A stretch of DNA of 64,000 nt, taken from positions 148,847-212,846 of the forward strand of contig NZ_JAAAPN010000005.1 of the NCBI RefSeq assembly GCF_009909205.1, read 5' to 3'. Of this stretch, positions 1-64,000 are shown piece by piece; position 1 is the first letter of the stretch, and each line of letters opens with the position of its first letter. The translations under genes and the position numbers were made by a program. Origin of the DNA: Aquabacterium fontiphilum (GTDB lineage: Bacteria > Pseudomonadota > Gammaproteobacteria > Burkholderiales > Burkholderiaceae_C). The notes below the pieces were generated by a model. The model was not told the DNA's origin. It saw only the letters and a list, made by a program, of their open reading frames with translations, and made no database searches.

Positions 1-51
1 AAGGGGTCCCAGCCCGGGTTGCATGGTGCGCTCGGCAACAGGAGGACCTAC

Positions 52-963
52 ATGCAGACAATTGGAACGTGGCTGGGCCGTGGCCTGGCCGCAGCGGGCC
101 TGATGGCCCTGGGCGCCGCCTCGGCGCAATCGGTGCCCAAGCCCGACATGGGCAAGCTGCTCGCCACCGGCGGTGTGAGCCAGGTCGAAGGCGCGGGCGG
201 CGGCGGGCTGACACCCTGGGCGTTGATCACCGGCTATGGCACGCGAGACAGCTATGGCGCCAACGCCCATTACACGGTGGTGCGCACCGGCGAGTACGCA
301 CTGGACACCTACGGCGTGGCCGTGGGCCTGATGGATCGCGTCGAGTTGTCGTATGCCCGGCAGGCCTTTCGTGGTACCGGCCGCAACAACCCGCTCGATG
401 ACGTCACCGTGCGTCAGGACATCATGGGCCTGAAGGTCAAGGTAGCTGGCGATGCGGTCTACGATCAGGACCGCTGGCTGCCTCAGATTGCCGTGGGTGC
501 CCAGATCAAATCGCATCAAGGCATCAGCGGCGGCATCCTCAATGGCCTGAAACCGCGCGACCTTGGCGCGCGCGACAACAGCGGTGTCGACTATTACGTC
601 TCGGCCACCAAGATCCTGCTTGACCAGAGCCTGTTGATCAACGGCACGTTGCGCGCCACCCGTGCCAATCAGTTCGGTCTGCTTGGTTTCGGCGGTGATG
701 TTCACAACCATTACCGCCTGGCGCCGGAGCTGTCGGTGGCGTACCTGTTCAGCCGCCATGTGGCCGCGGGCCTCGAGTACCGCGCCAAGCCGCGCAGCCT
801 CCGCCTGGCCTCGGACGAAGATGCCTATGACGCCTTCGTTGCCTACTTCCCCACCAAGAACGTGTCCATGTCGCTGGCCTATGTGAACCTCGGTCGCATC
901 GTGGAAGCCCTGAATCCCCAGACCCAGAAGGGGCCCTACCTGTCGGTGCAGGTGGGCTTCTGA
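52..963 (+). CDS. DUF3034 family exported protein
   Basis: Secreted protein of 303 residues that resembles the DUF3034 family of proteobacterial envelope proteins, whose role is unknown. Residues 1-26 form a signal peptide: a hydrophobic stretch ending in Ala-Ser-Ala-Gln. The rest has alternating hydrophobic/polar strands and ends in Val-Gln-Val-Gly-Phe. The terminal aromatic residue is typical of outer-membrane beta-barrels, so outer-membrane location is inferred. The ATG at 52 was chosen over an in-frame ATG at 22 because AGGAGG (40-45) sits six bases before it and the signal peptide then starts directly. It lies 16 bases before a periplasmic globin gene on the same strand, so the two are probably cotranscribed. 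I recall this pairing in related Burkholderiales but cannot verify it here. Confidence 0.8.
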   Translation: MQTIGTWLGRGLAAAGLMALGAASAQSVPKPDMGKLLATGGVSQVEGAGGGGLTPWALITGYGTRDSYGANAHYTVVRTGEYALDTYGVAVGLMDRVELSYARQAFRGTGRNNPLDDVTVRQDIMGLKVKVAGDAVYDQDRWLPQIAVGAQIKSHQGISGGILNGLKPRDLGARDNSGVDYYVSATKILLDQSLLINGTLRATRANQFGLLGFGGDVHNHYRLAPELSVAYLFSRHVAAGLEYRAKPRSLRLASDEDAYDAFVAYFPTKNVSMSLAYVNLGRIVEALNPQTQKGPYLSVQVGF

Positions 964-979
964 TCGAAGACGGAGCAAG

Positions 980-1423
980 ATGATGCGTACACAACTGATC
1001 AAGCGCGTGCTGCTGGGCACGGTGATGGCCGGCGCGCTGCTGGCGATGCAACCCGCGCGGGCGGCCGATGATGCGGTCTTCCAGGCCTTTGGTGGCAAGG
1101 AGGGCATGGCACGCGTGGTCGACGACTTCTTGGTTGAAGTGCAGAAAGACCCGCGAATCGCGATGTTCTTTACGCCCACGTCCATTCCGCGGCTGAAGGT
1201 GCAGCTGACCGAGCAGTTCTGCCAGTTGACGGGCGGCCCTTGCGTCTACCAGGGCGCCGACATGAAGTCCTCGCACGCCAACATGGGGTTGACCCATGCG
1301 CACTTCAACGCGCTGGCCGAAGACCTGCAGATCGCCATGACGCGAGCCGGTGTTCCCAACGCGGCGCAGAACAAGCTGCTGGCCAAGCTCGCGCCCATGC
1401 AGCGCGACATCGTCACACGTTGA
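980..1423 (+). CDS. Periplasmic group 1 truncated hemoglobin
   Basis: Haem protein of 147 residues, of the truncated (2-on-2) globin family that binds O2 or NO. Residues 1-29 are a signal peptide ending Ala-Arg-Ala-Ala, so it should act in the periplasm; most truncated globins are cytoplasmic. The globin core shows Phe-Gly-Gly-Lys-Glu-Gly-Met near the start, Asp-Pro-Arg at 57-59, and the proximal histidine in Met-Lys-Ser-Ser-His (His99) followed by the Leu-Thr-His-Ala-His-Phe helix. The position usually held by distal tyrosine B10 seems to be Leu51, and two cysteines (81 and 88) flank the E-F region. Either feature would alter ligand binding or permit a disulfide. GGAG lies just upstream of the start. 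The 3' end overlaps the converging helicase gene by 11 bases. Confidence 0.85.
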   Translation: MMRTQLIKRVLLGTVMAGALLAMQPARAADDAVFQAFGGKEGMARVVDDFLVEVQKDPRIAMFFTPTSIPRLKVQLTEQFCQLTGGPCVYQGADMKSSHANMGLTHAHFNALAEDLQIAMTRAGVPNAAQNKLLAKLAPMQRDIVTR

Positions 1424-3692
1424 TCGCCCGAGGCCACCAGTCGGGCAGCAGCCGCTGCACGGCGGGTCGGCCATAGCGGTCGTCCATCAGCACGACCACG
1501 CCATGGTCCTGGGGGGTGCGGATGACGCGTCCCGCAGCCTGGACGACGCGCTGAAGGCCAGGGTAGAGGTAGGCGCAGTCGTGACCGTCCCCGACGCTGC
1601 GTTCCACAAGTTGGCCCAGACGGTCGCGCATGGCTTCGAGCAACGGGCTGACCTGTGGCAGCCCCAGCGTGGCGATAAAGGCGCCTACCAGCCGTGTGCC
1701 TGGCAGGTCGATGCCCTCCGAGAATGAGCCGCCCAGCACGGCGAAGGCGATGCCTTGCCCCTCGGGCGTGAAGCGGTCGAGAAAGGCCTGCTGCTCGGCC
1801 TCGTTCATGCTGCGCTGCTGGCGCCAGACGGGCACGTCAGGGTGGGCCTGCGAGAAGGCGTCGGCCACCGATTGCAGGTAGGCGTGGCTGCTGAAAAAGG
1901 CCAGGTAGTTGCCGGGGCGCGCATGAAAGGTCTCCGCCATCAGGGCCACGATGGCCGGCAGGGACCTGGCCCGATCGGCGTAGCGCGTCGACACCTCGCG
2001 CGCCACCTGCACGCTGAGCTGCGCTGCCTGGAAGGGCGCGGGCACGCGGATGCACACTGTGTTGTCCGGCAGGCCCAGCATGGCGAGAAAGTAGGCCGGC
2101 GGTTGCAGCGTGGCTGAAAACAGCGTGACCGTGTGGGCCAGCGCCCAGCGCGGCGACAGATGCGGTGCGGGCAGCACGTTGCGGATGCCGATCACACTGT
2201 GTGGTGCGCGATGGGCATCGCCGTCGCATTGCATGTCGACCAGGGCATGCGGGCCGAGGGTCTCGGCCATGCGGTTGAAGTGCAGCGCGTTCAGGTAGAA
2301 GGCCTGCAGATCGGGCAGAACCTCGGTGGGGTGGTCGCCCAGGTACTCGCCGATGGCCGAGGTGGCGCGCTGCAGCGCGCCATGCCAGGCGGCGGGCAGA
2401 TCGGGCAGCACGCTGTGGTCGGCCTGGGCCACACGGGCTTGAGCCAGCCAGGCGCGGTGGAGTTGATCGAGCGGGCGTTTGAGCGCCTTGGGCGCGCTGC
2501 GCCGGGCCAGGCGCAGCGCGTCGTGGTCCAGCTCGGCGCTGTACATCTGCCGGGCGCGGTCGACCAGGTTGTGGGCCTCGTCCAGCAGCAGACCCACTCG
2601 CCAACCCTGCGCCTGCACATGCGCGTACAGCAGCGCATAGGGGTCGAGGTAGTGGTTGTAGTCGGCGATCACGACATCGGCCCAGCGCACCATCTCCTGC
2701 CCCAGGTAGTAGGGGCAGATGCCGTGTTCAGCGGCGAGGGCGCGCAGGGCGGGGCCATCGAGCACAGGGATGCCAACCGCCGCTTGCCGGGCCGCGGGCA
2801 GTCGGTCATGAAAGCCCCGGGCCAGCGGGCAGCTCTCGCCATGGCAGGCCTTGTCGGGATGCTCACACGCGCGCTCGCGTGCCAGCAGTTCCATCGCGCG
2901 CAACGCCGGGGCTGGTGAAGCAGGCATCGACAGCTGCTTCAGTGCATGCCAGGCCTGGGTGCGTCCGGATCGCTTGGCCGTGAGGAAGCAGAGCTTGTCC
3001 AGCCCGCTGGAGGGCATGGCCTTGAGCAAGGGGAAGACCGTCCCGATGCTCTTGCCCAGACCGGTCGGTGCCTCAGCCAGCAGGCAACGCGCCTGGACGG
3101 CCGCACGGTAGACCGCCTCCGACAGCGCCCGCTGACCGGGCCGGAAATCGGCATGCGGGAAGCGCAGCGCGTGCAAGGCCGCATCGCGAGTGGCGCGGTG
3201 GGCGGCTTCCTGCTGAGCCCACTGGGCAAAGCGGGCGCACTGCGTCTGCAGGAAGGCCTCCAGCGCGTCGGCCGTGTGCTGCTCGCAGAACACGGTCTCC
3301 TGTTGGGTGCCGATGTCGAGGTAGACCAGGGCCACCTCCAGCGTCTGCAAGCCCCGCTCACGGCAGAGCAGCGCGCCATACACCTTGGCCTGGGCCCAGT
3401 GCAGCGCGCGGTGGTGCGCTGGCTGCAGCGCCAGATCGCCCTTGTGCGTCTTGATTTCTTCCAACCGCTGGCGCACGGGGTCGTAGCCATCGGCGCGGCC
3501 ACGCACCGTCAGCTCGCCCACCGTGGCCGTCAAGGGTAGCTCGGCCTGGTAATGGGCACCCCGCCGGCCCTGCACCAGCAGGTGGCCCGCCATGCCCTCC
3601 TCGGCGCTGGGCGCAGGGGTGAAGCGCAGATCCAGGTCGCCCGTGCGGGCGGTGAACTCGCACAGCGCCCGCACCGCGATGGCGTAGGGCAT
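1413..3692 (-). CDS. Rad3/DinG-type ATP-dependent DNA helicase with N-terminal RecB-like nuclease domain
   Basis: Superfamily 2 helicase of the XPD/DinG/YoaA group, 759 residues. Walker A is Ala-Pro-Thr-Gly-Leu-Gly-Lys-Ser (208-215) and the DEAH box is Leu-Leu-Asp-Glu-Ala-His-Asn-Leu. Between them lie four cysteines (Cys-Glu-His, Ala-Cys-His-Gly-Glu-Ser-Cys, Ile-Cys-Pro-Tyr-Tyr) in the arrangement of the XPD-type 4Fe-4S cluster. The C-terminal helicase domain carries Gly-Gly-Ser-Phe-Ser-Glu-Gly-Ile-Asp. Residues 1-170 are extra and match a RecB/Cas4-type nuclease: Asp68 in Gly-Arg-Ala-Asp, Glu79-Ile-Lys81 (ExK) and Gln101-x3-Tyr105. A combined unwinding and cutting role in DNA repair is inferred. 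The start follows the upstream gene by 18 bases with no clear ribosome site, so coupling is possible. Confidence 0.85.
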   Translation of the reverse strand: MPYAIAVRALCEFTARTGDLDLRFTPAPSAEEGMAGHLLVQGRRGAHYQAELPLTATVGELTVRGRADGYDPVRQRLEEIKTHKGDLALQPAHHRALHWAQAKVYGALLCRERGLQTLEVALVYLDIGTQQETVFCEQHTADALEAFLQTQCARFAQWAQQEAAHRATRDAALHALRFPHADFRPGQRALSEAVYRAAVQARCLLAEAPTGLGKSIGTVFPLLKAMPSSGLDKLCFLTAKRSGRTQAWHALKQLSMPASPAPALRAMELLARERACEHPDKACHGESCPLARGFHDRLPAARQAAVGIPVLDGPALRALAAEHGICPYYLGQEMVRWADVVIADYNHYLDPYALLYAHVQAQGWRVGLLLDEAHNLVDRARQMYSAELDHDALRLARRSAPKALKRPLDQLHRAWLAQARVAQADHSVLPDLPAAWHGALQRATSAIGEYLGDHPTEVLPDLQAFYLNALHFNRMAETLGPHALVDMQCDGDAHRAPHSVIGIRNVLPAPHLSPRWALAHTVTLFSATLQPPAYFLAMLGLPDNTVCIRVPAPFQAAQLSVQVAREVSTRYADRARSLPAIVALMAETFHARPGNYLAFFSSHAYLQSVADAFSQAHPDVPVWRQQRSMNEAEQQAFLDRFTPEGQGIAFAVLGGSFSEGIDLPGTRLVGAFIATLGLPQVSPLLEAMRDRLGQLVERSVGDGHDCAYLYPGLQRVVQAAGRVIRTPQDHGVVVLMDDRYGRPAVQRLLPDWWPRAINV

Positions 3693-3710
3693 GTCGGTGG
3701 CCGTGCGGCT

Positions 3711-3885
3711 TCAGCGCCCGGCGGCTTTTCGGGCTGGCGCGGTCTTCGCTGTCGCCTTCTTGGCCGCTGCCTTCTTGGTGGCCGGCTGCTTGACGGCCGC
3801 CGTCTTGGCGACGGCTTTCTTCGCAGCGGCCTTCTGCGCGGTGGCCTTCTTTGCCACGGGCTTTTGGGTCACGGCTGGCTGGGCA
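3711..3885 (-). repeat. Lys/Ala codon repeat tract encoding a basic tail
   Basis: Degenerate short repeats of AAG and GCC codons (reading GGC and CTT on the plus strand) encode the basic C-terminal third of the small protein at 3711-4178. This is protein-coding repetition under composition bias, not a mobile or CRISPR repeat. Confidence 0.6.
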
Positions 3886-4178
3886 ACGGGCGCTTGCGGC
3901 AATGCCTGCGTCAGCAACTCGGCCATCAGACCATTGAGCTTGCCCGGATGCGCGGCGGCGGCGTCACGCAGTCTCGCGGCCAACGGGGCGGGCAGCTTGC
4001 AGGTCATGGGCACCAGGCTGGGAGCCTGCTCGGCGGGCTTGTCCGACAGGGCGGGGCGCTCGGTACGCGCCACGGCGCGGGCGCCTTGGCCGAAGCGCGG
4101 GGGCACGCCCTGGCGTTTCATCTTGCCTTCGATCTTCAGGCCCATCAGGCGGGCGAGGTCGGTTTTCTTCAGAGACAT
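3711..4178 (-). CDS. Small basic protein with Lys/Ala-rich histone-like tail
   Basis: Not a family I can name. It has 155 residues from the ATG at 4178; a longer frame reaching 4259 would run inside the antiporter gene. Residues 1-95 are a compact part with many charged helices, including a Leu-Pro-Ala-Pro-Leu-Ala-Ala-Arg-Leu segment that could form a ribbon-helix-helix or helix-bundle fold. From about residue 98 the protein is almost only Ala, Lys, Thr, Val, Pro and Gln in short repeats of the Ala-Lys-Lys-Ala type, like the tails of histone-H1-like proteins of beta-proteobacteria. Nucleic-acid binding is inferred. It starts 10 bases after the antiporter gene and ends 18 bases before the helicase gene, so the three are probably one transcript. 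A similar tail occurs on ObgE in this window. Confidence 0.65.
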   Translation of the reverse strand: MSLKKTDLARLMGLKIEGKMKRQGVPPRFGQGARAVARTERPALSDKPAEQAPSLVPMTCKLPAPLAARLRDAAAAHPGKLNGLMAELLTQALPQAPVAQPAVTQKPVAKKATAQKAAAKKAVAKTAAVKQPATKKAAAKKATAKTAPARKAAGR

Positions 4179-4188
4179 GGTCGGATAC

Positions 4189-5925
4189 TCAGATGCGCAA
4201 CAGCGCCACGCGGCGGTTGCGTTCGGCTTCAATGAGATGGGCCACATGGGCTTCAGCATGGCCCAGGCCCAGCAGGACGGCGGCCGACAACTGCAGGCCG
4301 GCCTCCAGGGTTTCGGGGATCACCTGCCCGGCGCCAGCGGCCACCAGCTCCTGGGCGTGGCGCTCATCACGCGAGCGCGCCACGATGGCCAGGTGCGGGA
4401 AGGCCTGGCGCACGGCCTTGACCGTGTGCAGCGCCGAGGCGGGATTGTCCATCGTCACGATGATGAGGCGCGCCTGCTCCGCCCGCAGGCGTTGCAGCAG
4501 GTCGGTGCGGGCTGCGTTGCCGTAGTACACGGGCTGGCCCAGGTTGCGCCAGTGCGCCACGCTCTTGGCATCTTGCTCAATGGCCACGTAAGGCACGCCT
4601 TCGCGTTGCAGCACCTCGGCAGCCAGCTGGCCAACGCGGCCGAAGCCGGCGATGATGACCTGATCGCGCAGGTCGTCGGGCACCATGTCCTCAGGCGGGA
4701 CGAACGCGGCCTGCCTGTCAAGGCGCTCGCGCAGCCGCGTGCCCAGTGAGGCCAGCGCTGGTGTGATGAACAGACTGAGCCCCACGACCAGCAGCATGAA
4801 CTGCGCCAGATCGCGCTTCATCAGGCCGCTGGCGGTGGCCGCCCCGACGACGACGAAGGCAAACTCGCCGCCTTGACTCAACAGCAGGCCGCCTTCGATG
4901 GCGCGGCCCCACGACAACCGCCCGATGCGGAAGATCACCGTCACCACGATGGCCTTGATCAGCATCAGCCCGATGACCGACAGGGGCACCCACACCGGGT
5001 TGCGCAACACGGCCAACGGGTCGATGCTCATGCCCACCGACATGAAGAACAGGCCCATCAGCAGGCCCTTGAAGGGCTCGATCGTGACCTCCACCTCATG
5101 CCGGTATTCGGTCTCGGACAGCAGCAGGCCGGCGAGGAAGGCCCCGAGCGCCATCGACAGGCCGGCCTCGGCCGTCAGCCAGGCCATGCTCATGGTGGTC
5201 AGCAGCGTGAGCGCCATGAACACCTCGGGCTGGTGCTGGCGCGCAAACGCCTTGAACAGCGGGCGGATCATGCGCCGGCCGATGACGAAAATGAGGGTGA
5301 TCGCCGCCACCGATTTCAGCACCGTCATGCCCAGGATGCGGCCCACCGATTCGTCGTTGTTCTCGGGCGAGAGCAGGCCTACGAGAATCAGGATGGGCAC
5401 CACGGCCAGATCCTGCAGCATCAGCACGGAAAAGGTGGCCTGGCCCTGTGGCGAGGCCAACTCGCGCCGCTGGGTGAGCCATTGCACCACCACTGCGGTG
5501 GATGACAAGGCCAGGACCAGGCCCAGCACGAGCGCGGTTTCCCAGCGGTTGCCGAACAGGTAGGCCACCCCACCGATCAAGGCCCCGCTGATCAACACCT
5601 GTGCGCCCCCTGCCGCAAACACCCATCGCCGCAGCGCCACCAGGCGTTCGGTCGACAGCTCCAGCCCGATCATGAACATCAGGAAGAGCACCCCGAGTTC
5701 GGCCAGCGAGCCGACCTCGGCGCTCTCGCGGAAGGTGAAGGTGCCCAGCCAGGGCAGGGTGTCTGTCCAGCGTGCCAGGCCATACGGCCCGACCAGCAGG
5801 CCCACCGCCAGAAAGCCCAGGATCTGATTGATCCGCAGGCGTTGCAGCAGGGGAATCAGCACCCCGGCAAACGCCAGGAACAACAGGGCTTCTCTGAGAA
5901 AGGGCAGGCTATGGGATTCGGTCAA
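4189..5925 (-). CDS. KefB/YbaL-type cation:proton antiporter (CPA2) with TrkA-N domain
   Basis: Inner-membrane monovalent cation/proton antiporter of the CPA2 family (KefB/KefC/YbaL type), 578 residues. About 12 hydrophobic helices fill residues 8-385, with family motifs such as Gly-Phe-Leu-Ala-Val-Gly and Leu-Ala-Leu-Ser-Ser-Thr-Ala. A regulatory Rossmann domain follows (about 420-535), with Gly-Phe-Gly-Arg-Val-Gly for NAD binding and an acidic Glu-Gln-Asp at the end of strand 2. The start chosen is TTG at 5925: GAGAGGA (5933-5939) is well spaced before it, and the protein then begins at the membrane domain as in relatives. The ATG at 6000 adds 25 residues of low-quality leader. The gene heads a likely minus-strand operon with the basic-tail protein and the helicase. 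Potassium efflux is inferred; the ion is not shown by sequence. Confidence 0.9.
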   Translation of the reverse strand: MTESHSLPFLREALLFLAFAGVLIPLLQRLRINQILGFLAVGLLVGPYGLARWTDTLPWLGTFTFRESAEVGSLAELGVLFLMFMIGLELSTERLVALRRWVFAAGGAQVLISGALIGGVAYLFGNRWETALVLGLVLALSSTAVVVQWLTQRRELASPQGQATFSVLMLQDLAVVPILILVGLLSPENNDESVGRILGMTVLKSVAAITLIFVIGRRMIRPLFKAFARQHQPEVFMALTLLTTMSMAWLTAEAGLSMALGAFLAGLLLSETEYRHEVEVTIEPFKGLLMGLFFMSVGMSIDPLAVLRNPVWVPLSVIGLMLIKAIVVTVIFRIGRLSWGRAIEGGLLLSQGGEFAFVVVGAATASGLMKRDLAQFMLLVVGLSLFITPALASLGTRLRERLDRQAAFVPPEDMVPDDLRDQVIIAGFGRVGQLAAEVLQREGVPYVAIEQDAKSVAHWRNLGQPVYYGNAARTDLLQRLRAEQARLIIVTMDNPASALHTVKAVRQAFPHLAIVARSRDERHAQELVAAGAGQVIPETLEAGLQLSAAVLLGLGHAEAHVAHLIEAERNRRVALLRI

Positions 5926-6073
5926 TCGTATTCCTCTCACAGGAGGCTGGTGCCCCCTGAGCATAGCGCGGCGCAGGGTCTTTCCTCCGTCACAGGGCAC
6001 GGCGTGTGCTTATGGCACGATCTGTCCAACCGGCTGCTTGGCTCATGGCGGTCCTTTTGACGAAAGGAAATCA

Positions 6074-7123
6074 ATGGCAGGCAAATCGCGCAAATGCATC
6101 GACCTGGCGCTGCAGGGCGGCGGCGCCCACGGCGCGTTCACATGGGGGGTGCTCGACCGGCTCCTCGAAGACGAGCGGTTGGAGATCGAGGCCATCAGCG
6201 GCACCAGCGCAGGCGCGATGAACGCGGTGGTGCTGGCCCATGGCTTCGCGCAGGGCGGACGCCGACAGGCTCGCGAGGCCTTGCTGCGCTTCTGGACGCG
6301 GGTGAGCCGCGCGTCGGGGGCCTCGCAGGGCATGGCGGGCTTGTTCTGGGATTGGATGGGGCCGAGTTCGCCGTGGGGTTGGTACATGGACTGGTTCAGC
6401 CGCGTGCTGTCGCCTTACCAGCTCAACCCGCTGGATCTCAACCCGCTGCGTGACATCCTGGCCGACGAGGTCGACTTCGACTTCCTGCGCGCGCACTGTC
6501 GCCCCCGGGTGTTCGTCTCGGCCACGCACGTACAGACCGGCCGGCTGCGCGAGTTCCGACACGAAGAACTCTCGGTGGACGCCGTGATGGCATCGGCCTG
6601 CCTGCCCTTGCTGTTTCGGGCGGTGGAGATCGACGGTCAGGCCTATTGGGACGGCGGCTATGTGGCCAATCCATCGCTGCTGCCGCTGATTGCCGAGAGC
6701 CCCAGTTCGGACTTGGTGCTGGTGCAGATCAATCCGAGTTGCCGAACCTCGGTCCCGACGCGGGGGGCGGACATCCTGGATCGGCTCAACGAGATCACGT
6801 TCAACAGCAGTCTGGTCAAAGAGTTGCAGACCATCGGCTTGCTCCAGCAGTTGCTCCGCGCCGAGGGGCTGCCGGCCAGCAGCGGGCCGGCATCGCTGTT
6901 TCACAAACTCAACGATCTGCGCCTGCATCGCATCGACGCCGAAGCGGAGCTGGCGGAACTTGGTGCGTCCAGCAAGCTCAATGCGGCTTGGCCGCTGATC
7001 AGTCGGCTGCACCGTGTGGGGCGCCAGGCCGCCGATGAGTGGCTGTTGCGCAACTGCACCCATGTGGGTCGACGCTCGACCCTTGTCCTCCAGGAAGCCG
7101 TGAAAGGAATGAACGCATGTTGA
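6074..7123 (+). CDS. Patatin-like phospholipase/acyl hydrolase
   Basis: Serine acyl hydrolase of the patatin family, 349 residues, probably cytoplasmic or membrane-associated because no signal peptide is visible. It shows the glycine-rich oxyanion loop Gly-Gly-Gly-Ala-His-Gly-Ala near residue 15, the nucleophile elbow Gly-Thr-Ser-Ala-Gly (Ser45) and the dyad aspartate in Asp-Gly-Gly (Asp193). Bacterial patatins of this length often act on lipids or polyester granules; the substrate here is unknown. The ATG at 6074 has GAAAGGA five bases upstream, whereas the longer frame from 5828 would run through the antiporter start region. The last codons overlap the start of the GntP permease by seven bases, so the two are translationally coupled and probably functionally linked. 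Confidence 0.88.
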   Translation: MAGKSRKCIDLALQGGGAHGAFTWGVLDRLLEDERLEIEAISGTSAGAMNAVVLAHGFAQGGRRQAREALLRFWTRVSRASGASQGMAGLFWDWMGPSSPWGWYMDWFSRVLSPYQLNPLDLNPLRDILADEVDFDFLRAHCRPRVFVSATHVQTGRLREFRHEELSVDAVMASACLPLLFRAVEIDGQAYWDGGYVANPSLLPLIAESPSSDLVLVQINPSCRTSVPTRGADILDRLNEITFNSSLVKELQTIGLLQQLLRAEGLPASSGPASLFHKLNDLRLHRIDAEAELAELGASSKLNAAWPLISRLHRVGRQAADEWLLRNCTHVGRRSTLVLQEAVKGMNAC

Positions 7124-8511
7124 GCGTAGTCGGCATTGTTCTGGCCCTTGGCGGGCTCATCGTGCTGGCCTATCGGGGGCTGTCCGTGTTGCTGCTTGCG
7201 CCCTTGGCGGCGCTGGTGGCGGTGCTGATGACGCCCGACACACCGGTGCTGGCCAGCTACACCCAGGTCTTCATGAAGGCGCTTGGCGGCTTCGTGGTGC
7301 TGTATTTCCCGCTGTTCATGCTGGGTGCCTTGTTCGGGAAGTTGATGGAGGCATCCGGCGCCGCGCGGGTGCTCGCATTGGCGATTGTCCGGCGCCTGGG
7401 GGCGGGGCAGGCCATCCTCGCCGTGACGCTGGCGTGCGCGCTGCTGACCTACGGCGGTGTGTCGCTTTTCGTGGTGGCCTTTGCGGTGTATCCGATTGCC
7501 GCCGAGCTGTTTCGCCAGGCCGATGTGCCGAAGCGACTCGTGCCAGCGACCATTGCCTTGGGTGCCTTCACGTTCACGATGACGGCGCTGCCTGGCACGC
7601 CTGCCATCCAGAATGCCATTCCCATGCCGTTCTTTGGCACCACGCCGTTCGCCGCGCCTGGCTTGGGCGTGCTCGCGGGTGCGGTGATGCTCGGCGGGGG
7701 GCTGCTGTGGCTGACATGGCGTCATCGCCAGGCCCGGCTGGGCGGCGAGGGCTACGGACAGCACGACGAACAGGGGCTCGGGACACCGACCACCTCGACA
7801 GAGCACGACCTGCCGGTGATCGCGGCCGTCACGCCCATCGTCTCTGTGGTGCTGCTCAACCTGGTGGTGGGCGAATGGTGGTTGCCGCGGCTTGATACCA
7901 GCTACCTGGCTGCGGCGCTTTATGGTGAGACCCAGTTGGGCGCGGTCCGCGGCGTATGGGCCATCATCGTGGCGCTCAGCCTGTCGATCGTGTTGCTGTT
8001 GGGTCTCGCCTGGCGTCAGCTGCCGCGGGGATGGGCCGTGTACAACGCAGGTGTGGCCGCGTCGGTGATGCCCATCTTCAACACGGCCTCGCTTGTTGGA
8101 TTTGGCGCCGTTGTGGCCTCGCTGGCCGGTTTTGAGCTGATCCGGGATGCCATCCTGGGTGTCGGTGGCAGCAACCCGCTGATTTCGTTGGCCATTGTTG
8201 TCAACGTGCTGGCCGGCATCACCGGCTCGGCCTCGGGCGGCATGAGCATCGCCCTGCAGGCCATGGGCGACGATTACCTGGCCATGGGCCGGGAGCAGGG
8301 CTTTGCGCCCGATCTGCTCCACCGCGTCACGTCCATTGCCACAGGCGGGCTCGATGCCTTGCCGCACAACGGTGCGGTGATCACGCTGCTGGAGATCTGC
8401 AAGCTGACCCACCGCCAGTCTTACCTCGACATCGCCGTGGTGGCTGTGGGTGTGCCCTTGTTCGCGCTGGCCGTGGTGATCGGGCTGGGTACGGCCTTCG
8501 GTTCATTCTGA
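7117..8511 (+). CDS. GntP-family organic acid permease
   Basis: Inner-membrane transporter of the gluconate:proton symporter (GntP) family, 464 residues with about 12 hydrophobic helices. Family features include the Gly-Gly-Val-Ser-Leu-Phe-Val-Val segment and a conserved C-terminal stretch with Gly-Ser-Ala-Ser-Gly-Gly and Leu-Pro-His-Asn-Gly. Substrates in this family include gluconate, other sugar acids and, in some beta-proteobacteria, 3-hydroxybutyrate-like short acids. Coupling to a patatin-like hydrolase makes uptake or release of a hydroxy acid a reasonable inference, but no dehydrogenase gene lies nearby to support it. The ATG at 7117 has GAAAGGA (7102-7108) before it, and ATGTTGA joins this start to the stop of the patatin gene. 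The 3' end overlaps the converging FtsH gene by nine bases. Confidence 0.88.
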
Positions 8512-10350
8512 CAAGGTGGGCGAGGTGCGCAACTCCGGCGTGAGCGCGCGCAGCGCTGCTTCGTCCAGCGTCTCGCGCTGCAGCAGGGCCTGGGCGCAGC
8601 GATCGAGCACGGCGCGGTGCGTGCGCAGCACAGCCGTGGTGCGCTCGAAGGCCTGGGCGACGATGGCGCGGATCGCCTCGTCGATGCTGGCCTGCGTCTG
8701 CGGGCTCACGGGCCAGCCGCCCAGCCCAAAGCCGGGCACGTCAAGGTGGGTCGGCGCGCTGTCGTAGGCCACATGGCCCAGGCCGGCGTCCATGCCGTAG
8801 CGGGTGACCATGTCGCGCGCGATGTCGGTCACCTTGGCGAGGTCGTCGGCGGCGCCGGTCGACAGGTGGCCGAACACGACCGATTCGGCTGCGCGCCCGC
8901 CCAGTAGCACCATGATCTTGTGCTCCAGTTCGTCGCGCGTCATCAAAAAGCGGTCTTCGGTGGGCCGTTGGATGGTGTAGCCCAGCGCGCCGATGCCGCG
9001 CGGGATGATGCTGACCTTGTGGATGGGGTCGGTGCCGGGCAGTGACATGGCCACCAGGGCGTGACCCATCTCGTGATAGGCCACAATCTCGCGCTCGCGC
9101 GGGTTGAGCACGCGGTTCTTCTTTTCCAGGCCGGCCACGATGCGCTCAATGGCGGTCGTGAAGTCGGCCAGTGTCACGGCCTCGCCACCGCGGCGCGTGG
9201 CGGCCAGCGCGGCCTCATTGCAGAGATTGGCCAGGTCGGCACCGGAGAAGCCGGTGGTCAGCGCGGCGACCTGGTCCAGGTCGACCTCCGGGGCCAGCCG
9301 GATGCGCCGCGTGTGCACGTGCAGGATCTGTACGCGGCCGTGCTTGTCGGGTCGGTCTACCAGCACCTGACGGTCGAAGCGGCCGGCCCGCAGCAGGGCC
9401 GGGTCGAGGATCTCGGGTCGGTTGGTGGCCGCCAGCAGCACCAGGCCGCTGGAGCTGTCGAAGCCATCGAGCTCGACGAGCAACTGGTTGAGTGTCTGCT
9501 CGCGCTCATCGTGTCCGCTCATGGGGCCGGCTGCGCCGCGGGCGCGGCCCAGCGCGTCGAGCTCGTCGATGAAGATGATGGCCGGGGCCCTGGCGCGGGC
9601 CTGCTCGAACAGGTCGCGCACGCGTGCCGCCCCCACGCCGACGAACATCTCGACGAACTCGCTGCCCGAGATGCTGAAGAAGGGCACGCCGGCTTCGCCT
9701 GCCACTGCTTTGGCCAGCAAGGTCTTGCCCGTGCCGGGCGGACCCACGAGCAGCACCCCGCGCGGCAGGCGGGCGCCCAGGCGGCTGTTGCCCCGTGGAT
9801 CTTTGAGGAAGGACACGATCTCCTGCAGCTCGGCTTTGGCCTCGTCGACGCCAGCCACATCGCCAAAGTTCACGCCGGTGTCGGTCTCGACATAGACCTT
9901 GGCGTGGCTCTTGCCGATGCTCATGAAACCGCCCATGCCCTGGCGCTCGGCAAAGCGCCGCATCAGGAACAACCACAGCCCGAAAAACACCATGGATGGC
10001 ACGACCCATGACAGCAGGTCGCGCACGAACGTGCTCTCGACCACGCGGGTGTAGGGCACGTCGTAACGCGACAGACGCTCGGCCAGGGCCGGCTCCACGC
10101 GGTTGGCCACGATCACGCGCTTGCCGCTGCCATCGCTGCTGCGCAGGTGGCCCGTCACCGTGGTCTCGCCGATCGTGATCGACTCGATGCGGCGTTCAGC
10201 CAGGGCCTTCTCGAACTCGCTGTAGGGCACGGCCTCGACCGTCTGTTGCGTCTGCCACCAGCTCTGCAGGGTGAGCAGGGCCATCACGGCCAGCAGCCAG
10301 TAGGCCACTTGCCAGGGTGAAGTCAGGGGGTGCTTGTTCATGTTGGGCAT
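8503..10350 (-). CDS. FtsH-type ATP-dependent zinc metalloprotease (probable second copy)
   Basis: Membrane-anchored AAA+ protease, 615 residues. Two transmembrane helices (about 14-31 and 112-130) flank a small periplasmic domain. The AAA domain has Gly-Pro-Pro-Gly-Thr-Gly-Lys-Thr (about 198-205), Walker B Phe-Ile-Asp-Glu-Leu-Asp, the pore motif Phe-Val-Glu-Met-Phe and a second region of homology ending in arginines. The protease domain has the zinc motif His-Glu-Met-Gly-His (about 426), where canonical FtsH has His-Glu-Ala-Gly-His. The neighbours (GntP permease, DUF748) are not the rlmE-ftsH-folP order where the housekeeping FtsH of this group normally sits, so this is probably a paralogue. 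An in-frame ATG three codons later (10341) is an equally possible start; neither has a good ribosome site. Confidence 0.9.
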
Positions 10351-10456
10351 TGTCCAACAGCGGGGGGCGTCCGGGGCGTGTCACGCCATGATGCTGCGCA
10401 AGGCATAACATGTCGGGTGGCCGCGCAAGGTGTGCGGCGTTTTGCCATCGTGTGTC

Positions 10457-13400
10457 ATGCGTGCCGAGCCTTCTCCTTCTCCTCGATCTGCGGACGCGCC
10501 TCCCGCGCGTGGTGGAGGCGGCCCGTCGAGGCTCTGGCGGGTCGCGGCCGCGGTGGCGGTCGTTGCAGTGGGCTGGACCGCGGGGGTGGGGGCGTGGCTG
10601 CCCGGAGTCCTGAAACCGCGGGTGGCGGAAGCAGCCGAACAGGCGCTGGGCGTGCCGGTGGCGCTCGACGAGCTGACCTTGTCGCCCTGGACCTTGACGG
10701 CCCGCCTGAGTGGGCTGAGGGTCGGTGCGCCCGATGCACCCATGTTGCGCGTGCAGGCGATCGAGGCCCAGGTGTCATTGGCGTCGCTGTGGCACCGTGC
10801 CCCTGTGTTGCGGCGCCTGCAGGTCCAGGCGCCAGCCCTCACGCTGGTGCGTGAAGCGCCTGATCGTTTGAACATCTCGCCGGTGCTCGCCCGTCTGCGT
10901 GAGCAGGGAGCGGCCGCGCCGGCCAGCGAAGGGCCGGCCCGTTTTGCTGTCTTCAACATTGCGCTGGAGCAGGGCAGTCTGCGCTATGAAGACCGGGTGC
11001 TGGGGCAGACGCATGCCGTCGACCGCATCCGCTTGGGCGTGCCCTTCGTCTCCAGCCTGCCCAGCCAGATCGATGTGGCGGTTCAACCCCTGCTGGAGGC
11101 CCGCGTCAACGGCAGCGCCTTGCGTCTGGCCGGCTCGACCTTGCCGTTCCAGGCCGGCCACCGCTCTGAACTCAAGCTGACCTGGCGCGATGTGGACCTG
11201 GCCGAGTGGGTGCCGCACGCCGGTCCATGGCTGCCGCCAGCATGGAGGGTGGAGGCACCGCGCGGGCGCTTGTCCACCGATCTGACGCTGACATTTGAGC
11301 AGCAGACAGTCGATCCAGTGCCCAGTCTGTCGGTGCGCGGCCAGGTGGTGCTCACCGACCTGGGCCTGCACCTGCCCCGCGCGCCGGGGCTGGGGCAGGT
11401 GCAACTGGGATGGCAGGCGCTCACGCTCAGCGGGCTGGACCTGCAACCGCTGACCCATCAGGCGGCGGTTGGCCGGGTGGCCGTGGAAGGGTTGTCGCTG
11501 GCGGTTCGTCCGCTGCCGAGGCCGGGGACAGTGCGCACGGCGGCGCGGTCCACTGCGACACCAGCGCCGCAGGGCGAGGCGGCAGTGCGCTGGCGCTGGT
11601 CGGTCGGCGAGGCGGTCGTGGCGGCCAGCCGGCTGGATGTGCAGACCGAGGCCACCGCCCCGTGGCCCGTGCTGCAGGATGTGAAGTGGCAGGTCCGCGA
11701 TCTTCGTTCGGATGCCAAGGCCCCGCCGGCTCGCTGGCAGCTGGGGCTGAAGGATGAGGTGGGCAGCCGCCTGCAGGCTCAGGGCGAGTGGCAGCTGGCC
11801 GATGGCGCGGGCCAGGCCACCGTGACGCTTGCTGACGCCGCCATCGTGCCGTGGCTGCGGCCGCTCGCGCCGACCTGGCGCCTGCCCATGGCGCCCACCG
11901 CGGGGCGCGTGACGGCCCAGGCCTCGCTCGCCGTTCAGTACACACCGTCTTGGCAACTGCAAGTCACCAACACGCGTGTGCAACTGCAGGGCTTTGCTGC
12001 CAAGGCCTCGCAAGGCACCGATCATCTGATGTGGCAAGACGGGGTGGTTGACGGTGTGACGGCCCAATGGTCGGCGAGACAAGGCCCTGAGTCTGCGGCT
12101 TGGCAGGCTCGTATTGCGTCGGTCGATGTCAATGGCCTGGATCTGGGTTGGACCCGGATGCCAGCGGGCGCCGATGGGACGGCTGCGAGCGATGGGGCGA
12201 TGTCTGCCAACCGGCCGAGCGGGCAGTGGTCCATCGGTCGTGTGTCGTGCCAAGGGTGCCAGCTCAGCGTGCGTGACGCTGCGACGGATCCTTCGGCGAT
12301 TTTCCGACTGGCGCGCACCACGCTGGTTGTCCAGGGGCTCAGTCATGACGCCGTGCGCCCGATCCAGGTCGAGCTGGACACGCTGGCGCAGGGCAATGGG
12401 CGAGTGCGCTTCGAGGGCGAGGTGCGTCGTTCGCCGTTGGCCGTGCAGGCCAGGCTGGCGCTCCAGTCGCTGGATCTGCGGGTGCTGCAGCCCTACCTAG
12501 CGCCACACCTGAATGTGCAGCTGGCGTCGGCCCAGGCGCAGGCAGACGGTCGACTGAGCCTGAGTGCCGGTTCGGGTGCGGGCGCAGGGGCTGACGCGCT
12601 GACCGTCCGGTATCGTGGGCGCTTGGGGCTGGACCGGGTGCAGCTGCTGGACAAGGTCAACGAGGCCGAGTTTTTGCGTTGGCGGCGGCTGGCGCTGGAT
12701 GGAACGGATCTGCATTGGCGACAAGGGCAGGTACAGGCTGATCTCGGGCGCATCGCCTTGCAGGACTTTTACGGGCGTCTGATCCTGCAGCCCGACGCCC
12801 GGCTCAATCTGGCCAGCATCGTGCGGCGTGGCGACGAGGGCGAGTCCGCGACCTCGATCACCACGCCGCAGGCGGCTGTGCCCCCGCCGGCTTCCGCGCG
12901 TGGATCAACCGAGGGTGCCCGCGCCCCCGCCGACGCGCCGCCCCCCAATCCGATGGACCTGCGCTGGCGGGGGATCCAGCTGACCAACGGCCAGGTCGAC
13001 TTCACCGACACGTACATTCGGCCCAGCTACTCTGCGCGGCTCACCCGTCTGAACGGCACCATCTCCGCTGTGGCGGCCCGCCAGCCGGAGCCGGCCCAGC
13101 TGCAGTTGGATGGCGCGGTGGACGATGGCGCACCGCTGTCCATCAAGGGCACGCTGCACCCGCTGGGCCCGCGGCTGTTCACGGACATCGAAGGCGAGGC
13201 ACGGGGGGTGGAACTCACTCGCATGACGCCCTATGCCGCGCGCTATGCCGGCTATGCGATCGAGCGTGGCACGCTGTCGGTCAATGTCCGCTACAAGGTG
13301 GAGGAGGGGCGACTGGCCGCCAGCAACCGGCTGTTTCTGGACCAACTCACGTTCGGCGAGCCCTCGGGCGACCCAGACGCCACTCGGTTGCCTGTTCGGC

Positions 13401-14116
13401 TGGCCGTTGCGCTGTTGAAGAACAGCCGGGGCGAGATCGACATCAACCTTCCCATATCGGGGTCGCTGGACGATCCGCAGTTCTCGGTCGGCGGCATCCT
13501 GTGGCGCGTGGTGGTCAACCTGGTCACCAAGGCCGTGACCGCGCCGTTCGCGCTGTTGATGGGCGGAGACAGCGACGAAGCGGGCGAAGTGCCGTTTGCC
13601 CCTGGTCAGGCCGAGCTCACAGAGGCCGCCCGGCAGCGCCTGGATGCCATGAGCGCGCGTCTGACCGACCGCCCGGCGCTCAAGCTGGATGCCATCGGCC
13701 AGGCCCACGCTGCCGTGGACGAGGAGGGCTTGCGTGAAGCCCAGGTCGCGCAGTGGATGCGCGTGGCCAAGGCGCGGGCGTTGGGCGTACCGATCGATGA
13801 GGTGGAAGTGATGCCGCAGGAGCGTGACCGTTGGTTGGCGGCAGCCTACCGCGCGGCCGACATCCGCAAGCCGCGCAATGTCGTGGGGGTGCCTAAAGCC
13901 TTGCCGCCCGCCGAGCAGATGGCCCTGCTGAAGGCCGCCGCACCGGTGGATGCCGCGGCGCTGCGTGCCTTGGCCGACCGCCGCGCAGACACCGTCAAGG
14001 CTTACCTGATCACCCGGCTGCCCGCCGATCGCGTGCGACTGGCCGCATCGGTGGTGCAGCAGGATACCCAGGCGCCTGCCGCGCCACCGCCCGGCGTGCG
14101 TTTCGTGCTGCGCTGA
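10457..14116 (+). CDS. Giant AsmA-like DUF748 protein
   Basis: Very large envelope protein (1219 residues from the ATG at 10457). It has one N-terminal transmembrane helix (about 27-49) and then a long series of beta-strand-rich segments as in DUF748/AsmA-like proteins, which are thought to form bridge-like structures between the inner and outer membranes. DUF748-type sequence is clearest at about 940-1090 (Asp-Phe-Thr-Asp-Thr-Tyr-Ile-Arg-Pro; Leu-Lys-Asn-Ser-Arg-Gly-Glu-Ile-Asp-Ile). The C-terminal 180 residues are Ala/Arg/Glu-rich helices beginning Pro-Phe-Ala-Pro-Gly-Gln-Ala-Glu-Leu, reminiscent of an OmpA-like peptidoglycan-binding start. A GTG at 10430 could add nine residues; neither start has a ribosome site. 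It is transcribed divergently from the FtsH gene. Its substrate and partners are unknown. Confidence 0.8.
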   Translation: MRAEPSPSPRSADAPPARGGGGPSRLWRVAAAVAVVAVGWTAGVGAWLPGVLKPRVAEAAEQALGVPVALDELTLSPWTLTARLSGLRVGAPDAPMLRVQAIEAQVSLASLWHRAPVLRRLQVQAPALTLVREAPDRLNISPVLARLREQGAAAPASEGPARFAVFNIALEQGSLRYEDRVLGQTHAVDRIRLGVPFVSSLPSQIDVAVQPLLEARVNGSALRLAGSTLPFQAGHRSELKLTWRDVDLAEWVPHAGPWLPPAWRVEAPRGRLSTDLTLTFEQQTVDPVPSLSVRGQVVLTDLGLHLPRAPGLGQVQLGWQALTLSGLDLQPLTHQAAVGRVAVEGLSLAVRPLPRPGTVRTAARSTATPAPQGEAAVRWRWSVGEAVVAASRLDVQTEATAPWPVLQDVKWQVRDLRSDAKAPPARWQLGLKDEVGSRLQAQGEWQLADGAGQATVTLADAAIVPWLRPLAPTWRLPMAPTAGRVTAQASLAVQYTPSWQLQVTNTRVQLQGFAAKASQGTDHLMWQDGVVDGVTAQWSARQGPESAAWQARIASVDVNGLDLGWTRMPAGADGTAASDGAMSANRPSGQWSIGRVSCQGCQLSVRDAATDPSAIFRLARTTLVVQGLSHDAVRPIQVELDTLAQGNGRVRFEGEVRRSPLAVQARLALQSLDLRVLQPYLAPHLNVQLASAQAQADGRLSLSAGSGAGAGADALTVRYRGRLGLDRVQLLDKVNEAEFLRWRRLALDGTDLHWRQGQVQADLGRIALQDFYGRLILQPDARLNLASIVRRGDEGESATSITTPQAAVPPPASARGSTEGARAPADAPPPNPMDLRWRGIQLTNGQVDFTDTYIRPSYSARLTRLNGTISAVAARQPEPAQLQLDGAVDDGAPLSIKGTLHPLGPRLFTDIEGEARGVELTRMTPYAARYAGYAIERGTLSVNVRYKVEEGRLAASNRLFLDQLTFGEPSGDPDATRLPVRLAVALLKNSRGEIDINLPISGSLDDPQFSVGGILWRVVVNLVTKAVTAPFALLMGGDSDEAGEVPFAPGQAELTEAARQRLDAMSARLTDRPALKLDAIGQAHAAVDEEGLREAQVAQWMRVAKARALGVPIDEVEVMPQERDRWLAAAYRAADIRKPRNVVGVPKALPPAEQMALLKAAAPVDAAALRALADRRADTVKAYLITRLPADRVRLAASVVQQDTQAPAAPPPGVRFVLR

Positions 14117-14129
14117 CGAGGCAGCAGGA

Positions 14130-15227
14130 TCAGCGCGGAGCGGGCCGCGTCACCGCATCGAGCATGTCGTGCACTGCGACGATCTGCGGCGCGTCGGCAC
14201 GGGCGTAGGCTGGTGCCAATAGCAGATTGCCACCCGTGGGGGGCGGCGTGCTGGCTCCCCAGAAGTCCCAACAAGCCCCGGGATTGCGGGTCGGCTCCGC
14301 CGCTGCTCGGGGGTGAAGCACCACGATGCGCAGGCTTTCGGCCCACGCGTGCAATGACCGCAGGCCGCGGGGGTCCGGCGCCTCGAGTGCGCATCCATGG
14401 AAGTGGACATGCACGCGGCAGGCCGCGCCAGGGCGGGATGCAGGCTCGCAGGCGGCCGGCACGTAGATCAGGCCGGCGTCGGCCAACCCATGGCCATTTT
14501 CCATTGGGTGAAAAGGGCGCTGATCGAAGGCCCGTAGGCCTTCAGGGCGCGGCGCAAGGGGTTGCACGCTGACCTGTGGGCTCGCAGCCGGGTGCAGCCA
14601 GCGCAGCATGTCGCCCTGCCACCGGCTGCCGATGGCCGGGGCGCTTGTGGTGATCCGCTGGATGTGGCTTGCCGAGGTGCCCCGGCCCCGGTAAAACCGC
14701 GCCACGCTGTCGAGCCCGGCGGGTGCGAACGTGGCGTCCTCGGCGTACGAATGCAGCCACACGCGCACCTGTCGTACCGGGCGCCTGGCCTGGATATGGG
14801 GCGACAAGGCATGCAGGCTGTCCAGACTGCGTCGAGCCATGACGGCGGGTGGCATCACCATGCAGTGTGCGGGATCGATGCCTGACATCAGTCCCAGCGG
14901 TGCGAACCCGGTGTCGCCGCCAACCGGACAGGTACAGGTCAGCGCCGCACTGCGGGCGGAGCCGCCTGCGCAGTTAAAGGCGCCGCCGCCCTGCACCCCC
15001 ACGCCGCGCACCTTGTCGGACAATGCGACTTGAAACTGCACGGCCATGAACCCGCCTGCGCCCGTGCCGGAGGCGGTCCAGCCAGAGGGCGAGGCGCCCA
15101 GCGCTGGCAGTGGCGCCTCGGGGGACGCGTCGGGCAGGACATTGTCGCCGGCGATGGCCGGCACGCCGAGCGCGGCGCAGCAAAGCGGCAGGAGCAGGCG
15201 ACGCAAGGAGAGCATGAAGGGCGACAT
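14130..15227 (-). CDS. PHB-depolymerase-like secreted protein, nucleophile Ser replaced by Gly
   Basis: Exported protein of 365 residues resembling the short periplasmic/extracellular poly(3-hydroxybutyrate) depolymerase family. After a signal peptide (about 1-26) comes Ala-Ser-Gly-Thr-Gly-Ala-Gly-Gly-Phe-Met-Ala-Val-Gln, which aligns with the nucleophile elbow of the family, usually Ser-Gly-x-Ser-Ser-Gly-x-Phe-Met. Here the Gly-x-Ser-x-Gly serine is Gly56 (codon GGC, one base from AGC). The C-terminal oxyanion region Val-His-Phe-His-Gly-Cys and Asn-Pro-Gly-Ala-Cys-Trp-Asp-Phe-Trp-Gly are well conserved. The catalytic Asp may remain in Tyr-Ala-Glu-Asp-Ala-Thr, but I do not see a clear catalytic His. 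It may be a non-catalytic polyester-binding protein or a decaying enzyme. The ATG at 15227 was preferred over a TTG at 15257. The 3' end almost touches the DUF748 gene. Confidence 0.75.
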   Translation of the reverse strand: MSPFMLSLRRLLLPLCCAALGVPAIAGDNVLPDASPEAPLPALGASPSGWTASGTGAGGFMAVQFQVALSDKVRGVGVQGGGAFNCAGGSARSAALTCTCPVGGDTGFAPLGLMSGIDPAHCMVMPPAVMARRSLDSLHALSPHIQARRPVRQVRVWLHSYAEDATFAPAGLDSVARFYRGRGTSASHIQRITTSAPAIGSRWQGDMLRWLHPAASPQVSVQPLAPRPEGLRAFDQRPFHPMENGHGLADAGLIYVPAACEPASRPGAACRVHVHFHGCALEAPDPRGLRSLHAWAESLRIVVLHPRAAAEPTRNPGACWDFWGASTPPPTGGNLLLAPAYARADAPQIVAVHDMLDAVTRPAPR

Positions 15228-15328
15228 CGGCGAGAAGCGTGAAGCAGATGGCGCCAAATGTAAGTGAATGTGTGAGGTTTTCCCGCCACCTGCATGCGGG
15301 GTGAGCAGTGCAGCGTCAAGGGAGGCAG

Positions 15329-15368
15329 AAAAAAAGCGGGGCGACGCCAGTTCTGGTCGTCGCCCCGC
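15329..15368 (-). terminator. Strong rho-independent terminator on the minus strand, orphan
   Basis: Positions 15336-15346 (GCGGGGCGACG) pair perfectly with 15358-15368, around an inner CCAG/CTGG extension with a TTC loop. Seven A residues (15329-15335) give a U7 tail when read leftwards. This is a textbook factor-independent terminator for minus-strand transcription, yet no minus-strand gene lies to its right before 21286. It may end a small RNA or attenuate the leader of the depolymerase-like gene. Confidence 0.75.
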
Positions 15369-15373
15369 GGGTC

Positions 15374-15510
15374 CGGTTGGGCCGGATGATGACAGCGTGT
15401 GTGTATGTGCTTTGTTCCTGAATCCCGGAAATCAGCTTTCTTTAGAATGGTTACATTGTGGCTTGGGCGCCCTCGGGTGTCCTGAAGCCTGCCTGAAATA
15501 GTTCTGAATC
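15374..15510. other. Intergenic region with candidate minus-strand small RNA
   Basis: About 140 bases between the orphan minus-strand terminator and the GTG of the winged-helix ATPase gene. It is locally less GC-rich than its surroundings and contains TAGAAT (15443-15448) as a -10-like box for the rightward gene, but no convincing -35. Any minus-strand transcript ending at the terminator would have to start here or within the first codons of the next gene. No ORF is supported. Confidence 0.35.
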
Positions 15511-18063
15511 GTGCCGGCCCGTGTCGGCCTCCCGTTGGTGCAACCTTACCGTTTTGGCCCTTACGAGCTGAACCCTGCTGAGCGCATGCTGTACGCCAAC
15601 GGCGAAGCCGTGGCGGTGGGTAGCCGCGCCATCGATGTCCTGGTGGCGCTGTTGCGTCGACAGGGACGCTTGGTGAGCAAGGCGGAGTTGCTGGAGGAGG
15701 CCTGGTCTGGTCTGGTGGTCGAAGAGAACAACCTGCAGGTCCAGATTTCCGCCTTGCGCAAAGTGCTCGGTGCCGACGCCATTGCCACGGTCCCCGGGCG
15801 TGGCTATCGGTTCATGGTGCCCATCGTGTCAGCCGTTGCCCCGGCCCAAGACACCCAAGCGGACCTGCGGGCCGCGGCCGGGCCGGTTCGTGCGGCGCCG
15901 GCGGTGCGTTTGCCGCTGGCTGGTGGCACGCTATGGGGGCGCGACACCGACATGATGGCCATTGAGGCCCTGCACGGCGCCTCGCTTGTCACGATCACCG
16001 GGCCGGCCGGCGTCGGCAAGACCGCCTTTGCGGTGCGTCTGGCGCGGGCGTGGTCGGCGGAATGCCGTGATGGGGCGGTCTGGGTGGACCTGGCTGCCGT
16101 GACCGAGCCTGCGGCCGTCTGCCGCGCACTCGCCCAGGCCGTCAATGTGCCGCAGGCCGATGGCGACACCACGCAGGCGCTGGTAACCGCGCTGCGCGGG
16201 CTGCAGTTGCTCGTGGTGCTGGACAACGCCGAGCATGTGGTCGAGCCGGTGGCCGAGTTGCTCACGACTCTGCTGCAGACGGCGGCTGGCCTGCGGGTTC
16301 TGACGACCAGCCAGTGTCCGCTGAGGGTTGCGGGCGAGCGGCTGTTCACGCTGGGCCCACTGTCGGTGCCCGATCCGGGGGCCTCGCTGGACGATGCCAT
16401 GCGGCACGGGGCGTTTGCCTTGTTCGTCGACCAGGTCCGGGCGATGGACCGCCGCTTCCAACTGACCGACGCCCATGTGGCACTGATTGCAGACCTGTGT
16501 CGGCGACTCGATGGGCTGCCGCTGGCCATCAAGCTGGCAGCCTCGCGGGTGCCGCTGCTCGGTCTGCAGGGCGTGGCCGCGCGGCTCGATGAGCGTTTCA
16601 GGCTGCTGGCAGCGCCTGGCCACAGCGTGCCGTTGCGTCAGCAGACGCTGGCCGCAGCGCTCGACTGGAGCCATGAGCTGCTCAGCGGCGCTGAGCAGGC
16701 GGTGTTTCGGCGCCTGTCCGTCTTTGTGGGAGGTTTCTCGGTCGACATGGCACGCGCACTGGCGCGTGAGCCGGGCGACGATGCATGGGACACCATCGAA
16801 CGCCTGGCCTCGTTGGTGGATCGCTCCCTGGTGGCGGTCGACGACACGGATCCGCCGCGTTATCGCTTGCTGGACACCATGCGCGCCTACGCCTGGGCCC
16901 GTCTGGAACAGGCCGGTGAGGCGGCTGCCATGCGCGCGCGACACGCTGCGCTGATGGCCGATACGCTGGATGCCGCATACCGGGCTTACTGGGAAACGCC
17001 TGATGCGGCCTGGCTGCAGCAGCATGGCGCCGACATCGACAATGTGCGCCTGGCGCTGGACTGGTGCACCCAGGTCGATCCCATGCTGGGCTTGCGGCTG
17101 CTGGGTGCGGCCAGTCCGCTGTTCATGTTGTTGGGGCTGGCGCCCGAATGCCGCTGGCGCGGCCAAATGCTGGAGCCCCATGCCGTGGCGCTGACGCCCG
17201 GTGCGGCCGTGTCGCGCTTCTGGCTGGAGCGCAGTCGCCTGCATTGGGGCGTCTCGAACCATCAGATGCACCAGTTCGCCTTGCATGCGGCGGCCTCCTA
17301 CCGAGCTGCAGACGACGCCATGGGGCTGTTCCTGGCGTTGCGTTGCCTGGCAGGTTCCGGTGCCCTCAACCCGGCCCAGGCGCGCGCAGCGGTGGAGGAG
17401 ATGCTGCAGCTTGAACGTCCTGACTGGCCCGCGCGCCTGCGCGCTCAGCGTCTGATGGCGCAGGTGACCGTGTATCGCGCGGACGGGCTGCTGCTGGAGG
17501 CGCGGCATGCCTGCGAAGACCTCATCATGCTGACGGGCGCGCACGGGCTGGACGGCATGCGGTCGGCTGCACGGCACGATCTGGCCTGCATCTGTCTGAC
17601 CATGAACGACGAGCCAGCCGCATGGCTGGCCTGCCAGCACATCCTCGATGAAGGGCGCAGCCGGCGTGACAATTTCGTGCTGCACGCCTTGGCGCTACAG
17701 GCCGTCATCCGCCTGCGCGCGCGCGACTGGCGCGCCGCCCGCGGGCTGTTGCAGGACTTCCTCACCATGTCCAAATCCCGTGGCTGGGAATGGCTGGACC
17801 TGTACAGCGGCGTGCTGGCCTGGCTGGCGGCGGCCGAGGGGCGTGCCGAAGATGCGGCGCGCCTGCTGGGGCATGCCAAGCGCAGCCGCGGCCATCTGGG
17901 GCCGCTGGATCCATTGATCCTGCGTGTGGATCAGGTGGCCCACGATCTGGTCTATGCGGCCTTGCCTGCGCCGGTGATGAGTCGCCTGATGTCGCAGGGC
18001 GCCAGCCTCATGCCGGAGACGGTCGTGGCCTGGGCGCTGGCCGCGCCCGCGATGCAACCATGA
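15511..18063 (+). CDS. Winged-helix DNA-binding protein fused to STAND/NB-ARC ATPase
   Basis: Large signal-transducing regulator of 850 residues. The N-terminus (about 10-105) is an OmpR/ToxR-type winged helix: Tyr-Arg-Phe-Gly-Pro-Tyr-Glu-Leu at the start, then the Leu-Val-Ser-Lys-Ala-Glu-Leu-Leu helix and a wing ending Gly-Arg-Gly-Tyr-Arg-Phe. A STAND-type ATPase follows, with Walker A Gly-Pro-Ala-Gly-Val-Gly-Lys-Thr (about 164-171), Walker B Leu-Leu-Val-Val-Leu-Asp-Asn-Ala-Glu, and a Gly-Leu-Pro-Leu-Ala-Ile-Lys motif typical of NB-ARC-like predicted ATPases. Residues 480-850 are helical repeat-like. It lacks the receiver domain of OmpR proteins, so the ATPase or repeats probably sense the signal. 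The start is GTG at 15511. The stop overlaps the cyclase gene in ATGA, so the two proteins are made together. Confidence 0.85.
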   Translation: MPARVGLPLVQPYRFGPYELNPAERMLYANGEAVAVGSRAIDVLVALLRRQGRLVSKAELLEEAWSGLVVEENNLQVQISALRKVLGADAIATVPGRGYRFMVPIVSAVAPAQDTQADLRAAAGPVRAAPAVRLPLAGGTLWGRDTDMMAIEALHGASLVTITGPAGVGKTAFAVRLARAWSAECRDGAVWVDLAAVTEPAAVCRALAQAVNVPQADGDTTQALVTALRGLQLLVVLDNAEHVVEPVAELLTTLLQTAAGLRVLTTSQCPLRVAGERLFTLGPLSVPDPGASLDDAMRHGAFALFVDQVRAMDRRFQLTDAHVALIADLCRRLDGLPLAIKLAASRVPLLGLQGVAARLDERFRLLAAPGHSVPLRQQTLAAALDWSHELLSGAEQAVFRRLSVFVGGFSVDMARALAREPGDDAWDTIERLASLVDRSLVAVDDTDPPRYRLLDTMRAYAWARLEQAGEAAAMRARHAALMADTLDAAYRAYWETPDAAWLQQHGADIDNVRLALDWCTQVDPMLGLRLLGAASPLFMLLGLAPECRWRGQMLEPHAVALTPGAAVSRFWLERSRLHWGVSNHQMHQFALHAAASYRAADDAMGLFLALRCLAGSGALNPAQARAAVEEMLQLERPDWPARLRAQRLMAQVTVYRADGLLLEARHACEDLIMLTGAHGLDGMRSAARHDLACICLTMNDEPAAWLACQHILDEGRSRRDNFVLHALALQAVIRLRARDWRAARGLLQDFLTMSKSRGWEWLDLYSGVLAWLAAAEGRAEDAARLLGHAKRSRGHLGPLDPLILRVDQVAHDLVYAALPAPVMSRLMSQGASLMPETVVAWALAAPAMQP

Positions 18064-21000
18064 GCGAGCCCACACCGCCCGACGCGCCCGAGCCGACGGC
18101 CCGATGGGTGACGTGGCTGGTGCATCAGGGCCTGGGGCATCTGGTGCCGCGCCTGGCGGCCGAAGGTGTGGCCGACGATGTCATTGACGCGCTCACCGAG
18201 CCCGACCTGATCGGGCTGGGGCTCAACCTGGGCGACCGCAAGCGGTTCATGCGCGCCCTGGCGGATTGGTCGCCCCCCTCAGATGACGTCCCGGCCGATG
18301 CGGGCGAGCGGCGCCAGTTGACCATCCTCTTCTGTGACCTGGTGGATTCGACAGCGTTGTGTCAGTCCATGTCACCCGAGGCCTGGCGCGACACGGTGCT
18401 GCATTACCAACGCGTGGCAGCGCAGGTGCTGGCGGCGTACGGCGGCACGGTGGCGCAGTATCTGGGTGACGGCCTGCTGGTGTACTTCGGTTTCCCGCAA
18501 GCCCACGAAGATGCCCCCGTTCGCGCCGTGCATGCAGCGCTGGACATCGTGTCTGCGCTGGCCGAGCAACCGTGTACGGTGTCGGGTCAGCCCGTGACGC
18601 TGCGCGTGCGCCTGGGGCTGGACACGGGCCTGGTTGTGGTCGGTGACATGGGCTCCGGTAACCGGCGGGAACGGCTGGCACTGGGCGATGCGCCCAATGT
18701 GGCCGCACGTTTGCAGTCGTTGGCGGCACCGGGCGAGGTGCTTGTCAGCGCCGTCACCTGGCAGCTGGTTCAGGCCCACTTTGAGGGCAGTAGCCACGGG
18801 TTGCACGCGCTCAAGGGGCGCCCTGCCCCCACGGAGGTCTGGCAGGTACATCGCAGCCGCGACCTTCAGCACCGTTATGACGCGCGCCGTCAACTGGGCT
18901 GGACGCCCATGGTCGGGCGCCAGGCCGAACTGCGCGAGTTGTGTGCGGCATGGCAGCGGGCCACGCAAGGGCGCGGCCAGGCGGTGTGGGTCGAGGCCGA
19001 GCCGGGGATGGGGAAGTCGCGGCTGGTCGAGGCCCTGCGTGAGCAGTTGGCGCTGTCAGAGGGCCAGCGCTGGGCCTGGCAGGCGTCGCCCCAGCACGTG
19101 CAGCGCGCCTTTCATCTGGCCACTGACGCGCTGACCCGTCAGGCCGCGCTCGTCCGAACACAGCCGCCGGCGGCGCAGGCCGCACGCCTGACGGCGTGGT
19201 TGCACGAGCAGGGCATTCGTGATGCGCTCGCTCCCGCACTGCTGTGCGCGATGATGGGCCTGCCCGTCCCGCCCGATGCGCCCCCGCTGCCGGCCAGCGC
19301 CGATGCGCGCTGGGCCGCGACCGGACAGGTGCTGCAGGCGCTGTTGACGGCGCAGGCGGCCAGGGTGCCCTTGCTGTGGGTCATCGAAGACCTGCACTGG
19401 GCAGACAGTCTGACGCGCGACTGGCTGCTGTCCACGCTGGCGGCCGTGCGCGACTGGCCGGTGCTCATCGTGCTGACCGCGCGGCCCGAGGTCAGCTGGC
19501 GGCCACCGATTGCCGAGCACATCCACCTGATGCAGCTGCGCGGTCTGGCGCCGGACGAGGTAGCCGGGCTGGTCGCACACGCGGCGCGCCATCACGCGCT
19601 GGATCCGGTCTGGCAGTCCGTCATTGCCGAACGCACCGACGGTGTGCCGCTGTTCGTGGAAGAGCTGGCCCGTATGCTGGCCGAGCGACCCGGTGGTGCC
19701 CCGTGTGATGCCTTGTCGGTCCCCCAGACGCTGCACGGCTTGCTGATGGCCCGCCTGGACCAGGTTCCGCGCGCACGCACGGTGGCGCAGGCGGCATCTG
19801 TCATTGGCAGGGCGTTCTCGCGCGAAGGCCTGCTGGCCATGCTGACCCAGGCTGGGCTCGGGGTGGATGTGGATGCGGCGCTGGCAGAACTGCAGGCAGC
19901 CGGCCTGATCCTTCAGGATGTCGCAGCCGGCGGTCTTTCCGGTGGGGCGGGGCGTCTGGTGTTCAAGCACGCGCTCGTGCAGGACGTGGCCTACGAGGCC
20001 ATGGTGCACAGCCAGCGGGTGGCGCTGCACGCAGCCTGGCTGACCGTGCTGTCGCAAGCGGGGCAGGGCGCGACCGAGCCTGCCCTGTTGGCGAGACATG
20101 CCGACGCGGCCGGGCTGCATGAGCAGGCGGTGGCCTGGTGGCTGCGAGCCAGCGAACAAGCGCTGCAACAACTGGCCCTTGCCGACGCCGTGGCGTGTCT
20201 GCAGGGGGGGCTGCTCGCCGTCGAACAGTTGGCCCCGTCGTCTGGCCGCGATCGCCACAGTCTTCAGTTGCACGCGATGCTGGGCACGGTTCACATGCTG
20301 CAGCGGGGATGGGCAGCCCCGGAAGTCGAGCAGGCCTATGCGCGCGCGCACGCCCTGGCGCAGGCGGCCGACGGAGTCGAGGAGGCCTTGTGGCCGCTAT
20401 GGGGCCTGTGTGTGTTTCGCCAGGTGCGGGGCGAGCTTGACGAGGCCGTCACGGTGGGGCGCCGCATGATGACGGTGGCGCGCCAGTCCAGCAGCCGAAT
20501 GGCCTGGCTGGTCACCAACATGATGCACACACAGTTGTGCCTGTACAGCGGTCGCCCGGCAGAGGTGCCGGCGCATGTCGAGCAGGTGCTCCACCGCTAC
20601 AGCGACCCGGCCGACCGCAGCCTGATGGCGCTGTACTCGACTGATCTGTTGTTGGTCGCCCAGGTTCACGGTCTGCATGCGCGATGGATACTGGGTGAGG
20701 CGGTGGCGCTTGAGCCGGCGTGCGATGCACTGGTTGCCCGGGCGCAGGCGTTGCAACATCCCTACTCGCTCGCATGGGCGCTGAGCTGGGGCGCGATGGT
20801 GTTGTTGTTCGAGGGGCGGCATGACGCATTGGCCGAGCGGGCTCGGGCCGCCCTGACCTTGGCCGAGTCGCATGGCTATGCTTACGTGCAGGCCATGGCG
20901 CGCTTCCAGCTGGGCTGGTGCGCTGTCCAGCGGGGCGAGGCAATCGATGGCCTGGCTGCAATGCGTGACGCGCTGGCTGATTTCCAGGCCACGGGGGCAG

Positions 21001-21320
21001 GCATCGTTGTCCCCTTTTTCCAGACGGTGCTGGCCGAGGCGCTGGGCACCCAGGGGTGGATCGCAGAAGGCCTTGCGCTGGTGGAGCAGGCCCTGGCGCG
21101 CACGGCAGCCGGTGGAGAGCGCTGGCATGAGGCGGAAGGTCACCGCGTGCTGGCCGTATTGCGTCGCCAGGCTGGCGAGCCCGACGAGTCCGTTCAGGCT
21201 GCTTTGCTGCGAGCAGCCGAGGTGGCACGGCAGCAAGGCGCGGTGCGTTGGGCACAGCGCAGTCGTCAGAACTGGACCGAATGGTTCAGTTCGCCATTGC
21301 CGCTGGCTGTGCCGCCTTGA
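18060..21320 (+). CDS. SAM-domain class III nucleotidyl cyclase fused to AAA/STAND ATPase and TPR
   Basis: Multidomain signalling enzyme of 1086 residues. Residues about 14-70 look like a sterile alpha motif (Trp-Leu-x2-x2-Gly-Leu-Gly... Leu-Thr-Glu-x-Asp-Leu... Leu-Gly-Leu-Asn-Leu-Gly-Asp-Arg). Residues about 82-260 form a class III adenylate/guanylate cyclase domain. The two metal-binding aspartates are Asp93 (Phe-Cys-Asp-Leu-Val) and Asp137 (Leu-Gly-Asp-Gly), spaced 44 residues, and the transition-state pair is in Asn-Val-Ala-Ala-Arg. An ATPase follows with Gly-Met-Gly-Lys-Ser (about 315) and Walker B Trp-Val-Ile-Glu-Asp-Leu-His-Trp-Ala-Asp. Helical TPR-like repeats fill the last 350 residues. 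The active-site set looks complete; cAMP or cGMP is a guess. It is translationally coupled to the preceding winged-helix ATPase, and its 3' end overlaps the converging flavoprotein gene by 35 bases. Confidence 0.87.
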   Translation: MSEPTPPDAPEPTARWVTWLVHQGLGHLVPRLAAEGVADDVIDALTEPDLIGLGLNLGDRKRFMRALADWSPPSDDVPADAGERRQLTILFCDLVDSTALCQSMSPEAWRDTVLHYQRVAAQVLAAYGGTVAQYLGDGLLVYFGFPQAHEDAPVRAVHAALDIVSALAEQPCTVSGQPVTLRVRLGLDTGLVVVGDMGSGNRRERLALGDAPNVAARLQSLAAPGEVLVSAVTWQLVQAHFEGSSHGLHALKGRPAPTEVWQVHRSRDLQHRYDARRQLGWTPMVGRQAELRELCAAWQRATQGRGQAVWVEAEPGMGKSRLVEALREQLALSEGQRWAWQASPQHVQRAFHLATDALTRQAALVRTQPPAAQAARLTAWLHEQGIRDALAPALLCAMMGLPVPPDAPPLPASADARWAATGQVLQALLTAQAARVPLLWVIEDLHWADSLTRDWLLSTLAAVRDWPVLIVLTARPEVSWRPPIAEHIHLMQLRGLAPDEVAGLVAHAARHHALDPVWQSVIAERTDGVPLFVEELARMLAERPGGAPCDALSVPQTLHGLLMARLDQVPRARTVAQAASVIGRAFSREGLLAMLTQAGLGVDVDAALAELQAAGLILQDVAAGGLSGGAGRLVFKHALVQDVAYEAMVHSQRVALHAAWLTVLSQAGQGATEPALLARHADAAGLHEQAVAWWLRASEQALQQLALADAVACLQGGLLAVEQLAPSSGRDRHSLQLHAMLGTVHMLQRGWAAPEVEQAYARAHALAQAADGVEEALWPLWGLCVFRQVRGELDEAVTVGRRMMTVARQSSSRMAWLVTNMMHTQLCLYSGRPAEVPAHVEQVLHRYSDPADRSLMALYSTDLLLVAQVHGLHARWILGEAVALEPACDALVARAQALQHPYSLAWALSWGAMVLLFEGRHDALAERARAALTLAESHGYAYVQAMARFQLGWCAVQRGEAIDGLAAMRDALADFQATGAGIVVPFFQTVLAEALGTQGWIAEGLALVEQALARTAAGGERWHEAEGHRVLAVLRRQAGEPDESVQAALLRAAEVARQQGAVRWAQRSRQNWTEWFSSPLPLAVPP

Positions 21321-22524
21321 GGATGGCTTCGACGTTGGCGGGATCGAAGAACGCCGAGGGCGTCACCGTCTGCCCGAAGAGACCGAAGTAGCGGTCGATC
21401 TGAGATTGGTTGCCAGCCAAGGCCACGAACAGTCCGATTACCTCTTCTGTTGGCGGAGACAGCTTGGCCATCTCCTGCGCGAACAGATGAAGCGGCACGG
21501 CAGTGGCGTCCCGGCGCGGGCCATAGTCGGCCAGTGCGGCGTCCAGCGGACGCTGGCCGGACAAGCCCTCGTGCACCAGTTCGGCCAGCAGGTCGGCGTC
21601 CCGCAGCGCGTTGGTGATGCCCGCAGCCGTGATCGGGTCCACCGTCACGCCGGCATCGCCCACCAGCGCCCAGCCCGGGCCCGAAGCCTGCCGGCAGCCT
21701 GTCCCCACACCGACGGTGACCCAATCCGCCTCCCGGCGCGCCGCGCGCAGCCGTTGGGCCAGATCGGGCACCATGGCCGTCATCTGGCCCATGAAGTCCT
21801 GCTCGATCTCATCACGGCCCACCCGTGGCGCGTGGCCGGGTTGAATGATGCCGATCACGGCCTGGCCGTCATGGGTTTCCCAGGCGTAGACCATGCGCTC
21901 TGGACGCGAATAGAACTCCACGCCGTCCAGCGCGATGCCGCTGAAGTAGGAGAAGGTGTTGAAGGCGCCGGCCTCTTTTGGGAAGGTGTGATACGACTCG
22001 GCTGCCACGCAGCGCGCCACGCGCGAGTGCGTGCCGTCGGCCCCTACGACGATGCGCGCGCGCGCCTCGAAGGGGCTGCCATCATCCAGGCGGCCCTGAA
22101 TGCCCACAACCCGTCCGCCTTCTTGAAGCACGTCTTCCAGCATGACACCTTCGCGGAGTTCGGCGCCGGCGTCGCGCGCGGCGTCGATCAGCACCTGATC
22201 CAGCACGATGCGGCGTGGCGCCATGGCGGCACCGACCCGTGTGTCCGGTGGAGCGCCACGCAACACCAGTTCGCCCATGTCGAGCTTGAATCGGGTCAGT
22301 TCGGGACAGCCGGTCGCGCGCAGTGCGTCAAGGACGCCCCACTTGGCCAGCAAGTCCACGCCGCTGTGCCACAGCAGATGGGTGGACAGGCGCACGTCGC
22401 TGGGGAAGCGGGCGTGGTCGATCATCAGCACGCGGTGGCCCTGTCGGGCGAGGAGCATGGCGGAAGCGGCGCCCGCGCAGCGGGCACCCACGACGATCAC
22501 GTCATATTCGGGCGAAGTGGACAT
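21286..22524 (-). CDS. FAD-dependent monooxygenase/oxidoreductase
   Basis: Flavoprotein of 412 residues in the p-hydroxybenzoate hydroxylase/geranylgeranyl-reductase-like fold. The N-terminal dinucleotide-binding motif is Val-Ile-Val-Val-Gly-Ala-Arg-Cys-Ala-Gly-Ala-Ala, followed by Leu-Met-Ile-Asp. The central Gly-Ala-Asp-Gly-Thr-His-Ser (DG motif) and the Gly-Asp-Ala-Gly motif (Leu-Val-Gly-Asp-Ala-Gly-Val-Thr-Val-Asp-Pro) complete the FAD-binding set. Substrate unknown; relatives act on aromatic compounds or are halogenase-like. The ATG at 22524 was chosen because the Rossmann strand begins seven residues later; a frame from 22623 adds an unconvincing leader. No helper genes lie nearby, and the coding end overlaps the cyclase gene convergently. 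Confidence 0.85.
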   Translation of the reverse strand: MSTSPEYDVIVVGARCAGAASAMLLARQGHRVLMIDHARFPSDVRLSTHLLWHSGVDLLAKWGVLDALRATGCPELTRFKLDMGELVLRGAPPDTRVGAAMAPRRIVLDQVLIDAARDAGAELREGVMLEDVLQEGGRVVGIQGRLDDGSPFEARARIVVGADGTHSRVARCVAAESYHTFPKEAGAFNTFSYFSGIALDGVEFYSRPERMVYAWETHDGQAVIGIIQPGHAPRVGRDEIEQDFMGQMTAMVPDLAQRLRAARREADWVTVGVGTGCRQASGPGWALVGDAGVTVDPITAAGITNALRDADLLAELVHEGLSGQRPLDAALADYGPRRDATAVPLHLFAQEMAKLSPPTEEVIGLFVALAGNQSQIDRYFGLFGQTVTPSAFFDPANVEAILKAAQPAAMAN

Positions 22525-22715
22525 GGATGGGTACAAAAATCCAGAAACAGCTTGGCCATTTTCGGTCAAGCTTGCGTCAGCTTGATGAGGACTCGTCCGA
22601 CCTGGCGGAGGAGTCGGTGACAAAAACGGGTCACGCGCAGCAGCACACGGCGCCTGCGAGCCAGCTTAAACCGTGAAGCTTGTCACGTCTCGGCGCGTGA
22701 TCGCTTGATCTGGGC
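22525..22715. other. Divergent intergenic region
   Basis: Upstream region shared by the FAD oxidoreductase gene (leftwards) and the mini flagellar-rod-like gene (rightwards). It contains short AT-richer patches around 22535-22560 and 22665-22680 but no ORF with coding character. I see no strong sigma-70 promoter in it. Confidence 0.4.
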
Positions 22716-22743
22716 TCAAGTTTCCCTGCTTTTTGGTCGATGG
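22716..22743 (+). promoter_or_regulatory. Candidate sigma-28 (FliA) type promoter
   Basis: TCAAGTTT at 22716-22723 and GTCGATGG at 22736-22743, 12 bases apart, resemble the flagellar sigma-28 consensus TAAAGTTT-N11-GCCGATAA (7 of 8 and 5 of 8 matches, spacing one base long). The predicted start point falls just before the GGAGGG ribosome site of a flagellar-rod-like mini-protein. The match is by eye only. Confidence 0.35.
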
Positions 22744-22763
22744 TCGTGCCATTGGAGGGCCCC

Positions 22764-23063
22764 ATGAACATTGTTTCCACGACAGCACTCAGCGGCGTGC
22801 AGGCCGCTTCGTTGCGGCTGGACACGGCCGCTCACAACATTGCCAACGCGCAGACGCCGCAGTTTCAGCGGCAGGTGGTCCAGCTTGAGACCCAGGAGCA
22901 GGCCGGCGTGCTGACCACGATCGGCAAGGCCGAGGAGATTGGTGCAGCCCTTGCGGCCGACCTGGTCGAACAGATGGACGCGGCGGCCGCCTACCGGGCG
23001 AACCTGCGCAGCATTCAGACCGATCAGCAGCTCACAGGCAGCCTCCTGGACATCAAGGCCTGA
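22764..23063 (+). CDS. Orphan flagellar basal-body rod-like mini-protein
   Basis: Small protein of 99 residues. The N-terminus contains the flagellar rod/hook signature: Ala-Leu-Ser-Gly-Val-Gln-Ala-Ala-Ser followed by His-Asn-Ile-Ala-Asn-Ala-Gln-Thr-Pro, where family members carry Asn-Asn-Ile-Ala-Asn-x-x-Thr-Pro-Gly. The C-terminus (Ala-Ala-Tyr-Arg-Ala-Asn-Leu... Gly-Ser-Leu-Leu-Asp-Ile) resembles the C-terminal helix of the same proteins. The middle is far shorter than FlgB, FlgC or FlgF, so this is two terminal helices joined directly, able in principle to form the rod coiled coil. No other flagellar genes are in the window. The ATG at 22764 has GGAGGG (22754-22759). Role unknown. Confidence 0.75.
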   Translation: MNIVSTTALSGVQAASLRLDTAAHNIANAQTPQFQRQVVQLETQEQAGVLTTIGKAEEIGAALAADLVEQMDAAAAYRANLRSIQTDQQLTGSLLDIKA

Positions 23064-23121
23064 GGCGCGACGACCCAACCGCGGTCACAATCGCGGGCAT
23101 GCTCTGGAGTGTGCCCGCGCC

Positions 23122-24309
23122 GTGACGTTGCCCCGCCGTTGGATTGCTCACCTTGACATGGACGCGTTCTATGCCTCGGTCGAGTTGCTGCGATATCCTG
23201 AACTGACAGGCTTGCCAGTCGTCATCGGGGGGGGACGTCGCCATGCGCCGGACGCTGGCGGCGCAGGGCTCGCTCGCTTCGCCCGGCTGCGCGATTACGC
23301 TGGCCGCGGGGTGATCACCACCGCCACATATGCCGCGCGCGCCCTTGGCGTGCACTCGGGCATGGGCTTGATGAAAGCCGCTGCGCTGGCGCCCGATGCG
23401 ATTTTGCTGCCAGTCGATTTCGACGAGTACCGCCGTCACTCCCGGGCATTCAAGGGTGCGGTGGCCACCGTGGCACCGGTGATCGAAGACCGGGGCATCG
23501 ACGAGATCTACCTGGATCTCACCCATGTAGCCGGCGCTCAGCGCACTGAGCGTGATGATCCGGCAGCCGGCGTGCGTGCCCTGGCAGCGCGCATCAAGGC
23601 TGCGGTGCGCGATGCGACCGGTCTGAGCTGCTCCATTGCCGTGACGCCCAACAAGCTGCTGGCCAAAATCGGCTCAGATCTGGACAAGCCCGATGGCCTG
23701 ACGGTGCTGACCCTGGACGATCTGCCCAGCCGCATCTGGCCCTTGCCGGCGGCGCGGATCAATGGCATCGGCCCCAAGGCCAGTGCCCGTTTGGCGGAGA
23801 TGGGTGTGCACACCATCGGCGAGTTGGCCGCCATGCCCGTCGAGCAGCTGTGCGACACCTTCGGCCGCACCTACGGCCAGTGGCTGCACGACGCCGCCCA
23901 TGGCCGCGACGAACGGCCGGTTGTGGTGTGGCGCGAACCCAAGTCCATCAGCCGCGAGACCACGTTCGAGCGCGACTTGCATCCTCGATCGGACCGGACG
24001 GAGTTGGGTGAACGGTTCACGCGCTTGTGCGAGCAACTGGCCGCGGACCTCGTGCGCAAAGGCTATGTCGGCCGCAATGTGGGGGTCAAGCTGCGCTACA
24101 GCGATTTCCGCATCGTCACCCGCAGCATCACCCTGACTGCACCGACAGACGATGCCGCCACCATCCGTCTCTGGGCTGGCCGGTGCCTCAAGACCGTGCC
24201 GCTGGACGAGCGATTGCGGCTGCTTGGCGTGAAGATGGCCGGCTTACGCCAGGCCGGGCAGCGTGATGCGAATAGCATGCCCGACACGCTGCCGCTGTTC
24301 GACGGCTGA
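23122..24309 (+). CDS. dinB: DNA polymerase IV (Y-family translesion polymerase)
   Basis: Error-prone Y-family DNA polymerase for bypass of damaged template, 395 residues. The catalytic palm starts at His-Leu-Asp-Met-Asp-Ala-Phe-Tyr-Ala-Ser-Val-Glu; the second acidic pair is in Ile-Glu-Asp-Arg-Gly-Ile-Asp-Glu-Ile-Tyr-Leu-Asp. Ser-Ile-Ala-Val-Thr-Pro-Asn-Lys and Ala-Lys-Ile-Gly-Ser-Asp are conserved in this family. A helix-hairpin-helix follows (Ile-Asn-Gly-Ile-Gly-Pro-Lys) and then the little-finger domain. The GTG at 23122 was chosen as start: GGAG lies upstream and the catalytic Asp then sits near residue 12, as in relatives; a frame reaching 22939 runs through the previous gene. The end (Thr-Leu-Pro-Leu-Phe) resembles a beta-clamp binding motif. 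I saw no LexA box. Confidence 0.92.
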   Translation: MTLPRRWIAHLDMDAFYASVELLRYPELTGLPVVIGGGRRHAPDAGGAGLARFARLRDYAGRGVITTATYAARALGVHSGMGLMKAAALAPDAILLPVDFDEYRRHSRAFKGAVATVAPVIEDRGIDEIYLDLTHVAGAQRTERDDPAAGVRALAARIKAAVRDATGLSCSIAVTPNKLLAKIGSDLDKPDGLTVLTLDDLPSRIWPLPAARINGIGPKASARLAEMGVHTIGELAAMPVEQLCDTFGRTYGQWLHDAAHGRDERPVVVWREPKSISRETTFERDLHPRSDRTELGERFTRLCEQLAADLVRKGYVGRNVGVKLRYSDFRIVTRSITLTAPTDDAATIRLWAGRCLKTVPLDERLRLLGVKMAGLRQAGQRDANSMPDTLPLFDG

Positions 24310-24411
24310 CGGGCGGCGACAATTCAGGCGTAAACGGACAGGGGAGCATGACAGCGAGTCAGCCCGCCCCCCGTCCGGGGCACAATCTCGGCTGCTCACC
24401 TGCGGTGCCCC

Positions 24412-26274
24412 ATGCTCTGGTCACGCCTGAACCGATTCCTCGATCCCCTGCGACGCCAGCGTCAGCCATCCGTGCTGCTGGTCGACGCGCTGCTCATCTT
24501 TCTGGCCTGGCATGCCACCTATTTGTTCCGGCTGGGCTTCGAACGCTGGCTGCATGAGCGGCCGCCCTACGATCTGGGTGTGGTGGTGGGGGTGATCGCG
24601 GTCTACAGCGCTGTGTCGTGGGCCCTGGGGGTGCCGCGTGCCAGTTGGCGCTATACAAGCTTTTCGGACATCGCCCGGTTGGGATGGGTCTGTCTGGGCG
24701 CAGGACTGGCCAGCGCCGTCGTCGTGCTGATGGCGCAGCTGTCCGCGGTGCCGCGCGCCGTCCTGGCCCTGCATCCGGTCATGGCACTGATCGCGCTGTC
24801 GCTGGCGCGTATGCTGGTGCGCATGCTCAGCGAGAGTTCGCGCGCGCGGCGATCCGGCGCGCGCGGCAGCCGTCAGCGTGTGGTGGTACTGGGTGCGGGG
24901 GCCGCTGCCAAATTGCTGATAGCCGGCATCCAGCACCGCGGCTGGGAAGTGGTCGGCTTGCTGGACGATGACGTCCGCAAGCACGGCACCACGGTTTCAG
25001 GCGTACCTGTCTGGGGCGGGCTGGAACTGCTGACCCAGACCGATGTGCTGGAGGGGGTGTCGCAGCTCATCCTGGCCATGCCGTCGGCCACGATCGATCA
25101 ACGTCGTCGCATCCTCGATCTGGCCTCGTCCACTGGCTTGCCGATCACGACGGTGCCCACGGCAGACGAGTTGCGTCAGGGCCGATCGCGCGTGGACCGG
25201 CTGCGCGACATCGGCCCGGAAGACGTGCTCGGGCGCGACCCCGTCCGGCTGGACGAGCAGGCCGTGTCGCAACTGGTCAGTGGCCAGACGGTGCTGGTCA
25301 CCGGGGCCGGAGGCTCGATCGGTTCGGAGTTGTGCCGCCAGATCGCCCGTTTTGGGCCCACACGCTTGGTTCTGTTCGAGCTCAGCGAGTTCGCGCTCTA
25401 CCAGATCGAGCAGGAGTTGGGTGAGCTGTTTCCTCACCTGCCGCTGGTCCGTCTTGTGGGCGACGTCAAGGACGCTGGCGCGCTCGACCGGGCGATGTCC
25501 ACACACCGTCCGGATCTGCTCTTTCATGCCGCGGCCTACAAACACGTGCCGCTGATGGAGGATGACAACGCCTGGTTGGCCTTGCGCAACAACACCTGGG
25601 GCACTTATCTGGTGGCCCAGGCAGCGGCGCGGCATGGGGTGGCGCGTGTGGTGCTGATCTCGACTGACAAGGCCGTCAATCCCACCAACGTCATGGGTGC
25701 GACCAAGCGTGCGGCCGAGATGGTGCTGTCGCACTGGGCCGAGCGGGCGCCAGGTACGCGTTTCACCGCGGTGCGCTTTGGCAATGTCCTGGGCTCCAGC
25801 GGCAGCGTGATCCCGAAGTTCAAGGAGCAGATCGCCCGGGGCGGGCCCGTGACCGTGACCCACCCAGACATCACCCGCTACTTCATGACCATCCCCGAGG
25901 CTGCTCAACTGGTGCTGCAGGCCGCGGCGCTGGCCGAGACGGGGCAGGTGTTCGTGATGGACATGGGCGAATCGGTGCGCATCGTGGATCTGGCGCGCAA
26001 GCTCATCCACCTCAGTGGCCACACTGAGGCGGAAATCCCCATCGTCTACTGCGGCCTGAGGCCCGGCGAGAAGCTCTTTGAGGAGCTGCTGGCCAACGAC
26101 GACACCACCTTGCCGACGCCCCACCCCCGGTTGCGCCTGGCTCGGCTGCGCGAAACCCTGCCCGCCGAATGGCTCGACGCACTGCTGGCCCTGGTGCACG
26201 ACGAGGAGGCCGCTGTGCCCGCCGTCCTGCGTGCGCGGCTGCATGCTCTGGTCCCTGAGTACCAGCCGCGCTGA
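24412..26274 (+). CDS. Membrane-bound UDP-sugar 4,6-dehydratase (WbpM/CapD family)
   Basis: Polysaccharide biosynthesis enzyme of 620 residues, of the WbpM/FlaA1/CapD type that dehydrates UDP-GlcNAc at the head of bacillosamine/QuiNAc/FucNAc pathways. Four transmembrane helices (about 17-125) anchor it. A first Rossmann domain carries Val-Val-Val-Leu-Gly-Ala-Gly-Ala-Ala (about 160). The catalytic SDR domain begins Val-Leu-Val-Thr-Gly-Ala-Gly-Gly-Ser-Ile-Gly-Ser (about 297). Catalytic-region motifs include Ser-Thr-Asp-Lys-Ala-Val-Asn-Pro-Thr-Asn-Val-Met-Gly-Ala-Thr-Lys; Met replaces the Tyr of ordinary SDR enzymes, as in WbpM. The gene stands alone, with no glycosyltransferases around it. It starts about 100 bases after dinB with no obvious ribosome site. 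Confidence 0.9.
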   Translation: MLWSRLNRFLDPLRRQRQPSVLLVDALLIFLAWHATYLFRLGFERWLHERPPYDLGVVVGVIAVYSAVSWALGVPRASWRYTSFSDIARLGWVCLGAGLASAVVVLMAQLSAVPRAVLALHPVMALIALSLARMLVRMLSESSRARRSGARGSRQRVVVLGAGAAAKLLIAGIQHRGWEVVGLLDDDVRKHGTTVSGVPVWGGLELLTQTDVLEGVSQLILAMPSATIDQRRRILDLASSTGLPITTVPTADELRQGRSRVDRLRDIGPEDVLGRDPVRLDEQAVSQLVSGQTVLVTGAGGSIGSELCRQIARFGPTRLVLFELSEFALYQIEQELGELFPHLPLVRLVGDVKDAGALDRAMSTHRPDLLFHAAAYKHVPLMEDDNAWLALRNNTWGTYLVAQAAARHGVARVVLISTDKAVNPTNVMGATKRAAEMVLSHWAERAPGTRFTAVRFGNVLGSSGSVIPKFKEQIARGGPVTVTHPDITRYFMTIPEAAQLVLQAAALAETGQVFVMDMGESVRIVDLARKLIHLSGHTEAEIPIVYCGLRPGEKLFEELLANDDTTLPTPHPRLRLARLRETLPAEWLDALLALVHDEEAAVPAVLRARLHALVPEYQPR

Positions 26275-26312
26275 CCTGGTGGCAGGCCGCAGGCAGGCGC
26301 CAATGAAAGATG

Positions 26313-26328
26313 GCGGGCACCTGCCCGC
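26313..26328. terminator. Hairpin between converging genes
   Basis: GCGGGCA (26313-26319) and TGCCCGC (26322-26328) form a perfect inverted repeat between the dehydratase and histidine-kinase stops. There is no T-run on either side, so it is at most a weak or Rho-assisted bidirectional terminator. Confidence 0.35.
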
Positions 26329-26329
26329 G

Positions 26330-29125
26330 TCAGGGGCCCAGCAACAGTTCGTCGACCTGCACCAGCAGGGCGGCCACTTGTACCGGCTTGGTGAGGTAGC
26401 AGGCTGCACCTGCGGCCAGCGCAGCGTCGATCTGTTCAGGCATCGCGTCGGCCGAGATCATGATCACCGGTGTGTCGCGTGTTTCCGGATTCGCCTTGAG
26501 CAGGTGCAACAGTTCCAGACCCGACGCATCCGGGAGATGCACGTCCAGGAGAATCAAGTCGGGCGGGCGTTGCGTGAGCCGGTTGTGGACCACGGCCAGC
26601 GCCTCCTCGATCGTCGGCGACACCGTGAGCTGGATCCAGGGTCGAGAGGCCAGGGCCGACCGCACCACCGCGCTGTTGGCCTGGTTGTCTTCCACGTACA
26701 GCACGTGGCGCGCCGGGGCCACAGCTGGCTGAGCGGCAGCGGTTGCTGGGGGCGGCGCCACCTGAGCCGTGGCGGGTGACGGCGCACTGGCAGACGCGGG
26801 GGCCACACTGGCGCGCAACAGCCGTGCGGTGAAAGTCGAGCCCTTGCCCTCGACGCTGCGCACTGCCAGTTCACCGCCCATGCATTGCATCAGGTGCCGG
26901 CTGATGACCAGGCCGATGCCCGTTCCGTCCACGCTGCTGCGCTCCCGTCCAAGTCGATTGAAAGGCTGGAACAACTGGGCCAGCTGCACTTCGCTCATGC
27001 CGACACCGGTGTCAGAAACCGCTACTTCGAAACCCTCGGGCAGCCCATCGGCCGCCGGCACGGCGCGCACGCTCAGCCGCACACGTCCGCCGGGCCGGTT
27101 GTACTTCACTGCGTTGCTCAGCAGGTTGACCAGCACTTGCCGCAAGCGCGTGGCATCGGCCTGCACGGCCCAGTCGGGCGGGACGGGGGGCAGTCCCTCC
27201 AGCTCGATGCCCTGGCGCTGGGCCAGCGGGGCCACCAGATCCAGGGCGCCGTGCAGGGCGTTGCGCAGCCCGACCGGTGCCATGTGCAGTTGGAGTGTGC
27301 CGGCGTCGATGCGCGAAATGTCCAGCACATCATCGATCATCGCCAGCAGATGCCAGCCCGCGTGCTGGATCTGCTGCACCCGCTGCCGTTGCGAATCCGG
27401 CAGCGGGTGCTGCGCATCCAACTCCATGACCTGCGCAAAGCCGAGCACGGCATTCAGCGGGGTGCGCAGCTCATGGCTCATTCGTGACAGGAACTCGCTC
27501 TTGGCCCGGTTGGCTGCATCGGCTGCCTGCTTTTGCGCGCTGGCCTCCTGCATGGCGGCCTCCAGTCGGCGGGTGTGGCCGGTCATCGCCAGCAGCAGGC
27601 CTGCCAGCGCGGCTGCCAGTACCATGCTGCCCCCGGCCATGAGACGGCTGATCTCTCCTTGCCCCACCGAGGGCGGCGGCCCATCGGCCCAGAACACCAG
27701 CTCCCAATCTCGCGCCGCGAAACCGACCGGAACGACGCGCCGGTAGGCCTGGGCTTCCCAGGGGCGGCCCTGCTGGCAACGTGGATCACCTGCCAGCCAC
27801 GTCGGCGGGGCCTTGCTGACGTCCACCAGGCAGGTGCGCAGGTATGCCGGCATGGCTTTGAGCATCGCGGCCAGCGTGTCGTCCATCCTCAAGGCCAGGA
27901 ACACCGCCCCCCGCGAGGCCTGCACGCGTTGACGTGGCGTATGCGGCTCGCCGTCATAGACCGTGCGGTAGACGACCACCCCCCGCTGTGTGCCGGTTTC
28001 CTGATTGAGCGTCATCGCGGCCGTGGCCACCACCTTGTCTTCCCGGCGAGCCTGCTCGAACGCCTCGCGCGTGGACTGAGCAGACAGCACGTTGTAGCCC
28101 AGCGCACGTTCGTTGCCGGCCACCGGCTCGATGAACCGCACCACCACCAGTTCCTCGCCCGAGGGCGGGAGTCGGTCTCGGGTGTCAAACACCTTGTAGC
28201 CGGGGAAGCCGTCAGCCTGCTGGCGGGCCTCGAAACTGGGGATCTCGGCCGTCTTAAGGCGTTCATCCCAGCCAATGCCCTGGATGCCGGGCAGCGTGCG
28301 CAGCCAGTATGCGGCTGCGTGACGGAACTCGCTGGCCTCGACCGATTGGGAGGCGACGAACAGCCCGTTGAGCGACTCGAGTGCATTGAGGTAGCCGCGC
28401 AGACTGGCATCGACGACGAAGCGCCCGCCATCCGTGTCGCGATGGAAGACACGCTGCGCACGATCCTCTTCCCACACCTGCACCTGGCGCAGCACCAGGG
28501 TCACGACCACAGCCGTTACCAGCAGCGGCACTCCGACCACTTTGCGTCGCTGCCGCCACACGGTGGCAGGCTGGCCGATCAGCGTCAGAACCAGAGGGGT
28601 GCCCACCAGCACGCCCAGGGTGTCGCCGCTCCACCAATCCACAAAGGTGTTCAGCGCCAGCGCCTGGGGCAGCAGGCCCAGCAGGACCAGCGACGTGACC
28701 GACACCGCCGCGTTGACCACGCTGGCCACCGGGCCGGCCAGAAGCAGGAAGAGGGTGATCTCGCGCGGCCTGTCCAGCAAGGCGGCCGTGCCAGCGACGC
28801 GGCGGGTCAGCACCGCCGCCAGGAGGACCTGGCCTGCCGCGCCTACACCGTTGGCCAGCGCCGCGGCGGCGAGGGTCAGGGGCGCAGTCTGGGGCGCCAG
28901 GGTCCACAACGCCGCTGCGCCGACGACGACGGCACCCAGACCGACTGCGGCGGCCATCCAGGGCCCCCACGCCAGCGCGCACGCCAGTCCCACGCCGGCA
29001 GCCAGGTACAGCGGGGAGACCATCGCGTCAGAGGCGGTCAACGCCACGGATGCCCCCCCGCACAGCAGGTAGGCCAGCCATGTGCCGGCCGCACGCAGCC
29101 AGGGCGAGGTCCAGGGCAGGGGCAT
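26330..29125 (-). CDS. Hybrid sensor histidine kinase (MASE1-CHASE-HisKA-HATPase-REC)
   Basis: Membrane sensor kinase of 931 residues. Eight or so N-terminal hydrophobic helices (about 8-215) resemble a MASE1 domain. A periplasmic CHASE domain follows (about 230-470; Trp-Asp-Glu-Arg, Gly-Tyr-Asn-Val-Leu-Ser) and then a transmembrane helix near 500. The dimerisation box is Met-Ser-His-Glu-Leu-Arg-Thr-Pro-Leu-Asn (His about 549). The ATPase has the N box (Asn-Leu-Leu-Ser-Asn-Ala-Val-Lys-Tyr) and G boxes (Asp-Thr-Gly-Val-Gly-Met, Gly-Thr-Gly-Ile-Gly-Leu). A C-terminal receiver carries Leu-Leu-Asp-Val-His-Leu-Pro (Asp about 858) and Thr-Lys-Pro. No partner response regulator is nearby, so phosphotransfer to an unlinked HPt protein is likely. 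The ATG at 29125 was preferred; an in-frame ATG at 29170 adds 15 residues. Confidence 0.88.
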   Translation of the reverse strand: MPLPWTSPWLRAAGTWLAYLLCGGASVALTASDAMVSPLYLAAGVGLACALAWGPWMAAAVGLGAVVVGAAALWTLAPQTAPLTLAAAALANGVGAAGQVLLAAVLTRRVAGTAALLDRPREITLFLLLAGPVASVVNAAVSVTSLVLLGLLPQALALNTFVDWWSGDTLGVLVGTPLVLTLIGQPATVWRQRRKVVGVPLLVTAVVVTLVLRQVQVWEEDRAQRVFHRDTDGGRFVVDASLRGYLNALESLNGLFVASQSVEASEFRHAAAYWLRTLPGIQGIGWDERLKTAEIPSFEARQQADGFPGYKVFDTRDRLPPSGEELVVVRFIEPVAGNERALGYNVLSAQSTREAFEQARREDKVVATAAMTLNQETGTQRGVVVYRTVYDGEPHTPRQRVQASRGAVFLALRMDDTLAAMLKAMPAYLRTCLVDVSKAPPTWLAGDPRCQQGRPWEAQAYRRVVPVGFAARDWELVFWADGPPPSVGQGEISRLMAGGSMVLAAALAGLLLAMTGHTRRLEAAMQEASAQKQAADAANRAKSEFLSRMSHELRTPLNAVLGFAQVMELDAQHPLPDSQRQRVQQIQHAGWHLLAMIDDVLDISRIDAGTLQLHMAPVGLRNALHGALDLVAPLAQRQGIELEGLPPVPPDWAVQADATRLRQVLVNLLSNAVKYNRPGGRVRLSVRAVPAADGLPEGFEVAVSDTGVGMSEVQLAQLFQPFNRLGRERSSVDGTGIGLVISRHLMQCMGGELAVRSVEGKGSTFTARLLRASVAPASASAPSPATAQVAPPPATAAAQPAVAPARHVLYVEDNQANSAVVRSALASRPWIQLTVSPTIEEALAVVHNRLTQRPPDLILLDVHLPDASGLELLHLLKANPETRDTPVIMISADAMPEQIDAALAAGAACYLTKPVQVAALLVQVDELLLGP

Positions 29126-29242
29126 GATTGGGTGGGCAGGCCTGCAGTTCGTTCGTCTGGGGCGACACATTACCAGCAGTTGTGGTCTTCGGACACAGGG
29201 GCGCCACCGCCTTTGGTAAACACCCTACAAGGGCCATTCACA

Positions 29243-29258
29243 CCGGCATCTCTGCCGG
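29243..29258. repeat. Inverted repeat in the ctpA upstream region
   Basis: CCGGCA and TGCCGG form a perfect 6-bp stem with a TCTC loop, in the spacer between the hybrid kinase and the Ctp protease. It could be an operator or a hairpin. A TATACT box follows at 29279-29284 as a possible -10 for ctpA, without a clear -35. Confidence 0.3.
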
Positions 29259-29360
29259 ATCTCCTGGCAGGTGCCGCCTATACTGCGTGGGCGGTGCGTG
29301 TGACCTGGAACCAAGTGGCCGGCAAACGCATCCAAGTCCCATCACAGGCGAAGAGATGCC

Positions 29361-30803
29361 ATGACGTCCAGAATCAAAGTTGCAGGCTGGGTGGCGCTGG
29401 GCGCGCTGGCCGGCGCCCTGACCACCATGCAGTTCGGCGCCACCGCGCGCAGTTCGGTGGCGCCGCTGCCACTGGAAGAGATGCAGCAGCTGGCGGCGGT
29501 CTTCGGCATGATCAAGACCGACTATGTCGAGCCTGTCGACGAGAAGAAGCTCATTCGGGACGCCATCGGCGGCATGGTGTCGGGGCTGGACCCGCACTCC
29601 GTCTACTTCGACCAGAAGAGCTTCAAGGAATTCCGCGAAGGCACCACCGGCAAGTTCGTCGGCGTGGGCATCGAGATCGGCATGGAGGACGGTCTGGTCA
29701 AGATCGTCTCGCCCATCGAAGGCTCACCGGCCTTCCGGGCCGGCCTCAAAAGCGGCGACCTCATCACCAAGATCGACGACACCTTCGTCAAGGGCTTGAC
29801 CATGGACCAGGCCGTCAAGCGCATGCGCGGCGAGCCCAACACCAAGGTGGTGTTGAACATTTTCCGCAAGTCCGAGAACCGCACCTTCCCTGTGACCATC
29901 GTGCGCGAGGAGATCCGTGTGCAGTCGGTGCGCGGCCGGATCATCGAGCCGGGCTACGGCTGGATTCGCGTCTCGCAGTTTCAGGATCGGACGGTCGAGG
30001 ACTTCGTCAACAAGGTTGAGGCGCTGTACAAGGAAGACCCCAAGCTGAAGGGCCTCGTGCTGGATCTGCGCAATGACCCGGGTGGCCTGCTCGAGGGGGC
30101 CGTGGCACTGTCGGCGGCCTTCCTGCCCAAGGATGTGGTGGTGGTCAGCACCAACGGCCAGTTGCCCGAATCCCGCCAAACCTTCAAGGCCTCACCGGAC
30201 GACTACCTGCGTCGCCCGGGCCGGGATCCACTGGCGCGCCTGCCTGCTGCCATCAAGACCGTGCCGCTGGTGGTACTGGTCAACGAGGGCTCGGCCTCGG
30301 CATCGGAAATCGTCTCGGGCGCGCTGCAGGATCACAAGCGCGCCACCATCATGGGCTCGCAGACCTTTGGCAAGGGCTCGGTGCAGACCGTGCGCCAGCT
30401 GACGGCCGACACCGCGTTGAAGATCACCACGGCGCGTTACTACACGCCCAGCGGCCAAGCCATCCAGGCGCGCGGCATCGTGCCCGACGTGATGCTGGAC
30501 GAAACCGCCGAAGGCAACCTGTATGGTGCGCTGCGCATGCGGGAAGCCGATCTCGAGAAGCACATTACCAATGGGCAGAAGGCCGAAGAGAAGGATCCTG
30601 CGCGCGAGAAGGCGCGCGAAGAGGCGCTCAAGCGGCTAGAAGAAGCGGCCAAGACCCGCAATGAACCGCCCAAGCCGCTGCCCGAGTTTGGCAGCGCCGA
30701 GGACTTCCAGTTGCGTCAGGCACTCAACCAGCTGCAAGGCAAGCCGGTTCAGGTGTCCAAGACGCTGGCCGAGCGCAAGCCCGAAGAGGCGCCGAGCGAG
30801 TGA
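29361..30803 (+). CDS. C-terminal processing protease (S41 family)
   Basis: Carboxyl-terminal processing peptidase (CtpA/Prc type) acting in the periplasm, 480 residues. The N-terminal hydrophobic segment (about 7-25) is a signal peptide or anchor. A PDZ domain (about 95-175) contains Gly-Val-Gly-Ile-Glu-Ile and Ser-Pro-Ala-Phe-Arg-Ala-Gly-Leu-Lys-Ser-Gly-Asp. The catalytic core has the Ser-Lys dyad: Ser313 in Gly-Ser-Ala-Ser-Ala-Ser-Glu and Lys338 in Thr-Phe-Gly-Lys-Gly, 25 residues apart as in characterised CtpA. The last 70 residues are a Lys/Glu-rich helix. The next gene begins inside its stop codon (GTGA). It is transcribed away from the hybrid kinase with a 235-base spacer. Confidence 0.93.
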   Translation: MTSRIKVAGWVALGALAGALTTMQFGATARSSVAPLPLEEMQQLAAVFGMIKTDYVEPVDEKKLIRDAIGGMVSGLDPHSVYFDQKSFKEFREGTTGKFVGVGIEIGMEDGLVKIVSPIEGSPAFRAGLKSGDLITKIDDTFVKGLTMDQAVKRMRGEPNTKVVLNIFRKSENRTFPVTIVREEIRVQSVRGRIIEPGYGWIRVSQFQDRTVEDFVNKVEALYKEDPKLKGLVLDLRNDPGGLLEGAVALSAAFLPKDVVVVSTNGQLPESRQTFKASPDDYLRRPGRDPLARLPAAIKTVPLVVLVNEGSASASEIVSGALQDHKRATIMGSQTFGKGSVQTVRQLTADTALKITTARYYTPSGQAIQARGIVPDVMLDETAEGNLYGALRMREADLEKHITNGQKAEEKDPAREKAREEALKRLEEAAKTRNEPPKPLPEFGSAEDFQLRQALNQLQGKPVQVSKTLAERKPEEAPSE

Positions 30804-31585
30804 GCGGGCCCGAGGGCACCCTCGACGACGCGCAGCAGCTGCGCTATAGCCGCCACTTGCTGCTGGGCGAATGGTCTGACGCCGTCCAGCAGCGGCTCGC
30901 CGGCGCCCATGCGCTGGTCGTCGGCGCAGGCGGGCTGGGCGCCCCCGCACTGATGTATCTTGCAGCCGCTGGCGTTGGCCGGCTCACGGTCATCGACCCC
31001 GATGAGGTGGAGCTCAGCAACCTGCAGCGGCAGGTGCTGCACCGTACCGACACCATCGGTCACAGCAAGGTGGCGTCGGCCGAGGCCGGGCTGGCGGCAC
31101 TCAACCCCCATGTGCAGGTGCATGCCGTGCATCGCGCGGCCGACGCCGACTGGCTGGAGGCCGCATTGCCGGGCTGCCACATCGTGTTGGACTGCACCGA
31201 CCGCTTTGCCATCCGTCAGACCATCAACCGTGTGGCCTGGCGCGCCGGTGTGCCGGTGGTCAGTGCCTCCGCCGTGGGTTGGGATGCACAGCTCACGCTG
31301 TTCGACCCGGCCCAGGCGGACAGCCCCTGTTACGCCTGCCTGTTTCCGCCCGACGCCCCGCCCGCGGAAACCCGTTGCGCCCTGATGGGGGTGTTTGCCC
31401 CATTGGTGGGCACGCTGGGCGTGATGCAGGCAGGTGAGGCCATCAAACACCTGGCTGGCCTGCACGCGCACTCGGGCCACCGCAGTCTGGCCGGTCGGCT
31501 GATGATGCTCGACGGCCGCGAATGGCGCTGGACGGAGCTGCGCGCCCGACCGTCGCCGCGCTGTCCGGTGTGCGCGCCACGCTGA
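30800..31585 (+). CDS. ThiF/MoeB/HesA-family adenylyltransferase
   Basis: E1-like enzyme of 261 residues that adenylates the C-terminus of a sulfur-carrier protein such as ThiS or MoaD. The ATP-binding loop is Val-Val-Gly-Ala-Gly-Gly-Leu-Gly (about 39-46), then Asp-Pro-Asp-Glu-Val-Glu-Leu-Ser-Asn-Leu-Gln-Arg-Gln, the family signature. Zinc ligands are Cys-Tyr-Ala-Cys and a C-terminal Cys-Pro-Val-Cys. A candidate active-site Cys lies in Thr-Arg-Cys-Ala-Leu-Met-Gly. No rhodanese domain is present, so it is the short form. The start is GTG overlapping the protease stop, giving strict coupling; I recall this protease-ThiF order in related genomes. Molybdopterin or thiamine use cannot be told apart from sequence alone. 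Confidence 0.88.
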   Translation: MSGPEGTLDDAQQLRYSRHLLLGEWSDAVQQRLAGAHALVVGAGGLGAPALMYLAAAGVGRLTVIDPDEVELSNLQRQVLHRTDTIGHSKVASAEAGLAALNPHVQVHAVHRAADADWLEAALPGCHIVLDCTDRFAIRQTINRVAWRAGVPVVSASAVGWDAQLTLFDPAQADSPCYACLFPPDAPPAETRCALMGVFAPLVGTLGVMQAGEAIKHLAGLHAHSGHRSLAGRLMMLDGREWRWTELRARPSPRCPVCAPR

Positions 31586-31606
31586 GCTGAGGCGCACTCA
31601 GGCAGG

Positions 31607-31621
31607 GCCCGGCGGCCGGGC
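31607..31621. terminator. GC-rich hairpin after the ThiF-like gene
   Basis: GCCCGGC-G-GCCGGGC is a perfect inverted repeat 22 bases after the ThiF-like stop, with only TT following. It may mark the end of the ctp-thiF transcript. It lies in the 153-base gap before the LOG-family gene, which shows no other element I can support. Confidence 0.3.
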
Positions 31622-31738
31622 TTGACGCGATCACGCAACTTCGCCCGCCTCCCGAGGGCTGTTTGGTGCTTCAGCGCAGAAGCTGTGGCGCATACTGGAA
31701 TCCAGGCCCGACTGGCGGGCCACTGGAACAGCCCTGCC

Positions 31739-32644
31739 ATGAACCATCCCAAGGAACTGCTCGAGAGGAACTTTCCCACTGCGGGTCAGGACGCGCGCAT
31801 CGCCAGCAAACCGTCCCTGTACGGCGGGCCCGACAGCAGCTATGAGCTGGCCTTCACCGACACCGATTTCCTGCTCCACCCCGATCTGCGGCCGGTGCGC
31901 ATGCAACTCGAGCTGCTCAAGCCCGAGATGGTTCAACGCGAGGAGGGGATCGAGTCAACCATCGTGGTCTTTGGCAGTGCCCGTATCCTGCCAGCCGAAC
32001 AGGCGCAAGCCCGGTTGGCGGCTGCCCAGGCGCTGCCCGATGGCGACGAGCGGGATCTGGCTGTGCGGCGCGCCCAGCGCCAGCTCGACATGGCGCGCTT
32101 CTACGAAGAGGCTCGCGCCTTCTCGGCCCTGGTCACCGAGCACTCGGCCCAGCTCGACAACCCCATCTATGTGGTCACCGGGGGTGGTCCGGGCATCATG
32201 GAAGCCGGCAATCGCGGCGCCTTCGAGGTAGGTGGCAAGAGCATCGGCCTGAACATCGTGCTGCCTCACGAGCAGGAGCCCAACCCCTACATCACGCCGC
32301 GTCTGTGCTTCCAGTTCCACTACTTCGCCTTGCGCAAGATGCACTTCTTGATGCGCTCGGTGGCGCTGGTGTGCTTCCCTGGTGGCTTCGGCACGCTCGA
32401 TGAGCTGTTCGAAACCCTCACGCTGATTCAGACCGGCAAGTGCCGCCGTCGCCCGGTGCTGCTGTTCGGGCGTGACTTCTGGAGCAAGCTGATCAACTTT
32501 GACCACCTCGTCGACACGGGCATGATCAGCCCGGAAGACGTCAATCTGTTCCACTATGTCGAGACGGCCGACGAGGCCTGGGCCACACTGCAGAAGGTCT
32601 ATGGCCTCGGGCAGCCGGACCCCGACCACGCCTGCGGCTGGTGA
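31739..32644 (+). CDS. LOG-family nucleotide 5'-monophosphate nucleosidase
   Basis: Member of the lysine-decarboxylase-like/LOG family, enzymes that split nucleoside 5'-monophosphates into base and ribose phosphate (cytokinin activation in plants, nucleotide turnover in bacteria). It has 301 residues, with a Rossmann-like core carrying Thr-Gly-Gly-Gly-Pro-Gly-Ile-Met-Glu-Ala-Gly-Asn and the hallmark Phe-Pro-Gly-Gly-Phe-Gly-Thr-Leu-Asp-Glu (about 217-226). The 75-residue N-terminal extension (His-Pro-Asp-Leu-Arg-Pro-Val-Arg) is usual for the long bacterial form. The ATG at 31739 fits that form; a frame from 31622 crosses the spacer. It is followed 29 bases later by the arginase gene. Lysine decarboxylase activity, an old annotation for this family, is not expected. 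Confidence 0.88.
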   Translation: MNHPKELLERNFPTAGQDARIASKPSLYGGPDSSYELAFTDTDFLLHPDLRPVRMQLELLKPEMVQREEGIESTIVVFGSARILPAEQAQARLAAAQALPDGDERDLAVRRAQRQLDMARFYEEARAFSALVTEHSAQLDNPIYVVTGGGPGIMEAGNRGAFEVGGKSIGLNIVLPHEQEPNPYITPRLCFQFHYFALRKMHFLMRSVALVCFPGGFGTLDELFETLTLIQTGKCRRRPVLLFGRDFWSKLINFDHLVDTGMISPEDVNLFHYVETADEAWATLQKVYGLGQPDPDHACGW

Positions 32645-32673
32645 CCGGCCACTGTCCGTCCTGATCCTGTGCC

Positions 32674-33651
32674 ATGTCCACCGTCCTGTCCATGCCCGAT
32701 GAGTTGCCCGCGCGCCGGGTCGCGCTGATCGGCGCGCCGACCGACCTCGGCGCCAGCATGCGCGGCGCCTCGCTCGGGCCGGACGCCTTGCGCGTGGCCC
32801 ACCTCGGCGAAGCACTGACCCGGCTGGGGCATACGGTTCATGACCGAGGCAACCTGCACGGCCCGCCCAACCCGGAAGCCCTGGCCGTGGCCGGACACCG
32901 CCATCTCAATGAGTGTGTGGCCTGGAACCAGGCGGTGTTCCATGCCGTGGCCCAGGCGCTGCATCGGGGTGAACTGCCCATCACGCTGGGCGGTGACCAC
33001 AGTCTGGCCATCGGCGCCATCGGCGCGGTGGCGGCCCATTGCCGCGAGCAGGGCAAGCGGCTTCGGGTCCTCTGGCTCGATGCCCACGCTGATTTCAATA
33101 CCTCGGACATCACGCCCAGCGGCAATGTGCATGGCATGCCCGTGGCCGTGCTGTGCGGCCACGGCGCGGCCGAGTTGCGGCGCGTCGCCGGCGGTTGGGG
33201 GCCGGGCGTCCACGACGGCCCGCCTGCACTGAGCCCCGACGCTTTCCGGCTGGTCGGCGTGCGCAGCGTCGACCCACTCGAGCGCCAGTTTGTGCACACC
33301 CAGGGGCTGGATGTGTTCGACATGCGCTTCATCGACGAATACGGCATGCGCGACACCATGCAGCAGGCGCTGCTGGGGGTGGATGCCGACACGCACCTGC
33401 ATGTGAGCTTCGACGTCGATTTCCTCGACCCCGACATCGCCCCCGGTGTGGGCACGCCGGTGCGCGGCGGCCCCACCTACCGCGAGGCCCAGCTGTGTAT
33501 GGAAATGCTGGCCGACACCGGATGTGTGGGCTCGGTGGACGTGGTCGAACTCAACCCGGCGCGCGACATTCAGAACCGCAGCGCCGAGTGTGTCGTCGAG
33601 ATGCTGGAAAGCCTGTTCGGCAAATCGACCCTGATGCGGCCGCGCACGTGA
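32674..33651 (+). CDS. rocF: Arginase
   Basis: Binuclear manganese ureohydrolase of 325 residues, converting arginine to ornithine and urea. Metal ligands are in Gly-Gly-Asp-His-Ser, Asp-Ala-His-Ala-Asp-Phe-Asn and Ser-Phe-Asp-Val-Asp-Phe-Leu-Asp-Pro. The Ser-Gly-Asn-Val-His-Gly-Met-Pro loop is typical of true arginases rather than agmatinases, and the N-terminal Ile-Gly-Ala-Pro-Thr-Asp-Leu-Gly-Ala is also arginase-like. Length fits the family. No arginine transporter, ornithine aminotransferase or regulator is adjacent. It sits between a LOG-family gene and a patatin gene on the same strand with short gaps, so a loose operon is possible. Confidence 0.9.
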   Translation: MSTVLSMPDELPARRVALIGAPTDLGASMRGASLGPDALRVAHLGEALTRLGHTVHDRGNLHGPPNPEALAVAGHRHLNECVAWNQAVFHAVAQALHRGELPITLGGDHSLAIGAIGAVAAHCREQGKRLRVLWLDAHADFNTSDITPSGNVHGMPVAVLCGHGAAELRRVAGGWGPGVHDGPPALSPDAFRLVGVRSVDPLERQFVHTQGLDVFDMRFIDEYGMRDTMQQALLGVDADTHLHVSFDVDFLDPDIAPGVGTPVRGGPTYREAQLCMEMLADTGCVGSVDVVELNPARDIQNRSAECVVEMLESLFGKSTLMRPRT

Positions 33652-33695
33652 AGCGTGCGGCTCAATTCCGCCAGGCGGGATGCCGATAACCACGC

Positions 33696-34967
33696 ATGAG
33701 CCCTGCACCCAAAACCGCACTGATTCTCACCGGAGGTGGCGCGCGCGCTGCCTATCAGGTGGGCGTGCTGCAGGCGCTGCAGACGATCCGGCGCGACAGC
33801 GGTGACCGGCGGCGGGGCAACCCGTTCCCCATCGTGTGCGGCACCTCGGCCGGCGCCATCAACGGCATGGCTCTGGCGTGCCAGGCTGATCGCTACGAAC
33901 TGGCGCTGCGCACGATGATCGAGATCTGGCGTCACCTGCGTGCTGAGCAGGTGTTCCGGGCTGATTCCTTCGGGGTCATCCGCACCGGCGCCAAGTGGCT
34001 GACGCTGTTTTCGGCGGGCTGGGCGCTGGCGCGGTGGCGCAAGGCGCGGCCTCGCTCGCTGCTGGACAATGAGCCTCTGCACGACCTGCTGCCCCAGGTG
34101 CTGCAGATGGACCGCCTGCCCGAGCTGCTGGCCAGCGGCCACCTGGAGTCGGTGGCCGTCACAGCCTCCAGTTACAGCACGGGCGAACACGTCACCTTCT
34201 ACGACAGCGCCCGCCCGGTGGCGCCGTGGGCCCGCTCGCAGCGCATCAGCATGCATGCGCCCTTGACCGTCGAGCACTTGATGGCCTCGTCCGCCATTCC
34301 CTTCATGTTCCCGGCGGTGCCGTTGGAGGTGGGCGGCCAGCGTCAGTACTTCGGCGATGGCTCCATGCGCCAGACGGCGCCGATCTCGCCGGCCATCCAC
34401 CTGGGCGCCGACCGCATCCTGGTCATCGGTGCCGGCCGACTGCATGAGCCGCCCGAGGCCCGTCACCCTCTGCCGGAATACCCCAATCTGGCGCAGGTGG
34501 CCGGCCACGCGATGTCCAGCATCTTCCTGGACGCGCTGGCCGTGGACATCGAGCGCCTGCGCCGGGTGAACCACACGCTCAGCCTGTTGAGTCCGGAGCA
34601 GCGTGCCCAGACGGACCTTCGGCCGGTGGACGTGCTGGTGATCGCGCCCAGTCAGCGCATCGACGACATCGCGGCCCGTCACCTCTGGGCGCTGCCGCCG
34701 GCCGTGCGGGCCATGCTGCGCGCGGTGGGTGTGTATGGCAGCGGTGCAAACGCGCGGGGGGCGGCGCTGGCTTCCTACCTGCTGTTCGAGTCGTCGTTCA
34801 CCCGCGAGCTCATCCACCTGGGCTACAGCGACACCCTGGCCAAGCGCGAGGACGTGCTGCGCTTTTTCGCCTGGGGGCCGGGTGCGACCGAGGATGCGCC
34901 GACAGGCAGCAGCACAGGCAGCAGCGGTCAGGTTTTGACTTCTTCCAGCGACGCGTGCTACAGTTGA
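33696..34967 (+). CDS. Patatin-like phospholipase (second copy)
   Basis: Serine acyl hydrolase of 423 residues, not closely similar to the patatin at 6074-7123. It begins Leu-Ile-Leu-Thr-Gly-Gly-Gly-Ala-Arg-Ala-Ala-Tyr, has the nucleophile in Gly-Thr-Ser-Ala-Gly (Ser51) and the dyad aspartate in Gly-Asp-Gly-Ser (Asp221). The Asp-Gly-Gly of most patatins is therefore Asp-Gly-Ser, a conservative change. No signal peptide is visible. The last 20 residues are a low-complexity Ser/Thr/Gly tail. The promoter predicted for the ribosomal genes lies inside its final codons. The substrate is unknown; phospholipid turnover is the usual guess. Confidence 0.87.
   Translation: MSPAPKTALILTGGGARAAYQVGVLQALQTIRRDSGDRRRGNPFPIVCGTSAGAINGMALACQADRYELALRTMIEIWRHLRAEQVFRADSFGVIRTGAKWLTLFSAGWALARWRKARPRSLLDNEPLHDLLPQVLQMDRLPELLASGHLESVAVTASSYSTGEHVTFYDSARPVAPWARSQRISMHAPLTVEHLMASSAIPFMFPAVPLEVGGQRQYFGDGSMRQTAPISPAIHLGADRILVIGAGRLHEPPEARHPLPEYPNLAQVAGHAMSSIFLDALAVDIERLRRVNHTLSLLSPEQRAQTDLRPVDVLVIAPSQRIDDIAARHLWALPPAVRAMLRAVGVYGSGANARGAALASYLLFESSFTRELIHLGYSDTLAKREDVLRFFAWGPGATEDAPTGSSTGSSGQVLTSSSDACYS
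34935..34964 (+). promoter_or_regulatory. Sigma-70 promoter for rplU-rpmA
   Basis: TTGACT (34935-34940) and TACAGT (34959-34964) with an 18-base spacer, at the very end of the patatin gene. The predicted start point near 34971 gives a leader of about 50 bases to rplU. The match to the sigma-70 consensus is five of six and four of six. Confidence 0.6.
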
Positions 34968-35022
34968 GGGCTTCGCTCGAAAGGGCGGGGTTTTCTTTTG
35001 TCCTTAAATGGAAGGTCTCAAC

Positions 35023-35334
35023 ATGTACGCGGTCATAAAAACCGGTGGCAAGCAATACAAGGTTGCTGCTGGCGAAAAGATCAAAGTAGAACAGATTGCT
35101 GCGGACGTTGGCCAAGAGATCGTGATCGACCAGGTTCTGGCTGTTGGTAACGGCGGCGAACTGAAGGTGGGCACGCCCTTGGTGGCTGGCGCAACCGTGA
35201 AGGCAACTGTGGTGTCCCACGGTCGTCACGACAAGGTCCGCATCTTCAAGATGCGTCGTCGTAAGCACTATCAAAAGCGCCAAGGTCACCGTCAGAACTA
35301 CACCGAGCTGCAAATCGGCTCTGTGAACGCCTGA
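35023..35334 (+). CDS. rplU: 50S ribosomal protein L21
   Basis: Ribosomal protein of 103 residues that binds 23S rRNA. The sequence begins [12 protein letters not shown], the family hallmark, and ends with the basic Arg-Arg-Arg-Lys-His-Tyr-x-Lys-Arg-Gln-Gly-His-Arg motif. The ATG at 35023 is preceded by GGAAGG; an in-frame ATG at 35008 would add five residues that other L21 proteins lack. Codon use is less extremely GC-rich than in the neighbours (more GTT, GCT), as expected of a highly expressed gene. First gene of the rplU-rpmA-obgE-proB order. Confidence 0.97.
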
Positions 35335-35365
35335 TTCCAACCCTTAGCCCACCAGGAGTAGCTCC

Positions 35366-38365
<3,000 letters not shown>

Positions 38366-38525
38366 CTGGCAAGCGTTGTGCCCGCCGATCCGATTCACGT
38401 TGCGGTCATCTGTTGCGCCCCCCCGGAGTAGGGGTCCTAGGGTTCCCCCTGTCCTGATGGCACTGGCGGAGTACGTTAAAAAGGCAGGCCGTCATCTGAC
38501 GTGCTCTGTTTTCAAGGATCGCCCG

Positions 38526-39593
38526 ATGCCCCAACTCCGTTACCCTCGTTTCGCTGCCCGTTCAGCGCTGGCCACCCTCGCGGTGGCTGCTTCGGCCACC
38601 TTGCTGTCAGTCTCGGCTCAGGCCAAAACCACCATCTGCGTGTGGGACATCGCCGGCCGTACCGGCGATGTGTTTGCCACCGCCACCGACTACGTGCTGG
38701 CCATGCAGAAGGAAGGTGTCGACATGCAGCTCAAGGTGCACGTCGATGAGCGCGTCGCCGTGGAGGACTACCGTGCCGGTCAGTGCGACGGCGTCATCGC
38801 CACCTCCTTCCGCACGCGTCCGTTCAACGAGATCGCCGGCTCGATCGACAGCATTGGTTCGACCACCATTGTTCGCAACGGCAAGGCCGATACCGAGGCC
38901 AGCTACGAAGTGTTGCGCCGCGTCATCCAGGTGTTCGCCTCGCCTCAAGCCGCCAAGCTGATGGTCAACGGCAACCACGAGGTGGCTGGCATCTTCCCGC
39001 TGGGTGCGGCTTACCCGATGGTGCGCGACCGCCGCATCAACTCGGTCGAGGCCCTGGCCGGCAAGAAAATCGCTGCCTTTGACTACGACAAGGCCCAGGC
39101 GCTGATGATCCAGCGCATCGGTGCCCAGCCGGTGTCGGTGGACGTGACCAACATTGGCCCGCGTTTCAACAACGGCATGGTCGACATGGTCACGCTGCCT
39201 GCCGTGGCTTACCAGCCGCTGGAGCTGCACAAGGGCATGGGCACGACGGGTGGCATCGGGCGTCTGCCCATCATGGTGCCGACCGTGCAGATGATCATCA
39301 ACCGGACCAAGTTCCCCGAAGGCTTCGGCGAGAAGTCGCGCCAGTTCTGGCTGTCGCAGTACGACCGCGCGCTCAACCTTGTGCGCACGGCCGAGCGTGC
39401 CATCCCGGCCAACATGTGGCAGGACCTGCCGCCCGAAGTGCTGCCCAAGTACCTCGTGATGCTGCGTGAATCGCGCATCGCCATCGCACGCCAGGGCATG
39501 TACGACAAGACGACGCTCAACATCGTCAAGCGTGCGCGTTGCAGCGTGAACCCGGGTGACGCCGAGTGCGCCACCCCGCGCGAGATCGAGTAA
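38526..39593 (+). CDS. Putative periplasmic solute-binding protein (AdeT/DUF6091-like)
   Basis: Exported protein of 355 residues. A signal peptide (about 1-37) ends Val-Ser-Ala-Gln-Ala, and the mature part begins Lys-Thr-Thr-Ile-Cys-Val-Trp-Asp-Ile-Ala-Gly-Arg-Thr-Gly-Asp. It resembles the putative solute-binding family once called DUF6091 and now linked to AdeT proteins of Acinetobacter; I make this match from memory. The Tyr-Arg-Ala-Gly-Gln-Cys-Asp-Gly-Val and Gly-Lys-Lys-Ile-Ala-Ala-Phe-Asp-Tyr segments fit a type II periplasmic-binding fold. A second Cys pair lies near the C-terminus. AAGGA precedes the ATG at 38526. No transporter permease is nearby. It interrupts the usual proB-to-rppH spacing of this group. 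Confidence 0.7.
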   Translation: MPQLRYPRFAARSALATLAVAASATLLSVSAQAKTTICVWDIAGRTGDVFATATDYVLAMQKEGVDMQLKVHVDERVAVEDYRAGQCDGVIATSFRTRPFNEIAGSIDSIGSTTIVRNGKADTEASYEVLRRVIQVFASPQAAKLMVNGNHEVAGIFPLGAAYPMVRDRRINSVEALAGKKIAAFDYDKAQALMIQRIGAQPVSVDVTNIGPRFNNGMVDMVTLPAVAYQPLELHKGMGTTGGIGRLPIMVPTVQMIINRTKFPEGFGEKSRQFWLSQYDRALNLVRTAERAIPANMWQDLPPEVLPKYLVMLRESRIAIARQGMYDKTTLNIVKRARCSVNPGDAECATPREIE

Positions 39594-39603
39594 GGTCTGA
39601 GCC

Positions 39604-39625
39604 GCCGGCGCCCTGGGGCGCCGGC
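39604..39625. terminator. Perfect hairpin between converging genes
   Basis: GCCGGCGCCC (39604-39613) and GGGCGCCGGC (39616-39625) form a perfect 10-bp inverted repeat between the solute-binding protein stop (39593) and the rppH stop (39641). There is no T-run on either side; its position suggests a bidirectional transcription barrier. Confidence 0.5.
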
Positions 39626-39640
39626 CTCACGGTGCCGGGC

Positions 39641-40231
39641 TCATGCGGCGCGGTCTGCCTCGTCCGGGTCGAGACCCGCTTCGAGCGGACGGCTCAGGTC
39701 CCGGGAAGACGGTGCGCCGCGCAGGTGACCGCGCAGGTAACGGCTACCCTGGGCAGAGGGGCGCGGCAGAAAGCGCGCCAGTTCTGACAGGGCCATCTGG
39801 TAGACCTGACGCTTGAACTCGATGACGGTTTCAAGCGGGACCCAGTACTCATGCCACCGCCAGGCGTCGAACTCGGGGTGGTTGGTCGCCCGCAGGTTCA
39901 TGTCGCAGTCACGCGCCGTGAGTTGGAGCAGGAACCAGATCTGTTTCTGGCCTTTGTAATGGCCCCGTGCGTCCTTGCGGATGAAGTGTGAGGGCACCTC
40001 GTAGCGGAGCCAGTCGCGGGTGCGTGCGATGATGCGCACCTGGTCGGGGCGCAGCCCCACCTCTTCGTGGAGTTCGCGGTACATCGCCTGCTCGGGCGAC
40101 TCACCATGCTTGATGCCCCCTTGCGGGAACTGCCAGGAATGGGTGCGAATGCGTTTGCCCCAGAAAACCTGGTTCCGGTGGTTGAGCAGGATGATGCCGA
40201 CGTTGGGGCGAAACCCTTCCCGGTCGAGCAT
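39641..40231 (-). CDS. rppH: RNA pyrophosphohydrolase
   Basis: Nudix hydrolase of 196 residues that removes pyrophosphate from the 5' end of mRNA and starts its decay. It begins [12 protein letters not shown], the RppH hallmark. The Nudix box runs from Gly-Gly-Ile-Lys-His-Gly-Glu to Arg-Glu-Leu-His-Glu-Glu-Val-Gly. The ATG at 40231 was chosen over a TTG at 40252 because GGAG (40241-40244) is correctly placed and RppH proteins start here. The 35-residue C-terminal tail beyond the Nudix fold is Arg-rich and typical of the beta-proteobacterial form. It is divergent from proS. Confidence 0.94.
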
Positions 40232-40335
40232 AATCAACTCCGAATCTTTCAACTGGTTTCATTATTGCACCCCTGAGCCGAAACGCCTAGTGCAGGTGTC
40301 AAGGCCTCATTCAGGCGGTGCGCTTTTTTTGCCCC

Positions 40336-42111
40336 ATGAAAGCCTCTCACTTCTTCATTTCCACCCTCAAGGAAGCCCCGTCCGACGCCGAGATCGTCAG
40401 CCACAAGCTCATGATGCGCGCCGGCCTGATCAAGAAGCTGGGGGCCGGGCTGTATACCTACATGCCCATGGGCCTGCGGGTGATCCGCAAGGTTGAAGGC
40501 ATCATCCGTGATGAGATGAATGGCGCCGGCGCCGTCGAGCTGACCATGCCGGTCGTGCAGCCCGCCGAGCTTTGGCAGGAGACCGGCCGCTTCGACAAGA
40601 TGGGCGACGAGTTGCTGCGCTTCAAGGACCGCCACGAGCGCGATTTCGTGATCCAGCCCACGGCCGAAGAGGTGGTCACAGACATCGCCCGGCAGGAGCT
40701 GCGCAGCTACCGCGCGCTGCCCAAGAACCTGTATCAGATCCAGACCAAGTTCCGCGACGAGCGCCGCCCGCGTTTCGGTGTGATGCGTGGCCGCGAGTTC
40801 ACGATGAAGGATGCCTACTCCTTCGACCGCGATGTGGAGAGCGCAGGCAAGAGCTACGACGGCATGTTCGCCGCCTACTGCCGCATCTTCGACCGCTTGG
40901 GCCTGCAGTACCGCGCCGTGGCCGCCGACACCGGTGCCATCGGCGGCGACCGCTCGCACGAGTTCCAGGTGATTGCTGACACGGGCGAAGACGCCATCGT
41001 CTACTGCCCGACCAGCACCTACGCGGCCAACATCGAGCTGGCCGAGGCCGTGGCCCTGCTGCCCACCCGTGGCGCGGCCACCCAGGCCCTGGAAAAGGTG
41101 GCCACGCCAGGCAAGAGCACCTGCCCGGATGTCGCTGCGCTGTTGGGCCTGCCGCTGAGTCAGACGGTCAAGTCGCTCGTGCTGGCCACCGATGAGACGA
41201 ACGAGGCAGGCGAGGTCGTCAAGAGCACGATCTGGCTGCTGCTGGTGCGTGGCGACCATGACCTCAACGAAGTCAAGGCCGGCAAGATCGAACTGACCGA
41301 CGGTGCGGGCAAGACCATGGGGCTCAAGGCGGGCTTCCGCTTTGCGACCGAGAAGGAAATCGTCGCGCACTTCGGCTGCAAGCCCGGCTACCTGGGACCG
41401 ATCGGGCTGAAGCAGCCGGTGAAGGTGATCGCCGACCGCACCGTGGCCCACATGGCCGACTGGGTATGCGGCGCCAACGAAGAGGGTTTCCACATCCGCG
41501 GCGTGAACTGGGGCCGCGACCTGCCCGAGCCTGACCTGGTGGCCGACATCCGCAATGTGGTGGAAGGCGACCCGTCGCCCGATGGCCAGGGCGTGCTGGC
41601 CATCCAGCGCGGCATCGAGGTGGGCCATGTGTTCTACCTGGGCACCAAGTACTCCAAGGCCATGAACGCGACCTTCCTGGACGTGGACGGCAAACCCAAG
41701 CACTTCGAGATGGGCTGCTACGGCATCGGCGTCACGCGCATCCTGGGCGCCGCCATTGAGCAAAAGCACGACGAGCGCGGCATCATCTGGCCCGATGCCA
41801 TCGCGCCTTTCACGGTGGTGATCTGCCCCGTGGGCTATGACCGGTCCGAAGCCGTCAAGGCCGCAGCCGATGAGCTGCACGCGCAGTTGCTGGCCAAGGG
41901 TGTGGACGTGATCCTGGACGACCGCGGCGAGCGCCCGGGCGCCATGTTCGCCGACTGGGAGCTGATTGGTGTGCCGCACCGCGTGGTGTTCGGCGACAAG
42001 GGCCTGAAGGACGGCGTGGCCGAGTACCAGGGTCGCCAGGATGCCGAAGCGACCAAGCTGCCCGTGAACGAAGTCCTGAACCACCTCCTGTCTCGGCTGC
42101 AGATCGGGTGA
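40336..42111 (+). CDS. proS: Prolyl-tRNA synthetase
   Basis: Class II aminoacyl-tRNA synthetase charging tRNA-Pro, 591 residues, bacterial type with the inserted editing domain. It begins [13 protein letters not shown]. Motif 2 is [19 protein letters not shown]. The editing insertion lies at about 225-385, and motif 3 is Gly-Cys-Tyr-Gly-Ile-Gly-Val-Thr-Arg. An anticodon-binding domain follows (Ile-Cys-Pro-Val-Gly-Tyr-Asp). The ATG at 40336 matches the family start; a GTG at 40318 is less likely. The rppH-proS-transglycosylase order is common in this group. Confidence 0.96.
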
Positions 42112-42144
42112 TCGCGCGGGGCGGCAATGCGTTAAGGTTCGGAC

Positions 42145-42822
42145 ATGATGTGGCAGGTGTTCAGGAAGAAGGCGTGGGTGGCATGGCGCGTGGCGGGTGG
42201 AGCCGGGATGGCCGGTCTGCTGCTGGCTGCCTCGTCGGCCTGGGCCGGCCGCCAGTTGGAGGAGCCGTTGGCCGACTCGGTGCGCACCGCGCTGTCGGCC
42301 GCGGTGGGCCGCAGCGAGCCCCGGCTGGTGTTTGCCGATGCCGGCCAGAAGCGCCAGTGCGAGCAATGGGCCCAGGCGCTCGAGGCCAAGCTGCTCAAGC
42401 GCAAACCGGATGAACTGGTGCGGCGCGAGTTCCTGCTGACGGTGTGCTACGAGGCCCGCCGCGCCGGTCTGGAGCCCAGCCTGGTCATGGGACTGATCCA
42501 GGTGGAAAGCGGTTTCCGCAAGTACGCGATCTCGTCCGTGGGGGCGCGGGGCTACATGCAGGTGATGCCGTTCTGGTCGCGCCTGATCGGCAATGGCGAC
42601 CCAGCCAGCCTCTTTCACATGCAGACCAACCTGCGTTTTGGCTGTGTGATCCTGCGCCACTATCTCGACATCGAGCGCGGCAACCTCTTCATGGCCTTGG
42701 GGCGCTACAACGGCAGTCGGGGCAAGGCCACCTACCCCGACATGGTGACAGCGGCCTGGCGGCAGTGGCGGGTGGCCGAGCCCACCCAGGTGGCGCAGGG
42801 CGCAGCGCCCACTCAGCCCTGA
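42145..42822 (+). CDS. Lytic transglycosylase (SLT domain)
   Basis: Periplasmic peptidoglycan-cleaving enzyme of 225 residues. A basic N-terminus and a hydrophobic segment (about 10-34, ending Ser-Ala-Trp-Ala) form a signal peptide. The goose-lysozyme-like domain begins Leu-Glu-Pro-Ser-Leu-Val-Met-Gly-Leu-Ile-Gln-Val-Glu-Ser-Gly-Phe (catalytic Glu121). It continues with Ser-Ser-Val-Gly-Ala-Arg-Gly-Tyr-Met-Gln-Val-Met-Pro, where most SLT domains have Gly-Leu-Met-Gln, and Ala-Leu-Gly-Arg-Tyr-Asn-Gly-Ser. AAGG lies before the tandem ATG start (42145/42148). It follows proS by 33 bases and is probably cotranscribed with it. Confidence 0.92.
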   Translation: MMWQVFRKKAWVAWRVAGGAGMAGLLLAASSAWAGRQLEEPLADSVRTALSAAVGRSEPRLVFADAGQKRQCEQWAQALEAKLLKRKPDELVRREFLLTVCYEARRAGLEPSLVMGLIQVESGFRKYAISSVGARGYMQVMPFWSRLIGNGDPASLFHMQTNLRFGCVILRHYLDIERGNLFMALGRYNGSRGKATYPDMVTAAWRQWRVAEPTQVAQGAAPTQP

Positions 42823-42853
42823 GGGCGGTGCGCTTCAGACCACACCGCCTGTT

Positions 42854-43288
42854 TCACCGCAGCGTGCGCAAGTAGGCGATCAGGTCGGCACGGTCGCGTG
42901 CCTCGGGCACGCTGAACTCCATTTGCTGCCATGTGACGAAGGCGTCCGGGTCGGCCAGCCAAAGGTCGAGCGTGCGGGCGTTCCATCGGAAGCTGGCCCG
43001 CTTGAGGCCGGTCGAGTAGTCGTACCCTGGCGCGCGCCCGGCCAGTCGCCCGAACACGCCGCGGTGGGCCGGGCCGATGCCGTGGGTATCCAAGTCGTGG
43101 CAGCGGGTGCACCAGGCTTGGTACAAGGCCTGCCCCCTCGCCACGCTGGCGGTGTAGGCCGGGCCTGCATGCGGCGTCCCCGCTGGCTTGCCATACGCGG
43201 CTGCGCCCGGCAAGCCGCACAGCGCAGCGGCCCAAAGGAAGGTGCCCCCGGAGAGGCAGCGAACAGAATGGAAGAGACAACTGAACAT
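42854..43288 (-). CDS. Periplasmic class I cytochrome c
   Basis: Small electron carrier of 144 residues. A signal peptide covers about 1-32, the haem attachment motif is Cys60-Thr-Arg-Cys63-His64, and the likely sixth ligand is Met123 in Gln-Gln-Met-Glu-Phe, at the usual place near the C-terminus. Gly-Ile-Gly-Pro-Ala-His-Arg-Gly-Val-Phe-Gly-Arg resembles the Gly-Pro-x-Leu loop of cytochrome c2/c550 types. A GTG one codon upstream is an alternative start; no strong ribosome site is visible. Its reductase or oxidase partner is not encoded nearby. It converges on the transglycosylase gene with a 31-base gap. Confidence 0.88.
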   Translation of the reverse strand: MFSCLFHSVRCLSGGTFLWAAALCGLPGAAAYGKPAGTPHAGPAYTASVARGQALYQAWCTRCHDLDTHGIGPAHRGVFGRLAGRAPGYDYSTGLKRASFRWNARTLDLWLADPDAFVTWQQMEFSVPEARDRADLIAYLRTLR

Positions 43289-43348
43289 CACGCACCCACT
43301 ACGGGGTATGGTGCCCCGTTGGATGCGCTGAATTTAGACAAATGACGC

Positions 43349-43376
43349 CATTGACGCGGCCAAGCCCGCGTCAATG
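43349..43376 (-). terminator. Stem-loop terminator after ubiX
   Basis: CATTGACGCGG (43349-43359) pairs perfectly with CCGCGTCAATG (43366-43376), an 11-bp stem with a six-base loop, ten bases after the ubiX stop in the direction of transcription. The following minus-strand sequence GCGTCATTTGTCT is only weakly U-rich. Probable end of the hemA-to-ubiX transcript. Confidence 0.55.
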
Positions 43377-43385
43377 AGCACTGTG

Positions 43386-43958
43386 TCACAAGCCATGCCA
43401 CTGCTGCGGCTGGGCCTGGCCCACGCCGACGAGCTGCAGGACCCGTTCCACGGTGTCGAGCACCAGGGCCTCGATGCTGTCGGGCCGGTGGTAGAAGGCC
43501 GGCAGTGGCGGGTAGATGATGCCGCCCATCTCGGTGACGGCTGTCATGTTGCGCAGGTGGGCCAGATTGAACGGCGTTTCGCGCACCATCAGCACCAGGC
43601 GGCGGCGCTCCTTGAGTGTGACGTCGGCCGCGCGGGTGAGCAGGTTGTCACCCATGCCGTGGGCCACTGAGGCCAGCGTCTTCATCGTGCAGGGCGCCAC
43701 CACCATGGCATCAGTTGGAAAGCTGCCGCTGGCAATGCAGGCGCCCACGTCGCCCGGAGAGTGGGCGTGCGTGGCCAGGGCTTCGAGGGCCTGACGGTCC
43801 AGCCCGAGTTCGTGGTGAACATTGAGGATGCCGGCTGGCGTGGCCACCAGGTGGGTTTCGACGCCCAGTGCGCGCGCGCGCTCGAGCAGGCGCACGCCAT
43901 ACACGGCGCCGCTGGCGCCGGTGATGCCGACAATGAGGCGCCCGTGTGGACGGCTCAT
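43386..43958 (-). CDS. ubiX: Flavin prenyltransferase UbiX
   Basis: Enzyme of 190 residues that joins dimethylallyl phosphate to FMN, making the prenylated cofactor used by the decarboxylase UbiD in ubiquinone synthesis. It begins Leu-Ile-Val-Gly-Ile-Thr-Gly-Ala-Ser-Gly-Ala, the UbiX signature. It contains Pro-Cys-Thr-Met-Lys-Thr-Leu-Ala and Glu-Thr-Pro-Phe-Asn-Leu-Ala-His-Leu-Arg-Asn-Met, then Pro-Pro-Leu-Pro-Ala-Phe-Tyr. It lies seven bases downstream of grxD and is the last gene of the minus-strand cluster. UbiD is not in the window. Confidence 0.95.
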   Translation of the reverse strand: MSRPHGRLIVGITGASGAVYGVRLLERARALGVETHLVATPAGILNVHHELGLDRQALEALATHAHSPGDVGACIASGSFPTDAMVVAPCTMKTLASVAHGMGDNLLTRAADVTLKERRRLVLMVRETPFNLAHLRNMTAVTEMGGIIYPPLPAFYHRPDSIEALVLDTVERVLQLVGVGQAQPQQWHGL

Positions 43959-43965
43959 GTGCCGA

Positions 43966-44283
43966 TCAACCTTGTGCGCCCAGGGTCTGTTGCAGCTCGC
44001 CAGCCTGGTACATCTCCATCATGATGTCCGAGCCACCGATGAACTCGCCATTCACATACAGCTGAGGGATGGTCGGCCAGTTGGCATATTCCTTGATGCC
44101 CTGACGGATGGCCTCGTCTTCGAGCACGTTGACGGTGACGAGGTCGTTGGCGCCACAGGCCTTGAGGATCTGCACGGCGCGGCCAGAGAAGCCGCACATT
44201 GGAAACTGTGCGGTGCCCTTCATGAAAAGGACGACGCGGTTGTTCTTGACCAGATCGTCGATGCGTTGTTGGACGTCGCTCAT
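43966..44283 (-). CDS. grxD: Monothiol glutaredoxin (Grx4 type)
   Basis: Monothiol glutaredoxin of 105 residues that carries or donates 2Fe-2S clusters. The active site is Met-Lys-Gly-Thr-Ala-Gln-Phe-Pro-Met-Cys-Gly-Phe-Ser, a variant of the common Pro-x-Cys-Gly-Phe-Ser. The glutathione-binding Trp-Pro-Thr-Ile-Pro-Gln-Leu-Tyr-Val-Asn-Gly-Glu-Phe-Ile-Gly-Gly is intact. The ATG at 44283 starts at Met-Ser-Asp-Val-Gln, the usual beginning; the frame reaching 44355 is a spacer extension. No clear ribosome site is visible (the upstream stretch is C/T-rich). Part of the hemA-prfA-prmC-grxD-ubiX arrangement. Confidence 0.95.
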   Translation of the reverse strand: MSDVQQRIDDLVKNNRVVLFMKGTAQFPMCGFSGRAVQILKACGANDLVTVNVLEDEAIRQGIKEYANWPTIPQLYVNGEFIGGSDIMMEMYQAGELQQTLGAQG

Positions 44284-44401
44284 GGTGGGGGAGGGGAGAG
44301 AAAAATGGACAAACCCCAGGTTATACCAGTCCCCCGCCCGTCGAGCCCGCCCCAAGGCGGATGGCCCTGTCCGAAGCGGGACGTCGGACGTCCACAGCCA
44401 C

Positions 44402-45118
44402 TCAGAAGCTGTAACGCATCGAGAACTTGAGCACCGGCGTCAGCTGCAGGCCTTCGCCGGCGCGCAGGCTGGTGCCGCCGCCGCGGGTCAGGCCGAGGTC
44501 GGCGCTGAAGTGCCAGCTGGTGTGGTCGGGGCCGGCTTCCTGGCTCAGGCGATAGCCGGCGCCTACGTAGGCGCGCAGCCCGCTGGTGCGTGCCCGGCCA
44601 TCGGCTCCCGGCAGGCTCAGCCGATCCAGTTGCTGCACGCTGAGGTGCACGCCGCCCTCGGCGTCCCCGTCGCCCCACCAGGCCTGGGTCACGTCGCCGC
44701 GTACGACGCCCGCACTGGCGCGGAAGCCGCCGCCGAGTTCCAGGTCGGACAGGATGTGTAGGCTGCGCAGGCGCAGACCCTGATCGGCGGGCTGGGCCAG
44801 CACGTAGCTGTCTTTCAGCGGGTTGATGTCACGGTCCAGCGCGACACCGGCACGGCCGCTCCAGCGGCTGAGGCTCAAGCCTGTGCCACCCAGCGGGCGA
44901 TCGGCCGGGGCGACAGGCTGCGCCTTGGTCGCATGCAGATGGACGGTGGCGGTGGCCAGGGAAGGCACGGTGGCCTGGGCCTGCCGCCACACATGACCCG
45001 CATGCGGTACCCATTGCGCCTGGGCCGCCCCGGCAGCGCACAACACGGCCAGGCCGGCGGCGACGCGCAGGCGGCGGGAGGTGATCAGACGGGACGAGGT
45101 GGGGGGCAGGGGGCGCAT
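44402..45118 (-). CDS. Putative outer-membrane beta-barrel protein of unknown function
   Basis: Not a family I recognise. It has 238 residues with a signal peptide (about 1-35, ending Ala-Gln-Ala). The mature part alternates hydrophobic and polar residues and is rich in Gly, Ser, Arg and Leu. It ends Lys-Phe-Ser-Met-Arg-Tyr-Ser-Phe, and the terminal Phe preceded by alternating aromatics is the outer-membrane insertion signature. AAGGAG lies six bases before the ATG, the best ribosome site in this cluster. It is inserted between prmC and grxD, which are adjacent in many relatives, and has about 100-base spacers on both sides, so it may have its own promoter. The function is unknown. Confidence 0.7.
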   Translation of the reverse strand: MRPLPPTSSRLITSRRLRVAAGLAVLCAAGAAQAQWVPHAGHVWRQAQATVPSLATATVHLHATKAQPVAPADRPLGGTGLSLSRWSGRAGVALDRDINPLKDSYVLAQPADQGLRLRSLHILSDLELGGGFRASAGVVRGDVTQAWWGDGDAEGGVHLSVQQLDRLSLPGADGRARTSGLRAYVGAGYRLSQEAGPDHTSWHFSADLGLTRGGGTSLRAGEGLQLTPVLKFSMRYSF

Positions 45119-45217
45119 GGCTGTCTCCTTCAGGATGCAGGCCTGATGCGCATGGTAGAGACGACCGGTGCGTTTGGGGACCGGAGTTGTCAGGGTTCGT
45201 AACCGTTGTTCAAGGGT

Positions 45218-46078
45218 TCACACTGAGCCGGGATGCGTGGGCGACAAGCCTGGCCATTGCCCGCCTGTGCAGCGCCGGTGGCCGCCCAGGTCCAGGCGGT
45301 GTGACACTTCGTGAAAGCCCGTATCCGTCAGCAGTTGCGCCACGGCATCGGCCTGGTCCCAACCATGCTCCAGCAGCAGCCAGCCGCCGGGCTTCAGGTG
45401 GCCCGGCGCCTGCGCGACGATGGTGCGCAGGTCATCCAGGCCGTCGGGCCCGGCTGTCAGGGCCGAGCGTGGCTCATGGCGCAGCGCGGGCAAGTGCGCA
45501 TCGTCTTCGGCAATGTAGGGCGGGTTGCTGACCACCAGGTCGAAGCGTTCGCCGCCGACCGGCGCAAACCACGAGCCGGCCAGCCAGCGCACGGGCAGGT
45601 TCAGCCGCGCGCCGTTGTCGGCCGCCGTTTGCAGCGCGCCGGCGCTGGCGTCCACGGCACTCACCTGGGCCCGGGCCCGGTGATGGCGGATGGCCAGCGC
45701 GATGGCGCCGCTGCCGGTGCCCAGGTCAAGCACGTCAGCTGGCGCGTCTGAGGGGAGCAATGTGAGCGCCCACTCCACCAGTGTTTCGGTGTCAGGCCGC
45801 GGGACGAGCACGTCGGGATTGACGGCCAGCGTGAGCCCGAAGAACTCCTTCTCGCCCAGCAGGTAGGCCACGGGCTCGCCTGCCGCGCGTCGGGCGATCA
45901 AGGTGGCGATGCGCTGGGCGGTGTCGCCGGGCAGCGGGTCGCGGTCGTGCGCGATCAACCAGCTGCGCGGCCGATCGAGCACCGCGCCCACCAGCAACTG
46001 GGCATCCAGGCGGTCGACGCCCAGGGCACGCGCGTGGGTGAGCGCGTCTTCCACGGTGCGAGGCAGTGCGTCAGACAC
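45218..46078 (-). CDS. prmC: Release-factor glutamine methyltransferase
   Basis: SAM-dependent enzyme of 286 residues that methylates the glutamine of the Gly-Gly-Gln motif in release factors. An N-terminal helical domain (1-80) is followed by the Rossmann methyltransferase, with [12 protein letters not shown] (about 117-128) and the substrate motif Ser-Asn-Pro-Pro-Tyr-Ile. The start is GTG at 46078, overlapping the prfA stop by eight bases, so the enzyme is made directly after its substrate RF1. The C-terminal end is about 15 residues longer than in E. coli. Confidence 0.95.
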
Positions 46079-47195
46079 CGGTGGCGGCCTCCAGCTCGGC
46101 CAACTGCTCGGCCGCCTGGGCGCCGATCAGCGCGGCCACCACGTCGTCGAGTTCGCCATCCATGATCAGCCCAAGCTTGTACAGCGTGAGGTTGATGCGG
46201 TGGTCGGTCAGCCGGCCCTGGGGGAAGTTGTAGGTGCGGATGCGGTCGGATCGGTCGCCCGTGCCGACCAGGCTCTTGCGCGTGGCGGCCTCTCTGGTCT
46301 GGCGGGCGATGCGCTCCTGATCCCGGATGCGGGCGGCGAGCACGGCCAGGGCCTTGGCCTTGTTGCGATGCTGGCTGCGGTCGTCCTGGCATTCGGCCAC
46401 GATGCCGGTGGGCAAGTGGGTGATGCGCACGGCCGAATCGGTCTTGTTGATGTGCTGGCCGCCGGCGCCGCTGGCGCGGAAGGTGTCGATGCGCAGGTCG
46501 GCCGGGTTGATCTGGACGTCTTCGGCCTCGTCGGGCTCGGGCAGCACGGCGACCGTGCAGGCGCTGGTGTGGATGCGCCCCTGCGATTCCGTGGCCGGCA
46601 CCCGTTGCACGCGGTGGCCGCCCGATTCGAACTTGAGCTTGCCGTAGACGTTGGCCGCCGGGCTGTCTCCTTCGAGGCGCAGCACCAGTTCCTTGTAGCC
46701 GCCCAGGTCGGACGGGTTGGCCGACAGCACCTCGCAGCGCCAGCCCTGGCGCTCGGCGTAGCGGGTGTACATGCGCGCCAGGTCGCCGGCAAACAAGGCG
46801 GATTCTTCGCCACCCGTTCCGGCGCGGATCTCAAGGAACGCGTTGCGACTGTCGTCCGGATCCTTGGGCAGCAAGGCGGTCTGCAGCTCGGTGTCCAGGC
46901 GGGCCAGTTCGGCCTCGGCCTCGTTCACCTCGTCTTCGGCCATGGCGCGCAGTTCGGCGTCGTCGCCTGCGTCGCGCAGCAGCTCGCGCGCGGTGGCGAG
47001 GTCACGCTGGCGCTGGTCGTGACGGCGAGCCAGGCCGCAGACGTGGCTGACCTCGGCGTGCTCGCGCGACAGGGCGCGGTAACGCCGGTTGTCGGCGGCC
47101 ACAGTCGGATCGGCCAGAGCGGCGTCGAGCTCTTGCAGGCGGTGGCCCAGGCGGTCGATCGAGGCGGCCAGTGACGGGGGCAGCCCCGTGCTCAC
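46071..47195 (-). CDS. prfA: Peptide chain release factor 1
   Basis: Class I release factor of 374 residues reading UAG and UAA. The peptidyl-hydrolysis motif is in [12 protein letters not shown]. The tripeptide anticodon region (RF1 type Pro-x-Thr) lies in Pro-Ala-Thr-Glu-Ser. [11 protein letters not shown] marks the central domain. The start is GTG, sharing GTGA with the hemA stop. The order hemA-prfA-prmC is conserved across many bacteria. Confidence 0.96.
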
Positions 47196-48511
47196 GCGCC
47201 GTCTCCGCGCTTGCCGCGGGGCGTGGCGGGATTGACCTCGCCGCGCAAGAAGAGGCGCGCCAATGAGGCCGCCACCTCGGGGCGGTGACGGGCGTCGGCG
47301 CTGTGCAACTCGGCCAGCGCGCCGTGCAGCATTTTCTGCGTCAGCCCACGCGAGAGGGCGTCGAGCACGGCTTCGACGTCTTCGCCCTTGGCCAGCAGCT
47401 TGCGGGCGCGCGCGATCTCGGCGGCGCGCCAGGCGTCGGCCTGCTGGTGCAGGGCCTGGATCAGCGGCACGGTGGTGCGCTCGTCCAGCCAGTGCACAAA
47501 GCCCTGTACGCCGGTTTCGATGATGGCCTCGGCCTGGGCCACGGCGGCCTGGCGGCGTTCGCCAGCCGTCTGCACCATGGCCGACAGGTCGTCGACGGTG
47601 TAGAGGTAGACGTCGTCGAGCTCGGCCACCTCAGGCTCGATGTCGCGGGGCACGGCCAGGTCGACCATGAAGATGGGGCGGCGCTTGCGGGCCTTGATGG
47701 CGCGCTCGACGGCGCCCAGGCCGATGATGGGCAGCGAGCTGGCGGTGCACGACACCACGATGTCGAACTCGTGCAGGCGGTCAGGCAGTTCCGCCAGGCG
47801 CATGGCCTGGGCACCGAGGTGGGTGGCGAGCTTCTCACCGCGCTCAAGTGTGCGGTTGGCCACGGCCATGGCGCGGGGCGTGCGCGCGGCGAAGTGGGTG
47901 GCGCTCAGCTCGATCATTTCACCGGCGCCCACGAACAGCACCTTGGTGTGGCGCAGGTCTTCAAACAGCTGGCCGGCCAGGCGCACGGCGGCGGCGGCCA
48001 TGCTGATGGAATGCGCGCCGATCTCGGTCGAGGTGCGCACCTCCTTGGCTACGGCGAAGCTGCGCTGGAAGAGCTGGTGCAGCGTGGTGCCGAGCGTGCC
48101 GGCCGAATCGGCCTCGCGCACGGCCTGCTTCATCTGGCCCAGGATCTGCGGCTCGCCCAGCACCATGGAATCCAGCCCGCTGGCGACGCGGAAGGCGTGG
48201 CGCGCCGCGTGGCCGCCTTCGTGAACGTAGGTGTGTCGCATGAGCTCGTCGTGGCTGACATGGCCAATCTGGCTGAGCCAGTCGACGGCGGCGCGCTGCA
48301 GCTCGCGGGCGGGGCCACCCAGGCCGCCGAGGGCGCAGTACAGCTCGGTGCGGTTGCAGGTCGACAGCAGGGCCACTTCGGCGTGCGGCAGGCGCAAACG
48401 CTCGTGCAGGCCCCTCAGCGCAGGGGCCAGTTGATCCACGGCGAACGCAAAGCGGCCGCGCAGGTCAACCGCAGCGGTCGTGTGGTTCAGGCCGAGGGTC
48501 AGGACACTCAT
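47192..48511 (-). CDS. hemA: Glutamyl-tRNA reductase
   Basis: First committed enzyme of C5 haem biosynthesis, reducing glutamyl-tRNA to glutamate-1-semialdehyde; 439 residues. It begins [10 protein letters not shown], and the nucleophile is Cys52 in Ser-Thr-Cys-Asn-Arg-Thr-Glu. Gly-Glu-Pro-Gln-Ile-Leu-Gly-Gln and the NADPH motif Val-Gly-Ala-Gly-Glu-Met are present. A long spinal helix and dimerisation domain follow. First gene of the minus-strand cluster. A TATAAT box lies only nine bases before the ATG, so the message could be leaderless. Confidence 0.96.
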
Positions 48512-48519
48512 GGGGCGAG

Positions 48520-48525
48520 ATTATA
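48520..48525 (-). promoter_or_regulatory. TATAAT box just upstream of hemA
   Basis: A perfect minus-strand -10 hexamer (plus-strand ATTATA) sits nine bases before the hemA ATG, in a 46-base divergent gap. No good -35 is visible at 16-18 bases. On the plus strand the same patch reads TATAAA (48522-48527) and could serve the small membrane-protein gene. If used for hemA, the transcript would begin at or next to the start codon. Confidence 0.35.
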
Positions 48526-48557
48526 AAATCCGGGGTTTTCCCCCGCAGAAAGCAGCC

Positions 48558-48836
48558 GTGGGTTTTCTGGATCTGCTGAACCATCTGGTGAATTTTGTCC
48601 TGCCGGCGCTGGCCATGGCGGTGCTGGTGCCCTCGCTGGCGCGGCTGGTCTGGTGGCGGCTGCTCAAGCCTGTGGCTTGGTGGCTGCAGGTTCGATTGGC
48701 CGCAGCCGTGAACCTGGCCGTCTGGGTGGCGGGGCTGGCGCTGTTGGGACGCGACGGGGCGATGTACAGCTACGCGGCTCTGGTGGTCGCGTCGGCGCTG
48801 ACCGTCTGGTGGACGGGCCTGCGCGGCAAGGCCTGA
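48558..48836 (+). CDS. Small conserved-looking membrane protein
   Basis: Unrecognised inner-membrane protein of 92 residues with three hydrophobic segments (about 7-27, 45-62 and 68-86) separated by Arg/Lys/Trp-containing loops (Val-Trp-Trp-Arg-Leu-Leu-Lys). The start is taken as GTG at 48558 with a weak GAAAG upstream, giving Val(Met)-Gly-Phe-Leu-Asp-Leu-Leu-Asn-His. An in-frame ATG at 48510 would overlap the hemA start. It ends 11 bases before queE on the same strand, so cotranscription is likely. Small proteins of this kind are found beside hemA in related genomes, as far as I recall, but no role is known. Confidence 0.65.
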   Translation: MGFLDLLNHLVNFVLPALAMAVLVPSLARLVWWRLLKPVAWWLQVRLAAAVNLAVWVAGLALLGRDGAMYSYAALVVASALTVWWTGLRGKA

Positions 48837-48847
48837 ATGGAATCGGC

Positions 48848-49510
48848 ATGACCTACAGCGTCAAGGAAATCTTCTACACCCTGCAAGGCGAGGGCACGCA
48901 TGCCGGTCGCCCGGCCGTGTTCTGCCGTTTTGCCGGCTGCAACCTGTGGAGCGGCCGCGAGGCCGACCGGGCCTCGGCCACCTGCCGCTTCTGCGACACC
49001 GATTTCGTCGGCACCGATGGCATGGGCGGCGGCAAGTTCGAGCAGGCCCAGGCCCTGGCCGAGCGCATCGCCGCGTTCTGGCCAACGACCGAAGCCGGCG
49101 GCCAGGGGCGGCGCTTCGTCGTGCTGACGGGTGGCGAGCCGCTGCTGCAGGTCGACGAGCCGCTGATCGATGCGCTGCATGCGCAGGGCTTCGAGATCGC
49201 GGTCGAGACCAATGGCACGGTGGCCGCGCCGGCGGGGCTGGACTGGATCTGCGTGAGCCCCAAGGCGGGTGCACCGCTGGTGCAGCGCAGCGGTCACGAG
49301 CTGAAGGTGGTGGTGCCGCAGGCGGGGTTCACCGCGCTGGAGCTGTCTGCTTTCGAGCAGATGGATTTCCGCCAATGGCGGGTGCAGCCCATGGACAGCG
49401 CCGATCCGGCCGCCCGCCAGGCGGCGACCGACTGGGCCATCCAGTGGTGCCTGGACCATCCACGCTGGATGCTCAGCGTGCAGACACACAAGAACCTGGG
49501 CATACGCTGA
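48848..49510 (+). CDS. queE: 7-carboxy-7-deazaguanine synthase
   Basis: Radical SAM enzyme of 220 residues forming the 7-deazaguanine ring on the way to queuosine. It begins Tyr-Ser-Val-Lys-Glu-Ile-Phe-Tyr-Thr-Leu-Gln-Gly-Glu-Gly. The cluster cysteines are Cys31, Cys46 and Cys49, a Cys-x14-Cys-x2-Cys arrangement (Cys-Arg-Phe-Cys-Asp-Thr-Asp-Phe) that matches the extended-loop QueE clade known from Burkholderia, not the Cys-x3-Cys-x2-Cys of most radical SAM proteins. Leu-Thr-Gly-Gly-Glu-Pro-Leu-Leu-Gln follows. The ATG at 48848 matches the family start. queD follows 41 bases later. Confidence 0.95.
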   Translation: MTYSVKEIFYTLQGEGTHAGRPAVFCRFAGCNLWSGREADRASATCRFCDTDFVGTDGMGGGKFEQAQALAERIAAFWPTTEAGGQGRRFVVLTGGEPLLQVDEPLIDALHAQGFEIAVETNGTVAAPAGLDWICVSPKAGAPLVQRSGHELKVVVPQAGFTALELSAFEQMDFRQWRVQPMDSADPAARQAATDWAIQWCLDHPRWMLSVQTHKNLGIR

Positions 49511-49551
49511 GCGCCCGGACCGTGGGCGCACCGCGCCCCTGAGGAAGCACC

Positions 49552-49923
49552 ATGTTTGAACTGAGCCAGACCTTTACGTTCGATGCCGCGCACACGCTCA
49601 AGCGCCAGGTCTCGCCTGAAGAAGCGGCGGGCAGCCGCCGCATCCACGGCCACACCTACACGGCGGAGGTCATCGTGGCGGGCGACCGCCAGCCCGACTC
49701 GGGCATGGTCGTGGACCTGGCCGTGTTGCGCGAGGTGATTGCCGGCATCCGCAGCCAGCTGGATCACCACTTCCTGGACGAGGTGGCCGGCCTGGGCGCC
49801 CCCACGCTGGAGAACCTGTGCGTGTTCATCTACGCGCAGGCCCGCCAGGCACTGCCGCAGGTGGCGGCCGTGTCGGTCTCGCGTGCGGCCGGCGACCGCT
49901 GCACCTACCGGCCCCGGGCCTGA
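49552..49923 (+). CDS. queD: 6-carboxytetrahydropterin synthase-like protein, Cys-to-Ser variant
   Basis: Tetrahydropterin synthase-fold protein of 123 residues, expected to make 6-carboxytetrahydropterin for queuosine synthesis. Zinc histidines are His14 (Asp-Ala-Ala-His) and His32/His34 (Ile-His-Gly-His). Asp-His-His-Phe-Leu-Asp and Pro-Thr-Leu-Glu-Asn-Leu are conserved. In E. coli QueD the catalytic cysteine lies four residues before His-Gly-His; here that position is Ser28 (Gly-Ser-Arg-Arg-Ile-His). I believe other Burkholderiales share this Ser-Arg-Arg-Ile-His-Gly-His form, so it is probably a lineage variant with altered chemistry. It sits next to queE, which supports the role. The bioA ATG follows six bases after the stop. 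Confidence 0.88.
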   Translation: MFELSQTFTFDAAHTLKRQVSPEEAAGSRRIHGHTYTAEVIVAGDRQPDSGMVVDLAVLREVIAGIRSQLDHHFLDEVAGLGAPTLENLCVFIYAQARQALPQVAAVSVSRAAGDRCTYRPRA

Positions 49924-49928
49924 GCACG

Positions 49929-51329
49929 ATGGCGGCGAACTGGTCCGCGCGCAGCCGCCAGGCTGTCTGGCATCCGTGCACGCAGATGAAGCGGCACGAG
50001 ACTGTGCCCCCGCGCGCCATCGTGGCCGCCGAGGGCCCGTGGCTGATCGATGACCAGGGCCACCGCATCCTCGATGCGGTGAGTTCGTGGTGGGTCAACC
50101 TGTTCGGCCACAACTTCGCGCCGATCCGCGAGGCCATCACCGACCAGATCGGTCGGGTGGACCACATCATGCTGGCCGGCCTCACGCACCCGCCGGTGGT
50201 CGAGCTGTCCGAGCGGCTGGGGGCGCTGACGGGCCTGGGCCACGCCTTCTACGCCAGTGACGGCGCCAGTGCCACCGAGATCGCGCTGAAGATGAGTGCC
50301 CACAGCTGGCGCAACCGCGGCCGGCCGGGCAAGAGCCGGTTCATCGGCTTGCAGGGTGGCTACCACGGCGAAACGGTGGGCGCGCTGTCGGTGACCGACA
50401 TCCCGCTGTTTCGCGAGGCGTATGCGCCGCTGTTGCGGCTGAGTGCCACGCTGCCGTCGCCCGATCCGCGCCAGGCCGCGCCAGGCGTGTCGGCCGAGGC
50501 CCACCTGCAGCAGGCCATCGCCGCACTCGAAGCCCATCTGGCCGAACACCACGCGTCGATCGCCGCCCTCATCCTCGAGCCCTTGGTGCAGGGCGCGGCG
50601 GGCATGGCGATGTATGACCCTGCCTACCTGGTGGCCGTGCGCGCGCTGTGCGACCGCTACGAGGTGCACTGGATTGCCGACGAGATCGCAGTGGGCTTTG
50701 GCCGCACCGGCACGCTGTTCGCGCATCAGCAGGCCGTGCAGCCCGATGGCCACCCCGTGCGGCCCGACTTCATCTGCCTGAGCAAGGGGCTGACGGGTGG
50801 CGTGCTGCCGCTGTCGGTCGTGCTGACCACCGATGCGGTCTACCAGGCCTTCTGGGATGACCGTGTGGCCCATGGCTTTCTGCATTCGCACTCCTACACC
50901 GGCAACCCGCTGGCCTGCCGCGCGGCGCTGGCAGTGCTGGACACGTTTGATGCACGCGATGCGGACGGCCTGGACGTGCTGGCGCGCAACCGCGTGGCGG
51001 CGGCGCGCTTTGGCGAGCTGGTCGCGCCGCTGACGGCGCACCCGCGCGTGAAAGCCGCCCGCCACATCGGCATGATCTGGGCCTGGGACATCGACACCGA
51101 TGACCCGCTGTTTGCGGCCCGCTACCACCAGGCTGCGCTGGACGCGGGGCTGCTGCTGCGCCCGATTGGCCACACGCTGTACACGATGCCGCCTTATGTG
51201 TTGAGCGAGGCCGATCAGCGGCATCTGGCGCAGGGCATGCTGGCGGTGCTGGACCAGGTGCTCGCGCAGGCGCCGCAGATGTCCGCCCCGAGCCAAGCCG
51301 GCGGCGACACCGGCTTGCGCATGGCCTGA
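49929..51329 (+). CDS. bioA: Adenosylmethionine-8-amino-7-oxononanoate aminotransferase
   Basis: PLP enzyme of 466 residues making 7,8-diaminopelargonic acid in biotin synthesis. It begins Trp-x-Pro-Cys-Thr-Gln-Met-Lys, shows Val-Ser-Ser-Trp-Trp-Val-Asn-Leu-Phe-Gly-His and Gln-Gly-Gly-Tyr-His-Gly-Glu-Thr, and Asp-Glu-Ile-Ala-Val-Gly-Phe-Gly-Arg-Thr-Gly. The PLP lysine is Lys286 in Leu-Ser-Lys-Gly-Leu-Thr-Gly-Gly. The ATG at 49929 directly follows the queD stop; the longer frame from 49818 lies inside queD. The protein ends in a Ser/Gly-rich tail about 30 residues longer than usual. bioD follows after 62 bases. Confidence 0.95.
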   Translation: MAANWSARSRQAVWHPCTQMKRHETVPPRAIVAAEGPWLIDDQGHRILDAVSSWWVNLFGHNFAPIREAITDQIGRVDHIMLAGLTHPPVVELSERLGALTGLGHAFYASDGASATEIALKMSAHSWRNRGRPGKSRFIGLQGGYHGETVGALSVTDIPLFREAYAPLLRLSATLPSPDPRQAAPGVSAEAHLQQAIAALEAHLAEHHASIAALILEPLVQGAAGMAMYDPAYLVAVRALCDRYEVHWIADEIAVGFGRTGTLFAHQQAVQPDGHPVRPDFICLSKGLTGGVLPLSVVLTTDAVYQAFWDDRVAHGFLHSHSYTGNPLACRAALAVLDTFDARDADGLDVLARNRVAAARFGELVAPLTAHPRVKAARHIGMIWAWDIDTDDPLFAARYHQAALDAGLLLRPIGHTLYTMPPYVLSEADQRHLAQGMLAVLDQVLAQAPQMSAPSQAGGDTGLRMA

Positions 51330-51391
51330 GCTTGAGGCGTTGTGCCGTTGCCCCGACTTGATGTTGACCTGAACTCAGCTGCCGACCGACC

Positions 51392-52102
51392 ATGACTCTG
51401 GCTTACTTCGTCACTGGAACCGACACCGGCGTGGGCAAGACGCGCGCTACCTGTGCGCTGTTGCATGCGCTGCGCCGCGCCGGTCACGCCCGTGTGGTGG
51501 GCATGAAACCCGTGGCGGCCGGTTGCGACTGGGTGGCCGCGGCAGAACACGGTGCGGGACACTGGCTGAACGAGGACGTGGTCGCATTGCGTGCGGCCGG
51601 CTCGTTGGCCGTGCCGCCGGCCTTCGACAATCCCTATGCCCTGCCCGATGCGGTCTCGCCCCACATTGCCGCTCGCAATGCAGGCGTGCGCGTGGACCTC
51701 GGCCATCTGGAGGCCAGCTTTCACGCGCTGCGCCAGCATGCGGACGCGGTGGTGGTCGAGGGCGCCGGCGGCTTCATCGTGCCCTTGGCCGACGCCGACG
51801 ACGAATGGCTCACCACGGCCGATCTGGCCCAGCGGCTGCGCCTGCCGGTCATCCTGGTGGTGGGCTTGCGCCTAGGCTGTCTCAACCACGCGCTGCTGAC
51901 CCAGGAGGCCATCGCCGCGCGCGGCTTGACGCTGGCGGGCTGGGTGGCCAACCTGGTCGACCCCGCCATGCCCGAACAAGAAGCCAACGTGGCCACGCTG
52001 CAGCGCCGCCTGCACGCGCCCATGCTGGCGCGGTGGGGTCATGACCCCCACGCGGATGCGGCAGACCTCGCGCTTCAGCTGCCGGGTCAATCCGTCATGT
52101 AG
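51392..52102 (+). CDS. bioD: Dethiobiotin synthetase
   Basis: ATP-dependent carboxylase of 236 residues closing the ureido ring of dethiobiotin. The N-terminal P-loop is Phe-Val-Thr-Gly-Thr-Asp-Thr-Gly-Val-Gly-Lys-Thr; Met-Lys-Pro-Val-Ala-Ala-Gly and Val-Val-Glu-Gly-Ala-Gly-Gly are the substrate and metal motifs. It is downstream of bioA, while bioF lies 6.8 kb further on and bioB is not in the window. Its 3' end overlaps the converging solute-binding protein gene by 16 bases. Confidence 0.95.
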   Translation: MTLAYFVTGTDTGVGKTRATCALLHALRRAGHARVVGMKPVAAGCDWVAAAEHGAGHWLNEDVVALRAAGSLAVPPAFDNPYALPDAVSPHIAARNAGVRVDLGHLEASFHALRQHADAVVVEGAGGFIVPLADADDEWLTTADLAQRLRLPVILVVGLRLGCLNHALLTQEAIAARGLTLAGWVANLVDPAMPEQEANVATLQRRLHAPMLARWGHDPHADAADLALQLPGQSVM

Positions 52103-53415
52103 CCCGCCTCGCGCACCTTGCGTTCGGCCACCGCCTGCGCCCGCGTGAGCACCTCGTCCACGCGCGGCGGCGCGGTCTGCAACAGTTCGGCCACGAGCTG
52201 GCCCACGGCCGTGCCGATGGACTGGAACTCGGGGATGCCCACCCACTGGATGCCCACATAAGGTGAGGGCGGCTCGGTGGGCCGGTTCTGATCGGCCAGC
52301 ATGATGGCCTCGCGCTCGATGGCCGCGTGCGGATTGGCCATGCGGTAGGCCGGCTGGGCGTAGGTGGATTCGCGCGTGCCGGGTGGCACCGCGTGCCAGC
52401 CCACCTCGCGCGCCACCAGCGCGACATAAGCCGGTGAACTGGCCCACTCGGCAAAGCGCTGGGCCAGCTCGGGCTGACGCGAGCCGGCGGGAATGGCCAG
52501 CGACCAGGTCCACAGCCAGCGCGCTCCACGCGCCGTGCTTGCCACGGGCGCATGCAGAAAGGCCACCTGGCCGGCCACGCGCGATTCATTGCCCCGGCTG
52601 ACGAAGTTGCCGGCCACCGTGGCGTCCACCCACATGGCGCAGCGGCCGGCAGAGAACAGCGCCAGGTTCTCGTTGTAGCCATTGGCCACTGCGGCAGGGG
52701 GACCATGTCGGCGCAGCAGGTCGCTGTACAGCGTCAGCGCCCGGCGCCAGGCCGGGCTGGTCAACTGCGGTTGCCACTTGGTGTCGAACCATTGTCCACC
52801 ATGGGTGTTCACCATGGTCGAGACCAGCGCCATGTTCTGCCCCCAGCCGGGCTTGCCGCGCAGGCAGATGCCGGCCACGCCGCGCTGCGGGTCATGCAGG
52901 CGGCGGGCCGCCTGGGCAACCTGTTCCCATGTGGGGTGCAGGGGCAAGGTCATGCCCGCGGCGGCCAGCAGATCGGTGCGCACCATCGTCATGCTGCTCT
53001 CGCCATAGAAGGGCAGCGCATACAGCTTGCCGCCTTGCGTGAGCGCGTCGCGCACCGGGGGCAGCAGGTCGTCCGTCGCGTAGCCGGCGCTGGGTGTGAT
53101 GGGGCGCAGCCAGCCGCGGCCGCTCCACACCTTGGCCTCGTAGCTGCCCACCGTCAGCAGGTCGAAGCGACCGCCGCGGGTGGCCACGTCGCGCGTGACC
53201 TGCTGGCGCAGCCGGTCTTCGTCCAGCGTCACCCAGCGTACGCGCACACCCGGGTGCAGCCGCTCGAAATGCGGCGTCATCCGTTGCAGCGTGAGCATGT
53301 GCCCGTTGTTGACCGTGGCGATCACCAGATCGCGCGCCAGCGCCGACGTTGCGGTGCCCAACAGCCACACCACCACACCGACGAACCAGGGGCGGGGCCA
53401 GCGTGTGTGCGCCAT
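52087..53415 (-). CDS. ABC transporter solute-binding protein, family 1 (orphan)
   Basis: Periplasmic binding protein of 442 residues, of the sugar/polyol type (SmoE/MalE-like). A signal peptide (about 1-28, ending Ser-Ala-Leu-Ala) precedes Leu-Val-Ile-Ala-Thr-Val-Asn-Asn-Gly-His and Phe-Glu-Arg-Leu-His-Pro-Gly-Val-Arg-Val-Arg-Trp. It also shows Tyr-Ala-Leu-Pro-Phe-Tyr-Gly-Glu-Ser-Ser-Met and Gly-Arg-Cys-Ala-Met-Trp-Val-Asp-Ala-Thr. No permease or ATPase gene is adjacent, unlike complete sugar operons. The divergent neighbour, 111 bases away, is a hybrid histidine kinase with a periplasmic sensor domain, so a sensing rather than transport role is possible. Confidence 0.87.
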   Translation of the reverse strand: MAHTRWPRPWFVGVVVWLLGTATSALARDLVIATVNNGHMLTLQRMTPHFERLHPGVRVRWVTLDEDRLRQQVTRDVATRGGRFDLLTVGSYEAKVWSGRGWLRPITPSAGYATDDLLPPVRDALTQGGKLYALPFYGESSMTMVRTDLLAAAGMTLPLHPTWEQVAQAARRLHDPQRGVAGICLRGKPGWGQNMALVSTMVNTHGGQWFDTKWQPQLTSPAWRRALTLYSDLLRRHGPPAAVANGYNENLALFSAGRCAMWVDATVAGNFVSRGNESRVAGQVAFLHAPVASTARGARWLWTWSLAIPAGSRQPELAQRFAEWASSPAYVALVAREVGWHAVPPGTRESTYAQPAYRMANPHAAIEREAIMLADQNRPTEPPSPYVGIQWVGIPEFQSIGTAVGQLVAELLQTAPPRVDEVLTRAQAVAERKVREAGYMTD

Positions 53416-53526
53416 CGTCGCCTTCCGTCAGAATGTGATTTGTTCCATTGCCCATTGAAGGGCATGGATGCACTCTAACGCATGGGACGCCGTGCGCACC
53501 CCCAAACTCAGGATGGCGAAACCGAC

Positions 53527-56016
<2,490 letters not shown>

Positions 56017-56053
56017 TCCAGACGAATCCACCTGCTGTTTGTTGTTTCCTGCC

Positions 56054-57088
56054 ATGCACACCCGTTTCACCGCGCAGTTTGGCGTTCGCCACCCCATCGT
56101 CTTGCCCGGCATGACCTACATTGCCGTGCCGCGGCTGGTGGCCGCGGTGTGCAACGCGGGTGGGCTGGGCATTCTGGCGTCCGGGGCGCTGACGCCCGAA
56201 GGCTGCCGCGATGCCATTCGCGAGATCCGTGCGCTGACCGACAAGCCCTTCGGCGTGGGCTGCAGCCTGATGCTGCCCGGTGCGGCCGAGTGTGCGCGTG
56301 TGGCGCTCGAAGAGCAGGTGCCCGTGATCAACGTGTCCATGGGCAAGGGGGAATGGGTGATCGAGGGTGCACGCCGTTATGGCGGCAAGGTGATCGCCAC
56401 GATCTCGAGTGAGCCCCATGCGCGTTCGGCCATTTCAGCCGGGGTCGACGGCCTGATCGTGACGGGCCACGAGGCGGCAGCCCATGGGGGTGCGGTGTCT
56501 TCGATGGTGTTGATCCCGGCGGTGCGCGACCTGTGCGACTTGCCCATCATCGCCGCCGGTGGGGTGGCCGACGGGCGCGGGCTGGTGGCCGCGCTGGCGC
56601 TCGGGGCCGATGCCGTGGCCATGGGCACACGCTTCGCGGCGTCAGCTGAAAGCCCCGTGCACGCGGCCACCAAACAACTCATCGTGCGCAAGGAAGCCGG
56701 CGAGACGATCTACTCGCCGCATTTCGACAGCTTTCCCTGCCGCGTCATGCACACCGAGGGCGGCCGCCGCTATACGCGTCGACGCCTGAGCCCGCCGGTG
56801 GCCATCACCCGCGCCTTGCGCGCCGCGCGTGAGACCCAGCGGCCCATGGGCGCGCTGGTGCGCGATGTGATGCGGCTGGGCCCACTGGAGGCGGTCAAGG
56901 TGGCCTACTTCGGCGCAGCCACCCTCGCCATGAGAAAAGCCATCCACGAGGGCAACCACGTGGATGGCGTTCAGTTGATAGGCCAGTCTCAGGGCTTGGT
57001 CCACGATGTGGCCGCGGTGGCCGACATCGTGGAGCGGGTGATGCGTCAGGCCCGAGAGGTGGCGACCACGGTGTCCCGGGCCGGCTGA
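56054..57088 (+). CDS. Nitronate monooxygenase-like FMN protein
   Basis: FMN-dependent TIM-barrel enzyme of 344 residues, in the nitronate monooxygenase/FabK-like family. It starts Pro-Ile-Val-Leu-Pro-Gly-Met-Thr-Tyr-Ile-Ala and contains Asn-Ala-Gly-Gly-Leu-Gly-Ile-Leu-Ala-Ser-Gly. The catalytic-loop motif is Val-Thr-Gly-His-Glu-Ala-Ala-Ala-His-Gly-Gly, and the phosphate-binding motif is Ala-Ala-Gly-Gly-Val-Ala-Asp-Gly-Arg-Gly with Gly-Ala-Asp-Ala-Val-Ala-Met-Gly-Thr-Arg-Phe. The first Met of the barrel gives the ATG at 56054; upstream codons overlap the kinase gene. It starts 37 bases after the kinase, so it may be cotranscribed. Whether it oxidises nitronates or reduces enoyl groups cannot be told from sequence. 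Confidence 0.88.
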   Translation: MHTRFTAQFGVRHPIVLPGMTYIAVPRLVAAVCNAGGLGILASGALTPEGCRDAIREIRALTDKPFGVGCSLMLPGAAECARVALEEQVPVINVSMGKGEWVIEGARRYGGKVIATISSEPHARSAISAGVDGLIVTGHEAAAHGGAVSSMVLIPAVRDLCDLPIIAAGGVADGRGLVAALALGADAVAMGTRFAASAESPVHAATKQLIVRKEAGETIYSPHFDSFPCRVMHTEGGRRYTRRRLSPPVAITRALRAARETQRPMGALVRDVMRLGPLEAVKVAYFGAATLAMRKAIHEGNHVDGVQLIGQSQGLVHDVAAVADIVERVMRQAREVATTVSRAG

Positions 57089-57108
57089 CGCATCGTGACG
57101 GCGCTGTC

Positions 57109-57801
57109 TCAGTCGTTCGAGCCGCCCATGCCGAACAGGCTCAGCAGGCTGACGAACATGTTGTAGATCGAGACGAACAGGCTGGTCGTGGCCAGCACGT
57201 AGTTGGTCTCGCCACCGTTGACGATGCGGCTGGTCTCGTAGAGGATCATGCCGCTCATCAGCAGCACGAACATGCCGGAGACAGCCAAGCTCAGCGCGGG
57301 CATCTCGAAGAAAAACGCGCCCAGACCCAGCACGAAGGCCACCAGGATGCCGACGAACAGGAACTTGCCCATGAAGCTGAAATCACGCTTCGTGGTCAGT
57401 GCGATCGCCGACAGGCCCAGGAAGGCCACGGCCGTGGTGCCCATGGCGTTCGTCACGATGGCGCTGCCGTTGGGCAGCGACAGCACCGAGCTCAGGATGG
57501 GGCCGAGCGTGTAGCCCATGAAGCCGGTCAGCGCGAACACCGACAGCACACCCCAGCCGCTGTTGGCCGTCTTGTTGATCAGGAAGCTCAGCCCGAAGAA
57601 ACCCACCAGGGTGAGGATCAGGCCAGGGTGCGGCAGCTTCAACGCCATTGCGGTGCCGGCCACCGCGGCGCTGAACGCCAGGGTGAGCGCCAGCAAGGCG
57701 TAGGTGTTGCGCAGCACGCGCTGGCTGTTTGCTGCGAGGGCCAGACCGCCCCCTGCCGGCATCGGAACGGCGCGGGCGTAAGGACGAGGGTCCACAGACA
57801 T
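57109..57801 (-). CDS. Bax inhibitor-1 / YccA family membrane protein
   Basis: Integral membrane protein of 230 residues with seven hydrophobic helices, of the Bax-inhibitor-1 (TMBIM/YccA/YbhL) family. Family features are the Arg-Asn-Thr-Tyr-Ala-Leu-Leu-Ala-Leu first-helix entry and Gly-Tyr-Thr-Leu-Gly-Pro-Ile near helix 3. The C-terminal Ser-Ile-Tyr-Asn-Met-Phe-Val-Ser-Leu-Leu-Ser-Leu-Phe is also typical. In E. coli YccA is a substrate and modulator of FtsH. The ATG at 57801 has GAAGGAG well placed; a frame to 57927 passes through the promoter region. A strong sigma-70 promoter is visible upstream (57861-57889). Confidence 0.92.
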   Translation of the reverse strand: MSVDPRPYARAVPMPAGGGLALAANSQRVLRNTYALLALTLAFSAAVAGTAMALKLPHPGLILTLVGFFGLSFLINKTANSGWGVLSVFALTGFMGYTLGPILSSVLSLPNGSAIVTNAMGTTAVAFLGLSAIALTTKRDFSFMGKFLFVGILVAFVLGLGAFFFEMPALSLAVSGMFVLLMSGMILYETSRIVNGGETNYVLATTSLFVSIYNMFVSLLSLFGMGGSND

Positions 57802-57860
57802 GGATGACTCCTTCGGTGAAGTGGCGACCATCTGGCCGCCGTGGGATTGACACAGCCCGC

Positions 57861-57889
57861 ACTTTAGGCAACCGCATTGTTCATGTAAA
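57861..57889 (-). promoter_or_regulatory. Sigma-70 promoter of the Bax-inhibitor-1 gene
   Basis: On the minus strand, TTTACA (57884-57889), a 17-base spacer and TAAAGT (57861-57866). This predicts a start near 57854 and a leader of about 50 bases that includes the ribosome site at 57808-57814. Each hexamer is one or two bases from consensus with ideal spacing. Confidence 0.65.
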
Positions 57890-57898
57890 TTCGAATTT
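57887..57898. promoter_or_regulatory. AT-rich palindrome in the divergent nhaR/BI-1 spacer
   Basis: AAATTCGAATTT is a perfect 12-bp palindrome, very AT-rich against this GC-rich background, and it overlaps the -35 box of the leftward promoter. Its place next to a LysR-type regulator gene makes it a candidate operator, possibly for NhaR. Confidence 0.45.
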
Positions 57899-57926
57899 CC
57901 AACCAGGTGATTTCGGGTAAACCGCA

Positions 57927-58832
57927 ATGAACTACAAGCATCTGCAGTATTTCTGGGCGGTGGCGCGGCTCGGCGGTGTGGTCAAGGCCAGCGAGCACCT
58001 GCACGTCACGCCCCAGACGGTGAGCGGGCAGGTGCAACTGCTCGAAGACGCCATTGGCCGGCCCCTGTTCCGCAAGAAGGGTCGCAAGCTGGAGTTGACC
58101 GAAACCGGCGAGCTGGTCTACAGCTATGCGCGCGACATCTTTCATCTGGGCTCCGAGCTGGAAGAGGTGCTGCGGCAGCCCCGCGGCTCTCAGCGCCCGG
58201 TCGAGTTGCGCGTTGGCATCGTGGATGCGGTGCCCAAGCTGGTGGCGGGACGCCTGATGGCGCCGGCCATGACCGGGGCCCAGGCCTTTCGGGTGATCTG
58301 CCGCGAAGGCAAGATAGAAAGCCTGTTGGCGGACCTGTCGGTGCACCGGCTCGATCTGGTGTTGTCGGATCGGCCGCTGCCGCCCGCGCTCAGCGTGAAC
58401 GCCTACACCCACCGGCTCGGCGGATCGCAGGTGGGCTTTTACGCCGCCCCGGCGCTGGCGCGGGAGCTGGCCAAACCCTTTCCGGCCTTGCTCGATGGTG
58501 CGCCGCTGCTGTCGCCTGGCAGCGAGTCGGCCATGGGCCTGCGGCTCAATCAGTGGCTGGGCAAACACAAGCTGCGGCCCCGCGTGGTGGGCGAGTTCGA
58601 TGACAGCGCCATGGTCAAGGCGCTGGGCATGCAGGGACTGGGCGTGTTCATTGCGCCCCGCGTGCTCGACGAATCCGTGCGCCGGCAGTACAACGCGGTG
58701 TTCCTGGGCGAGGCGGCCGATCTGGTTGAAGAGTTTCACGTGATCACGGTGGAGCGGCGCATCACCCACCCCGGCGTGGTGGCCATCACCGAGGCCGCCC
58801 GCGAGGGCCTGTTCTCGGACCTGCGGCGCTGA
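57927..58832 (+). CDS. nhaR: LysR-family transcriptional regulator, NhaR type
   Basis: LysR-type regulator of 301 residues. The helix-turn-helix N-terminus begins Met-Asn-Tyr-Lys-His-Leu-Gln-Tyr-Phe-Trp-Ala-Val-Ala and continues Leu-His-Val-Thr-Pro-Gln-Thr-Val-Ser-Gly-Gln, which matches NhaR, the sodium-responsive activator of the nhaA antiporter in E. coli, more than general LysR proteins. The effector-binding domain follows (about 90-295). No Na+/H+ antiporter gene is adjacent; the divergent gene encodes a Bax-inhibitor-1 protein, which may be its local target. The start has only a weak ribosome site. Confidence 0.88.
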   Translation: MNYKHLQYFWAVARLGGVVKASEHLHVTPQTVSGQVQLLEDAIGRPLFRKKGRKLELTETGELVYSYARDIFHLGSELEEVLRQPRGSQRPVELRVGIVDAVPKLVAGRLMAPAMTGAQAFRVICREGKIESLLADLSVHRLDLVLSDRPLPPALSVNAYTHRLGGSQVGFYAAPALARELAKPFPALLDGAPLLSPGSESAMGLRLNQWLGKHKLRPRVVGEFDDSAMVKALGMQGLGVFIAPRVLDESVRRQYNAVFLGEAADLVEEFHVITVERRITHPGVVAITEAAREGLFSDLRR

Positions 58833-58887
58833 AACCGGCGTCGGTGCGCGTCTGTGGGCGTCTGTGGGCGCCTGTTAACCTAGCCGG

Positions 58888-60132
58888 ATGACGACCTGGT
58901 TTGACGACGCGCTGCAGCAGCTCGCAGCGCACCACCTGCAGCGCCGCCGGCGCCAGGTGGCCCCGCTGCATGCGCCCGCCGAGTTGGCCCCCCACGAAGA
59001 GGCCCTGCGCGCGACCACCTACCTCGTGGACGGCCAGCCGCGGCTGTCGTTCGGCAGCAATGACTACCTCGGCCTGTCGCAGCATCCGGCGCTGATGGCT
59101 GCGGCCCACGCGGCCATCGACCGCTACGGTGTGGGCGCCACCGCCTCGCCACTGGTCTGCGGCCACAGCCCTGAACACGAGGCGCTCGAAGCCGATCTGG
59201 CGCGGCATGTCGGCCTGCCGCGCGCCCTGTACTTCTACGCCGGTTATGCGGCCAATGTGGGCGCGATCCCGGCGCTGGTGGGCAAAGGCGACGCGGTGTT
59301 CTCGGATGCCCTGAATCACGCCTGCATCATCGATGGCGTGCGCCTGTCGCGGGCCGAGGCCCACATCGTGCCGCACGCCGATCTGGCCGCACTCGAAACC
59401 GCCCTGCGTGCGAGCACGGCCCGGCGCAAGCTGGTGGTCACCGATGCGGTGTTCAGCATGGATGGCAACGTGGCCGATGTGCCGGCGCTGCTGGCGCTGT
59501 GCGAGCGCTTCGATGCGATGCTGATGATCGACGACGCCCATGGCTTCGGCGTGCTGGGGCCGCAGGGCGAGGGCACGCTGGCGCACCATGGCATCGCGGG
59601 GGCCGCGGGCGTGGCGCCGGCCTGGCAGGGGCGGCTGGATCGGCTCATCTACATGGCCACGCTGGGCAAGTCGGCCGGTGTGGCTGGGGCTTTTGTGGCC
59701 GGCTCGGACCGCATCATCGAATGGGTGATGCAGAAGGCCCGCACCTACATGTTTGCCACGGCGGCGCCGGCGCACATTGCGGCAGCCTTGCGGGCCGGGG
59801 TGCAGGTCATCCAAGACGAGCCCGGCCGTCGCACGCACCTGGCGGCGCTGCGCGCGCGCCTGCGCGAGGGGCTGGCTGGATGTGAGGCCATACGCGATGG
59901 GCGCTGGCGGCTGTTGCCCTCTGACACGGCCATCCAGCCGCTGGTGATTGGCAGCAACGAAGCAGCGCTGGCCGTCATGGCCGCACTGGATGCGCAAGGC
60001 ATCTGGGTGCCGGCCATCCGCCCGCCCACCGTGCCCGACGGCACGGCGCGCTTGCGCATCTCGCTGTCGGCCGCGCACACGGCCGAACAGGTGGATCGCT
60101 TGTGCGCGGCGCTGGCCACGCGCCCCGCGTGA
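58888..60132 (+). CDS. bioF: 8-amino-7-oxononanoate synthase
   Basis: PLP-dependent alpha-oxoamine synthase of 414 residues, condensing pimeloyl thioester with alanine in biotin synthesis. It contains Phe-Gly-Ser-Asn-Asp-Tyr-Leu-Gly-Leu and [11 protein letters not shown]. [10 protein letters not shown] and the PLP lysine Lys261 in Thr-Leu-Gly-Lys-Ser-Ala-Gly are also present. It begins 55 bases after nhaR, behind a short direct repeat (GTCTGTGGGC twice near 58850-58870), and stops one base before the converging miaB stop. It is separated from bioA-bioD by five unrelated genes. Confidence 0.94.
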
Positions 60133-61497
60133 TCAGGCTGCGTCGCGCAGCTTGACCTCGGCCCGCAGCGAGTGCGGGTAGGCCTGGGTGATGGTGACGT
60201 CGATCAACTCGCCGATCAGGCGGTCGCGCAGTGGCCCGCCGTCGAAGTTCACGATGCGGTTGCACTCGGTGCGGCCCATCAGCTCGATCGGGTTCTTGCG
60301 GCTCGGGCCTTCCACGAGAATTTTCTGCGTGGTGCCCACCAGGGCCTGGCTGTAGCGCTGCACGTTCGATTCGAGGTAGGCCTGCAGCGTCTGCAGCCGC
60401 TTGAGCTTGACCTCGTGCGGCGTGTCATCGGCCAGCGAGGCAGCCGGTGTGCCGGGACGCGCGCTGTAGATGAAGCTGAACGAGGCGTCGAACTCGAGGT
60501 CGGTCGCCAGCTTCATCAGCTTGTCGAAGTCGTCGTCTGTCTCACCCGGGAAGCCCACGATGAAGTCGGTCGACAGGCTGATGTTCGGGCGCACGGCGCG
60601 CAGCTTGCGGATGGTGCTCTTGTATTCGAGCGCCGTGTAGCCGCGCTTCATGGCCATCAGGATGCGGTCGGAGCCGTGCTGCACGGGCAGGTGCACGTGG
60701 TTCACGAGCTTGTGCGTCTTGCCGTAGACATCGATCAGGCGCTGGCTGAACTCGTTGGGGTGGCTGGTGGTGAAGCGGATGCGCTCGATGCCGGGGATCT
60801 CGGCGACGTATTCAAGCAGCATCGCGAAATCGGCGATCTCGGCCGTCTCGCCCATCTTCCCCCGGTAGCCATTGACGTTCTGGCCCAGCAGGGTCACCTC
60901 TTTGACGCCCTGGTCGGCCAGGTCGGCCACCTCGGTGAGCACGTCGTCAAAGGGGCGCGACACCTCTTCGCCGCGGGTGTAGGGCACCACGCAGTAGCTG
61001 CAGTACTTCGAGCAGCCTTCCATGATGGACACGAAGGCCGAGGCGCCTTCCTTGCGCGGCGGCGGCAGGTGGTCGAATTTCTCGATCTCGGGGAAGCTGA
61101 TGTCGACCTGCGGGCGTTTTTGCTGCTGGCGCTTTTCCAGCATGGCGGGCAGGCGGTGCAGCGTCTGCGGGCCGAAGACCACGTCCACGTAGGGCGCGCG
61201 CTCGATGATGGCCGCGCCTTCCTGGCTGGCCACGCAGCCGCCCACGCCGATCATCACGCCCTTGTCCTTGAGGTGCTTGACGCGGCCCAGGTCAGAGAAC
61301 ACCTTTTCCTGCGCCTTCTCGCGGATCGAGCAGGTGTTGAACAGGATGAGGTCGGCTTCCTCTGGGTTGTCGGTGGGCACATAGCCCTTGGCGGCGTTCA
61401 TGACGTCGGACATCTTGTCCGAGTCGTACTCGTTCATCTGGCAGCCGTAGGTCTTGATGTAGACCTTCTTCTGGGGCGTGGTGGTGTCGGTGCTCAT
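60133..61497 (-). CDS. miaB: tRNA-2-methylthio-N6-dimethylallyladenosine synthase
   Basis: Radical SAM methylthiotransferase of 454 residues modifying A37 of tRNAs. The N-terminal cluster cysteines are in Thr-Tyr-Gly-Cys-Gln-Met-Asn, Asn-Thr-Cys-Ser-Ile-Arg-Glu and Gly-Gly-Cys-Val-Ala-Ser. The radical SAM motif is [12 protein letters not shown]. A TRAM domain closes the protein. The ATG at 61497 was preferred over a TTG four codons upstream. It follows a small unknown periplasmic protein gene by 43 bases. Confidence 0.96.
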
Positions 61498-61540
61498 GTC
61501 GGGACTCAATGCGGTGCGGGATGCTGGGCCGGGCCGGTAT

Positions 61541-61942
61541 TCAAGGCTTGATCCAGATGCGCTGAATCGGGTTGTAGACCCACTTGGCGGCCTCTTCGGC
61601 GCTCTTGGGCCAGGGGCGGCTCAGTTCGTCGTCGTTGAGCACCCAGATCTCGCGCAGCTCACCGCGGTTGTCCAGGGTGTAGTTGGCCTGCAGCTTCACG
61701 CCTTCGAGGGCGCTGGGACGCACCAGGCGGTTGCGGTCGTTGCGGATGCGCGGGTTGTGCGCGATGGCCACCGGTTGGCCATTGAGCGTGGCCGCATCGG
61801 CCGAGAGCACGACCAGTTCGCCGCGCAGCGATTCCTTGGGCAGCGTGCGAAACACGGTGGTCTGTGCGACGGCGGCCAAGGGCAGGGCCACCGTCAGGGC
61901 GGCGGCCAGCAGGGCCGTGCGCCGTGTGAGACAGCGTGACAT
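61541..61942 (-). CDS. Unknown periplasmic protein
   Basis: Exported protein of 133 residues with a clear signal peptide (about 1-27, Arg-rich start, ending Ala-Val-Ala-Gln). The mature part has few predicted helices and reads like a small beta barrel or OB-like fold. Conserved-looking segments are Thr-Val-Phe-Arg-Thr-Leu-Pro and Ala-Asn-Tyr-Thr-Leu-Asp, with a tryptophan-rich end ([11 protein letters not shown]). I do not recognise a named family, though similar short proteins are common in Burkholderiales. It lies between the MurU-like gene and miaB on the same strand, 87 and 43 bases away. Confidence 0.75.
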
Positions 61943-62029
61943 GGTGTAGATCCAGGGGCTGTGAACGGAGGCTGGATTCTACCGAAGGCGCCCGCTGCCG
62001 TGTGGGCGATGTGCGCCTGCGCTGGCGCC

Positions 62030-62781
62030 TCAGCCCTGGGCGTCGAGCTCGGCCAGTCGCTGCGGTGTGCCCACGTCTGTCCACGGGCCGGTGTGCAGTT
62101 GGCCACTGAGCCGGCCGGCGTCAATGGCCCGTTCCAGGAAGGGCCGCAGCGCGGCGCGCTCGCCCGGCTGGATGCCGGCCACCATGTCCGGGCGATACAG
62201 CCCGATGGTGGAGTAGGTGTAGGCTGGACAGCCCGGTGCGGCATCGCGGCGTTGCACCCGGCTCTCGGCTGTCAGCGCGAAATCGCCTTGCGGCACATGG
62301 GGCGGGTTGGGCACCAGCCACAGGCGGCCCCAGTCGTCGCCCCGCACAAACGTTTGCGCAGCGGCGGCCTCGAACCGGAAGCCCGGTACGAACACATCGC
62401 CGGCCACCACCCAGAAGGCCTCGTGGCCCCCCGCGGCCTGCAGCAGCGGCAGCGCGTTGGCCATGCCGCCGGCGGTCTCCAGTGCGCCGCCGTGGTCGCG
62501 TCGCTCGTGCGCATACTGGATGCGCAGGCCCCAGCGGCTGCCATCGCCCAGGGCCGGTTCGAACTGTTCTTCGAGGTGGGCGGTGTTGATGACCACCTCG
62601 CGCACGCCATCGCGGGCCAGTGCTTCCAGGTGCCACACGATCAGTGGTTTGCCGCGCACCGGCAGCAGCGGCTTGGGCGTGTGGTCGGTCAGCGGGCGCA
62701 TGCGCTCACCACGGCCCGCGGCCAGGATCAGCGCAGGCACTTGCCCGAGTGGGCGCGCTGCATGGCCTGTGTGTAGGGTGC

Positions 62782-62785
<4 letters not shown>
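62030..62785 (-). CDS. murU: MurU-like N-acetylmuramate-1-phosphate uridylyltransferase
   Basis: Nucleotidyltransferase of 251 residues. The signature is Ile-Leu-Ala-Ala-Gly-Arg-Gly-Glu-Arg-Met-Arg-Pro-Leu-Thr-Asp with Pro-Lys-Pro-Leu-Leu-Pro-Val (about 20-46). The metal-site aspartate lies in Val-Val-Ala-Gly-Asp-Val-Phe, and Trp-Thr-Asp-Val-Gly-Thr-Pro-Gln-Arg-Leu closes the sugar site. This pattern fits MurU of the peptidoglycan recycling pathway that bypasses fosfomycin-sensitive MurA. The usual partner, the sugar kinase AmgK, is not adjacent; the upstream gene instead encodes an ABC ATPase whose stop overlaps this start (ATGA). Other sugar-1-phosphate nucleotidyltransferase roles remain possible. 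Confidence 0.85.
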
Positions 62786-63894
<1,109 letters not shown>

Positions 63895-63925
63895 GCTGGA
63901 CGGGAGGGCTGCAACAGAAAGAAAC

Positions 63926-63944
63926 GATCATAATTCTCAATTCA
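63926..63944. promoter_or_regulatory. Candidate Fur box
   Basis: On the minus strand, TGAATTGAGAATTATGATC matches 12 of 19 bases of the Fur consensus GATAATGATAATCATTATC. It stands out as AT-rich within GC-rich DNA. It lies 32-50 bases upstream of the ABC ATPase start and just before a possible divergent start at 63947, with a TATGAT -10-like box inside it. It could control both directions by iron. Confidence 0.5.
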
Positions 63945-63946
63945 TC

Positions 63947-64000
63947 ATGCAGCTGGCTGTTCCTTCTCTTTCGTCGACGCCGTCCGGCCTCACGCCGCGC
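63947..64000 (+). CDS. Possible start of a divergent gene, cut by the window edge
   Basis: An open frame of 18 codons runs from ATG 63947 to the last base (Met-Gln-Leu-Ala-Val-Pro-Ser-Leu-Ser-Ser) without a stop. Nothing in this fragment identifies a product; an iron ABC permease would fit the divergent ATPase gene and the Fur-like site. There is no ribosome site, so the true start may lie further on. Confidence 0.3.
   Translation, partial: MQLAVPSLSSTPSGLTPR

Follow-up and report, generated by a model that had tools for sequence, protein, structure and literature searches.

In a 64,000-nucleotide stretch of Aquabacterium fontiphilum DNA (the window), three genes designated P1, P2 and FLAVO may form a genus-level sensing module that combines an AfsR/MalT-like regulator, a STAND-gated cyclase and an FAD enzyme (Table 1), a reading to which we assign a probability of about one half. 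DNA binding, the ligand, oligomerisation, the cyclase product and the tie to FLAVO are all inferred in this reading. P1, an AfsR/MalT-like STAND regulator, would bind three 11-bp-spaced CTKAA repeats before its own gene, and this binding would set the level of both P1 and P2. P2 would be a class III nucleotide cyclase in which SAM domain, STAND ATPase and repeat sensor act as the switch for a two-subunit active site; ligand and ATP would cluster P2 and thereby bring the cyclase halves together. FLAVO might make or remove the sensed small molecule, or might itself be the enzyme served by the pathway. A cNMP-binding protein encoded elsewhere in the genome would then detect the cyclic nucleotide; the genome has nine such domains, none of them on the window's contig. 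STAND regulators and cyclase-ATPase proteins are widespread, with triggers that, to our knowledge, are mostly not known. The locus offers a natural regulator/cyclase pair with a candidate operator and a linked enzyme possibly pointing to the ligand. Sister genomes in which the site is complete, has P1 alone or is empty can be compared directly to learn what such sensors respond to, and whether large proteins of the cyclase-ATPase type have enzyme activity in the first place. No description of such a P1/P2 pair was found among the literature matches listed, a coverage that leaves out most subscription papers.

Table 1. Features of the P1–P2–FLAVO locus (window positions; domain limits in residues).
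Feature	Position	Strand	Remarks
Conserved blocks TTTCTTTAGAAT and ATTGT, upstream of the repeats	15437-15459	+	possible core promoter
Three CTKAA direct repeats, 11-bp spacing (CTGAAGCCTGCCTGAAATAGTTCTGAA)	15482-15508	+	candidate P1 operator
P1	15511-18063	+	850 aa, GTG start (start codon tentative)
ATGA, overlapping stop of P1 and start of P2	18060-18063	+	
P2	18060-21320	+	1086 aa from ATG 18060
P2 domains			SAM-like 15-70; class III cyclase 83-265; AAA_16 STAND from 282; helical repeats about 674-1075
FLAVO, FAD-dependent oxidoreductase	21286-22524	-	412 aa; converges on P2
Small flagellar-rod-like protein	22740-23063	+	PF00460, E 5.2e-6; synteny; right-edge marker, outside the module

The original prediction of two large plus-strand ORFs joined by an ATGA overlap was borne out, and the stop and start positions show that the tails of P2 and FLAVO overlap by 35 bases. 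The neighbors of the locus (Pfam and NCBIfam) comprise a DUF748 protein, a PHA-depolymerase-like protein, the FAD oxidoreductase, the rod-like protein and a DinB-type polymerase. Of the domains read in P1 at the outset, Pfam confirmed the OmpR-type winged helix (Trans_reg_C at residues 31-101, E 1.8e-14; 16 of the 19 positions of segment 69-87 do not vary in a 17-row alignment) and the STAND ATPase from about residue 141 (AAA_22 at 156-256, NACHT at 159-266). The repeats remain putative since no TPR model matches P1, and its C-terminal half has no Pfam match at all. About 40 residues separate the winged helix from the STAND domain, with no match to the BTA model. MalT carries a LuxR-type C-terminus; unlike MalT, P1 matches no such domain in Pfam.

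The architecture read in P2 (SAM-like, class III cyclase, ATPase and repeats) held up in Pfam, in the orthologs and in the structure model. Guanylate_cyc matches at residues 85-261 (E 9.3e-18) and AAA_16 at 284-470 (E 1.2e-18). The SAM domain of the window P2 falls under the Pfam cut-off (16 vs 23 bits), but SAM_1 was matched in 15 of 15 aligned orthologs at E<=0.1 (best 3.3e-9), and the predicted structure has five helices at residues 15-70. The model matches 6mfv, a STAND protein with a TPR sensor (E 1e-12), but with a low whole-length TM, and also class III cyclase domains. P1 and P2 show no significant BLAST similarity to each other, and profile comparison gave a weak match over the ATPase (probability 6%). 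P2 aligns to positions 245-1260 of the 1267 in TIGR03903 (TOMM kinase/cyclase fusion); positions 1-244, which we take to be the kinase part, are unmatched, with SAM in their place, and the score of 420 bits against a cut-off of 705.75 led us to reject this assignment. FLAVO matches FAD_binding_3 (E 2.8e-21); its structure model was of no use (mean pLDDT 31.5).

Among the closest parallels to P1, together with MalT-type STAND regulators, is AfsR, a large SARP of Streptomyces, which likewise has an OmpR-type head on a NOD/STAND ATPase followed by a further C-terminal region. According to the excerpted text of PMC10936776, the AfsR operator consists of direct repeats in 11- or 22-bp steps, like the candidate P1 operator read here from sequence in its 11-bp steps, and inhibition by NOD and TPR is relieved by ATP. 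P1 differs from AfsR in having neither BTA nor TPR matches and in preceding a cyclase gene.

The pattern CTKAAN6CTKAAN6CTKAA has a single exact match in its own genome, that before P1. Across 42 genus genomes it has 21 exact matches, of which 14 immediately precede P1; a reversed control pattern gave 0 in all 42. With up to 2 mismatches the window still contains one match vs 0.09 expected, at least one being present in 9 of 100 shuffles. These repeats are likely an operator bound by P1 itself, so that the transcriptional control originally ascribed to P1 gains a probable, predicted target. TTAGAAT or CTAGAAT occurs in 20 of 21 P1 upstream regions (G031 being the exception), and TAGAAT is possibly the -10 element of the P1 promoter; the gap between the two promoter blocks varies, and a 6-base pattern fails in the window, where it measures 5 bases. 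Before FLAVO no two-unit CTKAA site was found in 21 upstream stretches, even with one mismatch, and therefore control of FLAVO by P1 is without support.

P1 adjoins P2 in 19 of the 42 genus genomes, and this conservation as neighbors upholds the originally proposed pairing of the genes; conservation of the ATGA overlap failed, being present at only 5 of 17 junctions read. The idea of strict coupling is not supported on this count, nor on that of P1 occurring without P2 in four genomes (G017, G023, G033 and G438). P2 orthologs occur in 20 genomes; P1 is adjacent in 19 of them, and in the 20th, G015, the contig ends inside P2. P1 as read is incomplete in three of the 19: only its last part is left in G019 (where P2 and FLAVO are kept), the frame changes near the end in G008, and the start is cut by a contig end in G009. 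The Fisher count for P1 against P2 was 17/4/1/15. An apparent P1-P2 fusion in G008, a single open frame arising from the frame change near the P1 end, was discounted as evidence because of that frame change and the 9% contamination of the assembly.

The link between FLAVO and P2 is stronger than that between P1 and P2, and the flavoprotein, mentioned only in passing in the original prediction, proved the better lead. Across 37 genomes searched for both genes, 17 have both, 19 have neither, none has a FLAVO match only, and one (G022, at a contig end) has P2 only (Fisher p 1.1e-9, shared ancestry ignored); in G436-G439, P1 and FLAVO were looked at in fetched stretches alone. In G027 the first 53 residues of FLAVO lie at a contig end and no P2 was found in the assembly, which is 81% complete. 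The four P1-only genomes occupy three places on the P1 tree, as forced by its starred branches (quick search, SH-aLRT only), which would most simply mean that P2 and FLAVO were lost together on three occasions; their overlapping tails would allow such a loss by a single deletion, a point that, with G019 and G027, counts against the module reading.

The persistence of P1 in these four genomes means that it has work of its own, and brings in the first alternative, that the genes are neighbors by descent: P1 would be an independent, autoregulated STAND regulator, and P2 with FLAVO a second unit that ended up behind it in this genus, sharing the P1 transcript and no signal. The exact three-unit candidate operator is kept in all four P1-only genomes, eight genus genomes have empty sites, and both facts fit this alternative, as do the few ATGA junctions. 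So does the situation outside the genus, where no P1-like or FLAVO-like neighbor of P2-like genes was found in 40 order stretches and three plasmid regions read. On the other hand, P1 stands beside P2 in nearly every P2-carrying genome, and the P1-P2-FLAVO order is retained at a second genomic location as well. On balance we regard descent alone as possible, though rather unlikely. That the two families stay apart in the stretches read outside the genus goes some way towards the refuting condition originally set, namely that homologs of the two genes normally occur apart.

The outside survey is bounded as follows. Counting the genome studied here, 38 of the 399 sampled genomes of the order encode P2-like proteins; the 40 stretches, some cut by contig ends, account for 42 of the 48 P2-like rows from other genomes (the remaining rows are G290:C10, G404, G198:C29, G296, G075:C32 and G094). 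For P1, 15 stretches cover 18 of 25 such rows, seven being left out, and no stretch read outside the genus has a P2-type cyclase or FLAVO beside P1. In L130 an ORF beside the P1-like ORF matches the ATPase part of P2 alone (68 bits), with no cyclase part. Relatives of P2 are found on plasmids of Sinorhizobium, Microvirga and others (233 records); in the 40 rows listed, the alignment spans 94-97% of P2, with identities of about 34-36%. The Sinorhizobium/Microvirga proteins thus resemble P2 in a near-full-length SAM-cyclase-AAA_16-repeat alignment, but the regions read have no P1-like or FLAVO-like ORF (three of the 233 records with a P2 relative and three of 41 with a FLAVO relative were opened).

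Returning to the module reading, its catalytic step depends on the cyclase site of P2, which had been read as apparently complete. The residues named, Asp93/Asp137 and Asn-x3-Arg (Asn213, Arg217), are indeed in place; the canonical purine-site Lys (ATP) or Glu (GTP) is absent, position 133 being Gln in all 17 of the genus sequences compared (the same column has Lys in CyaB and Glu in Cya2). The metal-binding Asp93 and Asp137 are invariant in 15 aligned rows and in the 17 genus sequences, and Arg217 is invariant in the genus alignment, whereas His replaces Asn213 in 4 of 17 (G001, G009, G011 and G026). With Gln133 and, in some genomes, His213, the domain might serve a purpose other than catalysis, and a second alternative would make the cyclase domain a nucleotide sensor gating the STAND module rather than an enzyme. 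Some relatives in the order have changed metal residues, which points the same way; the rows compared there take in several proteins lacking a cyclase domain (P1-like regulators and an ATPase) and place the window row in the outside group. Against a sensor speak the invariant metal and Arg217 residues, and the conservation of the cyclase, which exceeds that of every other P2 domain (mean pairwise identity 0.68 vs 0.53-0.60, 15 rows).

Both sides of this question recur in mycobacterial Mclx1-3 (Rv0386, Rv1358 and Rv2488c), where a class III cyclase is likewise combined with a DNA-binding regulator and substrate residues are non-standard. As excerpted in PMC4452763, a nucleotide-sensor role has been suggested for the cyclase domain of Mclx2 and Mclx3, and yet Rv0386 is active, with a reported alternative substrate-binding mode (PMC4452763, PMC3466318, the latter also in excerpt). 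In Mclx1-3 the cyclase and a LuxR domain share one chain, in contrast to the two chains and OmpR-type domain here, and the excerpt of PMC4452763 makes no mention of a SAM domain or a flavoprotein partner such as those found here. Altogether, we consider a purely sensory cyclase domain improbable.

A more elaborate form of the module reading would let a single trigger drive both P1 and P2. One small molecule, or two related ones, subject to turnover by FLAVO, would cluster both STAND proteins via their C-terminal sensors, possibly with each other, and the signal would be passed on both through transcription and as a cyclic nucleotide. The Gln at the P2 purine site would perhaps give this nucleotide an unusual base. 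We offer this extension as speculation with the odds well against it.

The Pycsar effector gene is of PycTM type and adjacent, and STAND proteins generally serve in defence. This general role and matches of PycC models to P2 (PADLOC, applied to P1 and P2 alone; best 2.5e-19) speak for a third alternative, a defence module in which P2 would make a cyclic nucleotide upon phage infection; a defence-like system had been raised as possible at the outset. It is nevertheless highly improbable, and Pycsar and other defence systems were rejected, because the PycC matches lie over the cyclase fold alone, no effector-like gene was found among the neighbors scanned with Pfam/NCBIfam, and synteny has long been kept with genes not known for defence.

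A target of P1 outside the module may be a gene of the FMN-reductase family. No repeats were found at <=3 mismatches before its relatives in G015, G022, G025, G031 and G436, or before distant relatives in G013, G021 and G439; in G435 the search covered the repeat pattern, P2, DinB and the FMN reductase, leaving out P1 and FLAVO. This gene is only a lead, because four unrelated exact three-repeat matches occur elsewhere (G009, G010, G023 and G437:C20). In five genomes of one clade, CTKAA repeats lie 141-154 bases before it, exact in G004, G014 and G034 and with one mismatch in G016 and G437.

P1 (the 850-residue winged-helix/STAND protein), P2 (the 1086-residue SAM/class III cyclase/STAND/repeat protein) and FLAVO (a 412-residue FAD-dependent oxidoreductase converging on P2) form a real, conserved gene group at the genus level. 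All three genes were searched for in 37 genus genomes, identity serving to separate orthologues from distant relatives. P1 and P2 occur together in 17 of them (in G019 only the end of P1 remains), four have P1 but no P2 (in G027 as a piece at a contig end), one has P2 but no P1 (G015, 53% complete, at a contig end) and 15 have neither. FLAVO is present in 17 of the 18 genomes with a P2 orthologue, the exception being G022, whose contig ends inside P2; no FLAVO match at E≤1e-40 was found without P2 among the 37 genomes. The first 53 residues of FLAVO stand at a contig end of G027, where the P2 search gave no match, and a distant relative (36%) occurs in G043, a genome of another family. Fisher tests, which ignore shared ancestry, gave p = 6.7e-6 for P1-P2 and 1.1e-9 for P2-FLAVO co-occurrence. 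After addition of five genomes (of which G436 and G437 contribute), P1 and P2 are adjacent in 19 of 42. This neighbourhood is what stands of the strict coupling put forward in the original prediction, but P1 also occurs without P2, and the ATGA overlap is found in 5 of the 17 junctions read (window, G001, G009, G026 and G011, the last read directly from sequence). The nearest listed P2 start lies 1-36 bases downstream of the P1 stop in ten junctions, save 84 in G025; candidate P2 starts in G031 overlap or touch that stop. A single through-frame in G008, due to a frame change near the P1 end, was not counted as a fusion.

The full group lies between DUF748 and DinB in the window and in G001, G002, G003, G005, G008, G009 (across two contigs), G011, G019, G026 and G436; G027, cut by contigs, was grouped with this state. 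At the same site P1 is present with both P2 and FLAVO absent in G017, G023, G033 and G438, and the site is empty in G006, G013, G018, G020, G028, G029, G035 and G439; in other genomes DinB was found without the DUF748-to-DinB arrangement. The triad lies away from DinB, its order unchanged, in G004, G014, G016, G025, G031, G034 and G437, which together with G022 form one clade in both the P1 and P2 trees (SH-aLRT 99), so that one relocation is enough. All trees come from quick searches with SH-aLRT as the sole branch support, and the long branches of the window's P1 and P2 were flagged. Starred branches of the P1 tree force the four P1-only rows into three separate places; those of the DinB tree demand a minimum of four changes for the full state, for which parsimony gives six. 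The simplest reading is that P2 and FLAVO would have been lost jointly three times; gains are also possible. Joint loss supports a unit but falls short of proving common function, since the tails of P2 and FLAVO overlap (by 35 bases in the window) and a single deletion would remove both.

Individual loci show further features. In G008, ∼3.4 kb of other sequence, absent from the other full loci read, separates P2 from FLAVO. In G019 the N-terminal part of P1 is missing and roughly its final 150 residues share one ORF with DUF748; both P2 and FLAVO read as long open frames. G438, which has P1 but not P2 at its DinB site, carries a second, converging pair of P2-like (32% identical) and P1-like (45%) genes. 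At the right edge of the window's site, beside DinB, a small ORF has an N-terminal flagellar-rod motif.

Genes and sequence features, with the window's genes in their order
Feature	Stretch	Position	Strand
DUF748 gene	window		
PHA-depolymerase-like gene	window		
P1 (GTG start)	window	15511-18063	+
P2	window	18060-21320	+
FLAVO (converging)	window	21286-22524	-
Small flagellar-rod-like gene	window	22740-23063	
DinB-type polymerase gene	window		
ATGA overlap of P1 and P2	window	18060-18063	
Exact three-unit repeat	window	15482-15508	
GACAGCG-containing element	window	15388-15397	
Other sequence between P2 and FLAVO	L066 (G008)	11229-14608	
Locus with shortened P1	L071 (G019)	8789-12460	
Second P2-like/P1-like pair	L166 (G438:C14)	7174-12911	
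Three-unit CTGAA/CTTAA repeat	L178 (G014)	4020-4046	
FMN-reductase-family gene	L178 (G014)	4172-4726	
Such a repeat before an FMN-reductase-family gene	L179, L180, L187, L188		
Winged-helix STAND regulator with P2-like C-terminal tail	L131	3808-6723	
Winged-helix STAND regulator with P2-like C-terminal tail	L132	5402-8428	
Winged-helix STAND regulator with P2-like C-terminal tail	L139	7375-10245	

Both large reading frames are present with the predicted lengths and overlap, as are the winged helix (OmpR-type Trans_reg_C, 31-101) and STAND ATPase (AAA_22 and NACHT matches) of P1 and the cyclase domain (85-261) and second ATPase (AAA_16, 284-470) of P2. The repeats ascribed to the C-terminal half of P1, where no TPR model matched, are putative. 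In P1 segment 69-87, which presumably includes the DNA-recognition element of the winged helix, 16 of 19 positions do not vary among the 17 rows compared. The SAM domain proposed for P2 fell below the SAM_1 cut-off in P2 itself, but at E≤0.1 SAM_1 matched every one of the 15 aligned orthologues, with 3.3e-9 as the best value. Residues 15-70 form five helices in an AlphaFold2 model of P2 built on four sequences (mean pLDDT 77.2, pTM 0.44), which also has a cyclase fold, the ATPase and a long helix run; the top Foldseek match of the model was the TPR-sensor STAND protein 6mfv (E 1e-12, but with a low TM over the whole length), followed mostly by class III cyclases.

The cyclase is the best conserved domain of P2 (mean pairwise identity 0.68). 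Of the apparently complete class III site originally described, Asp93, Asp137 and Arg217 are kept and invariant in the genus alignment, but Gln133 replaces the purine-site lysine in 17/17 genus sequences and His replaces Asn213 in four genomes (G001, G009, G011, G026). Gln is also the commonest letter at position 133 among relatives outside the genus, and Leu206 occupies the second of what we take to be the substrate positions. The substrate residues of the Rv0386 cyclase are Gln and Asn. Rv0386 of Mycobacterium is reported to be active with an alternative substrate-binding mode, and two sisters without some of the residues are proposed to be nucleotide-binding regulators (PMC4452763, PMC3466318). 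Together, the residue pattern and this precedent make an active P2 cyclase plausible, with a product that the residue letters do not reveal. The window's own genome (3.65 Mb, 37 contigs) encodes nine cNMP-binding domains, none of them on the window's contig. In P2-like proteins of the order in L107, L108, L109 and L093-L095 the cyclase residues are altered, with Glu in place of the first metal Asp or with further losses, pointing to putative non-catalytic cyclase domains within the family.

Alignment of 21 P1 upstream stretches revealed a TTTCTTTAGAAT-like block in 20 of them and, downstream of it, CTGAA/CTTAA units with an 11-base period, the candidate P1 operator; two exact pairs are present in 13 stretches, one in six and none in G022 and G025. 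The exact three-unit pattern has a single copy in the window's genome, ending two bases before the P1 GTG, and 21 copies across the 42 genus genomes (in 20 genomes), 14 of them in front of P1, while its reversed control gave zero matches in the same 42. It is kept in 4/4 P1-only genomes and had no match in the eight empty-site genomes; a two-unit site with at most one mismatch was found before FLAVO in none of 21 stretches. P1 resembles AfsR in its OmpR-type head and 11-base steps: AfsR operators are reported to consist of direct repeats spaced by 11 or 22 bp, and ATP to relieve the inhibition that the NOD and TPR regions exert (PMC10936776). The last AfsR repeat is 8 bp from the -10 element, whereas the P1 repeats sit downstream of the conserved TAGAAT block. 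With the repeats so placed, P1 could equally well repress or activate its own transcript through the candidate operator.

A three-unit repeat of this kind also precedes an FMN-reductase-family gene by 141-154 bases in five genomes belonging to a single clade, three with the exact pattern and two with one mismatch; none was found before relatives of this gene in five other genomes; the gene is a possible second P1 target. Upstream of P1, the window carries GATGACAGCG, whose core GACAGCG is present in 21/21 stretches, with codon 14 of P1 following 159-310 bases downstream.

Among 399 genomes of the order, P2-like proteins occur in 38 and P1-like proteins in 18, the window's own genome included in each. 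No P1-like or FLAVO-like ORF at E≤1e-8 was found beside P2-like genes in 40 stretches (42 of 48 outside rows), and no P2-type cyclase or FLAVO beside P1-like genes in 15 stretches (18 of 25 outside rows). Pairing of the homologues was not seen in the outside-genus stretches read. Near the P1-like gene of L130, an ATPase ORF matches the ATPase part of P2, and the tails of three P1-like regulators (L131, L132, L139) match the P2 repeats with domain scores of 91-117 bits, so a related tail serves under both regulator and cyclase heads. Overall, each piece of the group belongs to a known kind, and our literature searches returned no description of a P1/P2 combination with a co-travelling flavoprotein and candidate operator. 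The hypothesis that one trigger drives both P1 and P2 is plausible.

Besides the window's genome, only one of the 399 has a FLAVO relative passing E≤1e-60; the stretch read around it contains neither a P1-like nor a P2-like ORF. Plasmid relatives (∼28-43% identity; best 40 of 41 records) come from Streptomyces, Priestia, Rhodococcus, Phyllobacterium and others, and no P1- or P2-like ORF was found near them in three regions read. FLAVO itself matches FAD_binding_3 (E 2.8e-21), and among solved structures, sequence comparison places halogenases closest to it, followed by a salicylate-type monooxygenase and, lower in the ranking, a geranylgeranyl-type reductase.
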